A stretch of 57,665 bases of DNA, from positions 1-57,665 of the forward strand of contig JAKLFY010000043.1 in the NCBI GenBank assembly GCA_022710935.1, in the 5' to 3' direction. Origin of the DNA: Verrucomicrobiota bacterium (lineage in GTDB: Bacteria > Verrucomicrobiota > Verrucomicrobiia > Limisphaerales > J093). Shown here in pieces: positions 1 through 57,665 of this stretch. Under the pieces are notes generated by a model that did no database searches, was not told the origin of the DNA, and was given only the letters and a program-made list of their open reading frames with translations. How positions within the stretch are numbered: position 1 is the stretch's first letter; every line of letters begins with the position of its first letter. Both the position numbers and the translations under genes were made by a program.

Positions 1-242
<242 letters not shown>

Positions 243-382
243 TACGGGGTGCCGGGTTAACCGGCGCTCAAGGTCGAACGGCCGCGCTAGCGGCCGACCG
301 GCTGATCTCATCGCACAATTCAATCGTCATCGAGCGCGCTCTTTGATCAATGGAGCCGCCGGGATGGACTCCCCTCAGCGCC

Positions 383-458
383 GGGGCTGTAGCTCAGTTG
401 GTAGAGCGGTAGCTTTGCAAGCTATAGGTCGGGAGTTCGAGTCTCCTCAGCTCCACCA
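383..458 (+). tRNA. tRNA-Ala (anticodon TGC)
   Basis: A 76-base cloverleaf with an encoded CCA end. The acceptor stem 383-389 (GGGGCTG) pairs with 448-454 (CAGCTCC) through one G-U pair. The anticodon stem 409-413 pairs with 421-425 around loop TTTGCAA, putting anticodon TGC at 416-418. The T-loop reads GTTCGAG. It sits in the 16S-23S spacer, where tRNA-Ala and tRNA-Ile are the usual pair. Here Ala precedes Ile, the reverse of the common Ile-Ala order. Confidence 0.98.
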
Positions 459-503
459 GCGCCCGCGGGCGCGGGCGGGATGGATGCGGACGGACTGGGG
501 CTT

Positions 504-580
504 GGGCGTGTAGCTCAGTTGGTTAGAGCATGCGCTTGATAAGCGCAGGGTCACTGGTTCGAGTCCAGTCACGCCCACCA
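504..580 (+). tRNA. tRNA-Ile (anticodon GAT)
   Basis: A 77-base cloverleaf with encoded CCA. The acceptor stem 504-510 (GGGCGTG) pairs with 570-576 (CACGCCC). The anticodon GAT is at 538-540 within a TTGATAA loop, and the T-loop reads GTTCGAG. It is the second spacer tRNA and is processed from the same rRNA precursor. Confidence 0.98.
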
Positions 581-710
581 ACACACTTTTCGCCTGCTAG
601 GGAGCAGGTGTTGATCTTTGAAAACCACATATAGGCATGCTGTAATTGAGGCAATTGTAGTTCGCTGAGTCGGGTTTCGGCGGCGCAAGCCGACGGAACT
701 CTAATTTTGC

Positions 711-3619
<2,909 letters not shown>

Positions 3620-3752
3620 CTTAATCCTCCATGAGGATTGAGCAGATTTAACCGACGCGCGAATAGCAATTGCCTTTCGGCATCCTGTATGTGGTTTTCA
3701 GAGATCAGCCCTGTGGCCTGATTGGGCTGGTGAATGCGATCTTTCTGATTTT

Positions 3753-3867
3753 TTTGGTGACCATAAAACGGTGGTCCGACCCGATCCCATCCCGAACTCG
3801 GCCGTCAAACACCGCTTTGCCGATGGTAGTGCTTGTATAGCTTGCGCGAGAGTAGGTTGTCGCCAGA
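3753..3867 (+). rRNA. 5S ribosomal RNA
   Basis: The 5S gene follows 23S after about 130 bases. Its ends come from helix I: 3753-3759 (TTTGGTG) pairs with 3861-3867 (CGCCAGA) with G-U pairs, giving about 115 bases. The internal CCGATCCCATCCCGAACTCGG box is diagnostic. The gene ends only 16 bases before the stop codon of the convergent adaptor gene, and no U-tract terminator is visible between them. Confidence 0.95.
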
Positions 3868-3883
3868 TCTTCCCCCCCACCGG

Positions 3884-5128
3884 TCAGTACGTCATCGGCC
3901 TGACCCGATTGCCCCCTCGGACCCGATCCCCGGGATACACGATCACCCGATCGCCCTCCTGTAGCCCCCCGCGAATCTCAGTCTCGATTCCGTTCGACCG
4001 CCCCACTTCGAGTCTTCTCTCCTGAGCGCGCCCGTTCTCGATCACGAACGCGGCCCAGGTCTCCTCCTGCTTGCGGAAAAGAGCGCCTGACGGGACTTTC
4101 AGCGCGCGATTGGTTTCCCAGACAATAATCCGGGCCTCGACGTGAAAATTGTCGCCGAGATGCCCTCGAAGGGCCGGAGGCGTGATGAGATCGGCGATCA
4201 CATTGACCCGCTGTTCCTCGACGCCCAGGGCGGAGACCTTGGTAAACGCCGCAGGTTCCACCAGACGCAGCCGCGCTTCGAGGATCTCCGGACCGCCCCA
4301 GTGTTCGAGTTCAATCCGAGTGCCGGAATCGAGAATCGCCCCGTCGCGCGAGAGCACGTCAATCACCACTTCGAGATCGCTCGGATCCCCAATCTCGAGA
4401 ATCGGTGTTCCCGTCGACACAGCCCGGCTGTTCTCTTCGAACACCCGCAGCACGCGGCCTGTGGCCGGCGCCAGAACGGTCAGGGGCGAATTGGTCCCCT
4501 GATCGGATCCCGATGCCGCCGTGCCGAAGACCGCCAATTCGGCCTCGGCCACGCGCAGGGCGCTCTCCGCCGCGGATTCCTCCCGGCTCGCGGAGGCTTG
4601 GCGCCACTGGGCGGATTCGAGTTCCTGGGGTGAGATGGCGTGTTCGCGTGCCAGGGCTTCGAAGCGACGCAATTCGCTCGAGGCAAAGCTGTGGGCCTCG
4701 CGCGCTTTTTCGAGATTCGCAGCCGCCGTGTCACGCCGCGCTTCGGCCAGGGCGCGGCTGCGCGGGTCCAAGAGAGCAGCGGCAAGCGGGTCGATGACCG
4801 CGATTTCCGTAACTCCCCCTTCGACTGGCGCGCCCGCCTTCAGAGCCGTGCGCCGCAGGTGTCCGGCAACGGGCGCGGAGACCACATAGCGATGGCGAAT
4901 CCGGGTCTTTCCCTCTTCGTTCACGCTGACGCGCAGCGGTCCCCAGACGGCGGGCGCAGTCTCGACGCGGACTGGCTGAGGCCAAAGCGCGAAGACCAGC
5001 GTCCCGACGAGAAGCATACCGGCCAGATACGGCAGCCATTGGCGGGCGCGCTGGTTTCCGCGGTTGGCTCGGCTTCGGGTGGCCGATGCGGAGGCAGGAC
5101 GCGAATCGGTTGACTTGGGAGGTTCCAT
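3884..5128 (-). CDS. HlyD/RND-type membrane-fusion adaptor of an ABC exporter
   Basis: This is the periplasmic adaptor of an ABC-type efflux system, about 414 residues. A short cytoplasmic N-terminus precedes one membrane segment (about residues 33-50, YLAGMLLVGTLVFALWP). A split biotinyl-lipoyl region follows (RYVVSAPVAGHL, later APATGRVLRV), with a long alpha-helical hairpin rich in A/E/R between the halves. The end is a beta-barrel and membrane-proximal domain. I chose the ATG at 5128, 7 bases after the permease stop, because it gives a normal N-terminus. A longer frame to 5227 would only run back into the permease gene. It is the third gene of the ATPase-permease-adaptor operon. Substrate is unknown. 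The DevB/MacA families are the closest known relatives. Confidence 0.88.
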   Translation of the reverse strand: MEPPKSTDSRPASASATRSRANRGNQRARQWLPYLAGMLLVGTLVFALWPQPVRVETAPAVWGPLRVSVNEEGKTRIRHRYVVSAPVAGHLRRTALKAGAPVEGGVTEIAVIDPLAAALLDPRSRALAEARRDTAAANLEKAREAHSFASSELRRFEALAREHAISPQELESAQWRQASASREESAAESALRVAEAELAVFGTAASGSDQGTNSPLTVLAPATGRVLRVFEENSRAVSTGTPILEIGDPSDLEVVIDVLSRDGAILDSGTRIELEHWGGPEILEARLRLVEPAAFTKVSALGVEEQRVNVIADLITPPALRGHLGDNFHVEARIIVWETNRALKVPSGALFRKQEETWAAFVIENGRAQERRLEVGRSNGIETEIRGGLQEGDRVIVYPGDRVRGGNRVRPMTY

Positions 5129-5135
5129 TCGATGG

Positions 5136-7502
5136 TCATTCAGGCGCTTTGAGCGCGCCAACAAGATCGAGGCGGTGGAGTTGGCGTAGGACGAAGATGG
5201 CGGAAAGTGTCGAAGCGACCGAGACAACGAGCACGGCGAACCCGAAATTGCCCATCGTCAGCACCACCGGCAGACGGACGGTCTCGGTGTTAATGGCCCT
5301 GACAATGCCGGCGGCAAAGCCGGAGCCGAGCAGCAGTCCGAACGGAACCGCAACCAGGGCGAGGATGACGAGCTCGGTCACAAGGACGCCGCCCACCTCG
5401 CGGCGGGAGAAGCCGATTACCCGCAGCGTGGCCAGTTCGCGGGCGCGTTCGGCGAGCGAGATTCGGACGTTGTTGTAGACCACGCCGAAGGCTACCACCA
5501 TGGCAAACGCCAGGTAAATCATCTGAAACGTGTTGATGCTCGCGGCCGTCGTTTGCCGGAAGTTGGCGCGCATCGAGTCCTTGATCGCCACCCAGTTGAC
5601 TCGCGGCGTTTCTTTCAAAGCGTGGAGAAACGCGGCGCGATGGCCGGGATCGACGCGGAAGGTCGCCCCGTTCATCACGTCGCCTTCGCCCAACATGCGA
5701 TTGAGGGCCGAACGTTCCATGTAGGCGGCCAGGCCCGCGAAGTCCTCGGCCAGTCGCACCAGGGGAACGGAGCGCACAGGCCGCCGTTCCTCGAGCACCT
5801 CGACGACGATCTGATCGCCAACCTTGGCGCCGAGAATCTGCGCCAGCTTCGCGGACAGCACCAGCCCCTGCGGTGGCAGGATGATGGTCTGGTAGTCGGG
5901 ATTGATGATGCGGTCGTGCAGGCCCTTCGACGGCAGGCCGCGCAGGACCAACTGCCGATGCCGGTGTCCGAAGCGAAGGCGGACGGCGACACTGCGAACG
6001 GGTTCGACGCTGACCGCTCCAGGCAACTGCCGCAGAGGATGCCGGGCGGCAAGGCTGGCAGGCTCGATCAGGCCGGCGCTCATGTCCTGGCGCTGGACGA
6101 CGTGCCATTGGTAATCGAGGACCTCGGCCACAGCGTCTCGAAAACAATTGGGCACAATGAGTATGCCGCTGGCCAAAGAGAGGCCCGCGCATGGAAACAG
6201 CGCCCGCATCGGACGACGCTCGAGATTGCGCATCGCGATGCGAAAGGTTGCGGATAGATGCTGTGCCATCCCGCCGCGCTCGATCCAGGCGGGGCGGTAC
6301 GAAGCGGGCGGTTGGGGGCGCATGGCCTCCGCGGGAGGCAGGCGTGCCGCGCGCCGCACGGCGCCAAACACGCCCGTCACCGCCGCCGCCGCGCTCACGA
6401 CCAACGCAGCCAGCAAAGCCGTGCGGTCCAGACGGAACGCCAGTTCGGGGAACCGGAAGAAGTTGTGGTAAAGTTCCACCAGCCAATGGCCCAGAAGAGC
6501 CCCTCCGATCGCGCCGGTCACCGTGCCGCCGGCAACGATCACGAGCGCGAACTTGAAATAGTGGGCGGCGACCTGCCGATTGGTGAAGCCGAAGGCCTTG
6601 AGAATCGCAATCTGCTCCCGCTGGAGATCGACCAGGCGCGAAAGGATGGCGTTGGTCATGAAAGCCGCGACCCCGAGAAAGACGATCGGAAAGGCGACCG
6701 CCATCGTGGCCAGCACCCGGATTTCGTCCAGGACACGGATATGCGACGGATGCTCGGAGCGGCCAAAGGCCCCCCGTCCGCCATAAGGTTTGAGCAGCCG
6801 ATCCAGTTCGGCAATGACAGCGCGTTCGGACGCGTCCGGTTCGAGAGCGAGGACCATGTAGTTGAAGGCGCCATCGAGGCTGAAGGCGGCCGCCAGATCG
6901 GCGTACGGGAGCCAGAAGCTGCCGTAGGCCCGGCTGTCGGGCAGAGGTGTGCCCGGCCGCGATTCGAAGATGAACTCGGGCGAGAGAACGATGCCGGCGA
7001 CCCGCAAGACCTCGCGTCGGCCATGGAGCACCATGATGATCGAGTCGCCCGGACGAATCCGGTTCGCACCGGCGAACGCCTCGCCGACAAGGACCTCGGC
7101 ATGCCGTCCCGGGCTCAGCCAGCGTCCGGCGCGCAGGAAGAGGCGGTTCAACTCAGGCTGGCCAAATGCCGGAAGCGAACGGACGGTGCCGCTGGCCGGT
7201 TCATCCAGACCGGCAATGTCGAGGGTGACCTGGACGGAGATGTCCGCCTGCGCGCGGGCGACACCCGGGATCCGGGCTGCCTGGTCGGCGACGGAATGCG
7301 GGGCCCGTTTGAGATGCGCGAACACCTGCGCGAAGCGGTGGTCCTGATAGTAATCGTCGCGCGCCGCTTCGAGCGACCGGATCAGGCTGCGCGCCATGAT
7401 CATCATCGCCAGCCCGCAGGCCATGACAAGCGCGACGGCCATGGCCTGGCCGCACAGCCGGTTCAGATCGCGGAACAGTTTGCGGTCAAGACAAGGCAGC
7501 AT
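5136..7502 (-). CDS. ABC transporter permease with two FtsX modules
   Basis: A 788-residue inner-membrane permease. It has an N-terminal membrane helix (about 20-40), a periplasmic MacB-PCD-like domain, a first FtsX block of three helices (about 275-390, with the coupling-helix region QREQIAILKAFGFTNRQV), then a second helix, a second periplasmic domain and a second FtsX block (about 665-780, with ERARELATLRVIGFSRREV). The duplicated layout is the long FtsX type, in which one chain supplies what two MacB-type subunits would. It starts 5 bases after the ATPase gene ends and stops 7 bases before the adaptor start, so the three are almost certainly co-transcribed. These systems move lipids, peptides or lipoproteins, and the substrate cannot be read from the sequence. 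Confidence 0.92.
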   Translation of the reverse strand: MLPCLDRKLFRDLNRLCGQAMAVALVMACGLAMMIMARSLIRSLEAARDDYYQDHRFAQVFAHLKRAPHSVADQAARIPGVARAQADISVQVTLDIAGLDEPASGTVRSLPAFGQPELNRLFLRAGRWLSPGRHAEVLVGEAFAGANRIRPGDSIIMVLHGRREVLRVAGIVLSPEFIFESRPGTPLPDSRAYGSFWLPYADLAAAFSLDGAFNYMVLALEPDASERAVIAELDRLLKPYGGRGAFGRSEHPSHIRVLDEIRVLATMAVAFPIVFLGVAAFMTNAILSRLVDLQREQIAILKAFGFTNRQVAAHYFKFALVIVAGGTVTGAIGGALLGHWLVELYHNFFRFPELAFRLDRTALLAALVVSAAAAVTGVFGAVRRAARLPPAEAMRPQPPASYRPAWIERGGMAQHLSATFRIAMRNLERRPMRALFPCAGLSLASGILIVPNCFRDAVAEVLDYQWHVVQRQDMSAGLIEPASLAARHPLRQLPGAVSVEPVRSVAVRLRFGHRHRQLVLRGLPSKGLHDRIINPDYQTIILPPQGLVLSAKLAQILGAKVGDQIVVEVLEERRPVRSVPLVRLAEDFAGLAAYMERSALNRMLGEGDVMNGATFRVDPGHRAAFLHALKETPRVNWVAIKDSMRANFRQTTAASINTFQMIYLAFAMVVAFGVVYNNVRISLAERARELATLRVIGFSRREVGGVLVTELVILALVAVPFGLLLGSGFAAGIVRAINTETVRLPVVLTMGNFGFAVLVVSVASTLSAIFVLRQLHRLDLVGALKAPE

Positions 7503-7506
7503 CCGA

Positions 7507-8277
7507 TCACCATTTCAGGCTGTTCACCGGGGCGCGGCTGGCGTTGCGCCGGATCCGCTGAACGCGCCCGTCCGACAGGAAGATCACCCGATCCGCCATG
7601 TCCGCCATGACGGCGTTGTGGGTGATGATGACGGTGAGGGTCCCCAGTTCGCGGTTGACGCGCGCGATCGCTTCGAGAACGACAATGCCGGTGCGCACAT
7701 CGAGGGCGCCGGTCGGCTCGTCGCACAACAGGACGGCAGGACGCTTGGCGATGGCGCGGGCAATCGCCACACGCTGTTGCTCGCCGCCCGAGAGCTGCGC
7801 AGGGAAATGGTCCAGACGCGCCCCGAGGTTGACCATTTCAAGGGCCGCCTCGGGCGGCATCGGATCGGTGGCGATCTCGGTGATGAGGGCGACGTTCTCG
7901 CGCGCCGTCAGGCTCGGGATCAAGTTGTAAAACTGGAAAATGAACCCCACGCATTCGCGGCGGAAACGCGTGAGTTGCTGCTCGTCCGCCGCCGTCAGGT
8001 CCGCGCCGCGATACTCGAGCGCGCCGGCCGTGGGCAGGTCAAGGCCGCCAAGATTGTTGAGCAGTGTCGTCTTCCCGCTGCCGGACGGCCCAAGCAGCAC
8101 CACCAACTCGCCTTCGAACAGGTCCAGATCGATCCCCGCCAGGGCACGCACCTCGGCGGGACCCGAGCCGTAGACCTTGGTCACCTCGCGGGCTCGATAG
8201 ACAAGTGCCGGGTCCGGCCCCGAGGGCGCTTGCGCCACTCGAGTCACCGCATCGGACACTGGAGCCGTGCCATCCAT
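7507..8277 (-). CDS. ABC transporter ATP-binding protein (LolD/MacB/DevA-like)
   Basis: The ATPase of the exporter, about 256 residues from the chosen start. Walker A GPSGSGKT is at about 63-70, the Q-loop at FQF (about 115), the signature LSGGEQQR at about 162-169, Walker B AVLLCDE at about 181-187, and the H-loop at THN. I chose the ATG at 8277 because a purine-rich GGAAGAGAGG lies directly upstream and the fold begins soon after. The frame stays open to 8418, so starts at 8319 or 8418 are possible. It is the first gene of the operon, and its promoter should lie in the interval it shares with the divergent gene at 8547. Confidence 0.93.
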
Positions 8278-8546
8278 CCTCTCTTCCGCTTGTTCGGATT
8301 GGTTGTGCCTGCCGATCATCAAACTCTGCGCTGCATCGGGCGGGTTGACGTCGCGCACCTTCCCGTTCCCGACGCCGTGCGTCGAGGCAAAACGCGCTCC
8401 CGCTGCCAGGCCCGCCAAGCGACTCGCTTTCTTTCAGCCAGGGACTCCCGTTCCTGTTTTGCGCGCTGGCGGCGCGGGCAGGGATGTGGTATGCAAGAGG
8501 CGTCTTGCCAAAGACACTGCTAGAAACAACGCCTGAGAATAACGCC

Positions 8547-10430
8547 ATGAACCGCTCCTCGACCTTTCCGCAATTGTGCGTGCTGCTGCTCGGGTTTGGC
8601 CCCGTGTTGTTCCAGCCGCGGGCCCAAGTCGAACAACTCGCCTACCGCGCCGTCCGATCCAGCGCGTTCGAGGTGCAGCCGACGGATGATCCTTCGAGCG
8701 TCCAGGGGCCTTTTCGCGTCCGTGGCAGGTTCTCGATGACTCCTCAGGTGTCGCCTTTGGACTGGGAGAACTACAGGATTTCGGACCTCCGACTCGAAGT
8801 GCTGATGGGCGCGGGCCACCCGGCCATCCTGCGGGGCGGCGGGACTTTCGGGAGGAGTGCCCGGTTCAACCGCATGCGCATGGACCTCGACGTGCGGTTT
8901 GGCGAGACCACCCTGCATCTGGCCAGCGGCGAGCTGCCGGCTGAACCGTGGACACCTGACATTGACATGGTCCTGAAAGGCAAGGCCGACGACGGGGCGA
9001 TGCCCGGCACGTATGTGCTGCGCCTGGCTGCCGTGCGTGAGCTGGCGCGCTGGCAGTATCGGCTGATCGACGGCAGTTCGTGGACGGACGATTGTGAGAT
9101 GTGCGGGCGGCCTACGATCCGGTGGCCTCTGCACGGTGGTTTCGATCTGGTCCTGGTCGAGGAACATCCCTTGTTCAACCGCTATCATCTCTTCGATGTC
9201 CGGTTCTTCAGCGGTACCGAGTATGAACTCAGCGGGGAAGGCGATTACCAGGTGGGCGGCGAGGTTGCCCTGCGCCAGGAACTGCGGCTCGATGTGGATG
9301 CGAAAGGGACGTTCGGCGGACCGCGCACGATGAGCCTGACCAACATGCCGGGACCGCCCACGCGCCTTTGGCCGATGTGGGCCGTCGATGTGCAGGAGGC
9401 TGAAAGCACGCCGATGTCGAAGCTGCTCCTCGAACTGCGGGCGGCCCCCGTGCGCAAGTTCTGGTTTTCGACGACGCATGGGATGACACCCGGCCTTCAA
9501 CCGGACACCCAACCCCGCATATCCGGCGGCGATGTCCTGGCCGACTCCGGCCGCCGGGTGAAGACAAACGCCCAGTTGATCTCCGCGCTGGGATGGGCGG
9601 AACCGAAGGAGGCGTTTTCGGTTGACGCCCTGACGATCGCTCCCGGGGGCGAGATCTGGTTCTCGTTCAGCGAGGCGCAGACGAGCCCGACGCTCGGGGC
9701 GATCGGCGATGGCGATCTGGTGTCGAGCCACGGGCGCATCGTCAGACGGAATGGCGACTTGATGGCGTCTTTCGGCCTGATGCCGCCCGTGCCGGATCTT
9801 GGCCTGGATGGTGTCCAGGTCATGGACGATGGCGAGATCCTGTTTTCCATCGTTCGCGAGTCCTTCTCGGAGCGTCTGGGCGTGACGCTGCGACCCGGCG
9901 ACATCCTCTCGAGTCGCGGGAACGTCACCCGCGCGGCCAAGGAGTTGCTGGCTGGCTTTGAGCCGGAAGATCAGGCCGCCGACCCCGGACTCGATGCGTT
10001 CTTTGTCTGGCCGAGCGGCGAGGTGTGGTTTTCGACCGAATCCGGGTTCACCAGCAAGACGATGGGGCCGATCATGGACGGCGCGTTGCTGAGCGACCAC
10101 GGTTATGTCGTCGCGCACAACCTCGATTTGGTCCAGCCCTTTCAACCTCTCGAAGACCTGGCCGATTTCGGCCTGGACGGTCTGTTCGTGGTGACGGACG
10201 TCGCGGCGCCGCCGAAACCGGCTCGGGTGCTGCTGAGCCCCGAGAACGGAGAAGGCGGCGAAGTCCGGCTGATATGGCCCGGGCAGGGGCGCGTGTTTCA
10301 GGTTGAGGCGACGCCCGCCGTGGGCGATCCGTTTGCCCCCGTCAGCCCGATCATTCCGGACCTCGAATGGACGGATTCATCCGGTTCAGGGTTGAAGCAG
10401 AGCTCCTATTATCGCCTCCGACAGTGGTGA
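8547..10430 (+). CDS. Secreted protein with four about 62-residue GEIWFS repeats
   Basis: A protein of about 627 residues that I do not recognise as a named family. The ATG at 8547 gives a signal peptide (LCVLLLGFGPVLFQPRAQ). The N-terminal half is beta-rich and contains a C-x-x-C (DCEMCG) near residue 190. From about residue 303 to 552 it carries four tandem repeats beginning at nucleotides 9453, 9648, 9831 and 10017 (spacing 65, 61, 62 residues). The pattern is GE(I/V)WFS, then LG.I.DGD(L/I)LSS.G.(I/V), then D.GLDG. Four such units suggest a small propeller or solenoid. The C-terminal piece (VRLIWPGQGRVFQVEATP to YYRLRQW) resembles the terminal domain of many verrucomicrobial secreted proteins. 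It diverges from the exporter operon. Confidence 0.8.
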   Translation: MNRSSTFPQLCVLLLGFGPVLFQPRAQVEQLAYRAVRSSAFEVQPTDDPSSVQGPFRVRGRFSMTPQVSPLDWENYRISDLRLEVLMGAGHPAILRGGGTFGRSARFNRMRMDLDVRFGETTLHLASGELPAEPWTPDIDMVLKGKADDGAMPGTYVLRLAAVRELARWQYRLIDGSSWTDDCEMCGRPTIRWPLHGGFDLVLVEEHPLFNRYHLFDVRFFSGTEYELSGEGDYQVGGEVALRQELRLDVDAKGTFGGPRTMSLTNMPGPPTRLWPMWAVDVQEAESTPMSKLLLELRAAPVRKFWFSTTHGMTPGLQPDTQPRISGGDVLADSGRRVKTNAQLISALGWAEPKEAFSVDALTIAPGGEIWFSFSEAQTSPTLGAIGDGDLVSSHGRIVRRNGDLMASFGLMPPVPDLGLDGVQVMDDGEILFSIVRESFSERLGVTLRPGDILSSRGNVTRAAKELLAGFEPEDQAADPGLDAFFVWPSGEVWFSTESGFTSKTMGPIMDGALLSDHGYVVAHNLDLVQPFQPLEDLADFGLDGLFVVTDVAAPPKPARVLLSPENGEGGEVRLIWPGQGRVFQVEATPAVGDPFAPVSPIIPDLEWTDSSGSGLKQSSYYRLRQW

Positions 10431-10438
10431 ATGCCGGT

Positions 10439-10906
10439 CTACGGCCCCGTGTGGATTGACCCCATCGCTGGGTCCAGCGTGCCTTCTTTCAGCGTCCGGA
10501 CGCCTCGGCGCCCCATGCCGCTCACGAGGTAGACCACGCTCTCCATCCGATAATCAAGCGCTCGGCCTTCGAGCAACTCGCGCACGCGGGCTGCCATCGA
10601 GAGATTGCGCAGATGAACCGTGATCGCATGCGTGGTCGAAGAGAGCCGCGGAATCTCCACGCGCTCATTGCTGAGGCCCTTGCCGACGTAGCGCCCGTTG
10701 AGGAAGATCTTGTGGACCGCACCGTCCAACACCACCGGTTCGGGCGCTTCGTTATCGATCCTGACAATGAACTCGGCCGTGGTTTCCCAGAGCGTCGCTC
10801 CGCTCACCCTGACATTGACCAGGGCCACGTCCACACCCGGGTCGTTGCTCATCGAGACGCACCCTGTGAGCACGCCCATCAACACCAGCCAGCCGATCGC
10901 TCGCAT
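10439..10906 (-). CDS. LEA type 2 / WHy-domain lipoprotein
   Basis: A 155-residue lipoprotein. The N-terminus is a short hydrophobic signal ending in the lipobox LTGC (Cys at about residue 16), so it should be lipid-anchored. The body matches the water-stress/LEA_2 pattern: NVRVSGATLWETTAEFIVRI, then VLDGAVHKIFLNGRYVGKG, then VEIPRLSSTTHAITVHLR. Bacterial LEA-2 lipoproteins are linked to envelope stress and desiccation tolerance, but their roles are poorly known. It converges on the repeat-protein gene, with stop codons 8 bases apart, and appears to be monocistronic. Confidence 0.8.
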   Translation of the reverse strand: MRAIGWLVLMGVLTGCVSMSNDPGVDVALVNVRVSGATLWETTAEFIVRIDNEAPEPVVLDGAVHKIFLNGRYVGKGLSNERVEIPRLSSTTHAITVHLRNLSMAARVRELLEGRALDYRMESVVYLVSGMGRRGVRTLKEGTLDPAMGSIHTGP

Positions 10907-11097
10907 AGGATGGCGCGCAGCCTACCGCCCCGCACTACAAAGTCCAGCCGGCAGTCAGTAAATCCAGCGGTTCTCATTCTGGGTGCATGGCCTTGCGTCC
11001 GAGGAAGGCCTGTCTGGCGCGACGGATGCAGCGCAGGCAGGGGACGCCGCCTGCAGGGGAATGTGTCGTCAAACCTCAAGGAGGGGGAGGGGATTGA

Positions 11098-11371
11098 GCC
11101 GCAATGAACGCAAGGAACGCGAAGAGCAAAGGATGTGAACGATGAGAAGGCGTTGTGCGGTCAGGCGCGTCAGACGGCCTGCGCATTGGAATTCTCGAAA
11201 CCCCGGAACATGATGCGATCAAGTCAGGTCTGTTCCTCACCCCTATCCCTTTCGATTCGGGAAGTTTGAGATTTGTAGGTAGGCCTGGGAGGGGCAGGCA
11301 GGATCCTGGGCCAGCCTTTCTTTCCTTGTGGTTTTCTCTGCGTTCTTTGGGTTCGTTGCGGCCAATTGGAG
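11098..11371. repeat. Inverted pair of GAACGCAAGGAACGC-type dispersed repeats in a 555-base gene-free stretch
   Basis: The interval 10907-11462 carries no convincing gene. It contains two oppositely oriented copies of a degenerate motif. One on the plus strand at about 11098-11131 reads GCCGCAATGAACGCAAGGAA. One on the minus strand, complementary to about 11314-11371, reads GGCCGCAACGAACCCAAAGA and continues with AACGCAGAGAA. Similar purine-rich GAACGCAAAGAA repeats occur between genes in many environmental bacteria. A 128-codon frame spans the second copy (11076-11462, minus) but has the composition of translated repeat. Confidence 0.5.
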
Positions 11372-11462
11372 GCCGAGGACAGACACTGGTGCGGGCGCCG
11401 GGTGAGGGCACCTGGCCTACAGCGTGACAGACACCGATGGCAGGATGGACAGAGGCGCCCAT

Positions 11463-12998
11463 TCAAGGCGTGGTTTGGGGTAACTGCGGTCTGAGCGGTG
11501 TCCGGTTGTCCGGATCGACAGGGTAGGCGGCGTGGCACCTGTCGAGTTCCGCGGCCAGACCGCGCATCAGACGGACCAGTTCGTTTGGTCTCGATTCGGC
11601 GAGGTCTTCCTGCTCGAACGGGTCGACCTCGAGATTGAAGAGTTGGTAGTGTGAGTTCCCGGACACCGCCGAGGGGATGTAGTGGTAGATCACTTTCCAG
11701 TCGCCATCACGGTAGCTTGTCCAATAGTCGCTGCGGTGGGGTCCGTGCGGGTAGTGCATGAGGAACCGTTCATGCCGGCCCGGATCGCGCCGCCCGGCAA
11801 GCAAGGTGTCGAGCGGCACGCCGTCGACCGGATGGCCCTTCGGCGTCTCGATGCCGACAAGCTGCAGGATGGTTGGGAACAGATCCTGAACGGCGGCCTG
11901 TTGGCGCTGCACTGCGCCGGCAGGGATCGGGAGGCGTTGCTGGTGCGGATTGCCCGGGTCCGCCTTGGCCCAGGCGGCGATGAACGGCACGCGCATCCCG
12001 CCCTCGTAGTGTGCGCCCTTCTTGCCTCGCAACGGGGCGGCGCAGGCGACGGCATGCTGGTGACCCAGCGGAGCATCGGTGCCATTATCGCCCAGGAAAA
12101 ACAACAGCGTATTCTCGGCCACACCGAGCCGGTCGAGATGATCGAGCACGTCGCCAAGCGATTTGTCCATGCCCTCGATCAGCGTCGCAAAGGCCTGCGC
12201 CTCGGGCGGCTTGCCCGAGTCGGCATAGTGGGCCGCGAACCGCGGGTCGGATTCGAACGGCGCATGGACGGCGTAATGGGCGAAGTAGAGGAAGAACGGC
12301 TTGCCGGTTTTCACGGCCTCGGTCAGTCGCGTTTTGGCTTCGATGGTCAGGGCTTCGGTGAGGAAGGTTTGCGTGCCGTGGTATTTCTCGAGGTGCGGTA
12401 CGGCGGCTGCGGCGCGCGCGGTGCCGTGGCCGTAGTTCCTGGCGCCATAGTAACTTCCCGGATGCCCGAACGACGCGCCCGCCACGTTTACGTCGAATCC
12501 CAGGTTCGCAGGGTCCGCCCCCGCGGAGCTGCGCGGCCCGAAGTGGCCCTTGCCGACATGGATTGTCCGATAGCCGGTCGTGCGGAGCAGGGCAGGGAGG
12601 GTCACATCCACCGGCTTCAAGCCTTGCCAGTTCCAGTCCGGCGGTCCGTTGGAGCCGGCATTGTTCTGGTCCGGGTTGATCCAGTTGGTCGTGCGATGCC
12701 GCGCGGCGTTTTGGCCGGTCATGATCGAGATGCGGGTCGGCGAGCAGACACTCATGGCGCAGAACTGATTGAAGCGGATGCCCTGGGCCGCCAGCCGTTC
12801 CATGCTTGGCGTGCGGTAGAAGTCATTCAGGGGATAGCGCCGGGGCTGGCCCGTGGCGTCCGTGAGAAACGGCACCGAGGTATCCATCACGCCCATGTCG
12901 TCCACGAGGAACACGACGATATTCGGATGGGCCGCTGCCGCGAGGAGTTGGCCGGTGCACAAGGCCAGAAGCAGCCAGGAAAGCAAAGTGGATTTCAC
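11463..12998 (-). CDS. Secreted arylsulfatase-type sulfatase (S1 family)
   Basis: A formylglycine-dependent sulfatase of about 511 residues. The GTG at 12998 gives a clean signal peptide (LLSWLLLALCTGQLLAAAA). The frame stays open to 13040. Metal-site residues appear at VVFLVDDMG. The modification motif C-S-P-T-R at about residues 85-89 carries the Cys that must become formylglycine, followed by ISIMTGQNAARH. HVGKGHFG and the C-terminal FLGDNGTDAP segment complete the active site. Substrate cannot be told from sequence, but sulfated fucans or galactans fit the neighbouring fucosidase/rhamnosidase gene. Maturation needs an FGE or anSME enzyme. The only FGE-like gene in the window (22376-23574) is broken, so another must exist elsewhere. 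Confidence 0.93.
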   Translation of the reverse strand: MKSTLLSWLLLALCTGQLLAAAAHPNIVVFLVDDMGVMDTSVPFLTDATGQPRRYPLNDFYRTPSMERLAAQGIRFNQFCAMSVCSPTRISIMTGQNAARHRTTNWINPDQNNAGSNGPPDWNWQGLKPVDVTLPALLRTTGYRTIHVGKGHFGPRSSAGADPANLGFDVNVAGASFGHPGSYYGARNYGHGTARAAAAVPHLEKYHGTQTFLTEALTIEAKTRLTEAVKTGKPFFLYFAHYAVHAPFESDPRFAAHYADSGKPPEAQAFATLIEGMDKSLGDVLDHLDRLGVAENTLLFFLGDNGTDAPLGHQHAVACAAPLRGKKGAHYEGGMRVPFIAAWAKADPGNPHQQRLPIPAGAVQRQQAAVQDLFPTILQLVGIETPKGHPVDGVPLDTLLAGRRDPGRHERFLMHYPHGPHRSDYWTSYRDGDWKVIYHYIPSAVSGNSHYQLFNLEVDPFEQEDLAESRPNELVRLMRGLAAELDRCHAAYPVDPDNRTPLRPQLPQTTP

Positions 12999-13140
12999 TC
13001 CGCCGACGATGCCCCCGCGATGTGCGCGGGTCAATCGCAAGCGAACCGCGAAACCGATGGGGAAGCCGCTCGAGCACGAGCGCGTCCGACAGCGCGAAGC
13101 GTCTGGAGTGCGGGCGCTTCAGCGCCGCTTTCCGTGTCGA

Positions 13141-13236
13141 GGTTCATGGGGAGCGTTGACATTCCACAGTTGAATGCGCACGAGGACCATGAACCTGAAA
13201 CGTCCAACACTCAACATTCAACGCTCAACCCTCATC

Positions 13237-13261
<25 letters not shown>
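13141..13261. repeat. GGTTCATGG inverted/direct repeat cluster with CAACATTCAACGCTCAAC tract
   Basis: Between the sulfatase and the DUF255 gene lies a small repeat block. GGTTCATGG (13141-13149) and its exact complement CCATGAACC (13187-13195) form a 9-base inverted repeat around 37 bases. The 15-mer GGTTCATGGGGAGCG occurs at 13141-13155 and again at 13247-13261, the second copy running into the 3' end of the DUF255 gene. A CCAACACTCAACATTCAACG-type tract lies between (13202-13230). The layout suggests a small mobile or slippage-derived element. Confidence 0.55.
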
Positions 13262-15417
<2,156 letters not shown>

Positions 15418-15518
15418 AGCGCTGATAGAACAGAATGCTCCTCCCGGTGATGAATGGACAGAAGGAAATCGCCTGGATTGGTGGTTGATCGGGGGGACGA
15501 AGTCTGCGAAACAGGCGC

Positions 15519-18500
15519 ATGCAACCGATCTCCACCCATGCGCTCGCGCTCGTGCTGGCTCTTTGGTCCGTCGGTCCGTCGGGGGCCGCGGGAGCTGAAC
15601 CGCTGTTGCCAACCGCCGAGACGCCCGCCCAGCGCGAGGCGCGTCTGTCCTGGTGGCGCGAGGGACGGTTCGGGCTCTTCATTCACTGGGGACCGTCGAG
15701 CCTCAGCGGCAAGGAGATCAGTTGGGCCCGCGTCGGGCACCCGCACGATCATCGCGGCCTCGAATCCGTCCCCGCCGACGAGTACGACGTCCTCTATAGG
15801 CGATTCGATCCGGTGCGATTCGATGCCGACGCCTGGATGCGGTTGGCGAAGGAAGCGGGCTGCAAGTACGTCGTTTTCATCGCCAAACACCACGACGGCT
15901 TCTCGATGTGGCCCACGAAGCTGCGTGCGGACTACAGCATTGCGGCGACGCCATTCCGGCGTGACATCTGCAAAGAGATTGCCGACGCCGCTCATCGGCA
16001 CGGTTTGAAGCTGGGGTGGTATTACTCGACGCGCGACTGGACGCATCCGGACTACCTGGTGGGTGACAACCGCGCCTACGACACGTTTCAGATGGGTCAG
16101 GTGCGCGAGTTGCTCACGGACTATGGGCGCGTGGATCTGATGTGGTTCGATCATGTGGCCGGCAATTGGCGCGACTACCGGTTCCAGGAGCTTTTCGAGA
16201 TGCTGTACCGGTTGCAGCCGGGTCTCCTGGTCAACAACCGCGCCGCCGCATTCATTCGCCCCACCGAGGACCAGCCCAGCCCGGAGTTGCGGCAACTGGT
16301 TCGCGGCGACTTCGACACGCCCGAACAGCGGATTGGGGCCTTTCAGAACGATCGCCCCTGGGAATCCTGCGTGACCATCACCGAGTGCGCCGATGGCGGC
16401 GGCTGGTCCTATCGTCCGGACGGCCGCACCCGCGGCTTTGCCGAGTGCCTGCGGATGCTGGTGAACTGTGCGGCGGGGGACGGCAATCTGTTGCTGAACG
16501 TCGGTCCGCTCCCAACGGGTGAGATCGCGGCGGACCAGCAGGGTGTCTTGCGGCAAATAGGCCAATGGCTGGTGCGCTACGGCGAGAGCGTTTACGGGAC
16601 GCGGGGCGGACCGTTCCGCAACGGCGCTTGGGGCGGCGCGACGTATCGCGGCCAGACGGTTTATCTGCACGTATTCCGGTGGGCCGGCGACCGGCTGCGA
16701 TTGCCTCCGCTTCGGGCCAAGGTGTTGCGCGTCGCAGCGCTGACCGGCGGTTCACCCGCGGTGGACCAGTCGTCGGCTGGAGTGACCGTGGTGCTGCCGA
16801 CGCATCAGCAAGACGCGACGAACACGGTCGTCACGCTCGAACTCGATGGCCCGGCGTCCGCCGAGTTCCGGGACGGCAAACCGCTCGAGGTGCCTGAACA
16901 GGTCACGATCGAAGTCGATTCCCCGCGTGATTACCAGGTGTTCCAAAGGCAATCGGCCGCCCGGGGGCTGGTTCGCATGGTGGGCAAAGTCGGCGGAAAT
17001 GTCGAGCGAGTCGAGGTTCAACTCGATGGCGACTGGCAGGAACTCGCCTTTGACTCCAAGACGGGGACGTTCAAAACCGAGTTCAGCGCGCCAACAGGCG
17101 GCTGGTACGTTTGCCGTGTCCGGGCTCGGGCTGCGGGCGCGATCGTGGCCTCGATGGAGATTCCTCATGTCGGTGTGGGCGAGGTATTCGTGGTGTCGGG
17201 GCAATCCAATTCGGCCAATCACGGCGAGGAGCGGCAGTCTCTGCAGAGCGACCGTGTGACGGCCTTTGACGGGACGGTTTGGCGGCCGGCTCACGATCCG
17301 CAGCCCGGCGCCAGCGGGGACGGGGGGAGTTTCATACCGCCGTTTGGCGAGGCGATGGCGGCCCGGTTCAACGTGCCGGTGGGTGTCGTTTCCTGCGGGA
17401 TCGGTGCGACAAGCGTCCGAGAGTGGTTGCCGAGAGGGGTCACCTTTCGGCATCCGCCGACTTTGGTGGGGCGTGTGCGCCAATTGCCCAACGGCGATTG
17501 GGAGAGCCAGGGCGCCGCGTTCGAGATGATGATGGCCCGCATGAGGGCACTTGGGCCGCACGGTTTTCGGGCCGTGCTGTGGCATCAGGGCGAGTCCGAT
17601 GCCAACCAACCCGATCCAGCGCGCGCCCTGCCGCGTGACTTGTATCGGAGTTGCCTCGAGCAACTGATCCGGGATTCCCGGAGCGCGATCGGGTGGGAGG
17701 CGCCCTGGTTCGTTGCCCAAGTCAGTTATCATGGTCCAGGCGACGAGTTCTCGCCCGAGATTCGGGCGGCCCAGAAGTCACTCTGGGATGATGGGATTGC
17801 GCTGGAAGGACCGGACACCGACGCGCTGAAGGGCAGCCTGCGCGACAGCGGGGGGCGGGGGGTGCATTTCAGCGGAACGGGTCTGCGGGAGCACGCGGCG
17901 CGCTGGGTCGAGAAGGTCGCGCCGTGGCTTGCGACCCGGCTGGGGACTCGAGGTCTCGCGGAGGCGTCCGCCGAGATCGGCCCCTGGACTGAGACATGGG
18001 CGCGGGGCCCCGGCTATCCCGATCGCGATGCGAGCCTGGACGCGCTGCCGGGTTTTCGGGACCCGCCGCCGGGATATGGCGAGGTGCCGTTTTGGTGGTG
18101 GACGGGCGATCCGCTGGATGTGGACCGATTGACCTGGCATCTCGATCAACTGCATGAGAAAGGGATCAGCGGCGTGCAGGTCAATTATGCGCACGAGGAT
18201 ACGCCGGGCTGGCCGACGTACGCTGCGGAGCCGCCGATCTTCAGCGACGCCTGGTGGCGCGTTTGGGGGCAGGTGGCCGAGGCCTGCCGTCAACGCGGCA
18301 TGGGCATCGGGCTGAGCACCTACACGCTCGATTGGCCCAGCGCGGACAACCTGTTTCGCCGCCTCTTCTACTCGAGACCCGAGCTGAATGCGCTGAAGTT
18401 GGAGCCGCTCCCACGGCAGCGCTTCACAAGCGGTCAAGCGGTCCAAGTTGCGGTGCCGTCCGATCTGGTCGCGGCGCGCGCCTATCCGGTCAAGGATGGC

Positions 18501-21500
18501 CAGGTCCAGCGTGGCGGGGTGGATTTGAGGGCGCGCATCCGCGACGGGCGCCTCGAGTGGACGGCGGACGAAGGCGAATGGGAGCTGTGGCTGGTCCGGG
18601 CCGAGCGGCAAGCCAACACCCTCAATCCGCTCTTGACGGGCATCGGGGACACGATCATCCGGGACTTCTACCAGCGGTTCCAGGAGGCCACGCCCAACCG
18701 GTCGGCGGAAGGACTCAACTACTTTTTCAACGACGAGTTGCACATCGGCGCCGGGGCGCGGGTCTGGACCATCGACTTCGCGGACGAGTTTCAGCGGCGC
18801 AAGGGGTACAGCCTGTTCGAGGTGTTGCCGGCTCTTTGGGCCGATCTCGGACCGGTGACCCCCAAAGTCCGGATCGATTACGCCGACGTGCGGATGGCTC
18901 TGATGGAGGAACGCTATTTCCAGCCGATCTTTCAATGGCACGCATCGCGCGGACTGATCTTCGCCTGTGATTCCGGCGGACGCGGGCTGCAACCGGACGA
19001 GTTCGGTGATTACTTCCGCGCGACGCGCTGGTATAGCGCTCCAGGCCATGACACGCCCGGCGGGCACGCAGACCTCATCAAGGGCAAGGTCTCATCCTCG
19101 ATCGCGAGTCTGTACCGGCGACCGCGCGTGTGGCTCGAGGGCTATCACAGCCTCGGGTGGGGGGCGACGCCCGAGCGCCTGATGTTCGCCACGCGCGAGA
19201 ACTATCTCTATGGTTGCACACTGCTGAATCTCCACGGTCTGTACTACACCACGCATGGCTCGTTTTGGGAATGGGCGCCGCCGTGTCACCACTTCCGGAT
19301 GCCCTACTGGGAGCACATGGGGGTCTTCCTCAAATACTTCGAGCGGCTTTCGTACCTGCTGAGCCAGGGCACGTTCGTCGCCGACGTCGCAGTGCTCTAC
19401 CCGGTCGCGCCATTCGAGGCCGGACTGGATGGCGGAAAGGCGACTCAGATCGCTTTCGACACAGGCCGCGCGTTGATGGCTGCTGGCGTCAACTTCGAGT
19501 TCCTGGATGCCGACTCGTTGGCGCGGGCCACGGTTGGCGGCGCGCGGCTCGCGACCGCGGATTCCTCGTATCGCGCACTGGTCTTCCCCGCCATGGAAGC
19601 GGTGCGCTGGTCGTCGCTGCAAAAGGCTGCTGCATTCGCCCAGTCCGGCGGCCTGGTCGTGAGCGTTGGTGCGCTTCCGCTTGCCAGCGACCGCGCCGGC
19701 CGGGAGGACCCGGACCTGGACGCCCTCGTGGCAGCGGCTTTCCCGAAGGAAAGGCGTCTCGAAAAGCCGGGCGACGTGCCGGCGAGAGTCCTTGACGCCT
19801 TCGTTCCCGATACACGCGCGGATTCACCCGTCCGCTCGCTTCATCGCAAGGTCGGTTCGCGCGAGGTGTACCTGGTGATGGACGCGCCGAAACACGCGGT
19901 CGTCGAGTTTCGCGCCCGGGGACAGGCCGAGTGGTGGGATCCGTGGACCGGTGCGACCCACCCGTTGCGCGTTCTGGGCGAGACGGCTACGGGCGCGCGG
20001 ATCGAAATGCCGCTCGAAGCCTATGAAGCCCAGGTCATCGTCTTCAGGCCGGGCTTCGCGCACACGAATCCACCCCCTCGCATGGAGCGCACCGTGCAGC
20101 GGCGGGCGCTTGACGGCGACTGGGAGTTCGCGCTCAAGCCGACGATGGACAATCGTTACGGGGATTTCCGCCTGCCGGCCACCGACCGGATCATCGGGCC
20201 CGAAGCGCGCGTTTTCCGCCACGCCATCGAGAGCAGTCCGGCGTCCGCCTGGCACGAACCGGGATTTGATGACCGCGGCTGGCAACGGGTCACGCATGAC
20301 TTCGGCCCGCAATTCTGGGTGTTGGGACCGATTCCGCCTGCCACGGATTTTCAGGCTCTCGACCAGGCCTTGGGGCAGACTGCGCGCCTCGATCCGTCCG
20401 AGTTGCCGATCCCCGGGGGTGAGAGCCTCCGGTGGCGTCCGTATGAGATCTCCTGGCGCCAGGGACTCGGGGGGGATCCCGGCCACCAGGGCTGGCACGG
20501 GCTCAAAGAGAATGTCACCGACCACTTCCTCTGTCTGGGGAAACGCGGCGAGGCTTTCAACGAGTCCAAGTATGAACCGGAGATCGAGGGAGGCCGGTAC
20601 TACCTCTGGACCTGCGTGACGGTGGACCAACCCACCCGCGCCCGCCTTGTGGCGAGCGTGCCTCGAGAAGGCGTCAAGCCTCACGCCTCCGCAGTCCTTA
20701 CTCCGGCGGCCATCTACGTGAACGGACAGCGACTGGATGACTGGCAGCAACCGCTTTCCCTGCGGACCGGCCCCAATCCGATCCTCATCCGCTATGACCA
20801 CGCTGGGCGTGGCTACCTGGTGGTGAAACGCGATGGAGGGGGCGCGGCGCCCGCTGCGCGCACCCCGTTGTCCATGACCTGGTTCGACGATCCGGCCCTG
20901 ATGCGATTCGACATTCATGCGGGGGCCGCGCCGGCCGAGTGGTTCCGCTTTGTCGCCCCGCCCGGATTGCGCGCGATCAAGGTCGTCGCCCATGGCAAGC
21001 TCGACGTCTGGGCCGATGGCGAGCCGATGCGCGCCTCAGGCACTGGACGCTTCGAGGTGTCCGAGGCCCTGGCGCGCGCCGCCGTGGTCGCGCTGCGCGT
21101 CCGGTCGGAGCGCGGATTCACTGGCGCCGCAGTCTTTCCCGAGCCGGTGCGATTGGAATGTGGGCCGGGGGTGTTGGCACTGGGCGACTGGTCCAAGAGC
21201 GGCGCGCTCGAGTGTTACTCGGGAGGCGCCATCTACGCCACAACGCTGGCGCTCGGTCCTGAAGAGGCCAAAGGCGAGGTCACGCTGGACCTTGGGAAAG
21301 TGGTCGCCACGGCCGAGGTGCGCGTGAACGGGCAACTGGCCGGCATTCGGGTGGCGCCGCCTTGGCGCGTGGAAATCACCCCGCACGTCAAACCGGGCGA
21401 GAACCGGATCGAGGTGCTGGTGTTCAACACGCTCGCCAACCATTATTCCACGATCCCGACCCGCTACCGCGGGGAACTGACGTCCGGGTTGGTGGGACCC

Positions 21501-21524
21501 GTTGCAATCGAGGTGGCGTTGTAG
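15519..21524 (+). CDS. Trimodular fucosidase (GH29) - SGNH acetylesterase - rhamnosidase-like (GH106) enzyme
   Basis: One uninterrupted 2001-residue secreted protein with signal peptide [18 protein letters not shown]. Module 1 (about 30-460) is GH29: [19 protein letters not shown] (123-131), and LMWFDH with the expected nucleophile Asp211. Module 2 (about 465-810) is a sialate-O-acetylesterase-like SGNH hydrolase: a beta domain, VFVVSGQSN with Ser560 (556-564), [10 protein letters not shown] (687-696), and His783 in GVHFSGTG. The usual Asp of the D-x-x-H box is replaced by Arg in RGVH. Module 3 (about 840-2001) resembles GH106: [12 protein letters not shown] (856-867), FNDELHIG with Glu1073, [11 protein letters not shown] with Glu1207, then beta-sandwich domains. 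It would remove fucose, acetyl and rhamnose decorations. The frame is clean and all three sites are largely intact, so it looks functional. Confidence 0.85.
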
Positions 21525-21551
21525 ACCTCGCAGGGGCAGGCCTGCGCGGTC
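21524..21551. terminator. Hairpin between convergent genes, terminator-like
   Basis: Starting at the last base of the stop codon, GACC-T-CGCAGG pairs with CCTGCG-C-GGTC around a six-base GGCAGG loop, an eleven-pair stem with one mismatch. It lies between the plus-strand glycosidase gene and the minus-strand DUF190 gene. There is no U-tract, so it is at best a rho-independent-like or RNA-stabilising hairpin. Confidence 0.4.
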
Positions 21552-21594
21552 TCTGCCTCGGAAGTGAATCGTCCTGCGGAAGCGCGATGCGCTG

Positions 21595-21963
21595 TCAGGA
21601 GGCGTTGGGCTGTCCTGCCGCCTCGTTGTGCAGACCGGCGCGATACCCGATCACCCGCACTTTTTCGAGCGTGACCAGGCCGCCGCCCATCATGCCATCG
21701 AGCACCGGCAGGAACTCATTGATCTTCTCCTCGGCGTCCACAATCTCGATGACGAGGGGCAGGTCGATCGAGAGGCGCAGGATCTTCGCCGTATGCAATC
21801 GACTCGATTTGCCGAAGCCCATCGGCCCGCGCAAAACCGTCGCGCCGGCCAGATGCAGTTCGCGCGCCTTGAGCACAATGGCTTCGTAGAGCGGTTGATG
21901 ATGCCAGCGATCGCTTTCGCCGATGAAGATGCGCAGCAGGACGGCGTCGTGTGGCACTTGCAT
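21595..21963 (-). CDS. DUF190 family protein, partner of CrcB
   Basis: A 122-residue cytoplasmic protein of the DUF190 family (PF02641), recognisable by LLRIFIGESDRWHHQPLYEA, then VLRGPMGFGKSS and DLPLVIEIVDAEEKI. DUF190 proteins have a ferredoxin-like/PII-like fold and are often encoded next to crcB fluoride channels. The ATG at 21963 lies one base after the crcB stop, implying translational coupling. A further open frame to 22053 would lie inside crcB. Its role is unproven, and a regulatory or sensor function for the channel is plausible. Confidence 0.9.
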   Translation of the reverse strand: MQVPHDAVLLRIFIGESDRWHHQPLYEAIVLKARELHLAGATVLRGPMGFGKSSRLHTAKILRLSIDLPLVIEIVDAEEKINEFLPVLDGMMGGGLVTLEKVRVIGYRAGLHNEAAGQPNAS

Positions 21964-21964
21964 G

Positions 21965-22360
21965 TCAGTTGCCTTTGGATGAATTGAGGCCGGCCGCCAG
22001 CACATGGCCAAGCCAGACGGCCGCCATGCAGAGCACGAATGAGAGTGTCGCATTCGCGCCCGCCCTGAACCACTCGCCGTCGCGGGCCAGGTTGAGCGTT
22101 TGCAGACTCAGCGAGGAAAACGTCGTGTAGCCGCCGCACACCCCGATCATCACGAACTCGCGGGCCGAGGGCGCCACCAGCCAGCGGCCATCGGTGTCGG
22201 TGAGCGTGGCGAAGAAGCCGATGATCAGCGAACCGACGACGTTCACCGCCAGTGTGCCCCAGGGGAACGTCTCGCCAAAGTGCCGCGCGACATAGCCGGA
22301 GCTTGCGAACCGTGCAATGCTGCCCAACCCGCCTCCGACAAAGATCCAGAAGTAGCTCAT
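21965..22360 (-). CDS. crcB: Fluoride channel CrcB/Fluc
   Basis: A 131-residue four-helix membrane protein of the Fluc family, which exports fluoride as an antiparallel dimer. Diagnostic segments are GGGLGSIARF near the start, WGTLAVNVVGSLIIGF with the conserved Asn in helix 2, and GVCGGYTTFSSLS in the broken helix 3 with the central Na+ site and phenylalanine-box residues. It lies 15 bases after the broken FGE hybrid gene and is coupled to DUF190 downstream. No convincing fluoride riboswitch precedes it: a GCTGATAACTCCTG string lies upstream but lacks the 5' half of that aptamer. Confidence 0.95.
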   Translation of the reverse strand: MSYFWIFVGGGLGSIARFASSGYVARHFGETFPWGTLAVNVVGSLIIGFFATLTDTDGRWLVAPSAREFVMIGVCGGYTTFSSLSLQTLNLARDGEWFRAGANATLSFVLCMAAVWLGHVLAAGLNSSKGN

Positions 22361-22375
22361 GACAATTCCACCGAC

Positions 22376-23574
22376 TCAAGGACGCTCGACAGGAGTTATC
22401 AGCTCTGAATCGCTCATCCGCTGGCGCCAGTCGGCCAGCGAGGATTCGACAAAGTAGACGCGGTTGAGGCCCTCGCCGGTCTCGCCGGGATTCAGGGGGC
22501 CGAAACCGCTGGCGCTGTGGATACAGCCGTATTCCATGTTCTGGAACAGGAACAGGGCCGGACGGGAAACGGTGGCGACCAGCCGGCGGCCATCGCGCGA
22601 CGTCACCGCGATCCAGCCGCCCAACACCAGGTCGGGCGTGGCACGGAAGTTCGCGACGAAGGGGATGGCGGCGGCTTTTGGGGCGCCTGCGACGCTGTAG
22701 AGCTGGATCGTGGGGCGGGGACCGAATACGCGAGGGAGTTCGATCAATCGCCGGAGTTCGCCCGCGTGCTCGACCCAGGTGCGTCCGCACTCGTGGTCGC
22801 GGACCTCGGGCATCGAGCCGCATTGGACGCAGTTGAAGGCGAGGCTCTGCGCCCAGCGGCGGTCGCTTTCGTTGGTGAGCCGGTAGCGGGTTTCGATGAA
22901 GTTGAGGTGCGGCGTCACAGTCATTTCATAGCGCGATTCGCCGGGACGCGATCCGCGGGAAACCCATGCGCCGTCGGGGCCGCGTTCCCACGCCGGTTTG
23001 AGCCCGCCATGCAGGTGATGAGGAACCGAGGACGGGGTTTCGACCGGGTCACCGCCAGAGTCGAAGTGGCAGGCTTGCGGATCGAAGCGGTCGCCCCACG
23101 GGTAGCGGAGGCCGTTTTCGCCGCGGGCCGCTTTCTCCCATTCCGCCTCGGTGGGGAGTCGTTTACCTGCCCACCGGGCGAAGGCGGTGGCGTCTGCGTG
23201 GTCGACCATGGTCACGGGATGATCGAGCAGGCGTTCGGGAGGGCGGTGGGCGCCCCAGTTGAGGGGGGGTGGTGGCCGGTGGCGGCCACGAACCGGGCGT
23301 AGGCGGCATTGGTGACGGGGAAGCGGTCGATCTGAAAGGCGGGCAGGTCGACCCTGCGCTGTGGCATTTCACCGGCCAGCCAGCTCGGATGGTGGCTGTG
23401 CTCGCGGGCGAGGGCAGAGGCTTCCGCTTCGGTGGTACCCATGACGAACAGACCGCCGGGGATGCGGATCATCCCCGTTGGCACGGTTTCGGAAGATGCG
23501 CCGGGCAGGACGACCAGCGCCCCGGAACCGGCGAAGGCAGCCTTGAGCCAGCGACGGCGGGAACAGGTGTGCAT
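22376..23574 (-). pseudogene. FGE/SUMF1-like protein, frameshifted and joined to an unrelated C-terminal half
   Basis: The first frame (from ATG 23574) has a Tat-like signal (SRRRWLKAAFAGSGALVVLP), then the start of a formylglycine-generating-enzyme domain: [36 protein letters not shown]. It runs into a 7-base G run (23263-23269 on the plus strand) and goes out of frame. The next frame resumes the family sequence ([20 protein letters not shown], then [15 protein letters not shown] and [19 protein letters not shown]). One extra base in the run would restore a single frame. The domain then stops before the NVWEW and GGSW core and continues as an unrelated segment ([40 protein letters not shown]). 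So there is a frameshift plus a fusion that removed the catalytic part. It should not mature sulfatases even if the frame were restored. Confidence 0.8.
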
Positions 23575-23712
23575 GCGGTCGGAGTCTGCGCGGTCGGTCG
23601 TTCTTTGCCAACTCAATTGGCATGCCGGACCGGACCGGCGTCCGGACTTCAAGTCTTCGAGTGCTTGTTCTCGGTAGTTTCGTGAACAGCCACTCGATGT
23701 GGCGCCAGAGCC

Positions 23713-24690
23713 TCAGAACGCGAGAAGGAGTTGCCAAATGTACGTGTTGCCCAGCCCTTCGATCTCGTCCCAGATCGCCCGGACAAGATCGGGGTCGCCG
23801 GTGATTTCGGGCAGTTCGTTTGCCTTCTCGGACCACGGGAGGGAGATGCCCGGTGGGATGCGCGGCTGGGGGCGGCCCTCGAGTCCGACCAGGGATCGGC
23901 GAGCGTCGATCGAAGCCGGGGTCTCGGACGGGGGTATCGCGTCGGGCGGCGCGTAGCTTCCTCTGGGATATGCACCGAGGTCCCGGCAGACCTGGGTCAT
24001 GACGCGCAGATTCTCGACCCGCGTGTCGTTCTGCATGATGGCGCCGGCGTCCATGACATAGCCGCCGTCACGGGCGACTTCGCGGAGCACGCGGGCGCAG
24101 AACTCGCGGACCTCGTTCGGCTGGCCCCAACTGAGCAGCACGTTGGGAATGCCGCCGCTCAGGGCGAACTTGTCGTGCAGGCGGCGGTGGACCTCGAAGA
24201 GGTCATCCCGATCGCAGTGGAAGACGATGCTTCGGTCGGGCAGCTCGCGGAAGGCGTCGAAGTGCCAGTCCCATTTGCCCTCGGCGTAGAACAGAGAAAG
24301 GAAGGCGTTCGGGTCGTCGATCAAGGCGTCATACTCGTCGGCGCGCATGAAGGCCTGCTCCTCGGGCGGTTCGATGTAGTTGAAGCCGACGTCGGGTGGA
24401 ATGCCGATGCCGGGAATGCCGTAGTAACGGAGGCCGGCGGCCTGGGCCATGCCGGTCCAGGCCGCCACCATGTTCGGCACCACGGCGTCCCAGTCGAAGT
24501 CGCGAGCGCACCGGAGCGCGGCGTCGAACGCCAGACGGTAGTCATGGGCAACCTGCTGACAGGTGTAGCCCGCATAGCGCGCAGTGAACTCGGCGACGAA
24601 GGGCCGGAGCGGCACCCGGTCCGGCTTTTCATTGCGCATCGCCGTCACGTAGCGGGCGAGACGCTGCGAGTACAATTCGTCCGGGGTCAT
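23713..24690 (-). CDS. URO-D family protein (corrinoid methyltransferase type) lacking its middle
   Basis: A 325-residue member of the uroporphyrinogen-decarboxylase superfamily, of the MtaA/CmuA-like branch common in Verrucomicrobia and Planctomycetes. The N-terminal part (RYVTAMRNEKPDRVPLRPF, then FDWDAVVPN) and the C-terminal part (LPDRSIVFHCDRDDLFEVHR, then LSGGIPNVLLSWGQPNEVRE and DGGYVMDAGAIMQND) both match well. Relatives are usually about 400-460 residues long and carry more than 100 residues between the equivalents of DDPNAFL and LFYAEGKWDW. Here those join directly near nucleotides 24285-24305, in frame. The TIM barrel would lack several strands, so it is probably inactive. The call is based on my memory of the family. 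Confidence 0.7.
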   Translation of the reverse strand: MTPDELYSQRLARYVTAMRNEKPDRVPLRPFVAEFTARYAGYTCQQVAHDYRLAFDAALRCARDFDWDAVVPNMVAAWTGMAQAAGLRYYGIPGIGIPPDVGFNYIEPPEEQAFMRADEYDALIDDPNAFLSLFYAEGKWDWHFDAFRELPDRSIVFHCDRDDLFEVHRRLHDKFALSGGIPNVLLSWGQPNEVREFCARVLREVARDGGYVMDAGAIMQNDTRVENLRVMTQVCRDLGAYPRGSYAPPDAIPPSETPASIDARRSLVGLEGRPQPRIPPGISLPWSEKANELPEITGDPDLVRAIWDEIEGLGNTYIWQLLLAF

Positions 24691-24733
24691 CTGGGGATGG
24701 GGACAGGTTACTCCCAGAAACCGGTTGCGACGT

Positions 24734-26059
24734 TCAGATGAGTCTTGTCCGTCCCGGAATGTACACGGGGTAACTGCCGTTCGGGCCTGGTTTGGTCGGC
24801 GGCTCCATGCCGTCGCGGCAGTCCTCGGCCCTGGGCGGGAAGAAGAAGTCCGAGGCGGTGATCTGCTCCCAGGTCACTTCTTTGCCGGTGTAGCAGGAGA
24901 TTTGACCCATGATCCCGATAAGCGTGCTGCGCGCCATGTAATCGCCGTTGTTGATCGGCGTGTAGGCGCGGATGGCCTTCATGTACTCGACCTGCTCCTG
25001 GTAGTGGGCGTCGCAACCCGCGTCGCCGCGCCAGTTCTTCTCGCCCCAGATGCGGCAGGCCATGACGTCGGCGCGGCCCTTGGTGCCGAAGATCAGGCTC
25101 GAGTACTCGTCATAGCAGCCGGTGGTCGTGCGGCACAGCGCATAGACCCGCGCGCCGTTTTCGTACTGATAGACCACCGTGTGGTGATCGAACACGTCCC
25201 CGTAGATCGCGTCGGTCATGCTCGAACGACCGCCCAGGCCGTGGCACCTGACCGGGGCCTGCTCCTTCAGCGCCCAACTGGCGCGGTCCATGTTGTGGAC
25301 CAGCGACTGGACGACGTCGTCGCCCGAGAGCCAGACGAAATGATATTGCGTGCTGAATTGCCATTCGAGTTCGGAGAGGCCGGGCTTGCGGTCGGTGATG
25401 CCATAGGGCGCCCGCAGGAAGTTCTCTTCGATGGTGACGATGTCGCCGATCGCGCCGTCGAAGATGCGCTTCATCAATTCCTGGTAGCCGGTGTGGTAGC
25501 GGCTGTGGAGGCCCGAGACCACGCAGAGCTTCTTCTCTTTCGCCAAGGCGCAGGCCGATTCGAGCAACTTGATGCCGGCAGGGTCGATGCCGTGCGGTTT
25601 TTCCACGAACACGTGTTTGCCGGCCTGAATGGCCGCCATCGTGTGCAGGGGATGGAACTTTGCCGCGTTGGCGATGACGACGGCGTCACAGCACTCGATC
25701 ACTTTCTTGTAGCCGTCCACACCGGCGAAACACTGGTCGTCAGGCACCTGGACCTGGTCGCCGCGCTGCTGCTTGGCCAGATCGCCGCGGATGGCCTCGC
25801 GCGACCCCCTGACGCGGTCCATGAAGATGTCGCACATGGCGACGAGGCGGACACCCGGATCGGCGCGCAACGCCTGGGCGCCGGCGCCGGTGTTCCGTCC
25901 GCCGCAGCCGATCATGCCCAGGCGGATGACGTCGCTGCCGGCGGCGTGGGCGGTGCGGGTGATGTCCAGGCCGGCGAGCGTCGCACCCGCGGCGGCGGTG
26001 GCCGAGACTTTCAAGAAGTCGCGGCGCGTGGTGGGAGTGGCGGAGGGGGTCGGTTGCAT
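24734..26059 (-). CDS. Tat-exported Gfo/Idh/MocA family oxidoreductase
   Basis: A 441-residue NAD(P)-dependent sugar-oxidoreductase relative. The Tat signal TRRDFLKVSATAAAGATLAG is at residues 11-30. The Rossmann motif RLGMIGCGGRNTGAG follows, then VVIANAAKFHPLHTMAAIQAGKHVFVEKP, where EKP is the catalytic-lysine motif. The C-terminal alpha/beta domain contains YHFVWLSGDDVVQSLVHNMD, typical of the periplasmic subfamily seen in large numbers in Verrucomicrobia and Planctomycetes. Substrate unknown. These proteins often accompany sugar-isomerase, DUF1080 and glycosidase genes. It lies 43 bases upstream of the URO-D gene on the same strand, so they are probably co-transcribed. Confidence 0.93.
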   Translation of the reverse strand: MQPTPSATPTTRRDFLKVSATAAAGATLAGLDITRTAHAAGSDVIRLGMIGCGGRNTGAGAQALRADPGVRLVAMCDIFMDRVRGSREAIRGDLAKQQRGDQVQVPDDQCFAGVDGYKKVIECCDAVVIANAAKFHPLHTMAAIQAGKHVFVEKPHGIDPAGIKLLESACALAKEKKLCVVSGLHSRYHTGYQELMKRIFDGAIGDIVTIEENFLRAPYGITDRKPGLSELEWQFSTQYHFVWLSGDDVVQSLVHNMDRASWALKEQAPVRCHGLGGRSSMTDAIYGDVFDHHTVVYQYENGARVYALCRTTTGCYDEYSSLIFGTKGRADVMACRIWGEKNWRGDAGCDAHYQEQVEYMKAIRAYTPINNGDYMARSTLIGIMGQISCYTGKEVTWEQITASDFFFPPRAEDCRDGMEPPTKPGPNGSYPVYIPGRTRLI

Positions 26060-26118
26060 ATTCGAGTTATGTTGCAGTGTTTGGTTTTAGTTGATGAATG
26101 ACAGAGAGCAGCCCGTAG

Positions 26119-28536
26119 CTATTGTTGGACGCGGTAGAAGCCCCGCGCTGGGGTGGGTGTGGTCTCGTAGCCCGAGACGGCACCCGTGACTTCGGTCCAC
26201 GGCCCGTTGACCTCCGACGCGGCATAGAGCTTGCCGCCGTTGGTCCAGGTGACGGTGATTTTGCCAGCCGCGAAGGCAATCGAGAGCGTCGGCGGTTCGA
26301 GCGTGATCGGCTCGAAATAGAACGTCCCTGCCGCGTAGCGGTTGGCCGGACCGCCGTCAGCCGTGTCGGGGAAGGCCCCCGGCGTCGCGGCCCAACGGCC
26401 CAGGCCGACGAACGTCAGCGACGCGCCGTCGAAGGTCTGCAATTGCGCCACGTCCTCCGGGCGATTTCCCGTGTTGAACAACCGTTCCAGGGCCCCATAG
26501 CCGTAGGCGACGATCGTTCCCTGGAAACCGGCGGGCAGCACCAGCGGAGTGGACAACGTCTTGAACCGGCTGCCTCCCACCAAATCGCCCGGTTCTTCAG
26601 GGGTGAACTCGAGGTTGACCAGCTCGTTCGTGGTCTTCCGATCCCAGATCGCCGCGTGCAGCGTGAGGGAGAGCCCATCGGAGTACTCGTCGAACACGCC
26701 CAGTTGGGTGATCTGGACGGGCCGATCCACGTTGAAGTCCATGCCCAGCGAACCGCCGAAGTTGCCCTGGTTGCCCTCCTTGAATTCGGGGTTCACGTAG
26801 GCGATACCGGCGCGAGTCGGGTTGGGCGTGACTGTGACAATGTTCGAATCGAAGCTCAGTTCGCCGCCGCTGCCGACAGCGACCAGTTTGTAATACACCG
26901 GCGTGTCGTTCACCAGACCGGTGTCGTGGTAAGTCGTCGCGGTCACTTCGGCGACCTGGGCGAAGGGACCGTCGGCCGAGAGCGCGCGGTAAACGGCGTA
27001 TTTGGCGGCAGGCATCGGCTCGGTCACGACATTCCAAAAGAGCGTCGCTGCCGCATCTTCGACCGGGAGTTGGACCCGGAGTGCCGGAGTGCCGGGTTTT
27101 TCCGGAGGCAGAACCTCGAACTCGAACGTGCCTGCGGCGTACCGCGCTGCCGGGCCGCCATCGATCACGTCTGGAAACGTGCCGGCGGTGACACCATAAC
27201 GGCTGGTGCCGACGAACCGGAGAGAGCCATTGCCGCTGTTGAGGGTCCAATTGACCAGATTGGTGTCGCCCCCTGAGTTGCGGAGACGTTCGCCCTCACC
27301 GTAGCCATCAGCCACGATCACGCCTTTGAACCCCGCTTCGAGTCGGATCGGCGTGAGCAGAGTCTTGAACCGCATCCCGTCGATCAGATCGCCTGGATCC
27401 TCGGGCCAGAAGTACTCTTCGACCATGACTTCCTGGGTCTCGCGGTTGAAGATACGCGCCGCCAAATTGAGCTTGAGGCCGTCCGAATTGTCATCGAACA
27501 CACCCAACCGCTTCACGATCACGGGGTTTTCGACGTCGAAGTCCATGCCCAACGATCCGCCAAAGGCCTGGGTGCCGGAGGTCCCTGCCGGGGTGAGGTA
27601 AGCAACGACATGGTCTTCCGCGAGCACATAGGGCGCCGCGCACTTCACGTCCGAGTCCTGGCCGACTTTGCCGGTCGCCGACACGCCCTGGACGACATAG
27701 CAGTAGAGGGTGCCGTTGACCAATCCGCTGTCGCTGTACTGCAGCTCGGTGGTGTCGCCAATCTGGAGGAACGGGCCGATGGGACTGTCGCCGCGCAAGA
27801 CCCTGTAGCTGGTGGCGGGAAGAGGCAGGGTGACGGCCGGCCACGAGAGTTGGATGTGTTGGTCGCCTGGCTTGAGGGTGACGACCGGTTTGCCGGGGAT
27901 CTGAGGCGGGGTGGTTTCGAACTCGAACGTGCCGGCGGCGTACTGCGCGACTTTGGCGTCGGCGTTCGGCGGATAGACCCCAGGCATGTCACCCCAACGA
28001 CTGGTTCCCACAAACTTGACCGAGCCATTCCCGTCGTTCAGGGCCCACAAGAGGACCGGGTCGTTTCCCCCGTTGCGCAAGGGTTCACCGGCGCCATATC
28101 CTTCGGCGACAATGGTGCCCTGGAAACCGATTTCGAGGCGGAGGGGTTCGGCCAAGGGCTTGAATCGGCTGCCGCCAATCAGTTCACCGGGGTCCTCCGG
28201 TGTGAATTCGAGCATCGCAACCTCCGAAAAGTCCGCCCGGTTGTAGAGCCGGGCGGTGATGGGTAAGTAGAGGCCGTCGCTCCCGGCATCAAATACACCC
28301 AGCCGGGTGATGAGGATGGGATTGTCGACATCGAACTCCATGCCGAGGGCGCCGCCGAAGTCCTGATTGCCCGCGGTGCCGGCGGGCACGGCATAGGCGA
28401 TGACGGTGGTTTGCGCCTCGGCTGCGGGTGCCAGCACGGCAAAAGTGCAAACGGCGGCCAGCAGGGCAAAGCGCCAGCGGCGCCAACGCGCAGTCGGCTG
28501 GGTCGGAGGATCGGTGAGACCGTGTTGTGTATTCAT
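26119..28536 (-). CDS. Secreted protein with three GVFD modules alternating with fibronectin-III domains
   Basis: About 805 residues from the ATG at 28536, which gives signal peptide FALLAAVCTFAVLAPAAEA. The architecture is strictly alternating: module A (about 43-210), Fn3 (about 214-305), A (about 307-473), Fn3 (about 475-570), A (about 575-742), then a C-terminal domain ending GFYRVQQ. Each A module follows the order FGG.LGM(E/D)F(D/N)V, ITQLGVFD..SDGL, RFK.L..P..L..GF.G.IVA.GYG, FVG..R, FPD..DGGP..RYAAGTF.FE. The same module occurs once in the large protein at 30203-34711. It is beta-rich, extracellular and carries no recognisable catalytic site, so a binding or surface-structural role is likely. 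The C-terminal domain resembles those used for sorting or display in the phylum. Confidence 0.85.
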   Translation of the reverse strand: MNTQHGLTDPPTQPTARWRRWRFALLAAVCTFAVLAPAAEAQTTVIAYAVPAGTAGNQDFGGALGMEFDVDNPILITRLGVFDAGSDGLYLPITARLYNRADFSEVAMLEFTPEDPGELIGGSRFKPLAEPLRLEIGFQGTIVAEGYGAGEPLRNGGNDPVLLWALNDGNGSVKFVGTSRWGDMPGVYPPNADAKVAQYAAGTFEFETTPPQIPGKPVVTLKPGDQHIQLSWPAVTLPLPATSYRVLRGDSPIGPFLQIGDTTELQYSDSGLVNGTLYCYVVQGVSATGKVGQDSDVKCAAPYVLAEDHVVAYLTPAGTSGTQAFGGSLGMDFDVENPVIVKRLGVFDDNSDGLKLNLAARIFNRETQEVMVEEYFWPEDPGDLIDGMRFKTLLTPIRLEAGFKGVIVADGYGEGERLRNSGGDTNLVNWTLNSGNGSLRFVGTSRYGVTAGTFPDVIDGGPAARYAAGTFEFEVLPPEKPGTPALRVQLPVEDAAATLFWNVVTEPMPAAKYAVYRALSADGPFAQVAEVTATTYHDTGLVNDTPVYYKLVAVGSGGELSFDSNIVTVTPNPTRAGIAYVNPEFKEGNQGNFGGSLGMDFNVDRPVQITQLGVFDEYSDGLSLTLHAAIWDRKTTNELVNLEFTPEEPGDLVGGSRFKTLSTPLVLPAGFQGTIVAYGYGALERLFNTGNRPEDVAQLQTFDGASLTFVGLGRWAATPGAFPDTADGGPANRYAAGTFYFEPITLEPPTLSIAFAAGKITVTWTNGGKLYAASEVNGPWTEVTGAVSGYETTPTPARGFYRVQQ

Positions 28537-28620
28537 GGGGGCTGGGTTGATGTTTTGTTGGCGAGCGAGAGATTTGGCGGTGTCGCAGCCCATCGGGGTG
28601 CTTTAGCAGACCGCGCCGGC

Positions 28621-29376
28621 TCAGTCGATTTCCCAGCCATCGCGACTGTGGTAGGCCCACCAGTCGTATTCGTCGGGGCTGCCCTTGACCCGTTCGGCAT
28701 GGCCGTCGGCGCAGACGATGTTGATCCCGCGGTTGTGGGGCATGTACTTGTAGTTCCAATAGGGTATTTCCCAGATCAGACAGGCTTTGGTCGGGATGGG
28801 GACGTCATTGGCCGAGCGTCCGCTGACCGGTTTGCTGACCTCGTAGGCGCTTCGGTCTCGCTTGAGGTAGATGTGGTTCCACACGTACGTCACGCCGTCG
28901 TTGTCAAAGAAGAAGCCCTGGGTGAACGCCGCGCCCGGCTCGTTGGCGGGGAGCTTCGCCTTGAGACCGGAGGGGCAGGCATAGGTGCCATTCATCAGAC
29001 GCTGGTCGCCCGGCCGACTGCTCTTGGGCTTGGCGGTGTTGGTGCCGATGTACGGCTGCAACAGCTCGGGCATCCACATGTCGTCCGCACGAAGGTCATG
29101 GTCGCCTTTCCAGGCCTTGCCCCAGTTCCGGCACAGGGGAATGCGATCGCTGTAATCGGCCACATACATGTTCACCGCCAGGCCGATTTGTTTCTGATTG
29201 TTCAGGCAGTACGTCTGATTGGCCTTGGATTTCGCCTTGCTGAGGGCCGGCAACAACATGCCCGCCAGGATCGCAATGATCGCGATCACAACCAGCAATT
29301 CGATCAGGGTGAAGCCTCCGTGATCGGGTGAACTCGCAGGCGGCCTGGGGCAATCGGGACTTTCGGGAGTTCTCAT
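28621..29376 (-). CDS. Type II/IV pseudopilin-like protein (prepilin N-terminal cleavage, DUF1559-like)
   Basis: A 251-residue protein with a class III signal: a polar leader with GGFTLIELL at the cleavage site, then a hydrophobic helix ([17 protein letters not shown]). KAK..AN...C.NN.KQIGLA follows, the standard start of the verrucomicrobial/planctomycete pseudopilin group, and near the C-terminus [14 protein letters not shown] carries the H-x-DG-like box. Such proteins are inserted by a type II secretion or pilus apparatus and occur in dozens of copies per genome, often beside large surface proteins, as here. The actual partner is unknown. Confidence 0.9.
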
Positions 29377-29454
29377 GGAACTTGGAAGCCGGCATTTGAC
29401 ATACCGGTGAGTATGCAGTGGATGGGGGGGGGCGACGGAGAAGAGCGCATGGGA

Positions 29455-30063
29455 TCAGACGGCGATGGGTGGTGTGGGTGTCATGCCCAGGATTCGCTCG
29501 AGACCCCGCAACACGCGGAGCTCATGTTCGGACGAGCATATCTCCGGTTCGAAGAGCGCGCGGAGTTTAATGCCTTCCATGGTGGCGAGCATGAGGTTCA
29601 CCGCCTGCTCGGGGTCGTTCGTCTGGACGGCGCCGGCCAACGAGGCGGCCTTGACCAGGCCGATGTAGAAGCAGCGCACGCTGTCGTAGAACTGTTGCCA
29701 GCCGCGGCGGATTTCGGGATCATGCACGGCCAAGGTGAATATCTCCATGGTAAACACGCGATTCGCCTCGTCGAGCAGGCAGGTGCGCACGGCGACTGCC
29801 AATGTGTGTCGCAGCCGTTCCCCCGGATCGATCAGGTGCGCGATCTCCTCGTTGATCTGGCGTTGGTAATGCCGGTAGTAGTGGGTGCAGGCAGCTTTCA
29901 CCAACTCGTGTTTCGAACGGAAATGCCAGTAGAGACTGCCCTTTGTGACACCCGCGTGGGAGGCGATCTGGTCCAGATTGACGCCGTCGAAGCCCTTCTG
30001 TGCGAATAGCGCGAACGCGCTGGCGGAAAGAAGCGCGGGCATGTTGCGCGTCGCACGTGGCAT
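29455..30063 (-). CDS. TetR/AcrR family transcriptional regulator
   Basis: A 202-residue repressor. The N-terminal TetR DNA-binding domain is complete: ALFAQKGFDGVNLDQIASHAG, then VTKGSLYWHFRSKHELV (about residues 18-58). The ligand-binding part resembles AcrR-type C-terminal domains (about 75-195). It has its own promoter with an overlapping 16-base palindrome just before the start codon, so autorepression is likely. Its other targets are not obvious: the flanking genes on the same strand are a pseudopilin downstream and a surface protein upstream, and no efflux gene is adjacent. Confidence 0.93.
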   Translation of the reverse strand: MPRATRNMPALLSASAFALFAQKGFDGVNLDQIASHAGVTKGSLYWHFRSKHELVKAACTHYYRHYQRQINEEIAHLIDPGERLRHTLAVAVRTCLLDEANRVFTMEIFTLAVHDPEIRRGWQQFYDSVRCFYIGLVKAASLAGAVQTNDPEQAVNLMLATMEGIKLRALFEPEICSSEHELRVLRGLERILGMTPTPPIAV

Positions 30064-30072
30064 GATAGAAAA

Positions 30073-30101
30073 CGCATACTGCGCGGTATGGTCGATGTCA
30101 A
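30073..30101 (-). promoter_or_regulatory. TetR-gene promoter with overlapping palindromic operator
   Basis: On the minus strand a consensus -35 TTGACA lies at 30101-30096, a 17-base spacer follows, then a weaker -10 TATGCG at 30078-30073. The sequence CATACTGCGCGGTATG (30075-30090) is a 16-base palindrome with one mismatched pair (outer arms CATAC/GTATG, core GCGC). It covers the spacer and -10, and ends 11 bases before the ATG at 30063. This is the expected site for an autoregulating TetR dimer. The predicted transcript would have an almost absent leader. Confidence 0.65.
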
Positions 30102-30202
30102 GGTCGGAGTGAGATTCTGTCGAACTGAGATTCGAATTGATGCAGTCTTCCTCCGCGGGCGGGATCGCCCGCGGTTCGGTTGCGGAGACGGGGGCGTTAG
30201 CG

Positions 30203-33200
30203 TCAAAAGCCGCTGGGGCCTTTCACCATCAGCCGCCAATAAGCGCGCGGGCGCCCCGCTGCGACGAGCGGGGCGAGGGAGCGGAATTCGACAGTCTCCC
30301 AGATGCCATCCGGGTCGCGTTCAAGGTTTTTCAGCATCAGATGGGCTTCCCCCGGGGTCCAGGTCGTCAAGTCGACCGAGCTTTCGATGGAGACGTCGGG
30401 TTGACCCGATGCGGGCCGGCGGAAGCGGAGCATCAGGAAGTTCTGGGGCACCCCGCCCACTTGACCGAGGTCGATCCACGCGACGAGACATCCCCCTCCC
30501 GGATCGGATTGACGCGGGTTCGAGCCGAGGGCGGATTCGAGCACATTCGGCAGGCCGTCGCCGTCGGGGTCCGCGTGATCGTTGCTGACCGCGGGGTCGC
30601 GCCGTTCGGCGTCGGTGAAATGGAGGCGCAGCCATTCGTCCCAGAACGAGAGGACCTCACCGGGGGTGCCTCCCGGCAGAAGGCTGGCCCGCCAACGCAT
30701 TGGGTCGGCGGGATGCCGCGAGTTGTCAAGGACCAAGGTCGTTCCCTCGCCATCGGGGCTGAGCGGCCAGGGGGAAACATCGTCGTAGGTGAGATCGATG
30801 AGGGTCTGGGCGGTCGTCTGTTCGAGGGTGATGCGTTCACCGGCGTTACTGAGCCCGGTGCCGCCGGCGAAAACGCCCGCCACCCGGTTCGCGAGGTTTG
30901 TGCCGTAGCGGAGGCCGAAGGCGGCGGGATCGGCGACCAGCAGCACACAGTCGCCCGGGGCGAGGGTGTCAAAGGCGGAATCGAGCCAGTCGAACTCGAT
31001 GCCGCGACTGAACCTCAAGCCGCGCAGATCGAGCGGTTGATCGGCTGTGTTGACCAACTCGACGAACTCGAACGCCGAGGGATCGTTGCAGCCCGCCAAC
31101 GCCTCCGCCTCTGTCGGGTCGGCGGGATGGTAATTCAGCTCCGAGATGGCGAGGTCACCCGGTCCCGGGAGGCGTCCCGCGATGAACCGAGCTTCGTGGA
31201 GAGCGGACCAGTCAGTTCCGTCGCACGCACGAGCCCGCAGCGTCACGCTTCGGTCGATGGCGAGGTCCGCCGCTGCGGTGAGGTGGATGGCCTGCGGATG
31301 GACGCTGCCGCCCGGCAGGCGCGGATCGCAGCCGTCGAGCGTGCAATAGATGGCGCTGGTGGCCGTCATGTGCAGCGTGAACCCCGGGGGCACGGTCCCG
31401 CCGTTGGGCTCGAATTCGGGGGCGGCCAGGCGCGGGTACAGGCTGTGGGTGCGGAGTTGCTCGAGCACGATGGCGGTCCGCGCCGGGAAGTAGCTGTTGA
31501 CCATGAACTGGCTGCGGCGGCGCCAATGGTCCTGGACTGTCCGGAGCGAGGCGCGGGCGTCTCCCCAGCGCGCCGACTCGGCATAGAGGGCGGGTTCGAG
31601 GGCCGTGGCAAGGCGCTGCCAGCGGGCGATGTTTGCCGCGGGGGTGAGGGCGCCGTCGTGGAAGAAGTGCCGGTAGACACGGTCGGCGAATCGGAGCCGG
31701 TACTCGGCGTTCGCGCGCAGGGCGATTTCGATTTCGCCGGGCGAGGTGGTCCACCAGGAGTGTCCTGGATCGGTGTGGACTTTGTTGGCGTTGAGGTTGC
31801 CGCCGCTGAAGCCGAGATCGTTGTCCCACTGAATGAACCTGAACCCATCGCCCGGCGCCTCGGCCGAGTTCCGGCCCGCATAGTAATTGCCGGGCCAATC
31901 CGCCGAGGCGTGGAACTCGCCGTTGAGGGCGTAGTCGATGAAGTTATCGATGTCGATGAGCCGGGGCAGAGTGGGGTCGCGGGAGCCGTCGGCGCGGTTG
32001 CCCTGGACATGTTGGTAGGCGGCCGGGCTTGACAGGCCGGCGCGACAGGCCTCGAGCAGTTGGTTCCACGCGGCCATGTCGCCATCTTCGAGCAGGTGCG
32101 GGCAGCAGAACTTGATGACATCGTAGTCGGCGCGATCCCCGTCGAGGTAGCTGGCGAGGAACGCCGCGTCGGGGCGTTCGGTCGGGTTGTAGATTCCCCA
32201 GTACAGGCCGTTGAGGTAGAGGTGAATGAACCGTCCGTGCGTCGCCGGCTGCCCCATATCGAGTTGGGTCTCTTTCGCCCACTGATCGGCCAGATAGAGG
32301 GCCGAGCCGAACCCGAAGTGCTCGGCGACCCACGTGTCGCGGGAGTTGGCGCGCAGGGCGATCGAGTTGAACCGCGCCGCGGCGTTCGGGCCGAAGAAGG
32401 GGTAGGTCAGCCAGCCGGGGCCGAACTTGCGTTCAAAGAGCAAGCGGAAGCTCAACTTGGGCGTGGCCTCGAGGTTGCGGGATGTGTAGCCCATAACCTG
32501 CAGGCCCGCGTTGATCTCGAATCCAGCCGAGGCGTCCGGCAGCAACAGTTCGGCTGAGACCGGCCGTTCCCAGGTCTCGCCGCGCCCGGTGGGGTTCAAG
32601 TACAGGCCGGTGGCCGGATCGAACAGGTTGGCTTGATCGGTGCTCAGGCACAGGGACGGGAGCGCGCGCAGCGACGCCGCGACGGCCGCCCGCGCTTGTT
32701 CCGGTGTGAAGGAGGCGTTGCCCGCGGCTTTGGCGTACAGGCTTGCGGCGGGCACCATGCCGTAGTCCGCCGGCACGCTTCCCCATGCCGACGGGTATCC
32801 CGGCGGCGCGTTGCCCTGGACCGCGACGTCGTTGAGAAACAGGTACGTGTGTGTCACCACCCGCGACGGTTCGAGGTCTTCCCGGTAGGCCAACGCGCGG
32901 AGGACAGTCGTGGTTGCGATGGGAATGGGTCCTGCATAGGGCGTGCCGTGGGAGGGCGACGGCGTCGACGCATCGGTCGTATAACGCACCTGGACACCGG
33001 GCGTCGCCGTGCTGAGCTCAACGGTGAACGGTTGCTCGCAGAAGCTGCGTCCGATCGAGAAGGCTGGTTCTTCGGCAAAGCCGATGACGTCGGACATCGC
33101 ATTCGGGCCGCCTGGAGTCGGGGTGCGGAAGTACCGTGGTGAGTCGCGGTCGACCCTGACCGCCACCAACTCGGGCAGGACAATGAAGTCGCGATCGGCG

Positions 33201-34711
33201 GCATCGAGATTGAGGCCCTGGATCGCAAGGCAGTTGATCCCCGCCCGCAGCAAGCCTGCGTCGGGGACGAACGGAATGGCTTCGAGGGCGTTGCCCGCGG
33301 ACGTGGCGGTGGCATTGGCTTCGAGGGCCTCGGGCGCGTTGCGCCGGGCGAGTTCGACCCCGTTGAGCCAGGCGACGAAACCATCGTCGTATCCCAGTCT
33401 CAGGACATGGGAACTGGCGGTCGCGGGATCGACGCTCGTGAAAGGAATCCGGAGCAGCACAGTGGCGCTGCGGTTGTGCATCGCGGCGCGGACGTCGGTT
33501 CGCAACTCCGAACCGATGCCCAGGACAAACTTGAATGTGCCGGCGGCGTAGCGGTTCTCAGGCCCGGTATCGACGGTGTGCGGGAAGGCGCCAGGATCGC
33601 CAAACCGCGACAGCCCGACGTAGCGAATCGCGCCGCCGCCGTCGCTGGTTGTCAACGCGTCGGCGCCGCTGCCGGTCCCGATGTTCCCGTTGCGCTCGGT
33701 GGCGTTGTACCCGTACGCCACGATGGTGTAGCTGCCCGGGGTCAGCGCGAGGGGTTGGGCCAGTGCCTTGAAGCGGCTGCCGGCTTCGAGGGTTCCCGGG
33801 CTGGCTGGCGTAAAGGTCTGGGTCGCCAAAAGCCCGCCCCCACGGTCATCTCCGAACGACGTCGGGGTGCCCCGCTCGTCCCGGCGCCAGAGTTGAGCGG
33901 TCAAGGTGGTTCGCAGCCCGTTGGCGCCGTCGTCGAAAACCCCGAGTTGCGTGATCGCCACAGGTTGGACGACCGCGAAATCCATCCCCAGCGAGCCTCC
34001 ATAGCTTTGGGTCCCGGCGGTTCCGCCCGCCACCTGATAGGCCACGACGGTTCCATGATTGTTCAGCACCGGCCCCGGGTCGAGGTTGAACCCGATCGCC
34101 GCCGACCCCGGCTCCCAGTGCGAATCGTCGAAATCGCCCCCTCCGCGCCACGCCGTTTCGAGGGATGCGGCGGGGACGAGCCAGCGCGCTGGCGAATCGC
34201 CCGTCACGAGGACGGTCTGCTCGGTCGCGACGCCATAGGAGACGTTCCGGTGCTGGGGCGGCACAGGCGCGGCGTACGCGAAGACCGTCTGGCCGGACGG
34301 ATCGATCAGGGCAAGCGCTTCCCCCTGGGCGTCGAGCGCGAAGTCGGCATGGAGATTCCCCGCGGGGTCGGCCGAGCGGGGCAAGGTCTGACCCGAAGCG
34401 AACACAACCAGGTAGGCGCCCGGCGGCAGAAGACACGGTGGGAACGTCCAGGAATTCTCACGGTCACACAGCCGCCAGCCGGCCAGGTCAACGGGCCGCG
34501 AGCCGAGGTTGTGAATCTCGACCCAGTCGGAGTAACGCCCAAAGCCGTCCGCCAGGACGCCGTCGTTGTCGGCCATGAACTCGGTAATCACCAGGTCCGA
34601 CCCGGCAAACCCAGGCACGCCCAGCAGCGCCAGAACGAGGGCCAACCACGCCCGCGGCGCCGGGCTGTGACAGACTGGCAGCACTCTGCGTTCTCGCGTG
34701 CTGGAAATCAT
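30203..34711 (-). CDS. Giant surface protein: lamin-tail domains, GVFD module and CotH kinase domain
   Basis: A 1502-residue secreted protein with signal peptide WLALVLALLGVPGFAG. In order: lamin-tail domain (about 39-130, SDLVITEFMADN and SDWVEIHNLG); a GVFD module (about 217-395); a chitobiase C-terminal-like segment (about 565-640, VRYTTDASTPSPS); a CotH kinase domain (about 735-1010) with KLSFRLLFERKFG, GRFIHLYLNGLYWGIYNPTERPD and the metal-binding WDNDLGFSG; a second lamin-tail domain (about 1187-1320); and a DPDGDGLPNVLESALGSNP calcium-type repeat near the end. CotH kinases phosphorylate secreted proteins. In Verrucomicrobia and Planctomycetes such lamin-tail/CotH proteins are common but uncharacterised. 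It is followed on the same strand by the TetR gene. Confidence 0.88.
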   Translation of the reverse strand: MISSTRERRVLPVCHSPAPRAWLALVLALLGVPGFAGSDLVITEFMADNDGVLADGFGRYSDWVEIHNLGSRPVDLAGWRLCDRENSWTFPPCLLPPGAYLVVFASGQTLPRSADPAGNLHADFALDAQGEALALIDPSGQTVFAYAAPVPPQHRNVSYGVATEQTVLVTGDSPARWLVPAASLETAWRGGGDFDDSHWEPGSAAIGFNLDPGPVLNNHGTVVAYQVAGGTAGTQSYGGSLGMDFAVVQPVAITQLGVFDDGANGLRTTLTAQLWRRDERGTPTSFGDDRGGGLLATQTFTPASPGTLEAGSRFKALAQPLALTPGSYTIVAYGYNATERNGNIGTGSGADALTTSDGGGAIRYVGLSRFGDPGAFPHTVDTGPENRYAAGTFKFVLGIGSELRTDVRAAMHNRSATVLLRIPFTSVDPATASSHVLRLGYDDGFVAWLNGVELARRNAPEALEANATATSAGNALEAIPFVPDAGLLRAGINCLAIQGLNLDAADRDFIVLPELVAVRVDRDSPRYFRTPTPGGPNAMSDVIGFAEEPAFSIGRSFCEQPFTVELSTATPGVQVRYTTDASTPSPSHGTPYAGPIPIATTTVLRALAYREDLEPSRVVTHTYLFLNDVAVQGNAPPGYPSAWGSVPADYGMVPAASLYAKAAGNASFTPEQARAAVAASLRALPSLCLSTDQANLFDPATGLYLNPTGRGETWERPVSAELLLPDASAGFEINAGLQVMGYTSRNLEATPKLSFRLLFERKFGPGWLTYPFFGPNAAARFNSIALRANSRDTWVAEHFGFGSALYLADQWAKETQLDMGQPATHGRFIHLYLNGLYWGIYNPTERPDAAFLASYLDGDRADYDVIKFCCPHLLEDGDMAAWNQLLEACRAGLSSPAAYQHVQGNRADGSRDPTLPRLIDIDNFIDYALNGEFHASADWPGNYYAGRNSAEAPGDGFRFIQWDNDLGFSGGNLNANKVHTDPGHSWWTTSPGEIEIALRANAEYRLRFADRVYRHFFHDGALTPAANIARWQRLATALEPALYAESARWGDARASLRTVQDHWRRRSQFMVNSYFPARTAIVLEQLRTHSLYPRLAAPEFEPNGGTVPPGFTLHMTATSAIYCTLDGCDPRLPGGSVHPQAIHLTAAADLAIDRSVTLRARACDGTDWSALHEARFIAGRLPGPGDLAISELNYHPADPTEAEALAGCNDPSAFEFVELVNTADQPLDLRGLRFSRGIEFDWLDSAFDTLAPGDCVLLVADPAAFGLRYGTNLANRVAGVFAGGTGLSNAGERITLEQTTAQTLIDLTYDDVSPWPLSPDGEGTTLVLDNSRHPADPMRWRASLLPGGTPGEVLSFWDEWLRLHFTDAERRDPAVSNDHADPDGDGLPNVLESALGSNPRQSDPGGGCLVAWIDLGQVGGVPQNFLMLRFRRPASGQPDVSIESSVDLTTWTPGEAHLMLKNLERDPDGIWETVEFRSLAPLVAAGRPRAYWRLMVKGPSGF

Positions 34712-34793
34712 GCGCGGCTGTCAGAAACGGTGCGCAGCAGAACAGTGTGCTGCAAGTGCTCAAGCCGTCGCTGCCCAACCCGGATACGGTTCC

Positions 34794-35030
34794 TCACGGA
34801 GCTTGTCCAACGTCCTCGTCAGGGCGGCGGCGAAGCGTGGCCACGACGCTGGTCTCGTCGGCGTGCGATCCCTCGCACTCGAATCCGACCGCAGCGATCT
34901 CGTATTCGATCTCTCGCGGTGGCGGGGTTCGAACCCGATCGCCCACGCGCGGCATCGCGGGAAAGCGGGCATGGGCGAATTTCTGCTCCGGATCGTCCGG
35001 GTACCGGAAGGTGATGTAGATGGTGTCCAT
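34794..35030 (-). CDS. Small conserved-looking hypothetical protein
   Basis: A 78-residue protein, not recognised. From the ATG at 35030 it reads as ordered protein (MDTIYITFRYPDDPEQKF, PAMPRVGDRVRT, EYEIAAVGFECEG, TSVVATLRRRP), with alternating polar and hydrophobic residues suggesting a small beta fold with an SH3/OB-like pattern. An upstream TTG at 35042 would add four residues. It sits alone between a pseudopilin gene and the CotH gene, all on the minus strand. Its sequence looks more protein-like than the antisense frames around it. Confidence 0.6.
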   Translation of the reverse strand: MDTIYITFRYPDDPEQKFAHARFPAMPRVGDRVRTPPPREIEYEIAAVGFECEGSHADETSVVATLRRRPDEDVGQAP

Positions 35031-35150
35031 AACTCGACGCAATTGCTTGCCGGGAACAGGCTGAACTTAGCAGCGTTTGCCTGCTCTGGCCAGAGCGAGA
35101 TTGACCCTGGAAACGCGAACAACGAGCGAGCAGATCCCCGGAGGGCGGGA

Positions 35151-36020
<870 letters not shown>

Positions 36021-36054
36021 CCAGCATACATAGCACACCTCGACGGCCCTGTAA

Positions 36055-37161
36055 ATGTCCCGGATTATGCAACGATTCATCTTCCTCTGTTGCCTCTCGG
36101 CAATTGTGCCGTGGAAGGCGTTATCCGACGATTTGGATGCGCGGTTCCCGGTGCGGGGATTGAGCATCGCAGCGCCGCCAGTCGCGCAGGTCGAGCGGTT
36201 CGCGAAATTCATCCGCCACGACCTGGCCGCGCGCCGGGTCAACACCCTGATCCTCCGGGTGGATTTCAATTTCGCGTATGAAACGCATCCGGAGTTGCGG
36301 GACTATCGCGCGCTCTCGCGCCGGGACGTTCAGGAACTGACTCGGGCTTGTCGCGACAACGGCATCCGCATCATCCCGCAGATCAACCTGTTGGGTCACC
36401 AATCCTGGGCGAACCGAACCGGCAACCTGCTCCGGGTCTATCCTGATTTTGACGAGACGCCCTGGGTGAAGATGCCCGAGAAATACGCATGGCCGAACCC
36501 GGACGGACTTTATTGCAAGAGCTATTGCCCGCTGCATCCCAAGGTGCATGAGGTCGTGTTCGCTCTCGTGGACGAGCTGTGCGACGCCTTCCAGGCCGAT
36601 GCCTTTCATGCCGGGATGGATGAGGTCTTTTACATCGGAGACGACAAGTGCCCCCGGTGCTCGGGCAAGGACAAGGCGGAGCTCTTTGCCGGCGAGGTCC
36701 GGCGAATCCGCAACCACCTCGCATCCAAGAATCGCCAGCTCTGGATCTGGGGCGACCGCTTGCTGGACGGCAACTTGACCGGGTTGGGCGAGTGGGAGGC
36801 CAGCCTGAACAACACGCATCGCGCGATCGATTTGATCCCGAAAGACATCGTGATTTGCGATTGGCACTACGAACGCGCCGAGCCCACCGCAGCCTACTTC
36901 GCCCTCAAAGGGTTCAACGTCGTCTCGTGCCCCTGGAAGAACCCGTCGAGCGCCGTCCAGCAGGTGCGCGACATCGTCCGACTGCGCGATCAGTCCAACC
37001 GGGTCCTCGGCACCCGCGCCCTCGGAGTCGTCCAGACGGTTTGGTCGGGCGCGAATTCGTTTCTGGACGCTTATCAACGGTTCATTGACGATCCGGGCCG
37101 GGACCCGGCAGAGAAGAGCGAGGCGGCCTGTTTCGTGCGGACGTTCGCGTCAGAGCCGTGA
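36055..37161 (+). CDS. Secreted GH20-like hexosaminidase-type hydrolase
   Basis: A 368-residue TIM-barrel protein. A signal peptide ([17 protein letters not shown]) begins at the ATG at 36055 or 36067. The barrel contains [27 protein letters not shown] and [12 protein letters not shown]. The last is the H-x-G-x-D-E pattern of GH20 beta-N-acetylhexosaminidases, where Asp-Glu are the catalytic pair. [10 protein letters not shown] and VQTVWSG continue the barrel. It is a single-domain protein without the N-terminal GH20b domain and short for the family, so its real substrate may differ. An 84-base gap separates it from the symporter gene, consistent with uptake of its product. Confidence 0.78.
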
Positions 37162-37245
37162 CGAGACCCGGGCGAAAACCGATCTCGGTACAGCGGATTT
37201 GGATGGCTTTCCCGGGCGAGGCCAGGTAGCAGTCCATGCCTCATC

Positions 37246-39090
37246 ATGAGCCTGCATCCGATTGACATCGGCATCTTCGTCGCGTTCATCCTCGCGGTGG
37301 TGGCCGTCGGCATTTTCACCAGCCGACACGAGCAGGACAGCGAGTCGTACTTTCTCGCCGGTCGAGGGCTGTCGTGGTGGCTCATCGGGTTCTCGCTGAT
37401 CGCGGCGAACATCTCCACCGAACAATTCGTCGGCATGTCCGGGAGCGCGGCGGATCGCCTTGGCCTGGCCATAGCCAGCTATGAGTGGCTGGCGGCCATC
37501 ACACTGGTTGTCGTGGCGTTCTTCTTCCTGCCGCATTTCCTGCGCGCCGGCATCTACACGATTCCGGAGTTTCTCGAGCAGCGTTTCAACAGGGCCACCC
37601 GCTCGATCATGGCGCTGTGCATGGCGCTGGTGTACATCCTGCTCGTCGCGGCGGTGACCTACTCCGGCGCGCTCACGATCCAGACGGCGTTTGCCGGTAA
37701 ACTCCTCTTCGCCGTCATCCCGATGAACCTGGTCACCGGCGCCTGGCTGATCGGCGTGATGGCGGCGGCGTATGTGGCCAGCGGCGGATTGAAGGCGTGC
37801 GCCTGGGCGGACCTGATCCAGGGCAGCGCGCTGATCGTTGGGGGCGGCGCCGTGGTCTATTTCGCGCTGGAACGGCTGGGCGCGACGCCCGTCGCGGCGC
37901 TGGCATCGAGCGCGCCGGTGCCCTCGACGCTCACCGATGCGGCCAGCGGTACCGCCAAGTTCGCCGCGCTCAACGCCCACAAGCTCCATATGGTCATGCC
38001 CCGCACGGATGCGATGCTGCCCTGGACCACGCTGCTGCTCGGCCTGTGGATTCCGAACTTTTATTACTGGGGCCTGAACCAGTACATCATGCAGCGCACA
38101 CTGGGCGCGAAGTCGCTGGCGCAAGGGCAGAAGGGCATCGTGTTCGCCGCCAGCCTGAAGCTGCTCATCCCCTTCATTATCGTCATGCCCGGCATGATGG
38201 CCTTCAACCTCTTCAGCAAGGAGATGCGCGCCGAGGCGGACAAAGGCAATGCGCGCGTCCTGCAGCTCCACGCCGACGCGAAGTCCGCGCCGGACGGCAA
38301 GCCGGTTGTGTTCATCGCCGACGAAGCATGGAGCCAATTGAATCCCGCGCTCGCCTTCGAGATTGCCGCGCACAACGACGCCGTCCGCAAACGAGCCGCC
38401 GCGACGGGCGCGCCCACTACAGAGGAACATCTCATCGGCTACAAGTACGACACCGCCTTCGGCTTCCTGCTGAGCCGCGTGTTGCCGGAGGGCACGGGCT
38501 GGCAGGGCTTCGTGCTGGCGGCGTTGCTTGGCGCGGTGGTGAGTTCGCTCGCGGCGATGCTCAACGCGGCTTCCACCATCGTCTCGCTCGACCTTTACCG
38601 CACCCACATCGCCCCCGGAGCTTCGCAGTCGCATCTCGTCAACGTTGGACGCATCACTGTGGGCGCGTTCATGGTCTGCGGCTGCGCCTTCGCGCCGAGC
38701 CTGGGCAATCCCCGGATCAGCAACAGCATCTTTGCCATCATCCAGGAGGGCCAGGCCTATATCTACTCCGGCATCCTCGCGGTGTTCCTCGTCGGGTTGC
38801 TGGTGCGGCGCGCGCCTCCAGTGACCGGTGTCGTCGGGCTGGTGCTCGGCCCGGTCTCGTTCTGGCTCCTCAAGCAACTCGCCCCGGGCGTCTCGTTCGT
38901 GAACCGCGCCTCAATTTCCTTCGGCATCGTGGTCGCCACAATGCTGCTGATCACGAGGCTGAGGCCGCTGCCCAAGCCGGTCGAGTTCGTCCCGAGCGCG
39001 CGCATCGAGTTGGTCTCCTCGCGCTCCGCCAAACTGGGTGGCGTGGCGGTCGTGCTGGCCACCCTCGCGCTCTACGTGGTGTTCTTCTAG
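37246..39090 (+). CDS. Sodium:solute symporter (SSS/SGLT family)
   Basis: A 614-residue inner-membrane transporter with about 13-14 helices. Family features are ESYFLAGRGLSWWLIGFSLIAANIS near residues 30-55, QFVGMSG, GIYTIPEFLEQRFN, PNFYYWGLNQYIMQRTLGAKS and GAVVSSLAAMLNAASTIVSLDLYR. Two polar insertions break the usual spacing: one after helix 6 (about 215-250) and one of about 80 residues (about 325-405), which carries VFIADEAWSQLN and falls between membrane helices. The substrate is probably a sugar or sugar acid, from the neighbouring GH20-like gene and general context. Confidence 0.93.
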   Translation: MSLHPIDIGIFVAFILAVVAVGIFTSRHEQDSESYFLAGRGLSWWLIGFSLIAANISTEQFVGMSGSAADRLGLAIASYEWLAAITLVVVAFFFLPHFLRAGIYTIPEFLEQRFNRATRSIMALCMALVYILLVAAVTYSGALTIQTAFAGKLLFAVIPMNLVTGAWLIGVMAAAYVASGGLKACAWADLIQGSALIVGGGAVVYFALERLGATPVAALASSAPVPSTLTDAASGTAKFAALNAHKLHMVMPRTDAMLPWTTLLLGLWIPNFYYWGLNQYIMQRTLGAKSLAQGQKGIVFAASLKLLIPFIIVMPGMMAFNLFSKEMRAEADKGNARVLQLHADAKSAPDGKPVVFIADEAWSQLNPALAFEIAAHNDAVRKRAAATGAPTTEEHLIGYKYDTAFGFLLSRVLPEGTGWQGFVLAALLGAVVSSLAAMLNAASTIVSLDLYRTHIAPGASQSHLVNVGRITVGAFMVCGCAFAPSLGNPRISNSIFAIIQEGQAYIYSGILAVFLVGLLVRRAPPVTGVVGLVLGPVSFWLLKQLAPGVSFVNRASISFGIVVATMLLITRLRPLPKPVEFVPSARIELVSSRSAKLGGVAVVLATLALYVVFF

Positions 39091-39208
39091 CGCGCATGAG
39101 TGCACCTTCCGATGACATCGGCTCCGCGTTCTTCAGAAGTTGGTGAGAAATGGGCGCTAGCCCGAACAAGCTTGCGGACAGGCCGAAAGCGGCAGAGCAT
39201 CGCCACCC

Positions 39209-41608
39209 ATGAACCTTGTGGGAGAGTGCGTTTCTGCTGCACGCAGAGTGTCAATCGAACGACTTCCGCTCACCGGTTTTCTTGCGCTCGCGCTTGGCGC
39301 CAGTGCTTTTGGCGGTGAGGGGCCTGGGCCTGCTCCGATCGCATCATCGACCGGTCGTCCCCCTGCGATCCAGCCGGCGGTCCATCCGAAGGCCATGGGT
39401 TTCGAGGAAATTGTCTTCGTCAAGCGCAAGCCGTATTCCTCGGATCACTATTATACGGACATCAACAACGGGACCAGTCCGGACCGGTTCCTCCCGGACA
39501 ATGGCATCTACATATACAGCTTGCGCACGCGCTCGGAGCGACCGGTTGTGAGGAGCGCGGACATGCCGGGGGGAAATGGTTTCATTGGCAAGATCAGTCT
39601 CTCGTTCGATGCGAAGAAGCTCCTTTTCGATTTCCGCCAGGATCCCGCGGCGGGCTTTCGCGTTTGGGAAGTGAACACCGACGGGACAGGCTTGCGGCAG
39701 GTGTCGTTTCCGCCGCCGGACGAGACGGAGAAGGCCGCCCGATGGCATGCGGGATGGCATACGGACGACATTCACCCATGCTATTTGCCGGATGGCGACA
39801 TCATCTTCTGCTCGACGCGCAGTGAACATACGGTGCTGTGCGGCGGTTCCAGCCACCTGGTGGCGCCCGGGCTTTATCGAATGAAGGCGGATGGCACCCA
39901 GGTGCGGCCATTGGCCAACAGCCCCGTCAGCGAATTCTGTCCGGTGGTGCTCGACGACGGCCGCGTGATGTATCACCGGTGGGAATACATCGACAAGGGC
40001 GCTCGCGTTGCCAAGACCGTCTGGACCATGAATCCGGATGGCAGCAGCCCCCGGGAACTCTACGGGCTGGCCGACGATACAACGACTGTGTACATGTATC
40101 CCCAGCCAATGCCCGGCAATCCCTCGCGCTTTGTCTGCGTGGGAACGTGCCACTTTCCCCAAGGGGGGTGCGTGGGAGCGATCATGCTCGTGGACTGCAG
40201 CAAAGGCATCCGGACGCGGGGTCCGGACCCGGATCAGCCGGACTACCTGGCGTGCGATGAACGCCAGGCGGTTCACAATCTCACGCCTGAAGTGTTCATC
40301 CAGCGCCGGACCGAACCCGGTTGGCACTTCCTGACCGGGGAAGGGCGATACGTGCACGATCGCGAGGGGCGGCAGGGGCACCTCTTCACGCATCCAATTC
40401 CCATCAGCGACAGCGAGTTCCTGGTCTCCTACAAGGTCAATGCCGCGGATCACTACCAACAAGTCCCCAACGCCTACGCCTTGTACCTGATTGACACCCA
40501 GGGACGCCGCGAGCTCCTCCATGCCGATCCCGCGCTTTCGTGCTGGCATCCGCTGCCCCTGGTGGCCCGGCCGGTCCCGCCGGTGGTGCAATCGCATCGG
40601 GAGGCTGAGTACGCTGCGAGGGACGAAGCGCTCTGCACGGTGGCCAACGTTTACCAGGGCATGGCCGGCATCGAACGGGGGCAGGTCAAATGGATCCGCA
40701 TCAATGAAGCGTTGCCGCGATACTGGTCCACCGGCCGGCGTTGGGAGCCCTCGTTGAGCAGTTCCAGTTGGAAGGCCGCCCTCTGGCCTCGCGTGCAGTG
40801 GGGTGTCGTGCCTGTGGACCCCGACGGTTCGGCGCACTTCGTCGTGCCGGCCGACCGCGCCATTTTTCTGCAAGCGCTCGATGAGAATTTCCGTGAGCTG
40901 CAGCGGGAGCGCACCTATGTGAACTACCGGCCGGGCGAAGTCCGTTCCTGCACCGGATGTCACGGTCAGGCTAATCACATCACCAAGGCGAGCACCCCGA
41001 CGATGCCAATGGCCCTCATGCGTCCTCCCGACCGGCCCCAACCGCAACCGTGCGACCTGGTCGAGAACGGCGGTGACGGCCAGGCGGGCCAGGTCATTCA
41101 CTACCCGGCTGACATCCAGCCGATCTGGGATGCGAAATGCGTTTCCTGCCATGGCCAGGATCCCGCGGACGGCCTGCGGCTGACCGGTGAAATCACCGAG
41201 TTCTACAATACCTCCTACGAAGAACTGGCCCGGAAGCAACTGGCCGGTCCGATCATTGCCGAGTTCACTTCCTTCCTCCAGGGCGACCAGGGCAACTACA
41301 ACGGGGCCTATCTGCCGCCAAAGAGCCTGGGCTGCCCCGCCAGTTCGCTGATGGCCCTCCTGACGGATCCCGCGCATCCGAAGAACACCAAGGACAATCA
41401 CGCCGCCATGTTGACCACGATGGAATTGATGCGCGTGAGCCGCTGGGTGGATTCGAATTACCAGTTCTACGGCAGCTATTTCGGACGCCAGCATCCGCGA
41501 TGGGCCAGTGCGGACACGAATGTGCCGGCGTACAATCCGGCCGATTTTCGGCGCAAAGCCTCCTTCGTCGAAGCCATCGCTTTTCTGGCTCCGCCCTGGC
41601 ACAGGTGA
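39209..41608 (+). CDS. Di-haem c-type propeller protein resembling the hydrazine synthase alpha family
   Basis: A 799-residue exported protein with a hydrophobic signal (LTGFLALALGASAFGG). Most of it is a TolB/PD40-like beta-propeller: KISLSFDAKKLLFDF, GDIIFCSTRSEHT, LYRMKADGTQVR, WTMNPDGSSPRE. Two haem c sites follow: CTGCH at 581-585 and CVSCH at 644-648, the second in a cytochrome-like YPADIQPIWDAKCVSC context typical of Planctomycete/Verrucomicrobia haem domains. This order matches proteins annotated as HzsA-like middle-domain proteins outside anammox bacteria. No other hydrazine or anammox gene is present, so anammox chemistry should not be inferred. An extracytoplasmic electron-transfer or sugar-oxidation role is more likely. 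Confidence 0.82.
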   Translation: MNLVGECVSAARRVSIERLPLTGFLALALGASAFGGEGPGPAPIASSTGRPPAIQPAVHPKAMGFEEIVFVKRKPYSSDHYYTDINNGTSPDRFLPDNGIYIYSLRTRSERPVVRSADMPGGNGFIGKISLSFDAKKLLFDFRQDPAAGFRVWEVNTDGTGLRQVSFPPPDETEKAARWHAGWHTDDIHPCYLPDGDIIFCSTRSEHTVLCGGSSHLVAPGLYRMKADGTQVRPLANSPVSEFCPVVLDDGRVMYHRWEYIDKGARVAKTVWTMNPDGSSPRELYGLADDTTTVYMYPQPMPGNPSRFVCVGTCHFPQGGCVGAIMLVDCSKGIRTRGPDPDQPDYLACDERQAVHNLTPEVFIQRRTEPGWHFLTGEGRYVHDREGRQGHLFTHPIPISDSEFLVSYKVNAADHYQQVPNAYALYLIDTQGRRELLHADPALSCWHPLPLVARPVPPVVQSHREAEYAARDEALCTVANVYQGMAGIERGQVKWIRINEALPRYWSTGRRWEPSLSSSSWKAALWPRVQWGVVPVDPDGSAHFVVPADRAIFLQALDENFRELQRERTYVNYRPGEVRSCTGCHGQANHITKASTPTMPMALMRPPDRPQPQPCDLVENGGDGQAGQVIHYPADIQPIWDAKCVSCHGQDPADGLRLTGEITEFYNTSYEELARKQLAGPIIAEFTSFLQGDQGNYNGAYLPPKSLGCPASSLMALLTDPAHPKNTKDNHAAMLTTMELMRVSRWVDSNYQFYGSYFGRQHPRWASADTNVPAYNPADFRRKASFVEAIAFLAPPWHR

Positions 41609-41698
41609 AGGCAATGGGTGAAAAAGTTGGGTTCGCACCCTCCCGACCGCAAGCCAAGCGAACTGCTTGCGAAAACCAAAGAGGCCTCGATCAGTATG

Positions 41699-42169
41699 TC
41701 AGGAGTGCTGGAGTCTGGGACTGGTCGCACTGTGAATGCCTTCCGGAAGAGACGTCTCTGGCCAGAGCCCTTGCGGATCCCGGTGACGTCGGCCAACCGG
41801 GAGCACTTGCGGCGCCTGCGCAGCGCGGAGGCCGAAGCTCCAGGTCATGCCGTATTGCGCGACACTCTCCTTCAACGGTAGCTCCTCCAGCTTCGGCGTC
41901 GCGGGCGGCTGAGCCTCGGTGTAGAGCGTGACCGTTTGCGTCGAGGAGACCCACGGATTCGGCCCGACGACCCGCGGCGCGGTGGGGCGGGGGGCCAGGA
42001 CCGACTTCACCGATCCGCCGAGGTAGCTCGCGTGGAGGATTCCGACCGCCGGCACTCGGCCGTCGTTCTGAACCAGACCCCAGCGCGGACCGGGGAGGTT
42101 CTGACGGCTCAGGACCGGAGCCAGTTGACTCGCCACGGCGGCAGCCAGGACAAGTTGTGTCAAGATCAT
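41699..42169 (-). pseudogene. Truncated secreted protein, relic of a VSQYGITWTF-type family
   Basis: The gap 41609-42377 contains one interpretable remnant. From ATG 42169 (or GTG 42178) a signal-like start (ILTQLVLAAAVASQLAPVL) is followed by SSTQTVTLYTEAQ and ESVAQYGMTWSF. The last element is the opening of a domain common in verrucomicrobial and planctomycete secreted proteins, from memory VSQYGITWTF followed by VGQF..GD. Here the frame leaves that pattern straight after TWSF and continues as GLRAAQAPQVLP with no family resemblance, so the rest appears deleted. Nothing recognisable lies in 41609-41700 or 42179-42377. Confidence 0.45.
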
Positions 42170-42377
42170 GCCATCCACGGTATCGCTCGTGGGCGCGCCG
42201 GACCACGCGAAAAGGCCTTTTCCGCTTCGCCGCCGAGTGGGCCGAGGCTAGGCTCCCCGGCCCCGTTGCGTTACATCAACTGGCGGCCGGCGGACACGCA
42301 GAACCTGTCTGATCATGGCGCCATTGGGCGGAGGAATCCAGCCAACGGAAAGTGGTTGAAGGACGCAATCCGCCGGA

Positions 42378-43526
42378 ATGGGCAGCGCCGAACGTGCGGA
42401 TACGACGGCCGTGATGTCCAAGCAGACGATGGAATCCCAGTGCGCAGCCGGTCGAAGGCGCAGCAGGGCGATGGGCCTCGTGGCGATCCTCCTGGTGGCG
42501 TCCACCCTGCTCGGCGGAACCACCGAGCCAGCGGAGTCGTACGTTGTCACCGAACGACTGTCCAAACGCGTGATGCTCGCCTATTGGCTGGGGATCGGAC
42601 GACGCTGCAACCTCACCGCGATCCAGTCCGAGAAAGGCCTCGTCATCATCGACACTGAGGCGTCGCCGCGGGTCATGGCCCCCATTCAACAGCGCATCGA
42701 GCAGGTGTTTGGCCGAGACGATTGGGCCTACGTGATCAACACCCACGCCCACGACAACCATGCCAGCGGCAACAGCCTGTTCCGGGATGCCGTGATCGTG
42801 GGGCACCAGAACCTCGCCCAGGACATGCAGTGGCTCATGCGACGACAGATGGAGTCCGAGTGGCGACGCAAAGAGGTTGAAAGCGCGGCCGAGCGGCTGC
42901 AGGGGTTGCGCGCGCTCGAGTCCCGGCTCGCGGTGAACAGCGCGGACCGTCGGAGAGCCGGCGGTGAGATCAAGTTCTGGCAACTGTTCACCCAAGACCT
43001 GGTCGAGGGCTACCCGGTGATTGGCCCGGCGCTTACGTTTGCTGACCGTCACACGCTCGACTTGGGCGACCTCACGCTCGAGCTGGTCTTCTTCGGCAAG
43101 GGGCACAGCCTATCCGACACGTTGGTCTATCTCCCTCAGGAAAGGCTGCTGATCACGGGCGCGATCATCTACCAACACGCCCAGTTGCCCGAGATCGGCG
43201 AGGCTTCCGAACTCCGCGATGTCCATCGTTTCCTTGCCGTCCTCGACCGCTTTTTGGCCGCGGATGTCAGGATCGATCGCGTCATCCCGTCGCACAGTGC
43301 GCCGTTGACGCGGAGCGACCTCCTCCCCGTTCGAGACTACTACCAGAGGATGCTTGCGGGGATGCAGGCGGCTCGCCGGGAAGGGTTGCCGTTCGAGCAA
43401 GCGGCGCAGCGGCTCGCCCAAAGACCCAACTTCCCCGCGTTTCGGGTCCCCCAACACGGCGAGTGGTGTTACGGCATGCACGAACGCAATCTGCGCAACC
43501 TCTGGCGCATCCTGGCCGAGGAATAA
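42378..43526 (+). CDS. Secreted metallo-beta-lactamase-fold hydrolase with altered metal site
   Basis: A protein of up to 382 residues. A signal sequence (GLVAILLVASTLLGG) starts about 30 residues in, so ATGs at 42414 or 42429 may be the true start. The fold is clear: LVIIDTEASPRVMAPI, VINTHAHDNHASGN, FFGKGHSLSDTLVYLP and VIPSHSAPL. The first metal motif reads H123-A-H125-D-N127-H128, so the Asp of H-x-H-x-D-H is Asn, while His243 (GHS) and His306 (PSHS) are present. A long helical insertion (about 145-205) lies between the motifs, as in alkylsulfatase-like and B-type relatives. The substrate is unknown, and the altered site may favour one metal ion. Confidence 0.82.
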   Translation: MGSAERADTTAVMSKQTMESQCAAGRRRSRAMGLVAILLVASTLLGGTTEPAESYVVTERLSKRVMLAYWLGIGRRCNLTAIQSEKGLVIIDTEASPRVMAPIQQRIEQVFGRDDWAYVINTHAHDNHASGNSLFRDAVIVGHQNLAQDMQWLMRRQMESEWRRKEVESAAERLQGLRALESRLAVNSADRRRAGGEIKFWQLFTQDLVEGYPVIGPALTFADRHTLDLGDLTLELVFFGKGHSLSDTLVYLPQERLLITGAIIYQHAQLPEIGEASELRDVHRFLAVLDRFLAADVRIDRVIPSHSAPLTRSDLLPVRDYYQRMLAGMQAARREGLPFEQAAQRLAQRPNFPAFRVPQHGEWCYGMHERNLRNLWRILAEE

Positions 43527-43627
43527 CAGGTGCCGCGGCGCGACTTCCCTGGAACGGGACCATAGCGGGGTTCCCGACCTATTGGAGACTTCCGTTCTGC
43601 CGGGTCGGCAACGGGACCGGACGTGGC

Positions 43628-43771
43628 TCAGATTCCGAGCCGTTGGGCGAGGGCTTCCCGGACCCGTTTCAACTCGTCGGCGGGGTATTCGGTGAGGATG
43701 GGCGCGGGGCGAACCTTCGCCGCTAGCCCGAACTCCGTCATCCAGACTTCACCGGGATGGACGGCGGGCAT
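43628..43771 (-). pseudogene. MazF/PemK-like toxin remnant with internal deletion
   Basis: A 47-codon frame from ATG 43771, preceded by a good Shine-Dalgarno (GGAGG, 6 bases upstream). The N-terminus HPGEVWMTEFGLAAKVRPAP is the start of MazF-type mRNA interferases (PGE.W...LG.A.K.RP). The C-terminus LTEYPADELKRVREALAQRL looks like the last helix of the same family. MazF proteins are usually about 100-115 residues, so the middle, including most of the barrel, is missing. It lies antisense to the flanking relics on the plus strand. Confidence 0.6.
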
Positions 43772-43805
43772 CTTCGTCCTCCAGGCGATCGAGCATCGCC
43801 CGCGA
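43749..43805 (-). pseudogene. C-terminal tail of a possible antitoxin gene
   Basis: Overlapping the start of the MazF-like remnant in another frame, codons read SRAMLDRLEDEDARRPSR followed by TGA at 43751-43749. An antitoxin ending inside the toxin start is the usual toxin-antitoxin layout. The upstream part is gone: the plus-strand alpha-galactosidase relic takes over at about 43800. The identity is inferred from position only. Confidence 0.35.
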
Positions 43806-44461
43806 GCATCCGCGGTGGGTCATCTCACCCGCCGGCGACGGCAGCGGCCTGTTTGACCTTGGCAATCCCGCGGCGCGAGACTACATGACAGAGTACCTCG
43901 ACGCCGCTGTGGCGCAGCAACAACACCTGCGACATGGTGGGCGAGAACGTGGACACCATCATCAACGCCGCGGTGAAGAACCAGCTCATGAGCGCCGGGC
44001 TGAATCGCTATCTGCCCTTCAACACCGTCGGCCAGATGGGCGCGTCGCCGTACTTCTTCCGCAGCGGCTTCAACGGCGGCATTGACTTCTGCCAGGACAT
44101 GCGCCGCGACAGCTTCCCGCGCGAGCTTCTCCGCAAGGGCATCGAAGAAGGCAAGCGCATCCGGCCCTACTGGCTGGGCGACTTCTACCCGGTGTCCGAG
44201 GTCAACACGAACCCACGTGACTGGTGCGTGAGCCAGTTCCACCGGCCCGAGACCGGCGACGGCATCGTGCTCGGCTTCCGCCGCCACCGGTCGCCGTACA
44301 GCGGCTATCAGTGCGACCTGCGGAGCATTGACGAGGCGGCGCAGTACGAGGTCAGCATCTCTCACCGCTACGACCCCGAGCCTCCGGTGCGCATGAGCGG
44401 GACCGAGCTGAAGCGTTTGAACCTGATCGTGAAGGACTGCCCCGGGTCCGTGCAGGTCGAG
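43795..44461 (+). pseudogene. Alpha-galactosidase-like (GH36-type) gene relic with internal deletion
   Basis: Two pieces of one family member lie in different frames. Piece 1 (about 43801-43910) reads AREHPRWVISPAGDGSGLFD, then NPAARDYMTEYLDAAV. Piece 2 (about 43904-44461) reads PLWRSNNTCDMVGENVDT, then INAAVKNQLMSAGLNRYLPF, FRSGFNGGIDFC, GDFYPVSEVN and VLGFRRHRSPYSGYQC. In GH36-type proteins these are separated by roughly 60-80 residues holding a catalytic Asp, and preceded by several hundred residues. Both ends are missing. CCGCTGTG at 43904-43911 is read as part of DAAV on one side and PLW on the other. It runs in frame at 44461 straight into the kinase relic. Confidence 0.72.
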
Positions 44462-45753
44462 ATGACCGGCCTGGATATCGACACCCGCAGTGACATCTAT
44501 AGCCTGGGCGTGCTGCTCTACGAGCTCCTGACGGGCGACACGCCGTTCGACGCCAAAGACCTCCTGCAACGGGGCTTGGACGAGATGCGTCGAACGGTCC
44601 GGAAAGTGGAACCGCCGCGTCCAAGCGCCCGTTTCGAGACCCTTCCGCCGGCCCGACGCACCACGGTGGCGGCAGCGCGGCGCATGGACGCTCTGAAACT
44701 TCGGTCCGAGCTGCGCGGCGACCTGGATTGGATCGTGATGAAGTGCCTCGAGAAGGACCGCACGCGCCGCTTCGAAACCGCCCACGCGCTGGCTCTGGAC
44801 CTGACGCGGTTCCTGCGCCACGAGCCGGTCACCGCCCGACCGCCCACCGCACTTTATCGTCTGCGGAAGTTGGCACGAAGAAACCAGGTTTCGTTTGCCG
44901 CGGGGGTGATCGCCCTTCTATCGCTGGTCGTCGGTTTGGGGATCAGCACCTGGGCTTTGGTGAGAGAGCGGGTGGCGCGCAAAGAGGCCGAACGACTACG
45001 CGCTGAAGAACGAATCCAACGCGTTCGAGCCGAGGCGGGCGAATCGGGCGCCCGGCAATTCGCCTACGCCTCGGACATGAATCTCGTGCAACAGGCCCTG
45101 GGTGCGAACAACCTCGGACGCGCGCGCGAGTTTCTTCAACGCAATCACCCGCCGCCCGGTCAGGTCGATCTACGGCGCTGGCAGTGGCGACACCTCTGGC
45201 AGTGCTCGCGCAGCTCTGCGCAATTCACTCTATGCGAGCAGCCGATGTCGGTTCTGATCGTTGCCTATGCGCAAGCCGAGACTCGCGTGGCGACGCGTGA
45301 CAGTTCGGGCGCGGTCAAGTTGTGGGACCTCCTCACCCGGCGTCCAGTGCTTGAAGCGCGCAGCTTCGGCCATGGCCGAGCGCTCGCGGTGTCCGCCGAC
45401 GGTCGCACCTTGGCCTGGGACAACCGCGATTCCCAGCACCAGCCGGGCACCGCCGCCGGGTCACGGGCGTGGCGTTCACGCCCGACGGAGGGACCTTGGC
45501 CACGGCGAGCGAAGATGCCCTGGTGAAACTCTGGGACCCTGCAACGCTGCGGGAAGTGGCGACGCTTCGCGGTCATCTCCTGGGTGTCCATTCGGTACAA
45601 GTCTCTCCGGACGGCCGGCGCCTGGCCTCGGGCAGCCACGCGAAAGAGGCGGTGAAGCTCTGGGATTTGGCGACGTGGCAGGAAGTCACCACTTTGGAGG
45701 GACGTGGATCGTTCTTCTACCGCACGATGTTCTCGCCCGACAACGATTCATGA
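44462..45753 (+). pseudogene. Ser/Thr protein kinase - WD40 gene relic
   Basis: This begins abruptly mid-kinase with MTGLDIDTRSDIYSLGVLLY, that is subdomain IX onward. It continues through DLDWIVMKCLEKDRTRRFET, a transmembrane helix (FAAGVIALLSLVVGLGISTW), a coiled coil of K/E/R-A repeats, and the WD40 start (VKLWDLLTRRPVLEA). The ATP-binding lobe and catalytic HRD/DFG loops are absent. Near 45425-45455 the frame changes. The next frame carries VAFTPDGGTLATASEDALVK, then VKLWDPATLREVATLRGH, ending prematurely at FSPDNDS (stop at 45753). Intact relatives carry up to a dozen WD40 units. It cannot be an active kinase. The continuous 43934-45526 frame, partly alpha-galactosidase-like and partly kinase, is an accident of two deletions. 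Confidence 0.78.
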
Positions 45754-45800
45754 TCCGCGCTTCCCCAGTTACACCCAATCTGACAAAACTCACTTGTCCT

Positions 45801-48800
45801 ATGAACACTCTCCCAAGTCCTCCGACCCGAGTGCCTCTCGCCCTTGTCCTGTTTTTGCTGGTGGTCGGCACGTTCCGGCCTTTCTTGGCGCAGGGCGCGC
45901 TGACCAATCTATGGGAAAGCCACTTGGGCAGCGATGTCTTCGCCGCGCCGGCGCTGGCGCCCAACGGCAGGATCTACGCCAGCGCGACCGTGGGTGAGGG
46001 GGCGAAGCTCCTGGCGATCAACCCCGACGGGACAACCAGTTGGAGCTTCCGAGTCGGGGGCGTCATCTACGCCGCGCCAGCCGTCGGCCCCGATTCGCGG
46101 GTTTATGTCGGAGATTACACCGGCACCTTTTTCGCCGTGAGTTCGGACGGCACCGAGGCCTGGCGGTTCAGTGCCGGCGGTCGGATTCTCTCCTCGGCAG
46201 CCGTCACTTCGGAGGGCCGCGTTTTCTTTGGCGCGACGGACGGGCGGCTCTACGCGCTGGCGGCTGGCGGCACGCTCGAGTGGGCTTTCGCCACGGGCGG
46301 CGAGATCGGGTCGTCACCGGCGGTCGCTGGCGATGGCACCATCGTGTTTGGCTCGGCGGACACGTATGTGTACGGCCTGCGCCCGGACGGCTCCCAGAAA
46401 TGGCGGTTCGCAGCGGGGGCCGAAGTCTGGTCGTCCCCTGCCATCGGTGCGGATGGGACGATTTACATCGGGTCGGACAACGGCAAGCTGCACGCATTAA
46501 CGCCGGCGGGTACGCTGCGCTGGGTCGACACCGCAGCTGATCCTTTTGGTTACCTGTCACCGGTCATTGGGAAGGACGGTGTCATCTACGCCAACTCAGG
46601 CGGCCGTCTCACGGCACTCGATCCGGCTGGCGCCAGACTCTGGGAAGTTGTCGATGGCGGTTTTCTCGGGACACCCGCCGCCGCCGCGGATGGGACAGTC
46701 TTCATTCGCGGGCCTGGTTATCGGCTGCGGTCTTTCGGCTCGGGTGGGCAGGTCGTCGAGGACCTCGGGTTCGGATGGGGGCACAGCGGTGTCCTGCTCG
46801 GGGGGAACGGACGCCTTGTTGCCACGAGCCAGGATGGCTGGCTGGTCTGCTACACGGGAGCGCCTGATCCTGCTTCGAGTTCGTGGCCGCAGTTCCGGCG
46901 CGATGCGCGGCGCAGCGGCGTGGCGGATCCTGCGCCCACCGTGAACCTGGTGCTGCCAGCCCAGGACATGAGCTTCCGGGCGGGTCAACCGGTGCCGCTG
47001 TGGGCGGACGTTGCCCATTTCGGCCCCGATGCCGCCGTCGAGTTTCTTGTCGACGGCGAGGTGGTGGCGACGGTGACGGCCCCGTTCCGGGCGACCTGGG
47101 AGCCGACGACGGCCGGCGTCCGGTCGGTGGTCGCTCGCGCCTTTGACAGCGAGGGCACTGCCGCGGTGTCCGGCGCGGTCTCGGTGACGATCTTGCCCGC
47201 GGGGGCGAACGCGTTTCCCGAGGTGTGGATCGAGTCGCCGGCGAATGGCGCGGCGCTGGGCGCCGATTCCTCGATTGAGGTTCGGGCCGTCGCTCACGAT
47301 CGGGACGGCGTCGTGACGCGTCTCGAGTTTTTCGCCGACGGCGTTGCCTTTGCTGAAACCGAATTCCCCAACAACACCGCAAGCTGGCAAGGCTTTGGCC
47401 TTGGTCTGCACGAACTCGTCGTGGTCGCGGTGGACAACGCCGGCGCGCGCAGCACGTCAGCGGTCCACCGGATCACCGTCTTGGCGCGTCCCTGGAGCCG
47501 GCTGTTTACCGAGGGTGTGCGGTCGCCGCAGGCTGCGGGCAGCGATGGCACGGTCTATGTGGTTTCAGCCGCGGGCGCGCTGCAGGCACTGAGCGCCACA
47601 GGCCAGACCAACTGGGTGTTCGTCACGGACGAAGGGAACAGCAGCGCCGCGCCCGCCGTTGCCACCGACGGCACCATCTACTTCGCGACGTATGCGGGCA
47701 AGCTCCACGCCGTCCGTGCGGATGGGGTCCCGTTGTGGGCCTTTACCGCCGGCCAACGCATCTGGTCGTCGCCGGCGATTGGCCGGGACGGGACCATCTA
47801 CTTTGGATGCGAGAATCGCCGGCTCTACGCGGTGCGACCGGATGGGGTCGAGAAATGGGCATTCGAGGCAGAGTTTTACATCAGTTCGTCGCCGGCCGTG
47901 GCGGACAACGGCACGGTCTATTTCGGCAGCGATGGTGGCACCTTCTACGCCGTCGGTCCGGACGGCACGCTCGCGTGGCAGGTCGCCGTGCCGCCCGGCG
48001 TAAATTCGTCTCCCGCACTGGGCGCGGACGGCACGGTTTACTTCGGCGCGGCCAACAGCGGTGATGTCTACGCGCTGCTTCCGGACGGCTCGATCAAGTG
48101 GACCGCGACCCTGCCCGAACCCATCGGCGACGCGTCGCCCGTGTTGGCCCAAGACGGGACAGTCTACCTCGCGAGCGGAACCCGGCTCTACGCGCTGCGG
48201 CCTGAAGATGGCCAGGTGCGATGGTCGTTCGGCGCGACGGGGGAGATCTTCGCGACGCCGGTGGTTGCGGCGGACGGCACGGTGCTGTTCGGAGACATCG
48301 GGCGGCGTTTCCACGCGCTTGCGCCTGACGGCACGCCGCGTTGGGAGTTGGCACTCGAGGGCAAGGTCACCCAACCCGCGTTGCTCACAGCCGGCGGCCT
48401 GCTCGTGTTCCCCACCGACGACAACCAACTGCACGCGGTGACGATCAGTCTTCCGCCTGCACTCAGCGCCTGGCCCCAGTTCCACCGGCATCCTGAGCGG
48501 ACCGGGCTTGGAATGGCGCGGCCGGTTGTGCGTCTGGTGCAGCCCGAGACGGACGTCAACATTGCGCTGGGCGATACGGTCTCGCTCGTGGCCGAAGCCA
48601 GCAGCCCAAACGGCGCGCTGACGCGCGTGGAGTTCCTGGAAGGGACGCATGTGATTGCGACCGTGGCCGCGGGACCGCCGTTTGGGGTCGATTGGGTGCC
48701 TGCCCGGACTGGCCGGCTCCGATTGACGGCGCGCGCGACGGACGTCGCGGGCGCAAGTGCGGTGTCCGCGGCGAACACCATCTGGGTGTTCGATCCGGCG

Positions 48801-51398
48801 GCGCCGCCCGTCATCAGCGAACACCCGACGAGTGTCACGGTGACCAACGGCATGACGGTCACCCTGAGCGTCTGCGCGCACGGCGCACCGCCACTCGAGA
48901 TGCAGTGGCTCAAAGACGGACGACCGTTAATGGGCGCGACGGCGACTGTGCTCGAGTTGCCCGACGCGACGCCGGCTGACTCGGGCCACTACCAGGCGCG
49001 CGTTCAGAATGCCCGTGGCACAACCACCAGCGCGGCGGCGTTGGTCACCGTGATCCAGCCGCCATCCGTGCGCTGGGTCGCGCGCGGGTCGAGCCCGGCG
49101 CGGCACGCACCGGCAATCGGGCGCGGCGGATTGCTGTACTACGGCGGTCAGACCGCCTGGTTGACGTGTATGGACCCGCGCGCGGTCTTCGAGTGGGATT
49201 GCCAGGCGGGCGGAGAGATTTGGTCGGCGGTGACGCTGGCGGAGGACGGCACAATCTACTTCGGGGCGCGCGACCGGAATCTGTACGCGTTGAATCCCGA
49301 CGGCGGGCTGCGCTGGCGGTTCGCCACGCCATACGTGGTGGACGCCTCACCGGCCCTCGGGAGCGACGGCACGATCTACTGCGCGTCGGCTGACGGCGCA
49401 GTGTTCGCCGTCAGTCCGGAAGGCTCTCAACGCTGGCGGTTCGACGCGGTGGGTGAGGTGTACAGTTCGCCGTGCGTCGCGGCGGACGGGACGATCTACG
49501 TCATCAGTTTCGGCCTCCTCATCCCAGGAACGGATACCTATAGCGGACGTTTGTACGCGTTGCGGCCGGACGGCAGGGTGGACTGGGAATACCTGGTCAA
49601 CGAACGGGTGTCGGGTTCGCCGGCGGTCGGCGCCGACGGCACGGTTTACTTCGGCACGCCTGGGGGCCGGTTTCTGGCGGTGACCCCGGATGGAACGTTC
49701 GGATGGGAGATCGAAACGGGCGGGGCCTTTTTCGAGAACGAGCCGGTGATTGGCCCCGAGGGCGTCGTGTTGATCGGCCAGGAGTGGGCGGAACCCGGAA
49801 CCGGAACCAAGCGCGGACGCTTTCTGGCGATTAACCCGGACGGCACGGTGCGTTGGTCTTACGCCACCGGCGCGCCGATCTACTCGACGGCGGCCGCCAC
49901 CGCCGACGGCACGGTCTACTTCACCGACGAGTCAAGGACGCTCTATGGGCTCAACGCCAACGGCACGTTGCGCTTTACGTACGCGGCGGATTTCGCTCGA
50001 GGGGCGTCGCCGGCATTGGGATACGACGGCACCATTTACGTGGCTGACGGGCTTCTCGCCCTGCACGCGCTGCTGGGCCATAGCCCCCCCGCGCAATCTT
50101 CATGGCCAATGGCCCGGCGCGATTTGCGTCACACCGCGAATGCAGGCACACCGCCCGATGCCGAGACGTGGTTCTATCCCTTCAACTCGAATGCGTTTGA
50201 CGACGAAGTCCGCACCATTGCGTTGGACGGCGCCAACGTCTATGTCGGCGGTGCGTTCAAGTTGGCGGGTGGCTTGCCGTCGCGGTTTGTCGCGCGGTGG
50301 GATGGCGCAGCTTGGTCGGCGCTGGGGGCAGGATTCGACGCGCCGGTGAGCACGCTGACGATGTTTCGGGGCCAACTCCACGCCGGCGGCCATTTCTCGC
50401 GGGCGGACGGTCAACCGGTGGGTTTCCTGGCACGCTGGAACGGCTTGGCGTGGGAATCCCTTGGTAGCGGGGTCAACGATCTGGTCGAGGTCTTGTTGGC
50501 CGTCGGCGATGACCTGTATGTCGCCGGGAGCTTCAGCACGGCGGGAGGTGTGACGGCCCGCAACATCGCGCGCTGGGATGGCACGGCCTGGAGCGCGCTC
50601 GGGGAGGGCGTCGGGGCGGCGGTGCTGGCGCTGGCGAGCGACGGCACACGCCTGTTCGTGGGCGGCGCCAACAACCTTAGCCACGGTGAGCTTCAACTCG
50701 GGATGGTCGCGCAGTGGGACGGCCAGCAGTGGCGGCGGGTCGGCGTCACGGGGCCGCAGGGAACGGTCCGCGCCTTGGCATGGCATCGAGGCCACCTCTA
50801 CGCGGCCGGGGACTTCGCGTTGGCCGATAACCAGCCCGCACGCGGCATCGCCATGTTTGACGGCACCGCCTGGACTGAAGTCGCCGGCGGCTTGTCCGAT
50901 CCGTTGTCGCCCTATGGTTACGCATTGGCCTCCGACGGACAAAGCCTCTGGGTGGGGGGAACGTTCACCCGTGCAGGCACGGTGGCCGCCAGCCGGATCG
51001 CCCGCTGGGACGGCGCCCAGTGGCATCCGCTCGGCCTGGGGGTGGACCGACGCAGCGGGACCAGTGCGACGGTGGTGCGGGCCTTGGCGGCGCACGATGG
51101 CGAGGTGTTGGTCGGCGGGACGTTTCTCGCGGCGGACGGCAATCGCACGAACCGCCAGTTCGCGCGCTGGCGTCCGGAAGGGTGGTCCTCTCTCGGGCCG
51201 GCTCTCGGTTTCGTGGACGGTCGGTTCAGCTTGGCCCTGCAGAGCGATCGCGGCCTGACGTATGGGATCGAAGCGTCGGATGACCTTGTCACCTGGACGC
51301 GCCTGGTGACTTTCACCAACCTGACTCAGGCCGTCCGGTTCTTAGATGAACAGAGCGCAAGCCGTTCCCACCGTTTCTACCGCGCCGTGTCGCCGTAG
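45801..51398 (+). CDS. Very large secreted multi-propeller protein (PQQ-like, Ig-like, ARWDG repeats)
   Basis: About 1865 residues from ATG 45801, which gives signal peptide LALVLFLLVVGTFRPFLAQG. The frame extends back to 45261, but that part is antisense to nothing and overlaps the kinase relic. Order: PQQ-like propeller 1 (about 35-370, repeats A.DGT(I/V)(Y/V)FGS...LYAL.PDG...W.F); two Ig-like domains (379-465, 475-562); propeller 2 (565-895); two Ig-like domains (907-995, 1002-1083, the second with MQWLKDGRPL and DSGHYQARVQN); propeller 3 (1086-1430); then seven repeats of (I/V)ARWDG..W..LG (about 1453-1790), which would make a seven-bladed propeller 4; and a C-terminal domain ending SHRFYRAVSP. 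No catalytic site is visible. It is a surface or matrix protein of unknown role. Confidence 0.85.
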   Translation: MNTLPSPPTRVPLALVLFLLVVGTFRPFLAQGALTNLWESHLGSDVFAAPALAPNGRIYASATVGEGAKLLAINPDGTTSWSFRVGGVIYAAPAVGPDSRVYVGDYTGTFFAVSSDGTEAWRFSAGGRILSSAAVTSEGRVFFGATDGRLYALAAGGTLEWAFATGGEIGSSPAVAGDGTIVFGSADTYVYGLRPDGSQKWRFAAGAEVWSSPAIGADGTIYIGSDNGKLHALTPAGTLRWVDTAADPFGYLSPVIGKDGVIYANSGGRLTALDPAGARLWEVVDGGFLGTPAAAADGTVFIRGPGYRLRSFGSGGQVVEDLGFGWGHSGVLLGGNGRLVATSQDGWLVCYTGAPDPASSSWPQFRRDARRSGVADPAPTVNLVLPAQDMSFRAGQPVPLWADVAHFGPDAAVEFLVDGEVVATVTAPFRATWEPTTAGVRSVVARAFDSEGTAAVSGAVSVTILPAGANAFPEVWIESPANGAALGADSSIEVRAVAHDRDGVVTRLEFFADGVAFAETEFPNNTASWQGFGLGLHELVVVAVDNAGARSTSAVHRITVLARPWSRLFTEGVRSPQAAGSDGTVYVVSAAGALQALSATGQTNWVFVTDEGNSSAAPAVATDGTIYFATYAGKLHAVRADGVPLWAFTAGQRIWSSPAIGRDGTIYFGCENRRLYAVRPDGVEKWAFEAEFYISSSPAVADNGTVYFGSDGGTFYAVGPDGTLAWQVAVPPGVNSSPALGADGTVYFGAANSGDVYALLPDGSIKWTATLPEPIGDASPVLAQDGTVYLASGTRLYALRPEDGQVRWSFGATGEIFATPVVAADGTVLFGDIGRRFHALAPDGTPRWELALEGKVTQPALLTAGGLLVFPTDDNQLHAVTISLPPALSAWPQFHRHPERTGLGMARPVVRLVQPETDVNIALGDTVSLVAEASSPNGALTRVEFLEGTHVIATVAAGPPFGVDWVPARTGRLRLTARATDVAGASAVSAANTIWVFDPAAPPVISEHPTSVTVTNGMTVTLSVCAHGAPPLEMQWLKDGRPLMGATATVLELPDATPADSGHYQARVQNARGTTTSAAALVTVIQPPSVRWVARGSSPARHAPAIGRGGLLYYGGQTAWLTCMDPRAVFEWDCQAGGEIWSAVTLAEDGTIYFGARDRNLYALNPDGGLRWRFATPYVVDASPALGSDGTIYCASADGAVFAVSPEGSQRWRFDAVGEVYSSPCVAADGTIYVISFGLLIPGTDTYSGRLYALRPDGRVDWEYLVNERVSGSPAVGADGTVYFGTPGGRFLAVTPDGTFGWEIETGGAFFENEPVIGPEGVVLIGQEWAEPGTGTKRGRFLAINPDGTVRWSYATGAPIYSTAAATADGTVYFTDESRTLYGLNANGTLRFTYAADFARGASPALGYDGTIYVADGLLALHALLGHSPPAQSSWPMARRDLRHTANAGTPPDAETWFYPFNSNAFDDEVRTIALDGANVYVGGAFKLAGGLPSRFVARWDGAAWSALGAGFDAPVSTLTMFRGQLHAGGHFSRADGQPVGFLARWNGLAWESLGSGVNDLVEVLLAVGDDLYVAGSFSTAGGVTARNIARWDGTAWSALGEGVGAAVLALASDGTRLFVGGANNLSHGELQLGMVAQWDGQQWRRVGVTGPQGTVRALAWHRGHLYAAGDFALADNQPARGIAMFDGTAWTEVAGGLSDPLSPYGYALASDGQSLWVGGTFTRAGTVAASRIARWDGAQWHPLGLGVDRRSGTSATVVRALAAHDGEVLVGGTFLAADGNRTNRQFARWRPEGWSSLGPALGFVDGRFSLALQSDRGLTYGIEASDDLVTWTRLVTFTNLTQAVRFLDEQSASRSHRFYRAVSP

Positions 51399-51407
51399 CA
51401 CAAATCT

Positions 51408-51452
51408 CCGTCCGCTGCCGACCACCAATTCTACCGGGCGTTGCTGCGGTAA
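51408..51452 (+). pseudogene. Stranded C-terminal codons of a second secreted protein
   Basis: Ten bases after the propeller gene stops, a short frame reads PSAADHQFYRALLR and then TAA. This matches the terminal pattern of the proteins in this window (SHRFYRAVSP, GFYRVQQ, SYYRLRQW). It looks like the last residues of another such gene, the rest of which is gone. The remainder of 51453-51607 holds nothing I can recognise. Confidence 0.4.
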
Positions 51453-51607
51453 GCCGGTCCGCCACACTGCTGGGTCAACTTGCCCCTCGAAGTCGTTGTG
51501 GCTCGGGCGCAGCCGTGCCCCCGCGCAACAACGCCGACGCCAACACGGATCGTCGCAGCCATGTTGGGCGATGTTGGTGAGACCACGGTCTTGGAGGATC
51601 GTCTCTG

Positions 51608-54142
51608 TCATCGCCGCGGCGCCAGTCGCACGTTGCGGAAGTGGATCTCCTGTCCCTCCGCGGTGAACAGGATTCTGCCGGGCCGCACTTCGCAGCCGGT
51701 GGCCTGATTCACCACCGTGCCGTTGACTTTCTGGGTGACCGTCCCGCCCTCGACGATGCCCTCGAACTGATTCCATTCGCCGACGGGTTTCTCGCGGTCG
51801 GCCTGCCGCTTCAGGTGGCGGAGCACTCCAAAGGTGGCATTGGTCATCACTTGGAGTTGGTCCGCCGGGCCGGTGAATTCGTAGCCCTTGATGGCCCAGA
51901 AATCGCCGGCCTGATTCTGGTTGAGCTGGAATTCAAGGCATCGGGGCCAGATGCTATGTTCGCCGGTCATGCGGATCAACGCGCCGCCGTTGCTGTTGGT
52001 CGCCCCGGGCGGGTAGCGCCACTCGAACTGAAGCACGAAATCCTGGTAATCGCGCTCCGTGTAAAGGTAGCCGCGCGGTCGCCCCTGGCAGACGAGGACG
52101 CCGTCCGGTTGAAGCTGCCACACTTCGGCGGTCTTGGCGCCGGGCGTCTCGTGAAAGGACCTCCAGCCGGCGAACTCGCCGTCGGGGTTCTGAACCGTCA
52201 GCAGTTCGATCGCCTGGGATGCCGTTCGTCCCTGCTCGCCCGAGTCTCGGGCAGCCTCTTTCCCACCGGGCGAGAGGGTCGGGGCGGGCGGGCGACCTTG
52301 CTGTGCCGCGAATCCGCGCGCGCCGAAGTTGGGTCCCCACGGATTCACATCGGCCATGCCGGAGGCGTCGATCAGGTCGGCGATGCGATCGCGCCAGGCA
52401 TGAAGTTGCGCCGGTTCGCGCGAGTACTCGGTCATGGACTTAACCAGCGTCTCGGGCACGGGAAGCGCGGCCTTCGCCTGCGCCAGCCAGTCCCTCTGCG
52501 TGGGGGACAGTGTGTCCGCCGCGGCCTCGCGCTGGCGGATAATCTCCTCGAGAATGACCGCGTAGGCGTAGTCCTCGAGGCCATCGCGGAAATTCTCGAG
52601 GCGGATGGTCGGCAGCGGTGTGCCGTCGGGCCCGACGCACGTCCACGCCCCATCGCCGTGGTAGGTCGTCCAACTGCGCGGGTCCCAGTCCGTGAACGGG
52701 CCGCTGGTGATTGGGTTGCGCGAGTTCCAGATGCTGACCTGGTAGTAGAGGAAACCGTCCGGGCGCTGTTTCGCCGTCATGGCGCCCATCAGGAGGCGGC
52801 CCTCGATGGCGGGATACTCGATGAACATGTTGGCGTGCGGATGGTGCGGCCCGCAGCAGATGTACCACCAGACGCGGCGGCCCGCCGCGCGCGCCTTGGC
52901 GGCCTGGTCCGGATTGAACTTCGGCGTGAGCGGGCACCAGGCGTCCATTGTCTTGACGACGGTGTCGAGGCCGTAGCTGTCGTCGTAGCTGGTGGTCATC
53001 AGGAGCGCGCCAGCGAACTCGCGTCGCAGGGTCTGGGCCGTCTGTTCGAGATCCGGGAACCGCTCGGGCTTGCATTCGTCGAAGCCATAGATGTAGGCGT
53101 GATCGAGGACGCCCAGTTTGACGGCCTGTTCGTAAGCGGTCCGCAAGCCCTTCAGCGCCTCGCTCGCCGCGGCCGCATCGCGCGCCAGACCGTCGAAGTT
53201 GCCCAGGTTGAACGCCACCAACTGCCCGCGCTCGTGCAGGTGCTTGACCACTTCGAAGTCGGGCGGGCCGTGGCGATACAGGCTGTCGTAGTTGATGTAG
53301 TAGTCCGCCAGCATCTCCGCCCAGGCGAGCTTGTGCCTCTTCCAGGCATGGACGGGATACTCGGGCGAACTGCGCCACTCGCCCGTCAGCGGCTGGCTCT
53401 CGTCCGCCGGATAGTCATGCGGGCTGAAGGTGATCGCGACCGGGAGCGGGCTGTGTGCCGGCACGGCGAACGAGCGCACTCGAACCGTCAGAGGAAAGGC
53501 CTGGGGTGCGACACCCTCCGCCGACACGGTGAGCGTGCCGCGATAGACACCCGGCGCCTGGCCTTTGGACGCGCGCACCCGAATCCAGAAGCTCTGAAGG
53601 TCGCTGTCCGCGACATCCACGGGACCGAGGAAGTCAAGAATCGGGTCGGGCCACCAACCGATGTGCGATGTGCCATAGGGCGGGCGGGCCTTGGTCTCGA
53701 GATAACCGACCACGTCGCAGCGAATGTGCGAGCGAGGGAAGACGGCCTCGGTGGCGGATTTCAAGTCGCTGACACTCACCGCGACTTTCTTCAATGCGCC
53801 GGCCACGGGCACCACGGCGATTTGGAAGCTCTCCTTCTCATTGCGTGCCAGGCTGACCTCGATCTGCCGCGCCGGTTTCAGGTCGAACGGCGTGTGGCGC
53901 GGGAGCAGCTTCTCCATCGAGCTTGCCAAGCCAACCAGGAGCGCGTTGGCGGGCTGGCCGGCGTCAGCGCAGGCCTTCTGAAACCGCGCAATCGCCTCCA
54001 TCCGTTCCGCCTTCTGTGACGCGGCTGTCGGCTCCGGCGGCGGTTCACCGGGGCTGGCTGAGGCGATCGCGGGCAGGATCAGGCAGCACACGACGAAGGG
54101 CAACAGTCGCAGGACAGAGAAGCGTCGAGTTTGAGTGCTCAC
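51608..54142 (-). CDS. DUF4091 glycoside-hydrolase-like protein fused to DUF1080
   Basis: About 844 residues from GTG 54142. The signal peptide (LLPFVVCCLILPAIASASP) supports this start. The frame is open to 55699, but that stretch is antisense to the DUF4832 gene. Residues about 80-260 form beta-sandwiches (VSLARNEKESFQIAVVPVAG, DVADSDLQSFWIRVRASKGQ). A DUF4091 TIM-barrel-like domain follows (about 270-580: YGFDECKPERFPDL, YICCGPHHPHANMF, SWTTYHGDGAW, RLENFRDGLEDYAY). The last 200 residues are DUF1080, the 3-keto-disaccharide hydrolase/LamG-like fold: WQLQPDGVLVCQGRPRGYLY, FVLQFEWRYPPGATNSNGG, CLEFQLNQNQAGDFWAIKG, GEWNQFEGIVEGGTV. Fusion of the two is unusual to me. It points to processing of oxidised or plant-type polysaccharides outside the cytoplasm. 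Confidence 0.88.
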   Translation of the reverse strand: MSTQTRRFSVLRLLPFVVCCLILPAIASASPGEPPPEPTAASQKAERMEAIARFQKACADAGQPANALLVGLASSMEKLLPRHTPFDLKPARQIEVSLARNEKESFQIAVVPVAGALKKVAVSVSDLKSATEAVFPRSHIRCDVVGYLETKARPPYGTSHIGWWPDPILDFLGPVDVADSDLQSFWIRVRASKGQAPGVYRGTLTVSAEGVAPQAFPLTVRVRSFAVPAHSPLPVAITFSPHDYPADESQPLTGEWRSSPEYPVHAWKRHKLAWAEMLADYYINYDSLYRHGPPDFEVVKHLHERGQLVAFNLGNFDGLARDAAAASEALKGLRTAYEQAVKLGVLDHAYIYGFDECKPERFPDLEQTAQTLRREFAGALLMTTSYDDSYGLDTVVKTMDAWCPLTPKFNPDQAAKARAAGRRVWWYICCGPHHPHANMFIEYPAIEGRLLMGAMTAKQRPDGFLYYQVSIWNSRNPITSGPFTDWDPRSWTTYHGDGAWTCVGPDGTPLPTIRLENFRDGLEDYAYAVILEEIIRQREAAADTLSPTQRDWLAQAKAALPVPETLVKSMTEYSREPAQLHAWRDRIADLIDASGMADVNPWGPNFGARGFAAQQGRPPAPTLSPGGKEAARDSGEQGRTASQAIELLTVQNPDGEFAGWRSFHETPGAKTAEVWQLQPDGVLVCQGRPRGYLYTERDYQDFVLQFEWRYPPGATNSNGGALIRMTGEHSIWPRCLEFQLNQNQAGDFWAIKGYEFTGPADQLQVMTNATFGVLRHLKRQADREKPVGEWNQFEGIVEGGTVTQKVNGTVVNQATGCEVRPGRILFTAEGQEIHFRNVRLAPRR

Positions 54143-54385
54143 GGGCAGAAGATTAGTCCCTGGCTTTGTGTTTACGAAGCTCAAAAGTGACTGTCCTGAT
54201 CGTCGCCCGCACCTCTTTCGCTTTGTCCCTGGACAGGCGGGCGCTCGACAGAGGTTGCGACGACGGTTGCGAGAAAGGCCCCGACATGGGTAGTGTTGCG
54301 TGACGCGCATCCCCTGCCCGGCGAGGCAATCGATGTTCGGCGTTGGGATCTTGTGCTGACTCCGTGGGTCAAATGCGATAGACAC

Positions 54386-55867
54386 ATGCCGAATATGACT
54401 CCATCCATGAAAACACGTCGTTGGCTGTTCTTGTTCGTCCTCGCCGCTGCGGCTGTTGCTGCGATGACCGGTGCTGCGGGCGAGCCGCCGGCGCCCGACC
54501 CGATTGTGGTCAAACCCGCGGACAACGGCGCCGCGCTGGTCAATCCGGACATGGGTTGGACCCTGATGTTCTACTCGAACATTCCGAAGAACTATGGCTC
54601 GAAGCTCGAGCCCGCCGACACCGTCGATGAATGGCCCGGGCTGTCCGTCGTCTATCTGCGCATCCCCTGGGCGTTTGTTGAACCGGAGGAGGGCAAGTTC
54701 AATTGGCCGATCCTGGATACGCCCGCACAACGCTGGATCGCCAAAGGCAAGCGCGTGGCCTTTCGCCTGACCTGCTCCGAGAACTGGACCCGGTTCGCCA
54801 CGCCCGAGTGGGTGAAGAACGCCGGGGCCAAAGGCCTGTTCTACGAATGGGGTAGGGGACCGAAACCGGACGGCCCCTTCTGGGACCCCGACTTCGCGGA
54901 CCCGGTTTTCCTGGCCAAACTCGAGAATTTCCTGCGCGCACTGGCCGAGCGTTACGACGGGCGGCCGCAGGTGGCCTTCTTCGACATCGGCACCTATGGC
55001 ATGTGGGGCGAAGGTCACACCGGCGGCAGCAGCCAGATCCCACAGGAGCGCGCCAACGAGATCATGCGTCAGCACATCGACTTGCACGTGAAGTATTTCC
55101 AGCGCACCCGGCTGGCCATTATCGATGACGTGACCGGACCGCAAGCCAAGGGCGCGCATCAACCGCTCACGGATTACGCGCTCTCGAAAGGCATCACACT
55201 GCGCGACGACAGCATCTGCGTGCAGCCGCCGCCGCACTCGTGGTATCACGCGGACATGGCCGGGTTGTTCTGGCCCACGCTCCCGGTCATCGTCGAGCAT
55301 GAGCACTACGGCCCATCGAAAGGGCGCGGCGCCTGGGGGGATGGCTCGCTGTTGATCAAGGCGGTCGAGGACTACCACGCGAGCTACCTCACCATCCATT
55401 GGTGGCCGCATGAAATGCTCGCCGAAACCCGCAAGACCGTGGACCAAATCAACCTCCGCCTCGGGTACCGGCTGCACCTGCGGGAGATGTCCTGGCCCAG
55501 TCGCGTTGCCATCGGTAAGCCGTTCGAAGTGGACAGCCAATGGGCCAACGTCGGTGTGGCTCCGTGCTATCCAGGCGGGTTCATGGCCCTGACGCTCAAG
55601 GATGCCAAGGGCGGCATCGTGGCCGTGTTGGCCGATAGCGCCTTCAACCTGCGCGACATCGAGCCCGGTCCCAAGGGACAAGCCCCTGTCACCTCGCACC
55701 GCAGCCGTTTTACGGCCGGTCTGATCGCCCCGGCGACCGCGCCGGGCACCTGCGATGTCTTCGTCTCCGTCGGCGAACGCGACGGCACCCCGGTCATCGC
55801 CCTGCCGCTCGACGACGACGATGGGCAGCGGCGCTATCGACTGGGCTCGATCTCACTCGAACCATAG
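54386..55867 (+). CDS. Secreted DUF4832 / beta-galactosidase-like TIM-barrel protein
   Basis: About 493 residues. ATGs at 54386, 54395 and 54407 all lead into the signal peptide TRRWLFLFVLAAAAVAAMTG. I list 54386 but 54407 (MKTRRW) is equally good. The barrel begins with ALVNPDMGWTLMFYSN and LRIPWAFVEPEEGKFNWPIL, the GH42/DUF4832 pattern. AFFDIGTYGMWGEGHTGG carries a Glu (WGEGH) in the position of the acid/base. HWWPHEM and the C-terminal beta domain (FEVDSQWANVGVAPCYPGGF) match DUF4832, which usually lies C-terminal to such barrels. The substrate is unknown. It diverges from the DUF4091-DUF1080 gene, suggesting joint control from the 54143-54385 interval. Confidence 0.82.
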   Translation: MPNMTPSMKTRRWLFLFVLAAAAVAAMTGAAGEPPAPDPIVVKPADNGAALVNPDMGWTLMFYSNIPKNYGSKLEPADTVDEWPGLSVVYLRIPWAFVEPEEGKFNWPILDTPAQRWIAKGKRVAFRLTCSENWTRFATPEWVKNAGAKGLFYEWGRGPKPDGPFWDPDFADPVFLAKLENFLRALAERYDGRPQVAFFDIGTYGMWGEGHTGGSSQIPQERANEIMRQHIDLHVKYFQRTRLAIIDDVTGPQAKGAHQPLTDYALSKGITLRDDSICVQPPPHSWYHADMAGLFWPTLPVIVEHEHYGPSKGRGAWGDGSLLIKAVEDYHASYLTIHWWPHEMLAETRKTVDQINLRLGYRLHLREMSWPSRVAIGKPFEVDSQWANVGVAPCYPGGFMALTLKDAKGGIVAVLADSAFNLRDIEPGPKGQAPVTSHRSRFTAGLIAPATAPGTCDVFVSVGERDGTPVIALPLDDDDGQRRYRLGSISLEP

Positions 55868-55913
55868 CCCTCATACAGAGTGACGGCAGCATCGAAAGGG
55901 CTGCGACCACGAG

Positions 55914-56165
55914 TCACGATTCCACGATTCTGTACATGGGCCCTGTTCCATGTCGGCATGGGCGATTCCCGCTCTTGGCTGTGGGGCGGAACACCGAGGC
56001 AACGTCGAGGTGTTGAAACGAGTTCGTCCCGATCCTGTGTTCCGGAACCTGTCCGGCAATGACCACCAGCGGGCCGCTGTCGGCGAACGAATCCGCGACC
56101 GCGGCAAGCGTGTTGGTGATCGCCGGCCCCGAGGTCACGATGTCGGCGCCGAGGCGGCACGCAGG
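55914..56165 (-). pseudogene. Fragment of a thiamine-diphosphate enzyme (acetolactate-synthase-like)
   Basis: The gap 55868-56260 holds a remnant reading GADIVTSGPAITNTLAAVAD, then SFADSGPLVVIAGQVPEHRI, then GTNSFQHLDVASVFRPTAK. This is the region after the TPP-domain glutamate in acetolactate synthase and relatives (pattern VTSGPG.TN....VADA..DS.PLV.I.GQV....IGTD.FQE.D). Only about 60 of some 550 residues survive. Upstream (CRLGAD) and downstream (SGNRPCRHG) sequence does not match the family. There is no start codon with a ribosome-binding site. It is a relic, not a gene. Confidence 0.7.
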
Positions 56166-56260
56166 CAATTGTCAAATATGAAGATGTGACCTTAACGGCA
56201 GTTCAAGGCCCGACGAGAATGACTCGACTTTTCTTCTGAAGCACCAGCACTCTCTCTTTC

Positions 56261-57442
56261 ATGAACCAATTGCCTCCCGCGAATCGCCGTCGGTTTCTCC
56301 GAAACACCGCTCTCCTGGGTGGCGCGCTTGCCGCCGTGCCCAACCCGTTCTCCGCAGCAGCGTCCGAATTGCCAATCGGAAAAATCACAGTCGGCGTCAT
56401 CGGCTGCGGCAGCGTATCGCGAATGTATCTTCCCAACCTCGCGGCCTGCCCGCATGTCGAACTGGTCAGCGCCTGCGACATCATTCCGGAGCGGGCGAAG
56501 CGGGCGGCGGAGAAGTTCCGCATCCCGAACCACTATCCCGGCATCGCCCCAATGCTGACCGGCGCGCCCTTCGACCTGCTTGTCAACCTGACTGATATGC
56601 AGGAGCACGAGCACCTGAACCGGCAGGCCATCGAAGCGGGCAAACACGTCTGGAGCGAGAAGCCGATCGCCAACTCGCTCGCGGCCGGGCAGGAACTCCT
56701 GGCGCTTGCGCAGGGCAAAGGCCTGCGTCTCTGGGGCGCGCCGACGGTGGTGCAGAGTCCGCAGTTCGCGTTCATGGCGAAGACGCTGGCGGACGGCACG
56801 CTCGGTCGCGTGGCCTCGGCGCATGCCAGCTACGGGCATCTCGGTCCCGATTGGGCCGCGTTCTTCTACACCAAGGGGGGCGGCAGTCTGCCCGACCTGG
56901 GAGTCTACAACCTGACCTTCCTCACCGGCCTGCTCGGTCCCGGCCGTTCCGTGGCCGCCATGACCGGCATCGTGACGCCTAAACGGAACGTTCAGGGCAA
57001 AGGGGAGGTGACGGTCACCGAGGAGGACAACGCGATGGTGCTGCTCGATCACGGCAACGGCCTGTTGTCGCACATCGAATGCGGGTTCAACTACTTCAAC
57101 CCCGAGGACCACGCTTACACGGGACAAGACCACCACACTCTGAGCGTCACCGGACGCAACGGTCTGATGAAGTTGGCCGGCTACGACTGGGGTCCGCACG
57201 CGGTGGACCTCAGCACGGCGCAGGAGCCCAAATTCAAGCGCTACGCCGACGCCAAGCATGCCTACGTCTGGGAAAACGGCGCGTCCCTGTGCGCCGAGTG
57301 CCTGGCGACCGGCAAGGAACCGCTGTTCACCCCGGAGCATGCGTTGCACGTCGTCGAGATCATCACCGCCGCCCGGGAATCGCAGGTCGCCGGCAAACAC
57401 GTGAAACTGTCGTCCACCTTCAAGTGGCCGGTCGTGACCTAA
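56261..57442 (+). CDS. Tat-exported Gfo/Idh/MocA family oxidoreductase
   Basis: A 393-residue protein, a distant paralogue of the one at 24734-26059. Tat signal NRRRFLRNTALLGGALAAVP (residues 8-27), Rossmann motif TVGVIGCGSVSRMYLPNL, then EAGKHVWSEKPIANS with the EKP catalytic-lysine motif. The C-terminal domain includes GGGSLPDLGVYNLTFLTGLL and a clean end (STFKWPVVT). A periplasmic NAD(P)-type oxidoreductase is odd unless cofactor is carried in during Tat folding, as known for glucose-fructose oxidoreductase. The substrate is unknown. It is followed immediately by the palindromic element. Confidence 0.93.
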   Translation: MNQLPPANRRRFLRNTALLGGALAAVPNPFSAAASELPIGKITVGVIGCGSVSRMYLPNLAACPHVELVSACDIIPERAKRAAEKFRIPNHYPGIAPMLTGAPFDLLVNLTDMQEHEHLNRQAIEAGKHVWSEKPIANSLAAGQELLALAQGKGLRLWGAPTVVQSPQFAFMAKTLADGTLGRVASAHASYGHLGPDWAAFFYTKGGGSLPDLGVYNLTFLTGLLGPGRSVAAMTGIVTPKRNVQGKGEVTVTEEDNAMVLLDHGNGLLSHIECGFNYFNPEDHAYTGQDHHTLSVTGRNGLMKLAGYDWGPHAVDLSTAQEPKFKRYADAKHAYVWENGASLCAECLATGKEPLFTPEHALHVVEIITAARESQVAGKHVKLSSTFKWPVVT

Positions 57443-57665
57443 GGGTCTGTGCAAAAATTACTTCCGGTTTTGGCGGGAGCGCCACCGGGCCAGATGCGAG
57501 GCCCGAGGGAAGGAGTGTATCCGCTGAGATACTCGACCGACCGAGGAACGAAGCAGATGGCCCGGTGCCGCCCCGCCCCGCAGGGCTGGGGGGCTTTGGC
57601 TCGCTGGTCCCGCCGTCGCGGGATTGCTCCTCAGTCACAGAGGTCAAGGCTATGCTCCTTCGTCG
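57443..57665. repeat. Palindromic (REP/MITE-like) element directly after the oxidoreductase stop
   Basis: Starting at the base after the stop codon is GGGTCTGTGCAAAAATTACT, then a long imperfect inverted repeat. The left arm at 57472-57497 (GGCGGGAGCGCCACCGGGCC and on to AGATGC) matches the complement of 57553-57577 (GCAGATGGCCCGGTGCCGCC and on to CCGCC). Between the arms is a small hairpin, GTATC (57517-57521) with GATAC (57528-57532). A second perfect hairpin, TCCCGC-CGTC-GCGGGA, lies at 57608-57623. No transposase is visible before the window ends. The structure suits a non-autonomous transposon or REP-type element, continuing past the edge. Confidence 0.6.

Follow-up and report, generated by a model that had tools for sequence, protein, structure and literature searches.

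An open reading frame in the window (the whole stretch of DNA analysed, 57,665 nucleotides) appears to join an alpha-L-fucosidase, an esterase and a rhamnosidase in one chain. Is this a real gene fusion, are its three parts likely to be active, and would they act on a single glycan?

A single frame with three enzyme modules

The frame at 15519–21524 on the plus strand translates into 2001 residues with zero internal stops, and the first-pass annotation was right to read it as a single polypeptide. Every motif quoted there (LMWFDH, VFVVSGQSN, LWHQGESD, FNDELHIG and WLEGYH) is present in the translation, and the proposed signal peptide corresponds to an N-terminus that resembles one by sequence. 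The proposed families, GH29, SASA and GH106, were recovered in a domain search in which all Pfam matches pass the curated cut-offs: PF01120 at residues 37–356 (6.2e-71, profile positions 22–345 of 345), PF03629 at residues 555–755 (2.9e-18) and PF17132 at residues 1001–1483 (9e-28). The NCBIfam model NF045579, a C-terminal rhamnosidase-type jelly roll, matches residues 1895–1975. The features are as follows.

15519–21524, plus strand: whole open frame, predicted secreted GH29-SASA-GH106 fusion, 2001 aa (translation and Pfam)
15519–15596, plus strand: putative signal peptide, about residues 1–26, ending in AGA before EP (read from the sequence)
15597–16892, plus strand: GH29 module, predicted alpha-L-fucosidase, to residue 458 (Pfam, profile match, conservation)
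16902–17180, plus strand: beta-rich domain, about residues 462–554, N-terminal to the SASA core in relatives (relatives; local pLDDT of the model mostly 62–87)
17181–17948, plus strand: SASA/SGNH esterase core, residues 555–810 (Pfam, alignment of relatives)
17949–17999, plus strand: 17-residue linker, residues 811–827, at the signal-peptide position of separate GH106 proteins (alignment of relatives)
18000–20018, plus strand: GH106-type catalytic region, residues 828–1500 (Pfam, profile, conservation, fold comparison)
20019–21521, plus strand: C-terminal beta-sandwich domains, with a GH2-type jelly roll at residues 1895–1975 (Pfam, NF045579, fold comparison)

Module boundaries and reality of the join

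The closest relatives of each module, 72–78% identical, set the edges of the modules; most of them are complete, independent proteins, each with a signal peptide of its own. Separate GH29 relatives have their C-terminal end at residue 458–460 of the frame (nt about 16892). SASA relatives cover residues 462–810 (nt 16902–17948), and most of the short ones stop just past 'KVAPWLE'. Separate GH106 relatives begin at residue 828–832 (nt about 18000), directly after their own signal peptide. The junctions predicted earlier, at about 16900 and 18000, match these edges. Every domain of the fusion protein is whole and has the same start and end as the separate proteins, and there are no inner signal peptides. 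The first-pass annotation had also considered, as a refutation, that close relatives have the three families only as separate genes and that this assembly contains a gap; it has none there.

Base composition was compared along the frame. GC is 0.659, 0.658 and 0.663 across the GH29, SASA and GH106 modules, third-position GC is high throughout, and the tetranucleotide distance is within background. With a composition this even, nothing suggests a chimeric join, and an artefact visible in composition was rejected, as none of the three measures shows a break.

The source genome is a metagenome bin of 7.5 Mb (95.7% complete, 4.3% contamination) in 259 contigs, the full fusion is seen in a single genome only, and about 1 kb downstream there is an FGE gene that is damaged and broken in frame, but a wrong joining of two or three adjacent genes during assembly or binning is highly improbable, given in-frame joins with lost inner signal peptides and intact domain ends, a composition that is even by all measures, and the position of the frame within a 57.7 kb contig. 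With its modules complete and inner signal peptides lost, the frame looks like a real gene fusion.

Catalytic residues of the three modules

In profile comparison the GH29 module matches 6gn6 (4e-66). The nucleophile candidate, D211 in LMWFDH, is present in all 86 aligned sequences, and E269 and E282 are likewise invariant in this alignment. The module is probably an exo-alpha-L-fucosidase, as predicted from its family.

In the esterase module, S563 in GQSN and H783 in VHFS, near the C-terminus, are conserved in the alignment of relatives, and the WHQGESD motif occupies residues 688–694. The DxxH position is R780, and this position is non-acidic in relatives too. A non-acidic residue here would be consistent with a Ser-His dyad, which has been described in related sialic acid esterases (PMC12313940). 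In the core (residues 555–810) the alignment leaves no space for a big beta-sandwich insert such as that in CE20, a family which also has members without this ancillary insert (PMC12313940). Solved sialic acid esterases and CE20 gave weak matches to the module. Its structure model, with a mean pLDDT of 49.9 (local values in the beta domain mostly 62–87), was kept out of the fold search. The central module is probably a carbohydrate O-acetylesterase of the SASA/SGNH type.

The GH106 part matches 6q2f (8.7e-32) and 5mwk (1e-29) by profile. Its structure model, of middling quality (pLDDT 69.5), retrieved solved GH106 members first in Foldseek, the VIA comparison gave Z 18.9 over 706 residues (rmsd 6.4), and its top full-length structural matches are the two solved GH106 rhamnosidases. 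E1207 in WLEGYH aligns with the general base E593 of BT0986 and is invariant (55 of 55). The position of the BT0986 general acid, E461, is occupied by H1075 and is variable across the clade. In the adjoining motif D1072-E1073-L1074, Asp and Glu are each found in 51 of 52 ungapped sequences. As the acid Glu at the E461 position is absent, the sequence is not assigned to the BT0986 type. In the Ram106B enzymes Asp-Glu replaces D458-S459 of BT0986 while the base is kept, and these enzymes hydrolyse pNP-rhamnoside (PMC6828813). Compared by this published signature, the GH106 module resembles the Ram106B subgroup in the retained base, the Asp-Glu pair and the lack of conservation at the BT0986 acid position; the Ram106B enzymes differ in being separate proteins of thermophiles (PMC6828813). 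The earlier GH106 assignment stands by profile and fold, but with the Asp-Glu signature of Ram106B in place of the BT0986 acid. Rhamnosidase activity of the module is likely.

One of the modules, most readily the GH106-type part, might have become non-catalytic and serve for binding, as H1075 at the acid position and the esterase lacking an acidic residue in DxxH could suggest. We regard this as quite unlikely, since F-x-D-E-L and E1207 are almost invariant throughout the clade of separate GH106 enzymes, Ram106B rhamnosidases with the same Asp-Glu change are active (PMC6828813), and Ser-His dyads have been reported in related sialic acid esterases (PMC12313940).

Closest relatives and origin of the fusion

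In the trees, the GH29 module is sister to a separate protein of Kiritimatiellae (L181, on the same contig as L011) with support 1.0. The GH106 module groups with separate proteins of its own family (G013, G010 and G004) and with L001, L002 and L187 (support 0.99). The SASA module lies among separate or otherwise fused esterases and is weakly resolved. The separate GH106 proteins (L001, L002, L210/G013, L187/G251 and L211/G004) are the same full-length GH106-type protein, with 74–78% identity in the catalytic part and the same motifs, but they stand alone at about 1200 aa, have their own signal peptide and carry neither GH29 nor esterase. The Kiritimatiellae locus (L181, 4273–13078, plus strand) contains four GH29 genes within 9 kb, and one of these shares 76% identity with the GH29 module of the fusion.

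A metagenome-assembled genome (MAG) of Pirellulales (L017) contains a GH29 gene, 73% identical to the window module with an internal gap, followed after 17 nt by a second gene for a signal peptide and an esterase beta domain; the contig ends ahead of the esterase core, and a linkage to GH106 is not visible there. The order, GH29 followed by a SASA-type gene, is that of the window, but there are two unfused genes, spaced by 17 nt, and the second has its own signal peptide. This arrangement looks like a state before fusion.

SASA and GH29 are also found in one secreted chain in a Bacteroidia MAG (L019) and in a genome of the window's taxonomic order (L178/G269:C5). There the domain order is reversed (SASA-GH29), identity to the window modules is 48–55%, and GH106 is missing. 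The reverse fusions look independent of the window fusion because they fall outside its groups in the trees; in the combined GH29-SASA alignment the L019 esterase row aligned poorly (18%).

Distribution of the architecture and mobility of the esterase

No second GH29-SASA-GH106 protein was found in about 700 Verrucomicrobiota genomes (own genus, and the available family, order and phylum samples), nor was a second full fusion found among the best 80 of 589 confirmed genome-contig loci. A characterised GH29-esterase-GH106 protein was likewise not found in the open-access literature, the part covered by our search. The earlier statement that no characterised protein with this three-enzyme order is known agrees with these results. 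The reverse SASA-GH29 fusion occurs in one of the about 700 genomes.

The esterase is found in other company as well. In genomes of the window's order, SASA is joined to S9-type hydrolases, on either side (L115, L116, L173, L174, L175), to GH18 (SASA-GH18, L126), to a melibiase (Melibiase-SASA, L177) and to a LamG-like tail (L113). Some of these long fused frames could contain upstream non-coding sequence; the named domains share one open frame. There are also many short stand-alone copies of the esterase. The earlier view of each family as normally forming a protein by itself is too strong, for the esterase is often fused (L019, L178, L177, L126, L115, L116, L173–L175).

The fusion combines known parts in a way that is genuinely new, though not as a new kind of enzyme; it has been seen once so far and belongs to the known class of multicatalytic CAZymes. 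CE15-GH8 (PMC8417218) and fused acetyl-feruloyl esterases (PMC7110780) are reported examples of this class, in which a single chain likewise unites an esterase with further catalytic domains for a decorated polysaccharide, but they belong to other families and act on other substrates.

Genomic context

The first-pass annotation had referred to the usual setting of these families in polysaccharide-use loci. This does not hold for the fusion gene, which lies outside any such locus; upstream is a DsbH/YyaL-type gene and downstream crcB-DUF190. The latter pair, a crcB fluoride-channel gene and then DUF190 (21598–22375, minus strand), lies immediately after the fusion gene and is transcribed towards it. 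It is followed by an FGE-type sulfatase-modifying-factor gene (22376–23712, minus strand), split over two frames close to a run of C at about 23261; only profile positions 3–142 of 255 are matched before the frame enters an unrelated domain. Either the gene is damaged or the assembly has an error at this place. Further away, a 2045-residue frame (45261–51398, plus strand) carries PQQ-type beta-propeller repeats and Ig domains, its true start probably lying well inside, and a GH123-type protein with a C-terminal 3-keto-disaccharide hydrolase domain (DUF1080) is encoded at 51608–55699 (minus strand), its GTG start probably overextended upstream.

Among 28 neighbourhoods of related GH106 genes, only three contained GH29 or SASA, one of them as a weak distant GH29. 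A pairing of GH106 with GH29 or SASA as a general rule was dropped on this count. L-rhamnose isomerase is present in the source genome; a fucose isomerase was not found there above the cut-off.

Two loci among the relatives hold several of these families. Around the reverse fusion of L178, one strand carries a string of genes for GH106, a transglutaminase-like protein, DUF1080, an unknown protein, a malectin-like protein and SASA-GH29. The string in L007 is unknown-GH29, GH95, GH106; its first gene (5613–9359, plus strand) joins GH29 to an N-terminal region of ~800 residues without Pfam match, beside GH95 and GH106.

Proposed function

We consider it probable that a real gene fusion has produced a single exported chain of three complete, probably active units, an exo-alpha-L-fucosidase (GH29), an O-acetylesterase (SASA/SGNH) and an exo-alpha-L-rhamnosidase-type enzyme (GH106), which would act on one glycan. 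The target may be an acetylated glycan bearing fucose and rhamnose, with the three units working on the same side chains or on adjacent ones; candidates are exopolysaccharides of algae or cyanobacteria and pectic side chains. The role of the esterase would be to clear acetyl groups that stand in the way of the two exo-glycosidases. The fusion would keep the three activities in a set ratio and close together, and would require a single export step. This order of action is modelled on xyloglucan degradation, where deacetylation is a key step opening the glycan to downstream hydrolases (PMC8245568). Fucosidases and rhamnosidases are reported to be abundant in Verrucomicrobiota, where PF03629 proteins also occur in one of the GH29 loci (PMC8857213).

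From the three families we infer a shared substrate and synergy. The recurrent pairing of GH29 and esterase, the L178 and L007 loci, the reported locus with GH29 and PF03629 and the rhamnose isomerase in the genome argue for one substrate, while the lack of a polysaccharide locus, the weak co-localisation and the lack of a fucose isomerase above the cut-off argue against it. Only tentatively do we propose the full scheme, a three-step debranching in a single chain in which deacetylation by the central module would give the exo-glycosidases on either side of it access to fucosyl and rhamnosyl side chains of one glycan, an arrangement that fusion would have fixed in a lineage where the esterase is repeatedly shuffled.

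Alternatively, the fusion is real but its activities serve different substrates, the esterase being a mobile general-purpose module whose joining aids export or stability and not coordinated debranching. The same esterase family is found on one side or the other of S9-type hydrolases, GH18, melibiase and a LamG-like domain, which would agree with this, as would neighbourhoods of relatives that do not usually hold all three families and the position of the gene apart from a polysaccharide locus. We nevertheless think it unlikely, as four separate lineages have GH29 and the esterase fused or side by side, with both orders represented, L178 has GH106 and SASA-GH29 on one strand, and L007 strings GH29, GH95 and GH106 together.

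The fusion points to three activities that probably share a single, poorly known glycan as their target, and a single recombinant protein would allow a substrate to be sought. That the esterase module is mobile has wider reach than the fusion itself and may be of more use. An acetylesterase of Verrucomicrobiota joined to many different hydrolases suggests that acetylation is a common obstacle for the exo-glycosidases of this phylum.

Follow-up and report, generated by a model that had tools for sequence, protein, structure and literature searches.

How the window, that is, the whole stretch of 57,665 nucleotides analyzed here, came to carry an alpha-galactosidase gene that changes reading frame at position 43904, and whether an eight-base repeat had a part in this, are the questions raised by the locus. 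The window is contig C198 in full, and belongs to a draft, metagenome-assembled genome of 7.52 Mb in 259 contigs (95.7% complete, 4.29% contamination). As the preliminary description had read it, the octamer CCGCTGTG at 43904-43911 (+) ends ...TEYLDAAV in frame 43822 and starts PLWRSNNTCDM in frame 43904. From this it was proposed that a segment of the gene had been deleted between two copies of the octamer. Within the same 2.1 kb a MazF-like gene, a Ser/Thr kinase gene and a WD40 tail are truncated together with the alpha-galactosidase gene. The pieces and junctions, in order, are:

43628-43771, minus strand: remnant of a gene that we take to be MazF/PemK-like, with its middle missing; the full gene is found in L041 and L118, and the window joins YPAD to ELKRV
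43673-43681, minus strand: J1, within the MazF-like remnant, with perhaps 5-7 nt in common, judged by codons against L041, L042, L118, L167, L168, L169 and L182, few homologues in all
43792-43797, no strand given: J2, from the MazF-like flank to the alpha-galactosidase; by eye, about 3-4 nt are in common
43795-43903, plus strand: left piece of the alpha-galactosidase (IAREHPRW...TEYLDAA), recognized by tblastn to homologues
43904-44461, plus strand: right piece of the alpha-galactosidase (PLWRSNNT...PGSVQVE), recognized by comparison with homologues
43904-43911, plus strand: J3, the octamer CCGCTGTG; a loss of about 239 bp, with most likely 0-5 nt in common
43919-43921, plus strand: AAC (Asn) at the acid/base position, which is Asp in 48/48 homologues
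44458-44461, plus strand: J4, from the alpha-galactosidase (PGSVQVE) to the kinase, in frame; shared run probably 0-4 nt
44459-45443, plus strand: Ser/Thr kinase remnant, made up of the C-lobe and what lies downstream of it; the N-lobe through DFG is missing by comparison with relatives
45444-45456, plus strand: J5, a frame change near 45447; roughly 1.3 kb missing by comparison with relatives
45448-45753, plus strand: WD40 tail (WD40, E 5e-17), which ends early at a stop at 45751-45753; J6 lies near 45745 (approximate)

Six large lesions (J1-J6) would thus be present, with J2, J5 and J6 placed by eye only, yet stops and small indels are absent from every piece. At J2, DNA homology on the MazF side runs to 43797 and alpha-galactosidase homology begins near 43795. 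The J4 estimate draws on two possible starts, of which CAG gave 131 accepted draws only and the other 68,411. The kinase remnant covers positions 174-258 of the 263 of the Pkinase profile (E 2.5e-7, slightly below the Pfam cut-off), and the MazF-like remnant matched no Pfam family at E<=0.1. The MazF-like gene also looks broken in L042 (G021:C13; two overlapping partial matches in different frames) and in G117:C402, where 48 residues only were matched. A metallo-beta-lactamase-like neighbour gene had no match at E<=1e-30 among 13 other genomes of the window's family.

Other parts of the contig were also looked at. Positions 1-3919 are non-coding by codon use and, by eye, resemble a tRNA and 23S rRNA. 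At 22900-23600 (-) lies a gene that by eye is formylglycine-generating enzyme-like; its frame changes near 23264 and near 22990 it passes into a seemingly different protein. A single ORF of 2001 aa (15519-21521, +) carries alpha-L-fucosidase, SASA esterase and GH106 domains in tandem, the last without the first 220 positions of its profile; this ORF may be either a natural fusion or the product of in-frame joins.

The two pieces on either side of J3 belong to one gene family, GH36-like alpha-galactosidase. Homology of the left piece halts at AAV, and that of the right piece opens exactly at PLW. The two pieces have no Pfam match at E<=0.1, and the family name therefore rests on relatives: the intact relative L043, compared with solved GH36 structures, matched 2xn0 best (E 4e-25) and then 4fnq (1e-23). 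A scan of genome contigs with the right piece found 48 homologues, at 43-66% protein identity, in Latescibacterota, Planctomycetes, Armatimonadetes, Verrucomicrobia, Hydrogenedentes and others. Within the window's own order, 8 of 320 genomes (the source genome counted) have a family member at E<=1e-30; at E<=0.001, matches, mostly distant, were found in 34 of 146 genomes, a set that overlaps the 320.

In 48/48 intact homologues the two boundaries lie 228-234 nt apart (76-78 residues), the commonest spacing being 231 nt. A contiguous internal segment that all of these genes have is thus absent from the window, and its size agrees with the roughly 60-80 residues given in the preliminary description. 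The loss here comes to 239 bp, set against the commonest spacing of 231 nt, and the frame therefore changes, as observed. Most of the N-terminal part of the gene is absent as well. The missing segment includes the LRIDYN nucleophile strand, and the region aligns at the KWD motif of solved structures, whose Asp is the nucleophile according to PMC8509150.

That a deletion lies inside the gene is therefore borne out by the 48 intact homologues, but the second half of the proposal, in which the eight bases stood at each end, is not. With the boundaries located in the homologues, the octamer was found at the left boundary in 0/48 homologues, at the right boundary in 3/48 (L142, L144 and L150) and at both in 0/48. 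Taken to the letter, the refuting observation named in the preliminary description, an intact homologue without CCGCTGTG at one boundary, has thus been made. On the right, the octamer is fully compatible with PLW, and counted from its right end all eight bases are matched in the three homologues just named. On the left, counted from the octamer's left, the longest match is 5/8 bases (2/48), with at least CCGC in 13/48. The left site usually encodes Ala-Ala-Ile, its last residue being Ile in 43/48, where the octamer needs Val, and Val in 5/48. Nor is the octamer rare, as three copies are observed in the window and 3.6 expected.

A left match to AAV is expected anyway, because G followed by CCG CTG TG(G), which encodes PLW, reads GCC GCT GTG (AAV) out of frame. 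The Ala-Ala-Val obtained in this way is close to the family's Ala-Ala-Ile. The DAAV reading is thus largely a by-product of the PLW codons in another frame.

The lost ends were then estimated from family residues and the genome's codon use, by asking which pairs of ends yield the observed junction. Three sets of homologues were used: all 48, the first 20 listed, and 21 picked for similarity on the left. Across the three, the posterior for the octamer at both lost ends was 0.0003-0.0033. Most of the estimates for the shared run at J3 fall at 0-2 nt; 4-5 nt forms a second peak. For comparison, random sites 239 bp apart in this genome have 4 nt or more in a row in common, within 12 bases, in 8.6% of cases, and 8 or more in 0.25% (4000 trials). 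A spacing of 239 bp is plausible for slippage, and by arithmetic the octamer would equal the four-base case, but only if each further base in common raised the deletion rate more than about 3-fold. Slippage or microhomology repair acting on two octamers therefore appears improbable, and an eight-base repeat at both lost ends is strongly disfavoured by the homologues and by these reconstructions; we speak of disfavour rather than proof because protein identity to the homologues is only 43-66%.

Could the truncated gene still encode an active enzyme? In all 48 homologues the residue at the position of the Asn codon is an Asp, which aligns with D548 of AgaA (4fnr; number counted by hand from the alignment), and 548 is the acid/base residue given for the homologue galV in PMC8509150. 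With the LRIDYN strand inside the missing segment and the acid/base Asp changed to Asn, essential residues are lost; the window copy has neither the nucleophile Asp nor the acid/base Asp of a functional GH36 enzyme. In the right piece, 5/55 columns conserved at 95% are changed (homologue maximum 4), one of them being the Tyr lost at J4. The left piece, with 0/11 columns changed at 90% conservation (ungapped alignment, 40/48 homologues kept), is neutral, and so is the kinase piece, with 3/42 columns changed at 95% conservation and a homologue maximum of 5, when L048, the window's own sequence, is left out.

It could also be argued that the joins created a new working chimeric gene, since J4 is in frame and a 530-aa ORF (43934-45526) runs open from the alpha-galactosidase C-terminus through the kinase to the WD40 start. 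However, the catalytic cores are gone, both the kinase N-lobe through DFG and the GH36 nucleophile strand and acid/base residue, and the fusion was found in no relative in the searches made. We regard a working chimera as very improbable.

The preliminary description had considered that the junction could equally come from an assembler joining two nodes that share a short word. An artefact of assembly or gap closing that fused fragments of an intact locus and dropped what lay between them would fit the occurrence of several joins in 2.1 kb between pieces that are open and free of stops or small indels, as well as the draft state of the genome, with its 259 contigs and 4.29% contamination. It would also fit the results of searching for J3 in other genomes. 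The junction region had matches in 9/146 genomes searched, the source genome included, and the other 8 gave no match across the junction; in G065 there are two separate matches with the spacing kept. No relative was found in a plasmid collection, and no other genome with the junction, and so no independent copy, was found among the 146 searched or the 48 homologues.

Several observations weaken the assembler alternative. Short-read assemblers use words of about 20 or more. By estimate, the shared run is 0-4 nt at J4 and probably 0-5 nt at J3, far below that size. The missing alpha-galactosidase parts are absent from the other contigs, as a search of the genome bin returned only paralogues at 36-41% identity. 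The change of the acid/base Asp to Asn is not expected if an artefact had struck a working gene. Lastly, the genome sample shows no surplus of frame switches: a detector that does not distinguish deletions from one-base errors found 18 without a nearby stop in 412 kb of the source genome (4.4 per 100 kb), 4 of them inside the window. The same measure, taken per 100 kb, gave 0, 2.5, 3.8, 7.3, 17.5 and 25 for six relatives; the contigs sampled, in the source genome as in the relatives, were non-random and mostly known from earlier matches. The detector is a loosened form of a stricter one that had reported 2 switches in the source genome's sample and passed over the junctions of the window itself; the loosening came after this was seen. 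The rate lies within the relatives' range, and by that measure the genome is not unusually broken. An artefact is thus fairly unlikely.

We favour real decay over assembly error because the runs shared at J3 and J4 are very short, the missing parts are not found elsewhere and the acid/base residue is Asn. Our preferred reading, to which we give a probability of about 0.68, is that J3 is a real deletion scar in a dead alpha-galactosidase gene that decayed by illegitimate recombination. Deletions would have cut into each of the GH36-like alpha-galactosidase, its MazF-like neighbour and the kinase-WD40 gene. The one at 43904-43911 would have taken out about 239 bp, with RecA-independent (illegitimate) recombination closing the gap, most likely on a shared run of 0-5 nt (for example CCGC) and not of eight. 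The succession of the pieces, the lost segment, the lack of the octamer at both ends in relatives and the changed acid/base residue are seen in the sequences themselves; that the junctions exist in the living genome, the order of the events and the mechanism of joining are what we infer from them. It also seems conceivable, if improbable, that a single complex event, driven by replication or repair, shortened several adjacent genes and left clean, open fragments whose joins share 0-5 nt; such an event would account for six junctions in 2.1 kb with every fragment free of stop codons.

Provided that the junctions are real, the locus is a small, well-resolved case of bacterial gene decay via very short homology; if they are not, it calls for caution on gene calls in metagenome assemblies. 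The octamer also shows that one codon string read in two frames, here PLW read as AAV, can convincingly mimic a direct repeat at a junction.

Compared with the solved GH36 alpha-galactosidases (2xn0, 4fnq and 4fnr), the family is alike in that the alignment of L043 follows the barrel and places RSDNT against SDNTD of AgaA, whereas the window copy has lost the nucleophile strand and most of its N-terminal part and carries Asn as acid/base residue. Short-homology deletions are a significant cause of bacterial genome variability according to PMC2884548. The deletions at this locus, apparently joined at short shared runs under the RecA threshold, resemble the short-homology-dependent illegitimate recombination of that account; unlike in that system, the shared run here is an estimate drawn from homologues, and an eight-base repeat is unsupported. 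Pseudogenes, in turn, are pervasive in prokaryotes, and many are linked to failed horizontal transfer, as stated by Liu et al. (2004; PMC522871). Like the pseudogenes described there, the copies in the window are truncated, disabled copies of known families; unlike them, the locus loses sequence only by large deletions, its pieces are without stops, and its lesions are presumed to exist in the living genome. Since short-homology deletions and prokaryotic pseudogenes are both described in this way, the finding is an ordinary one.
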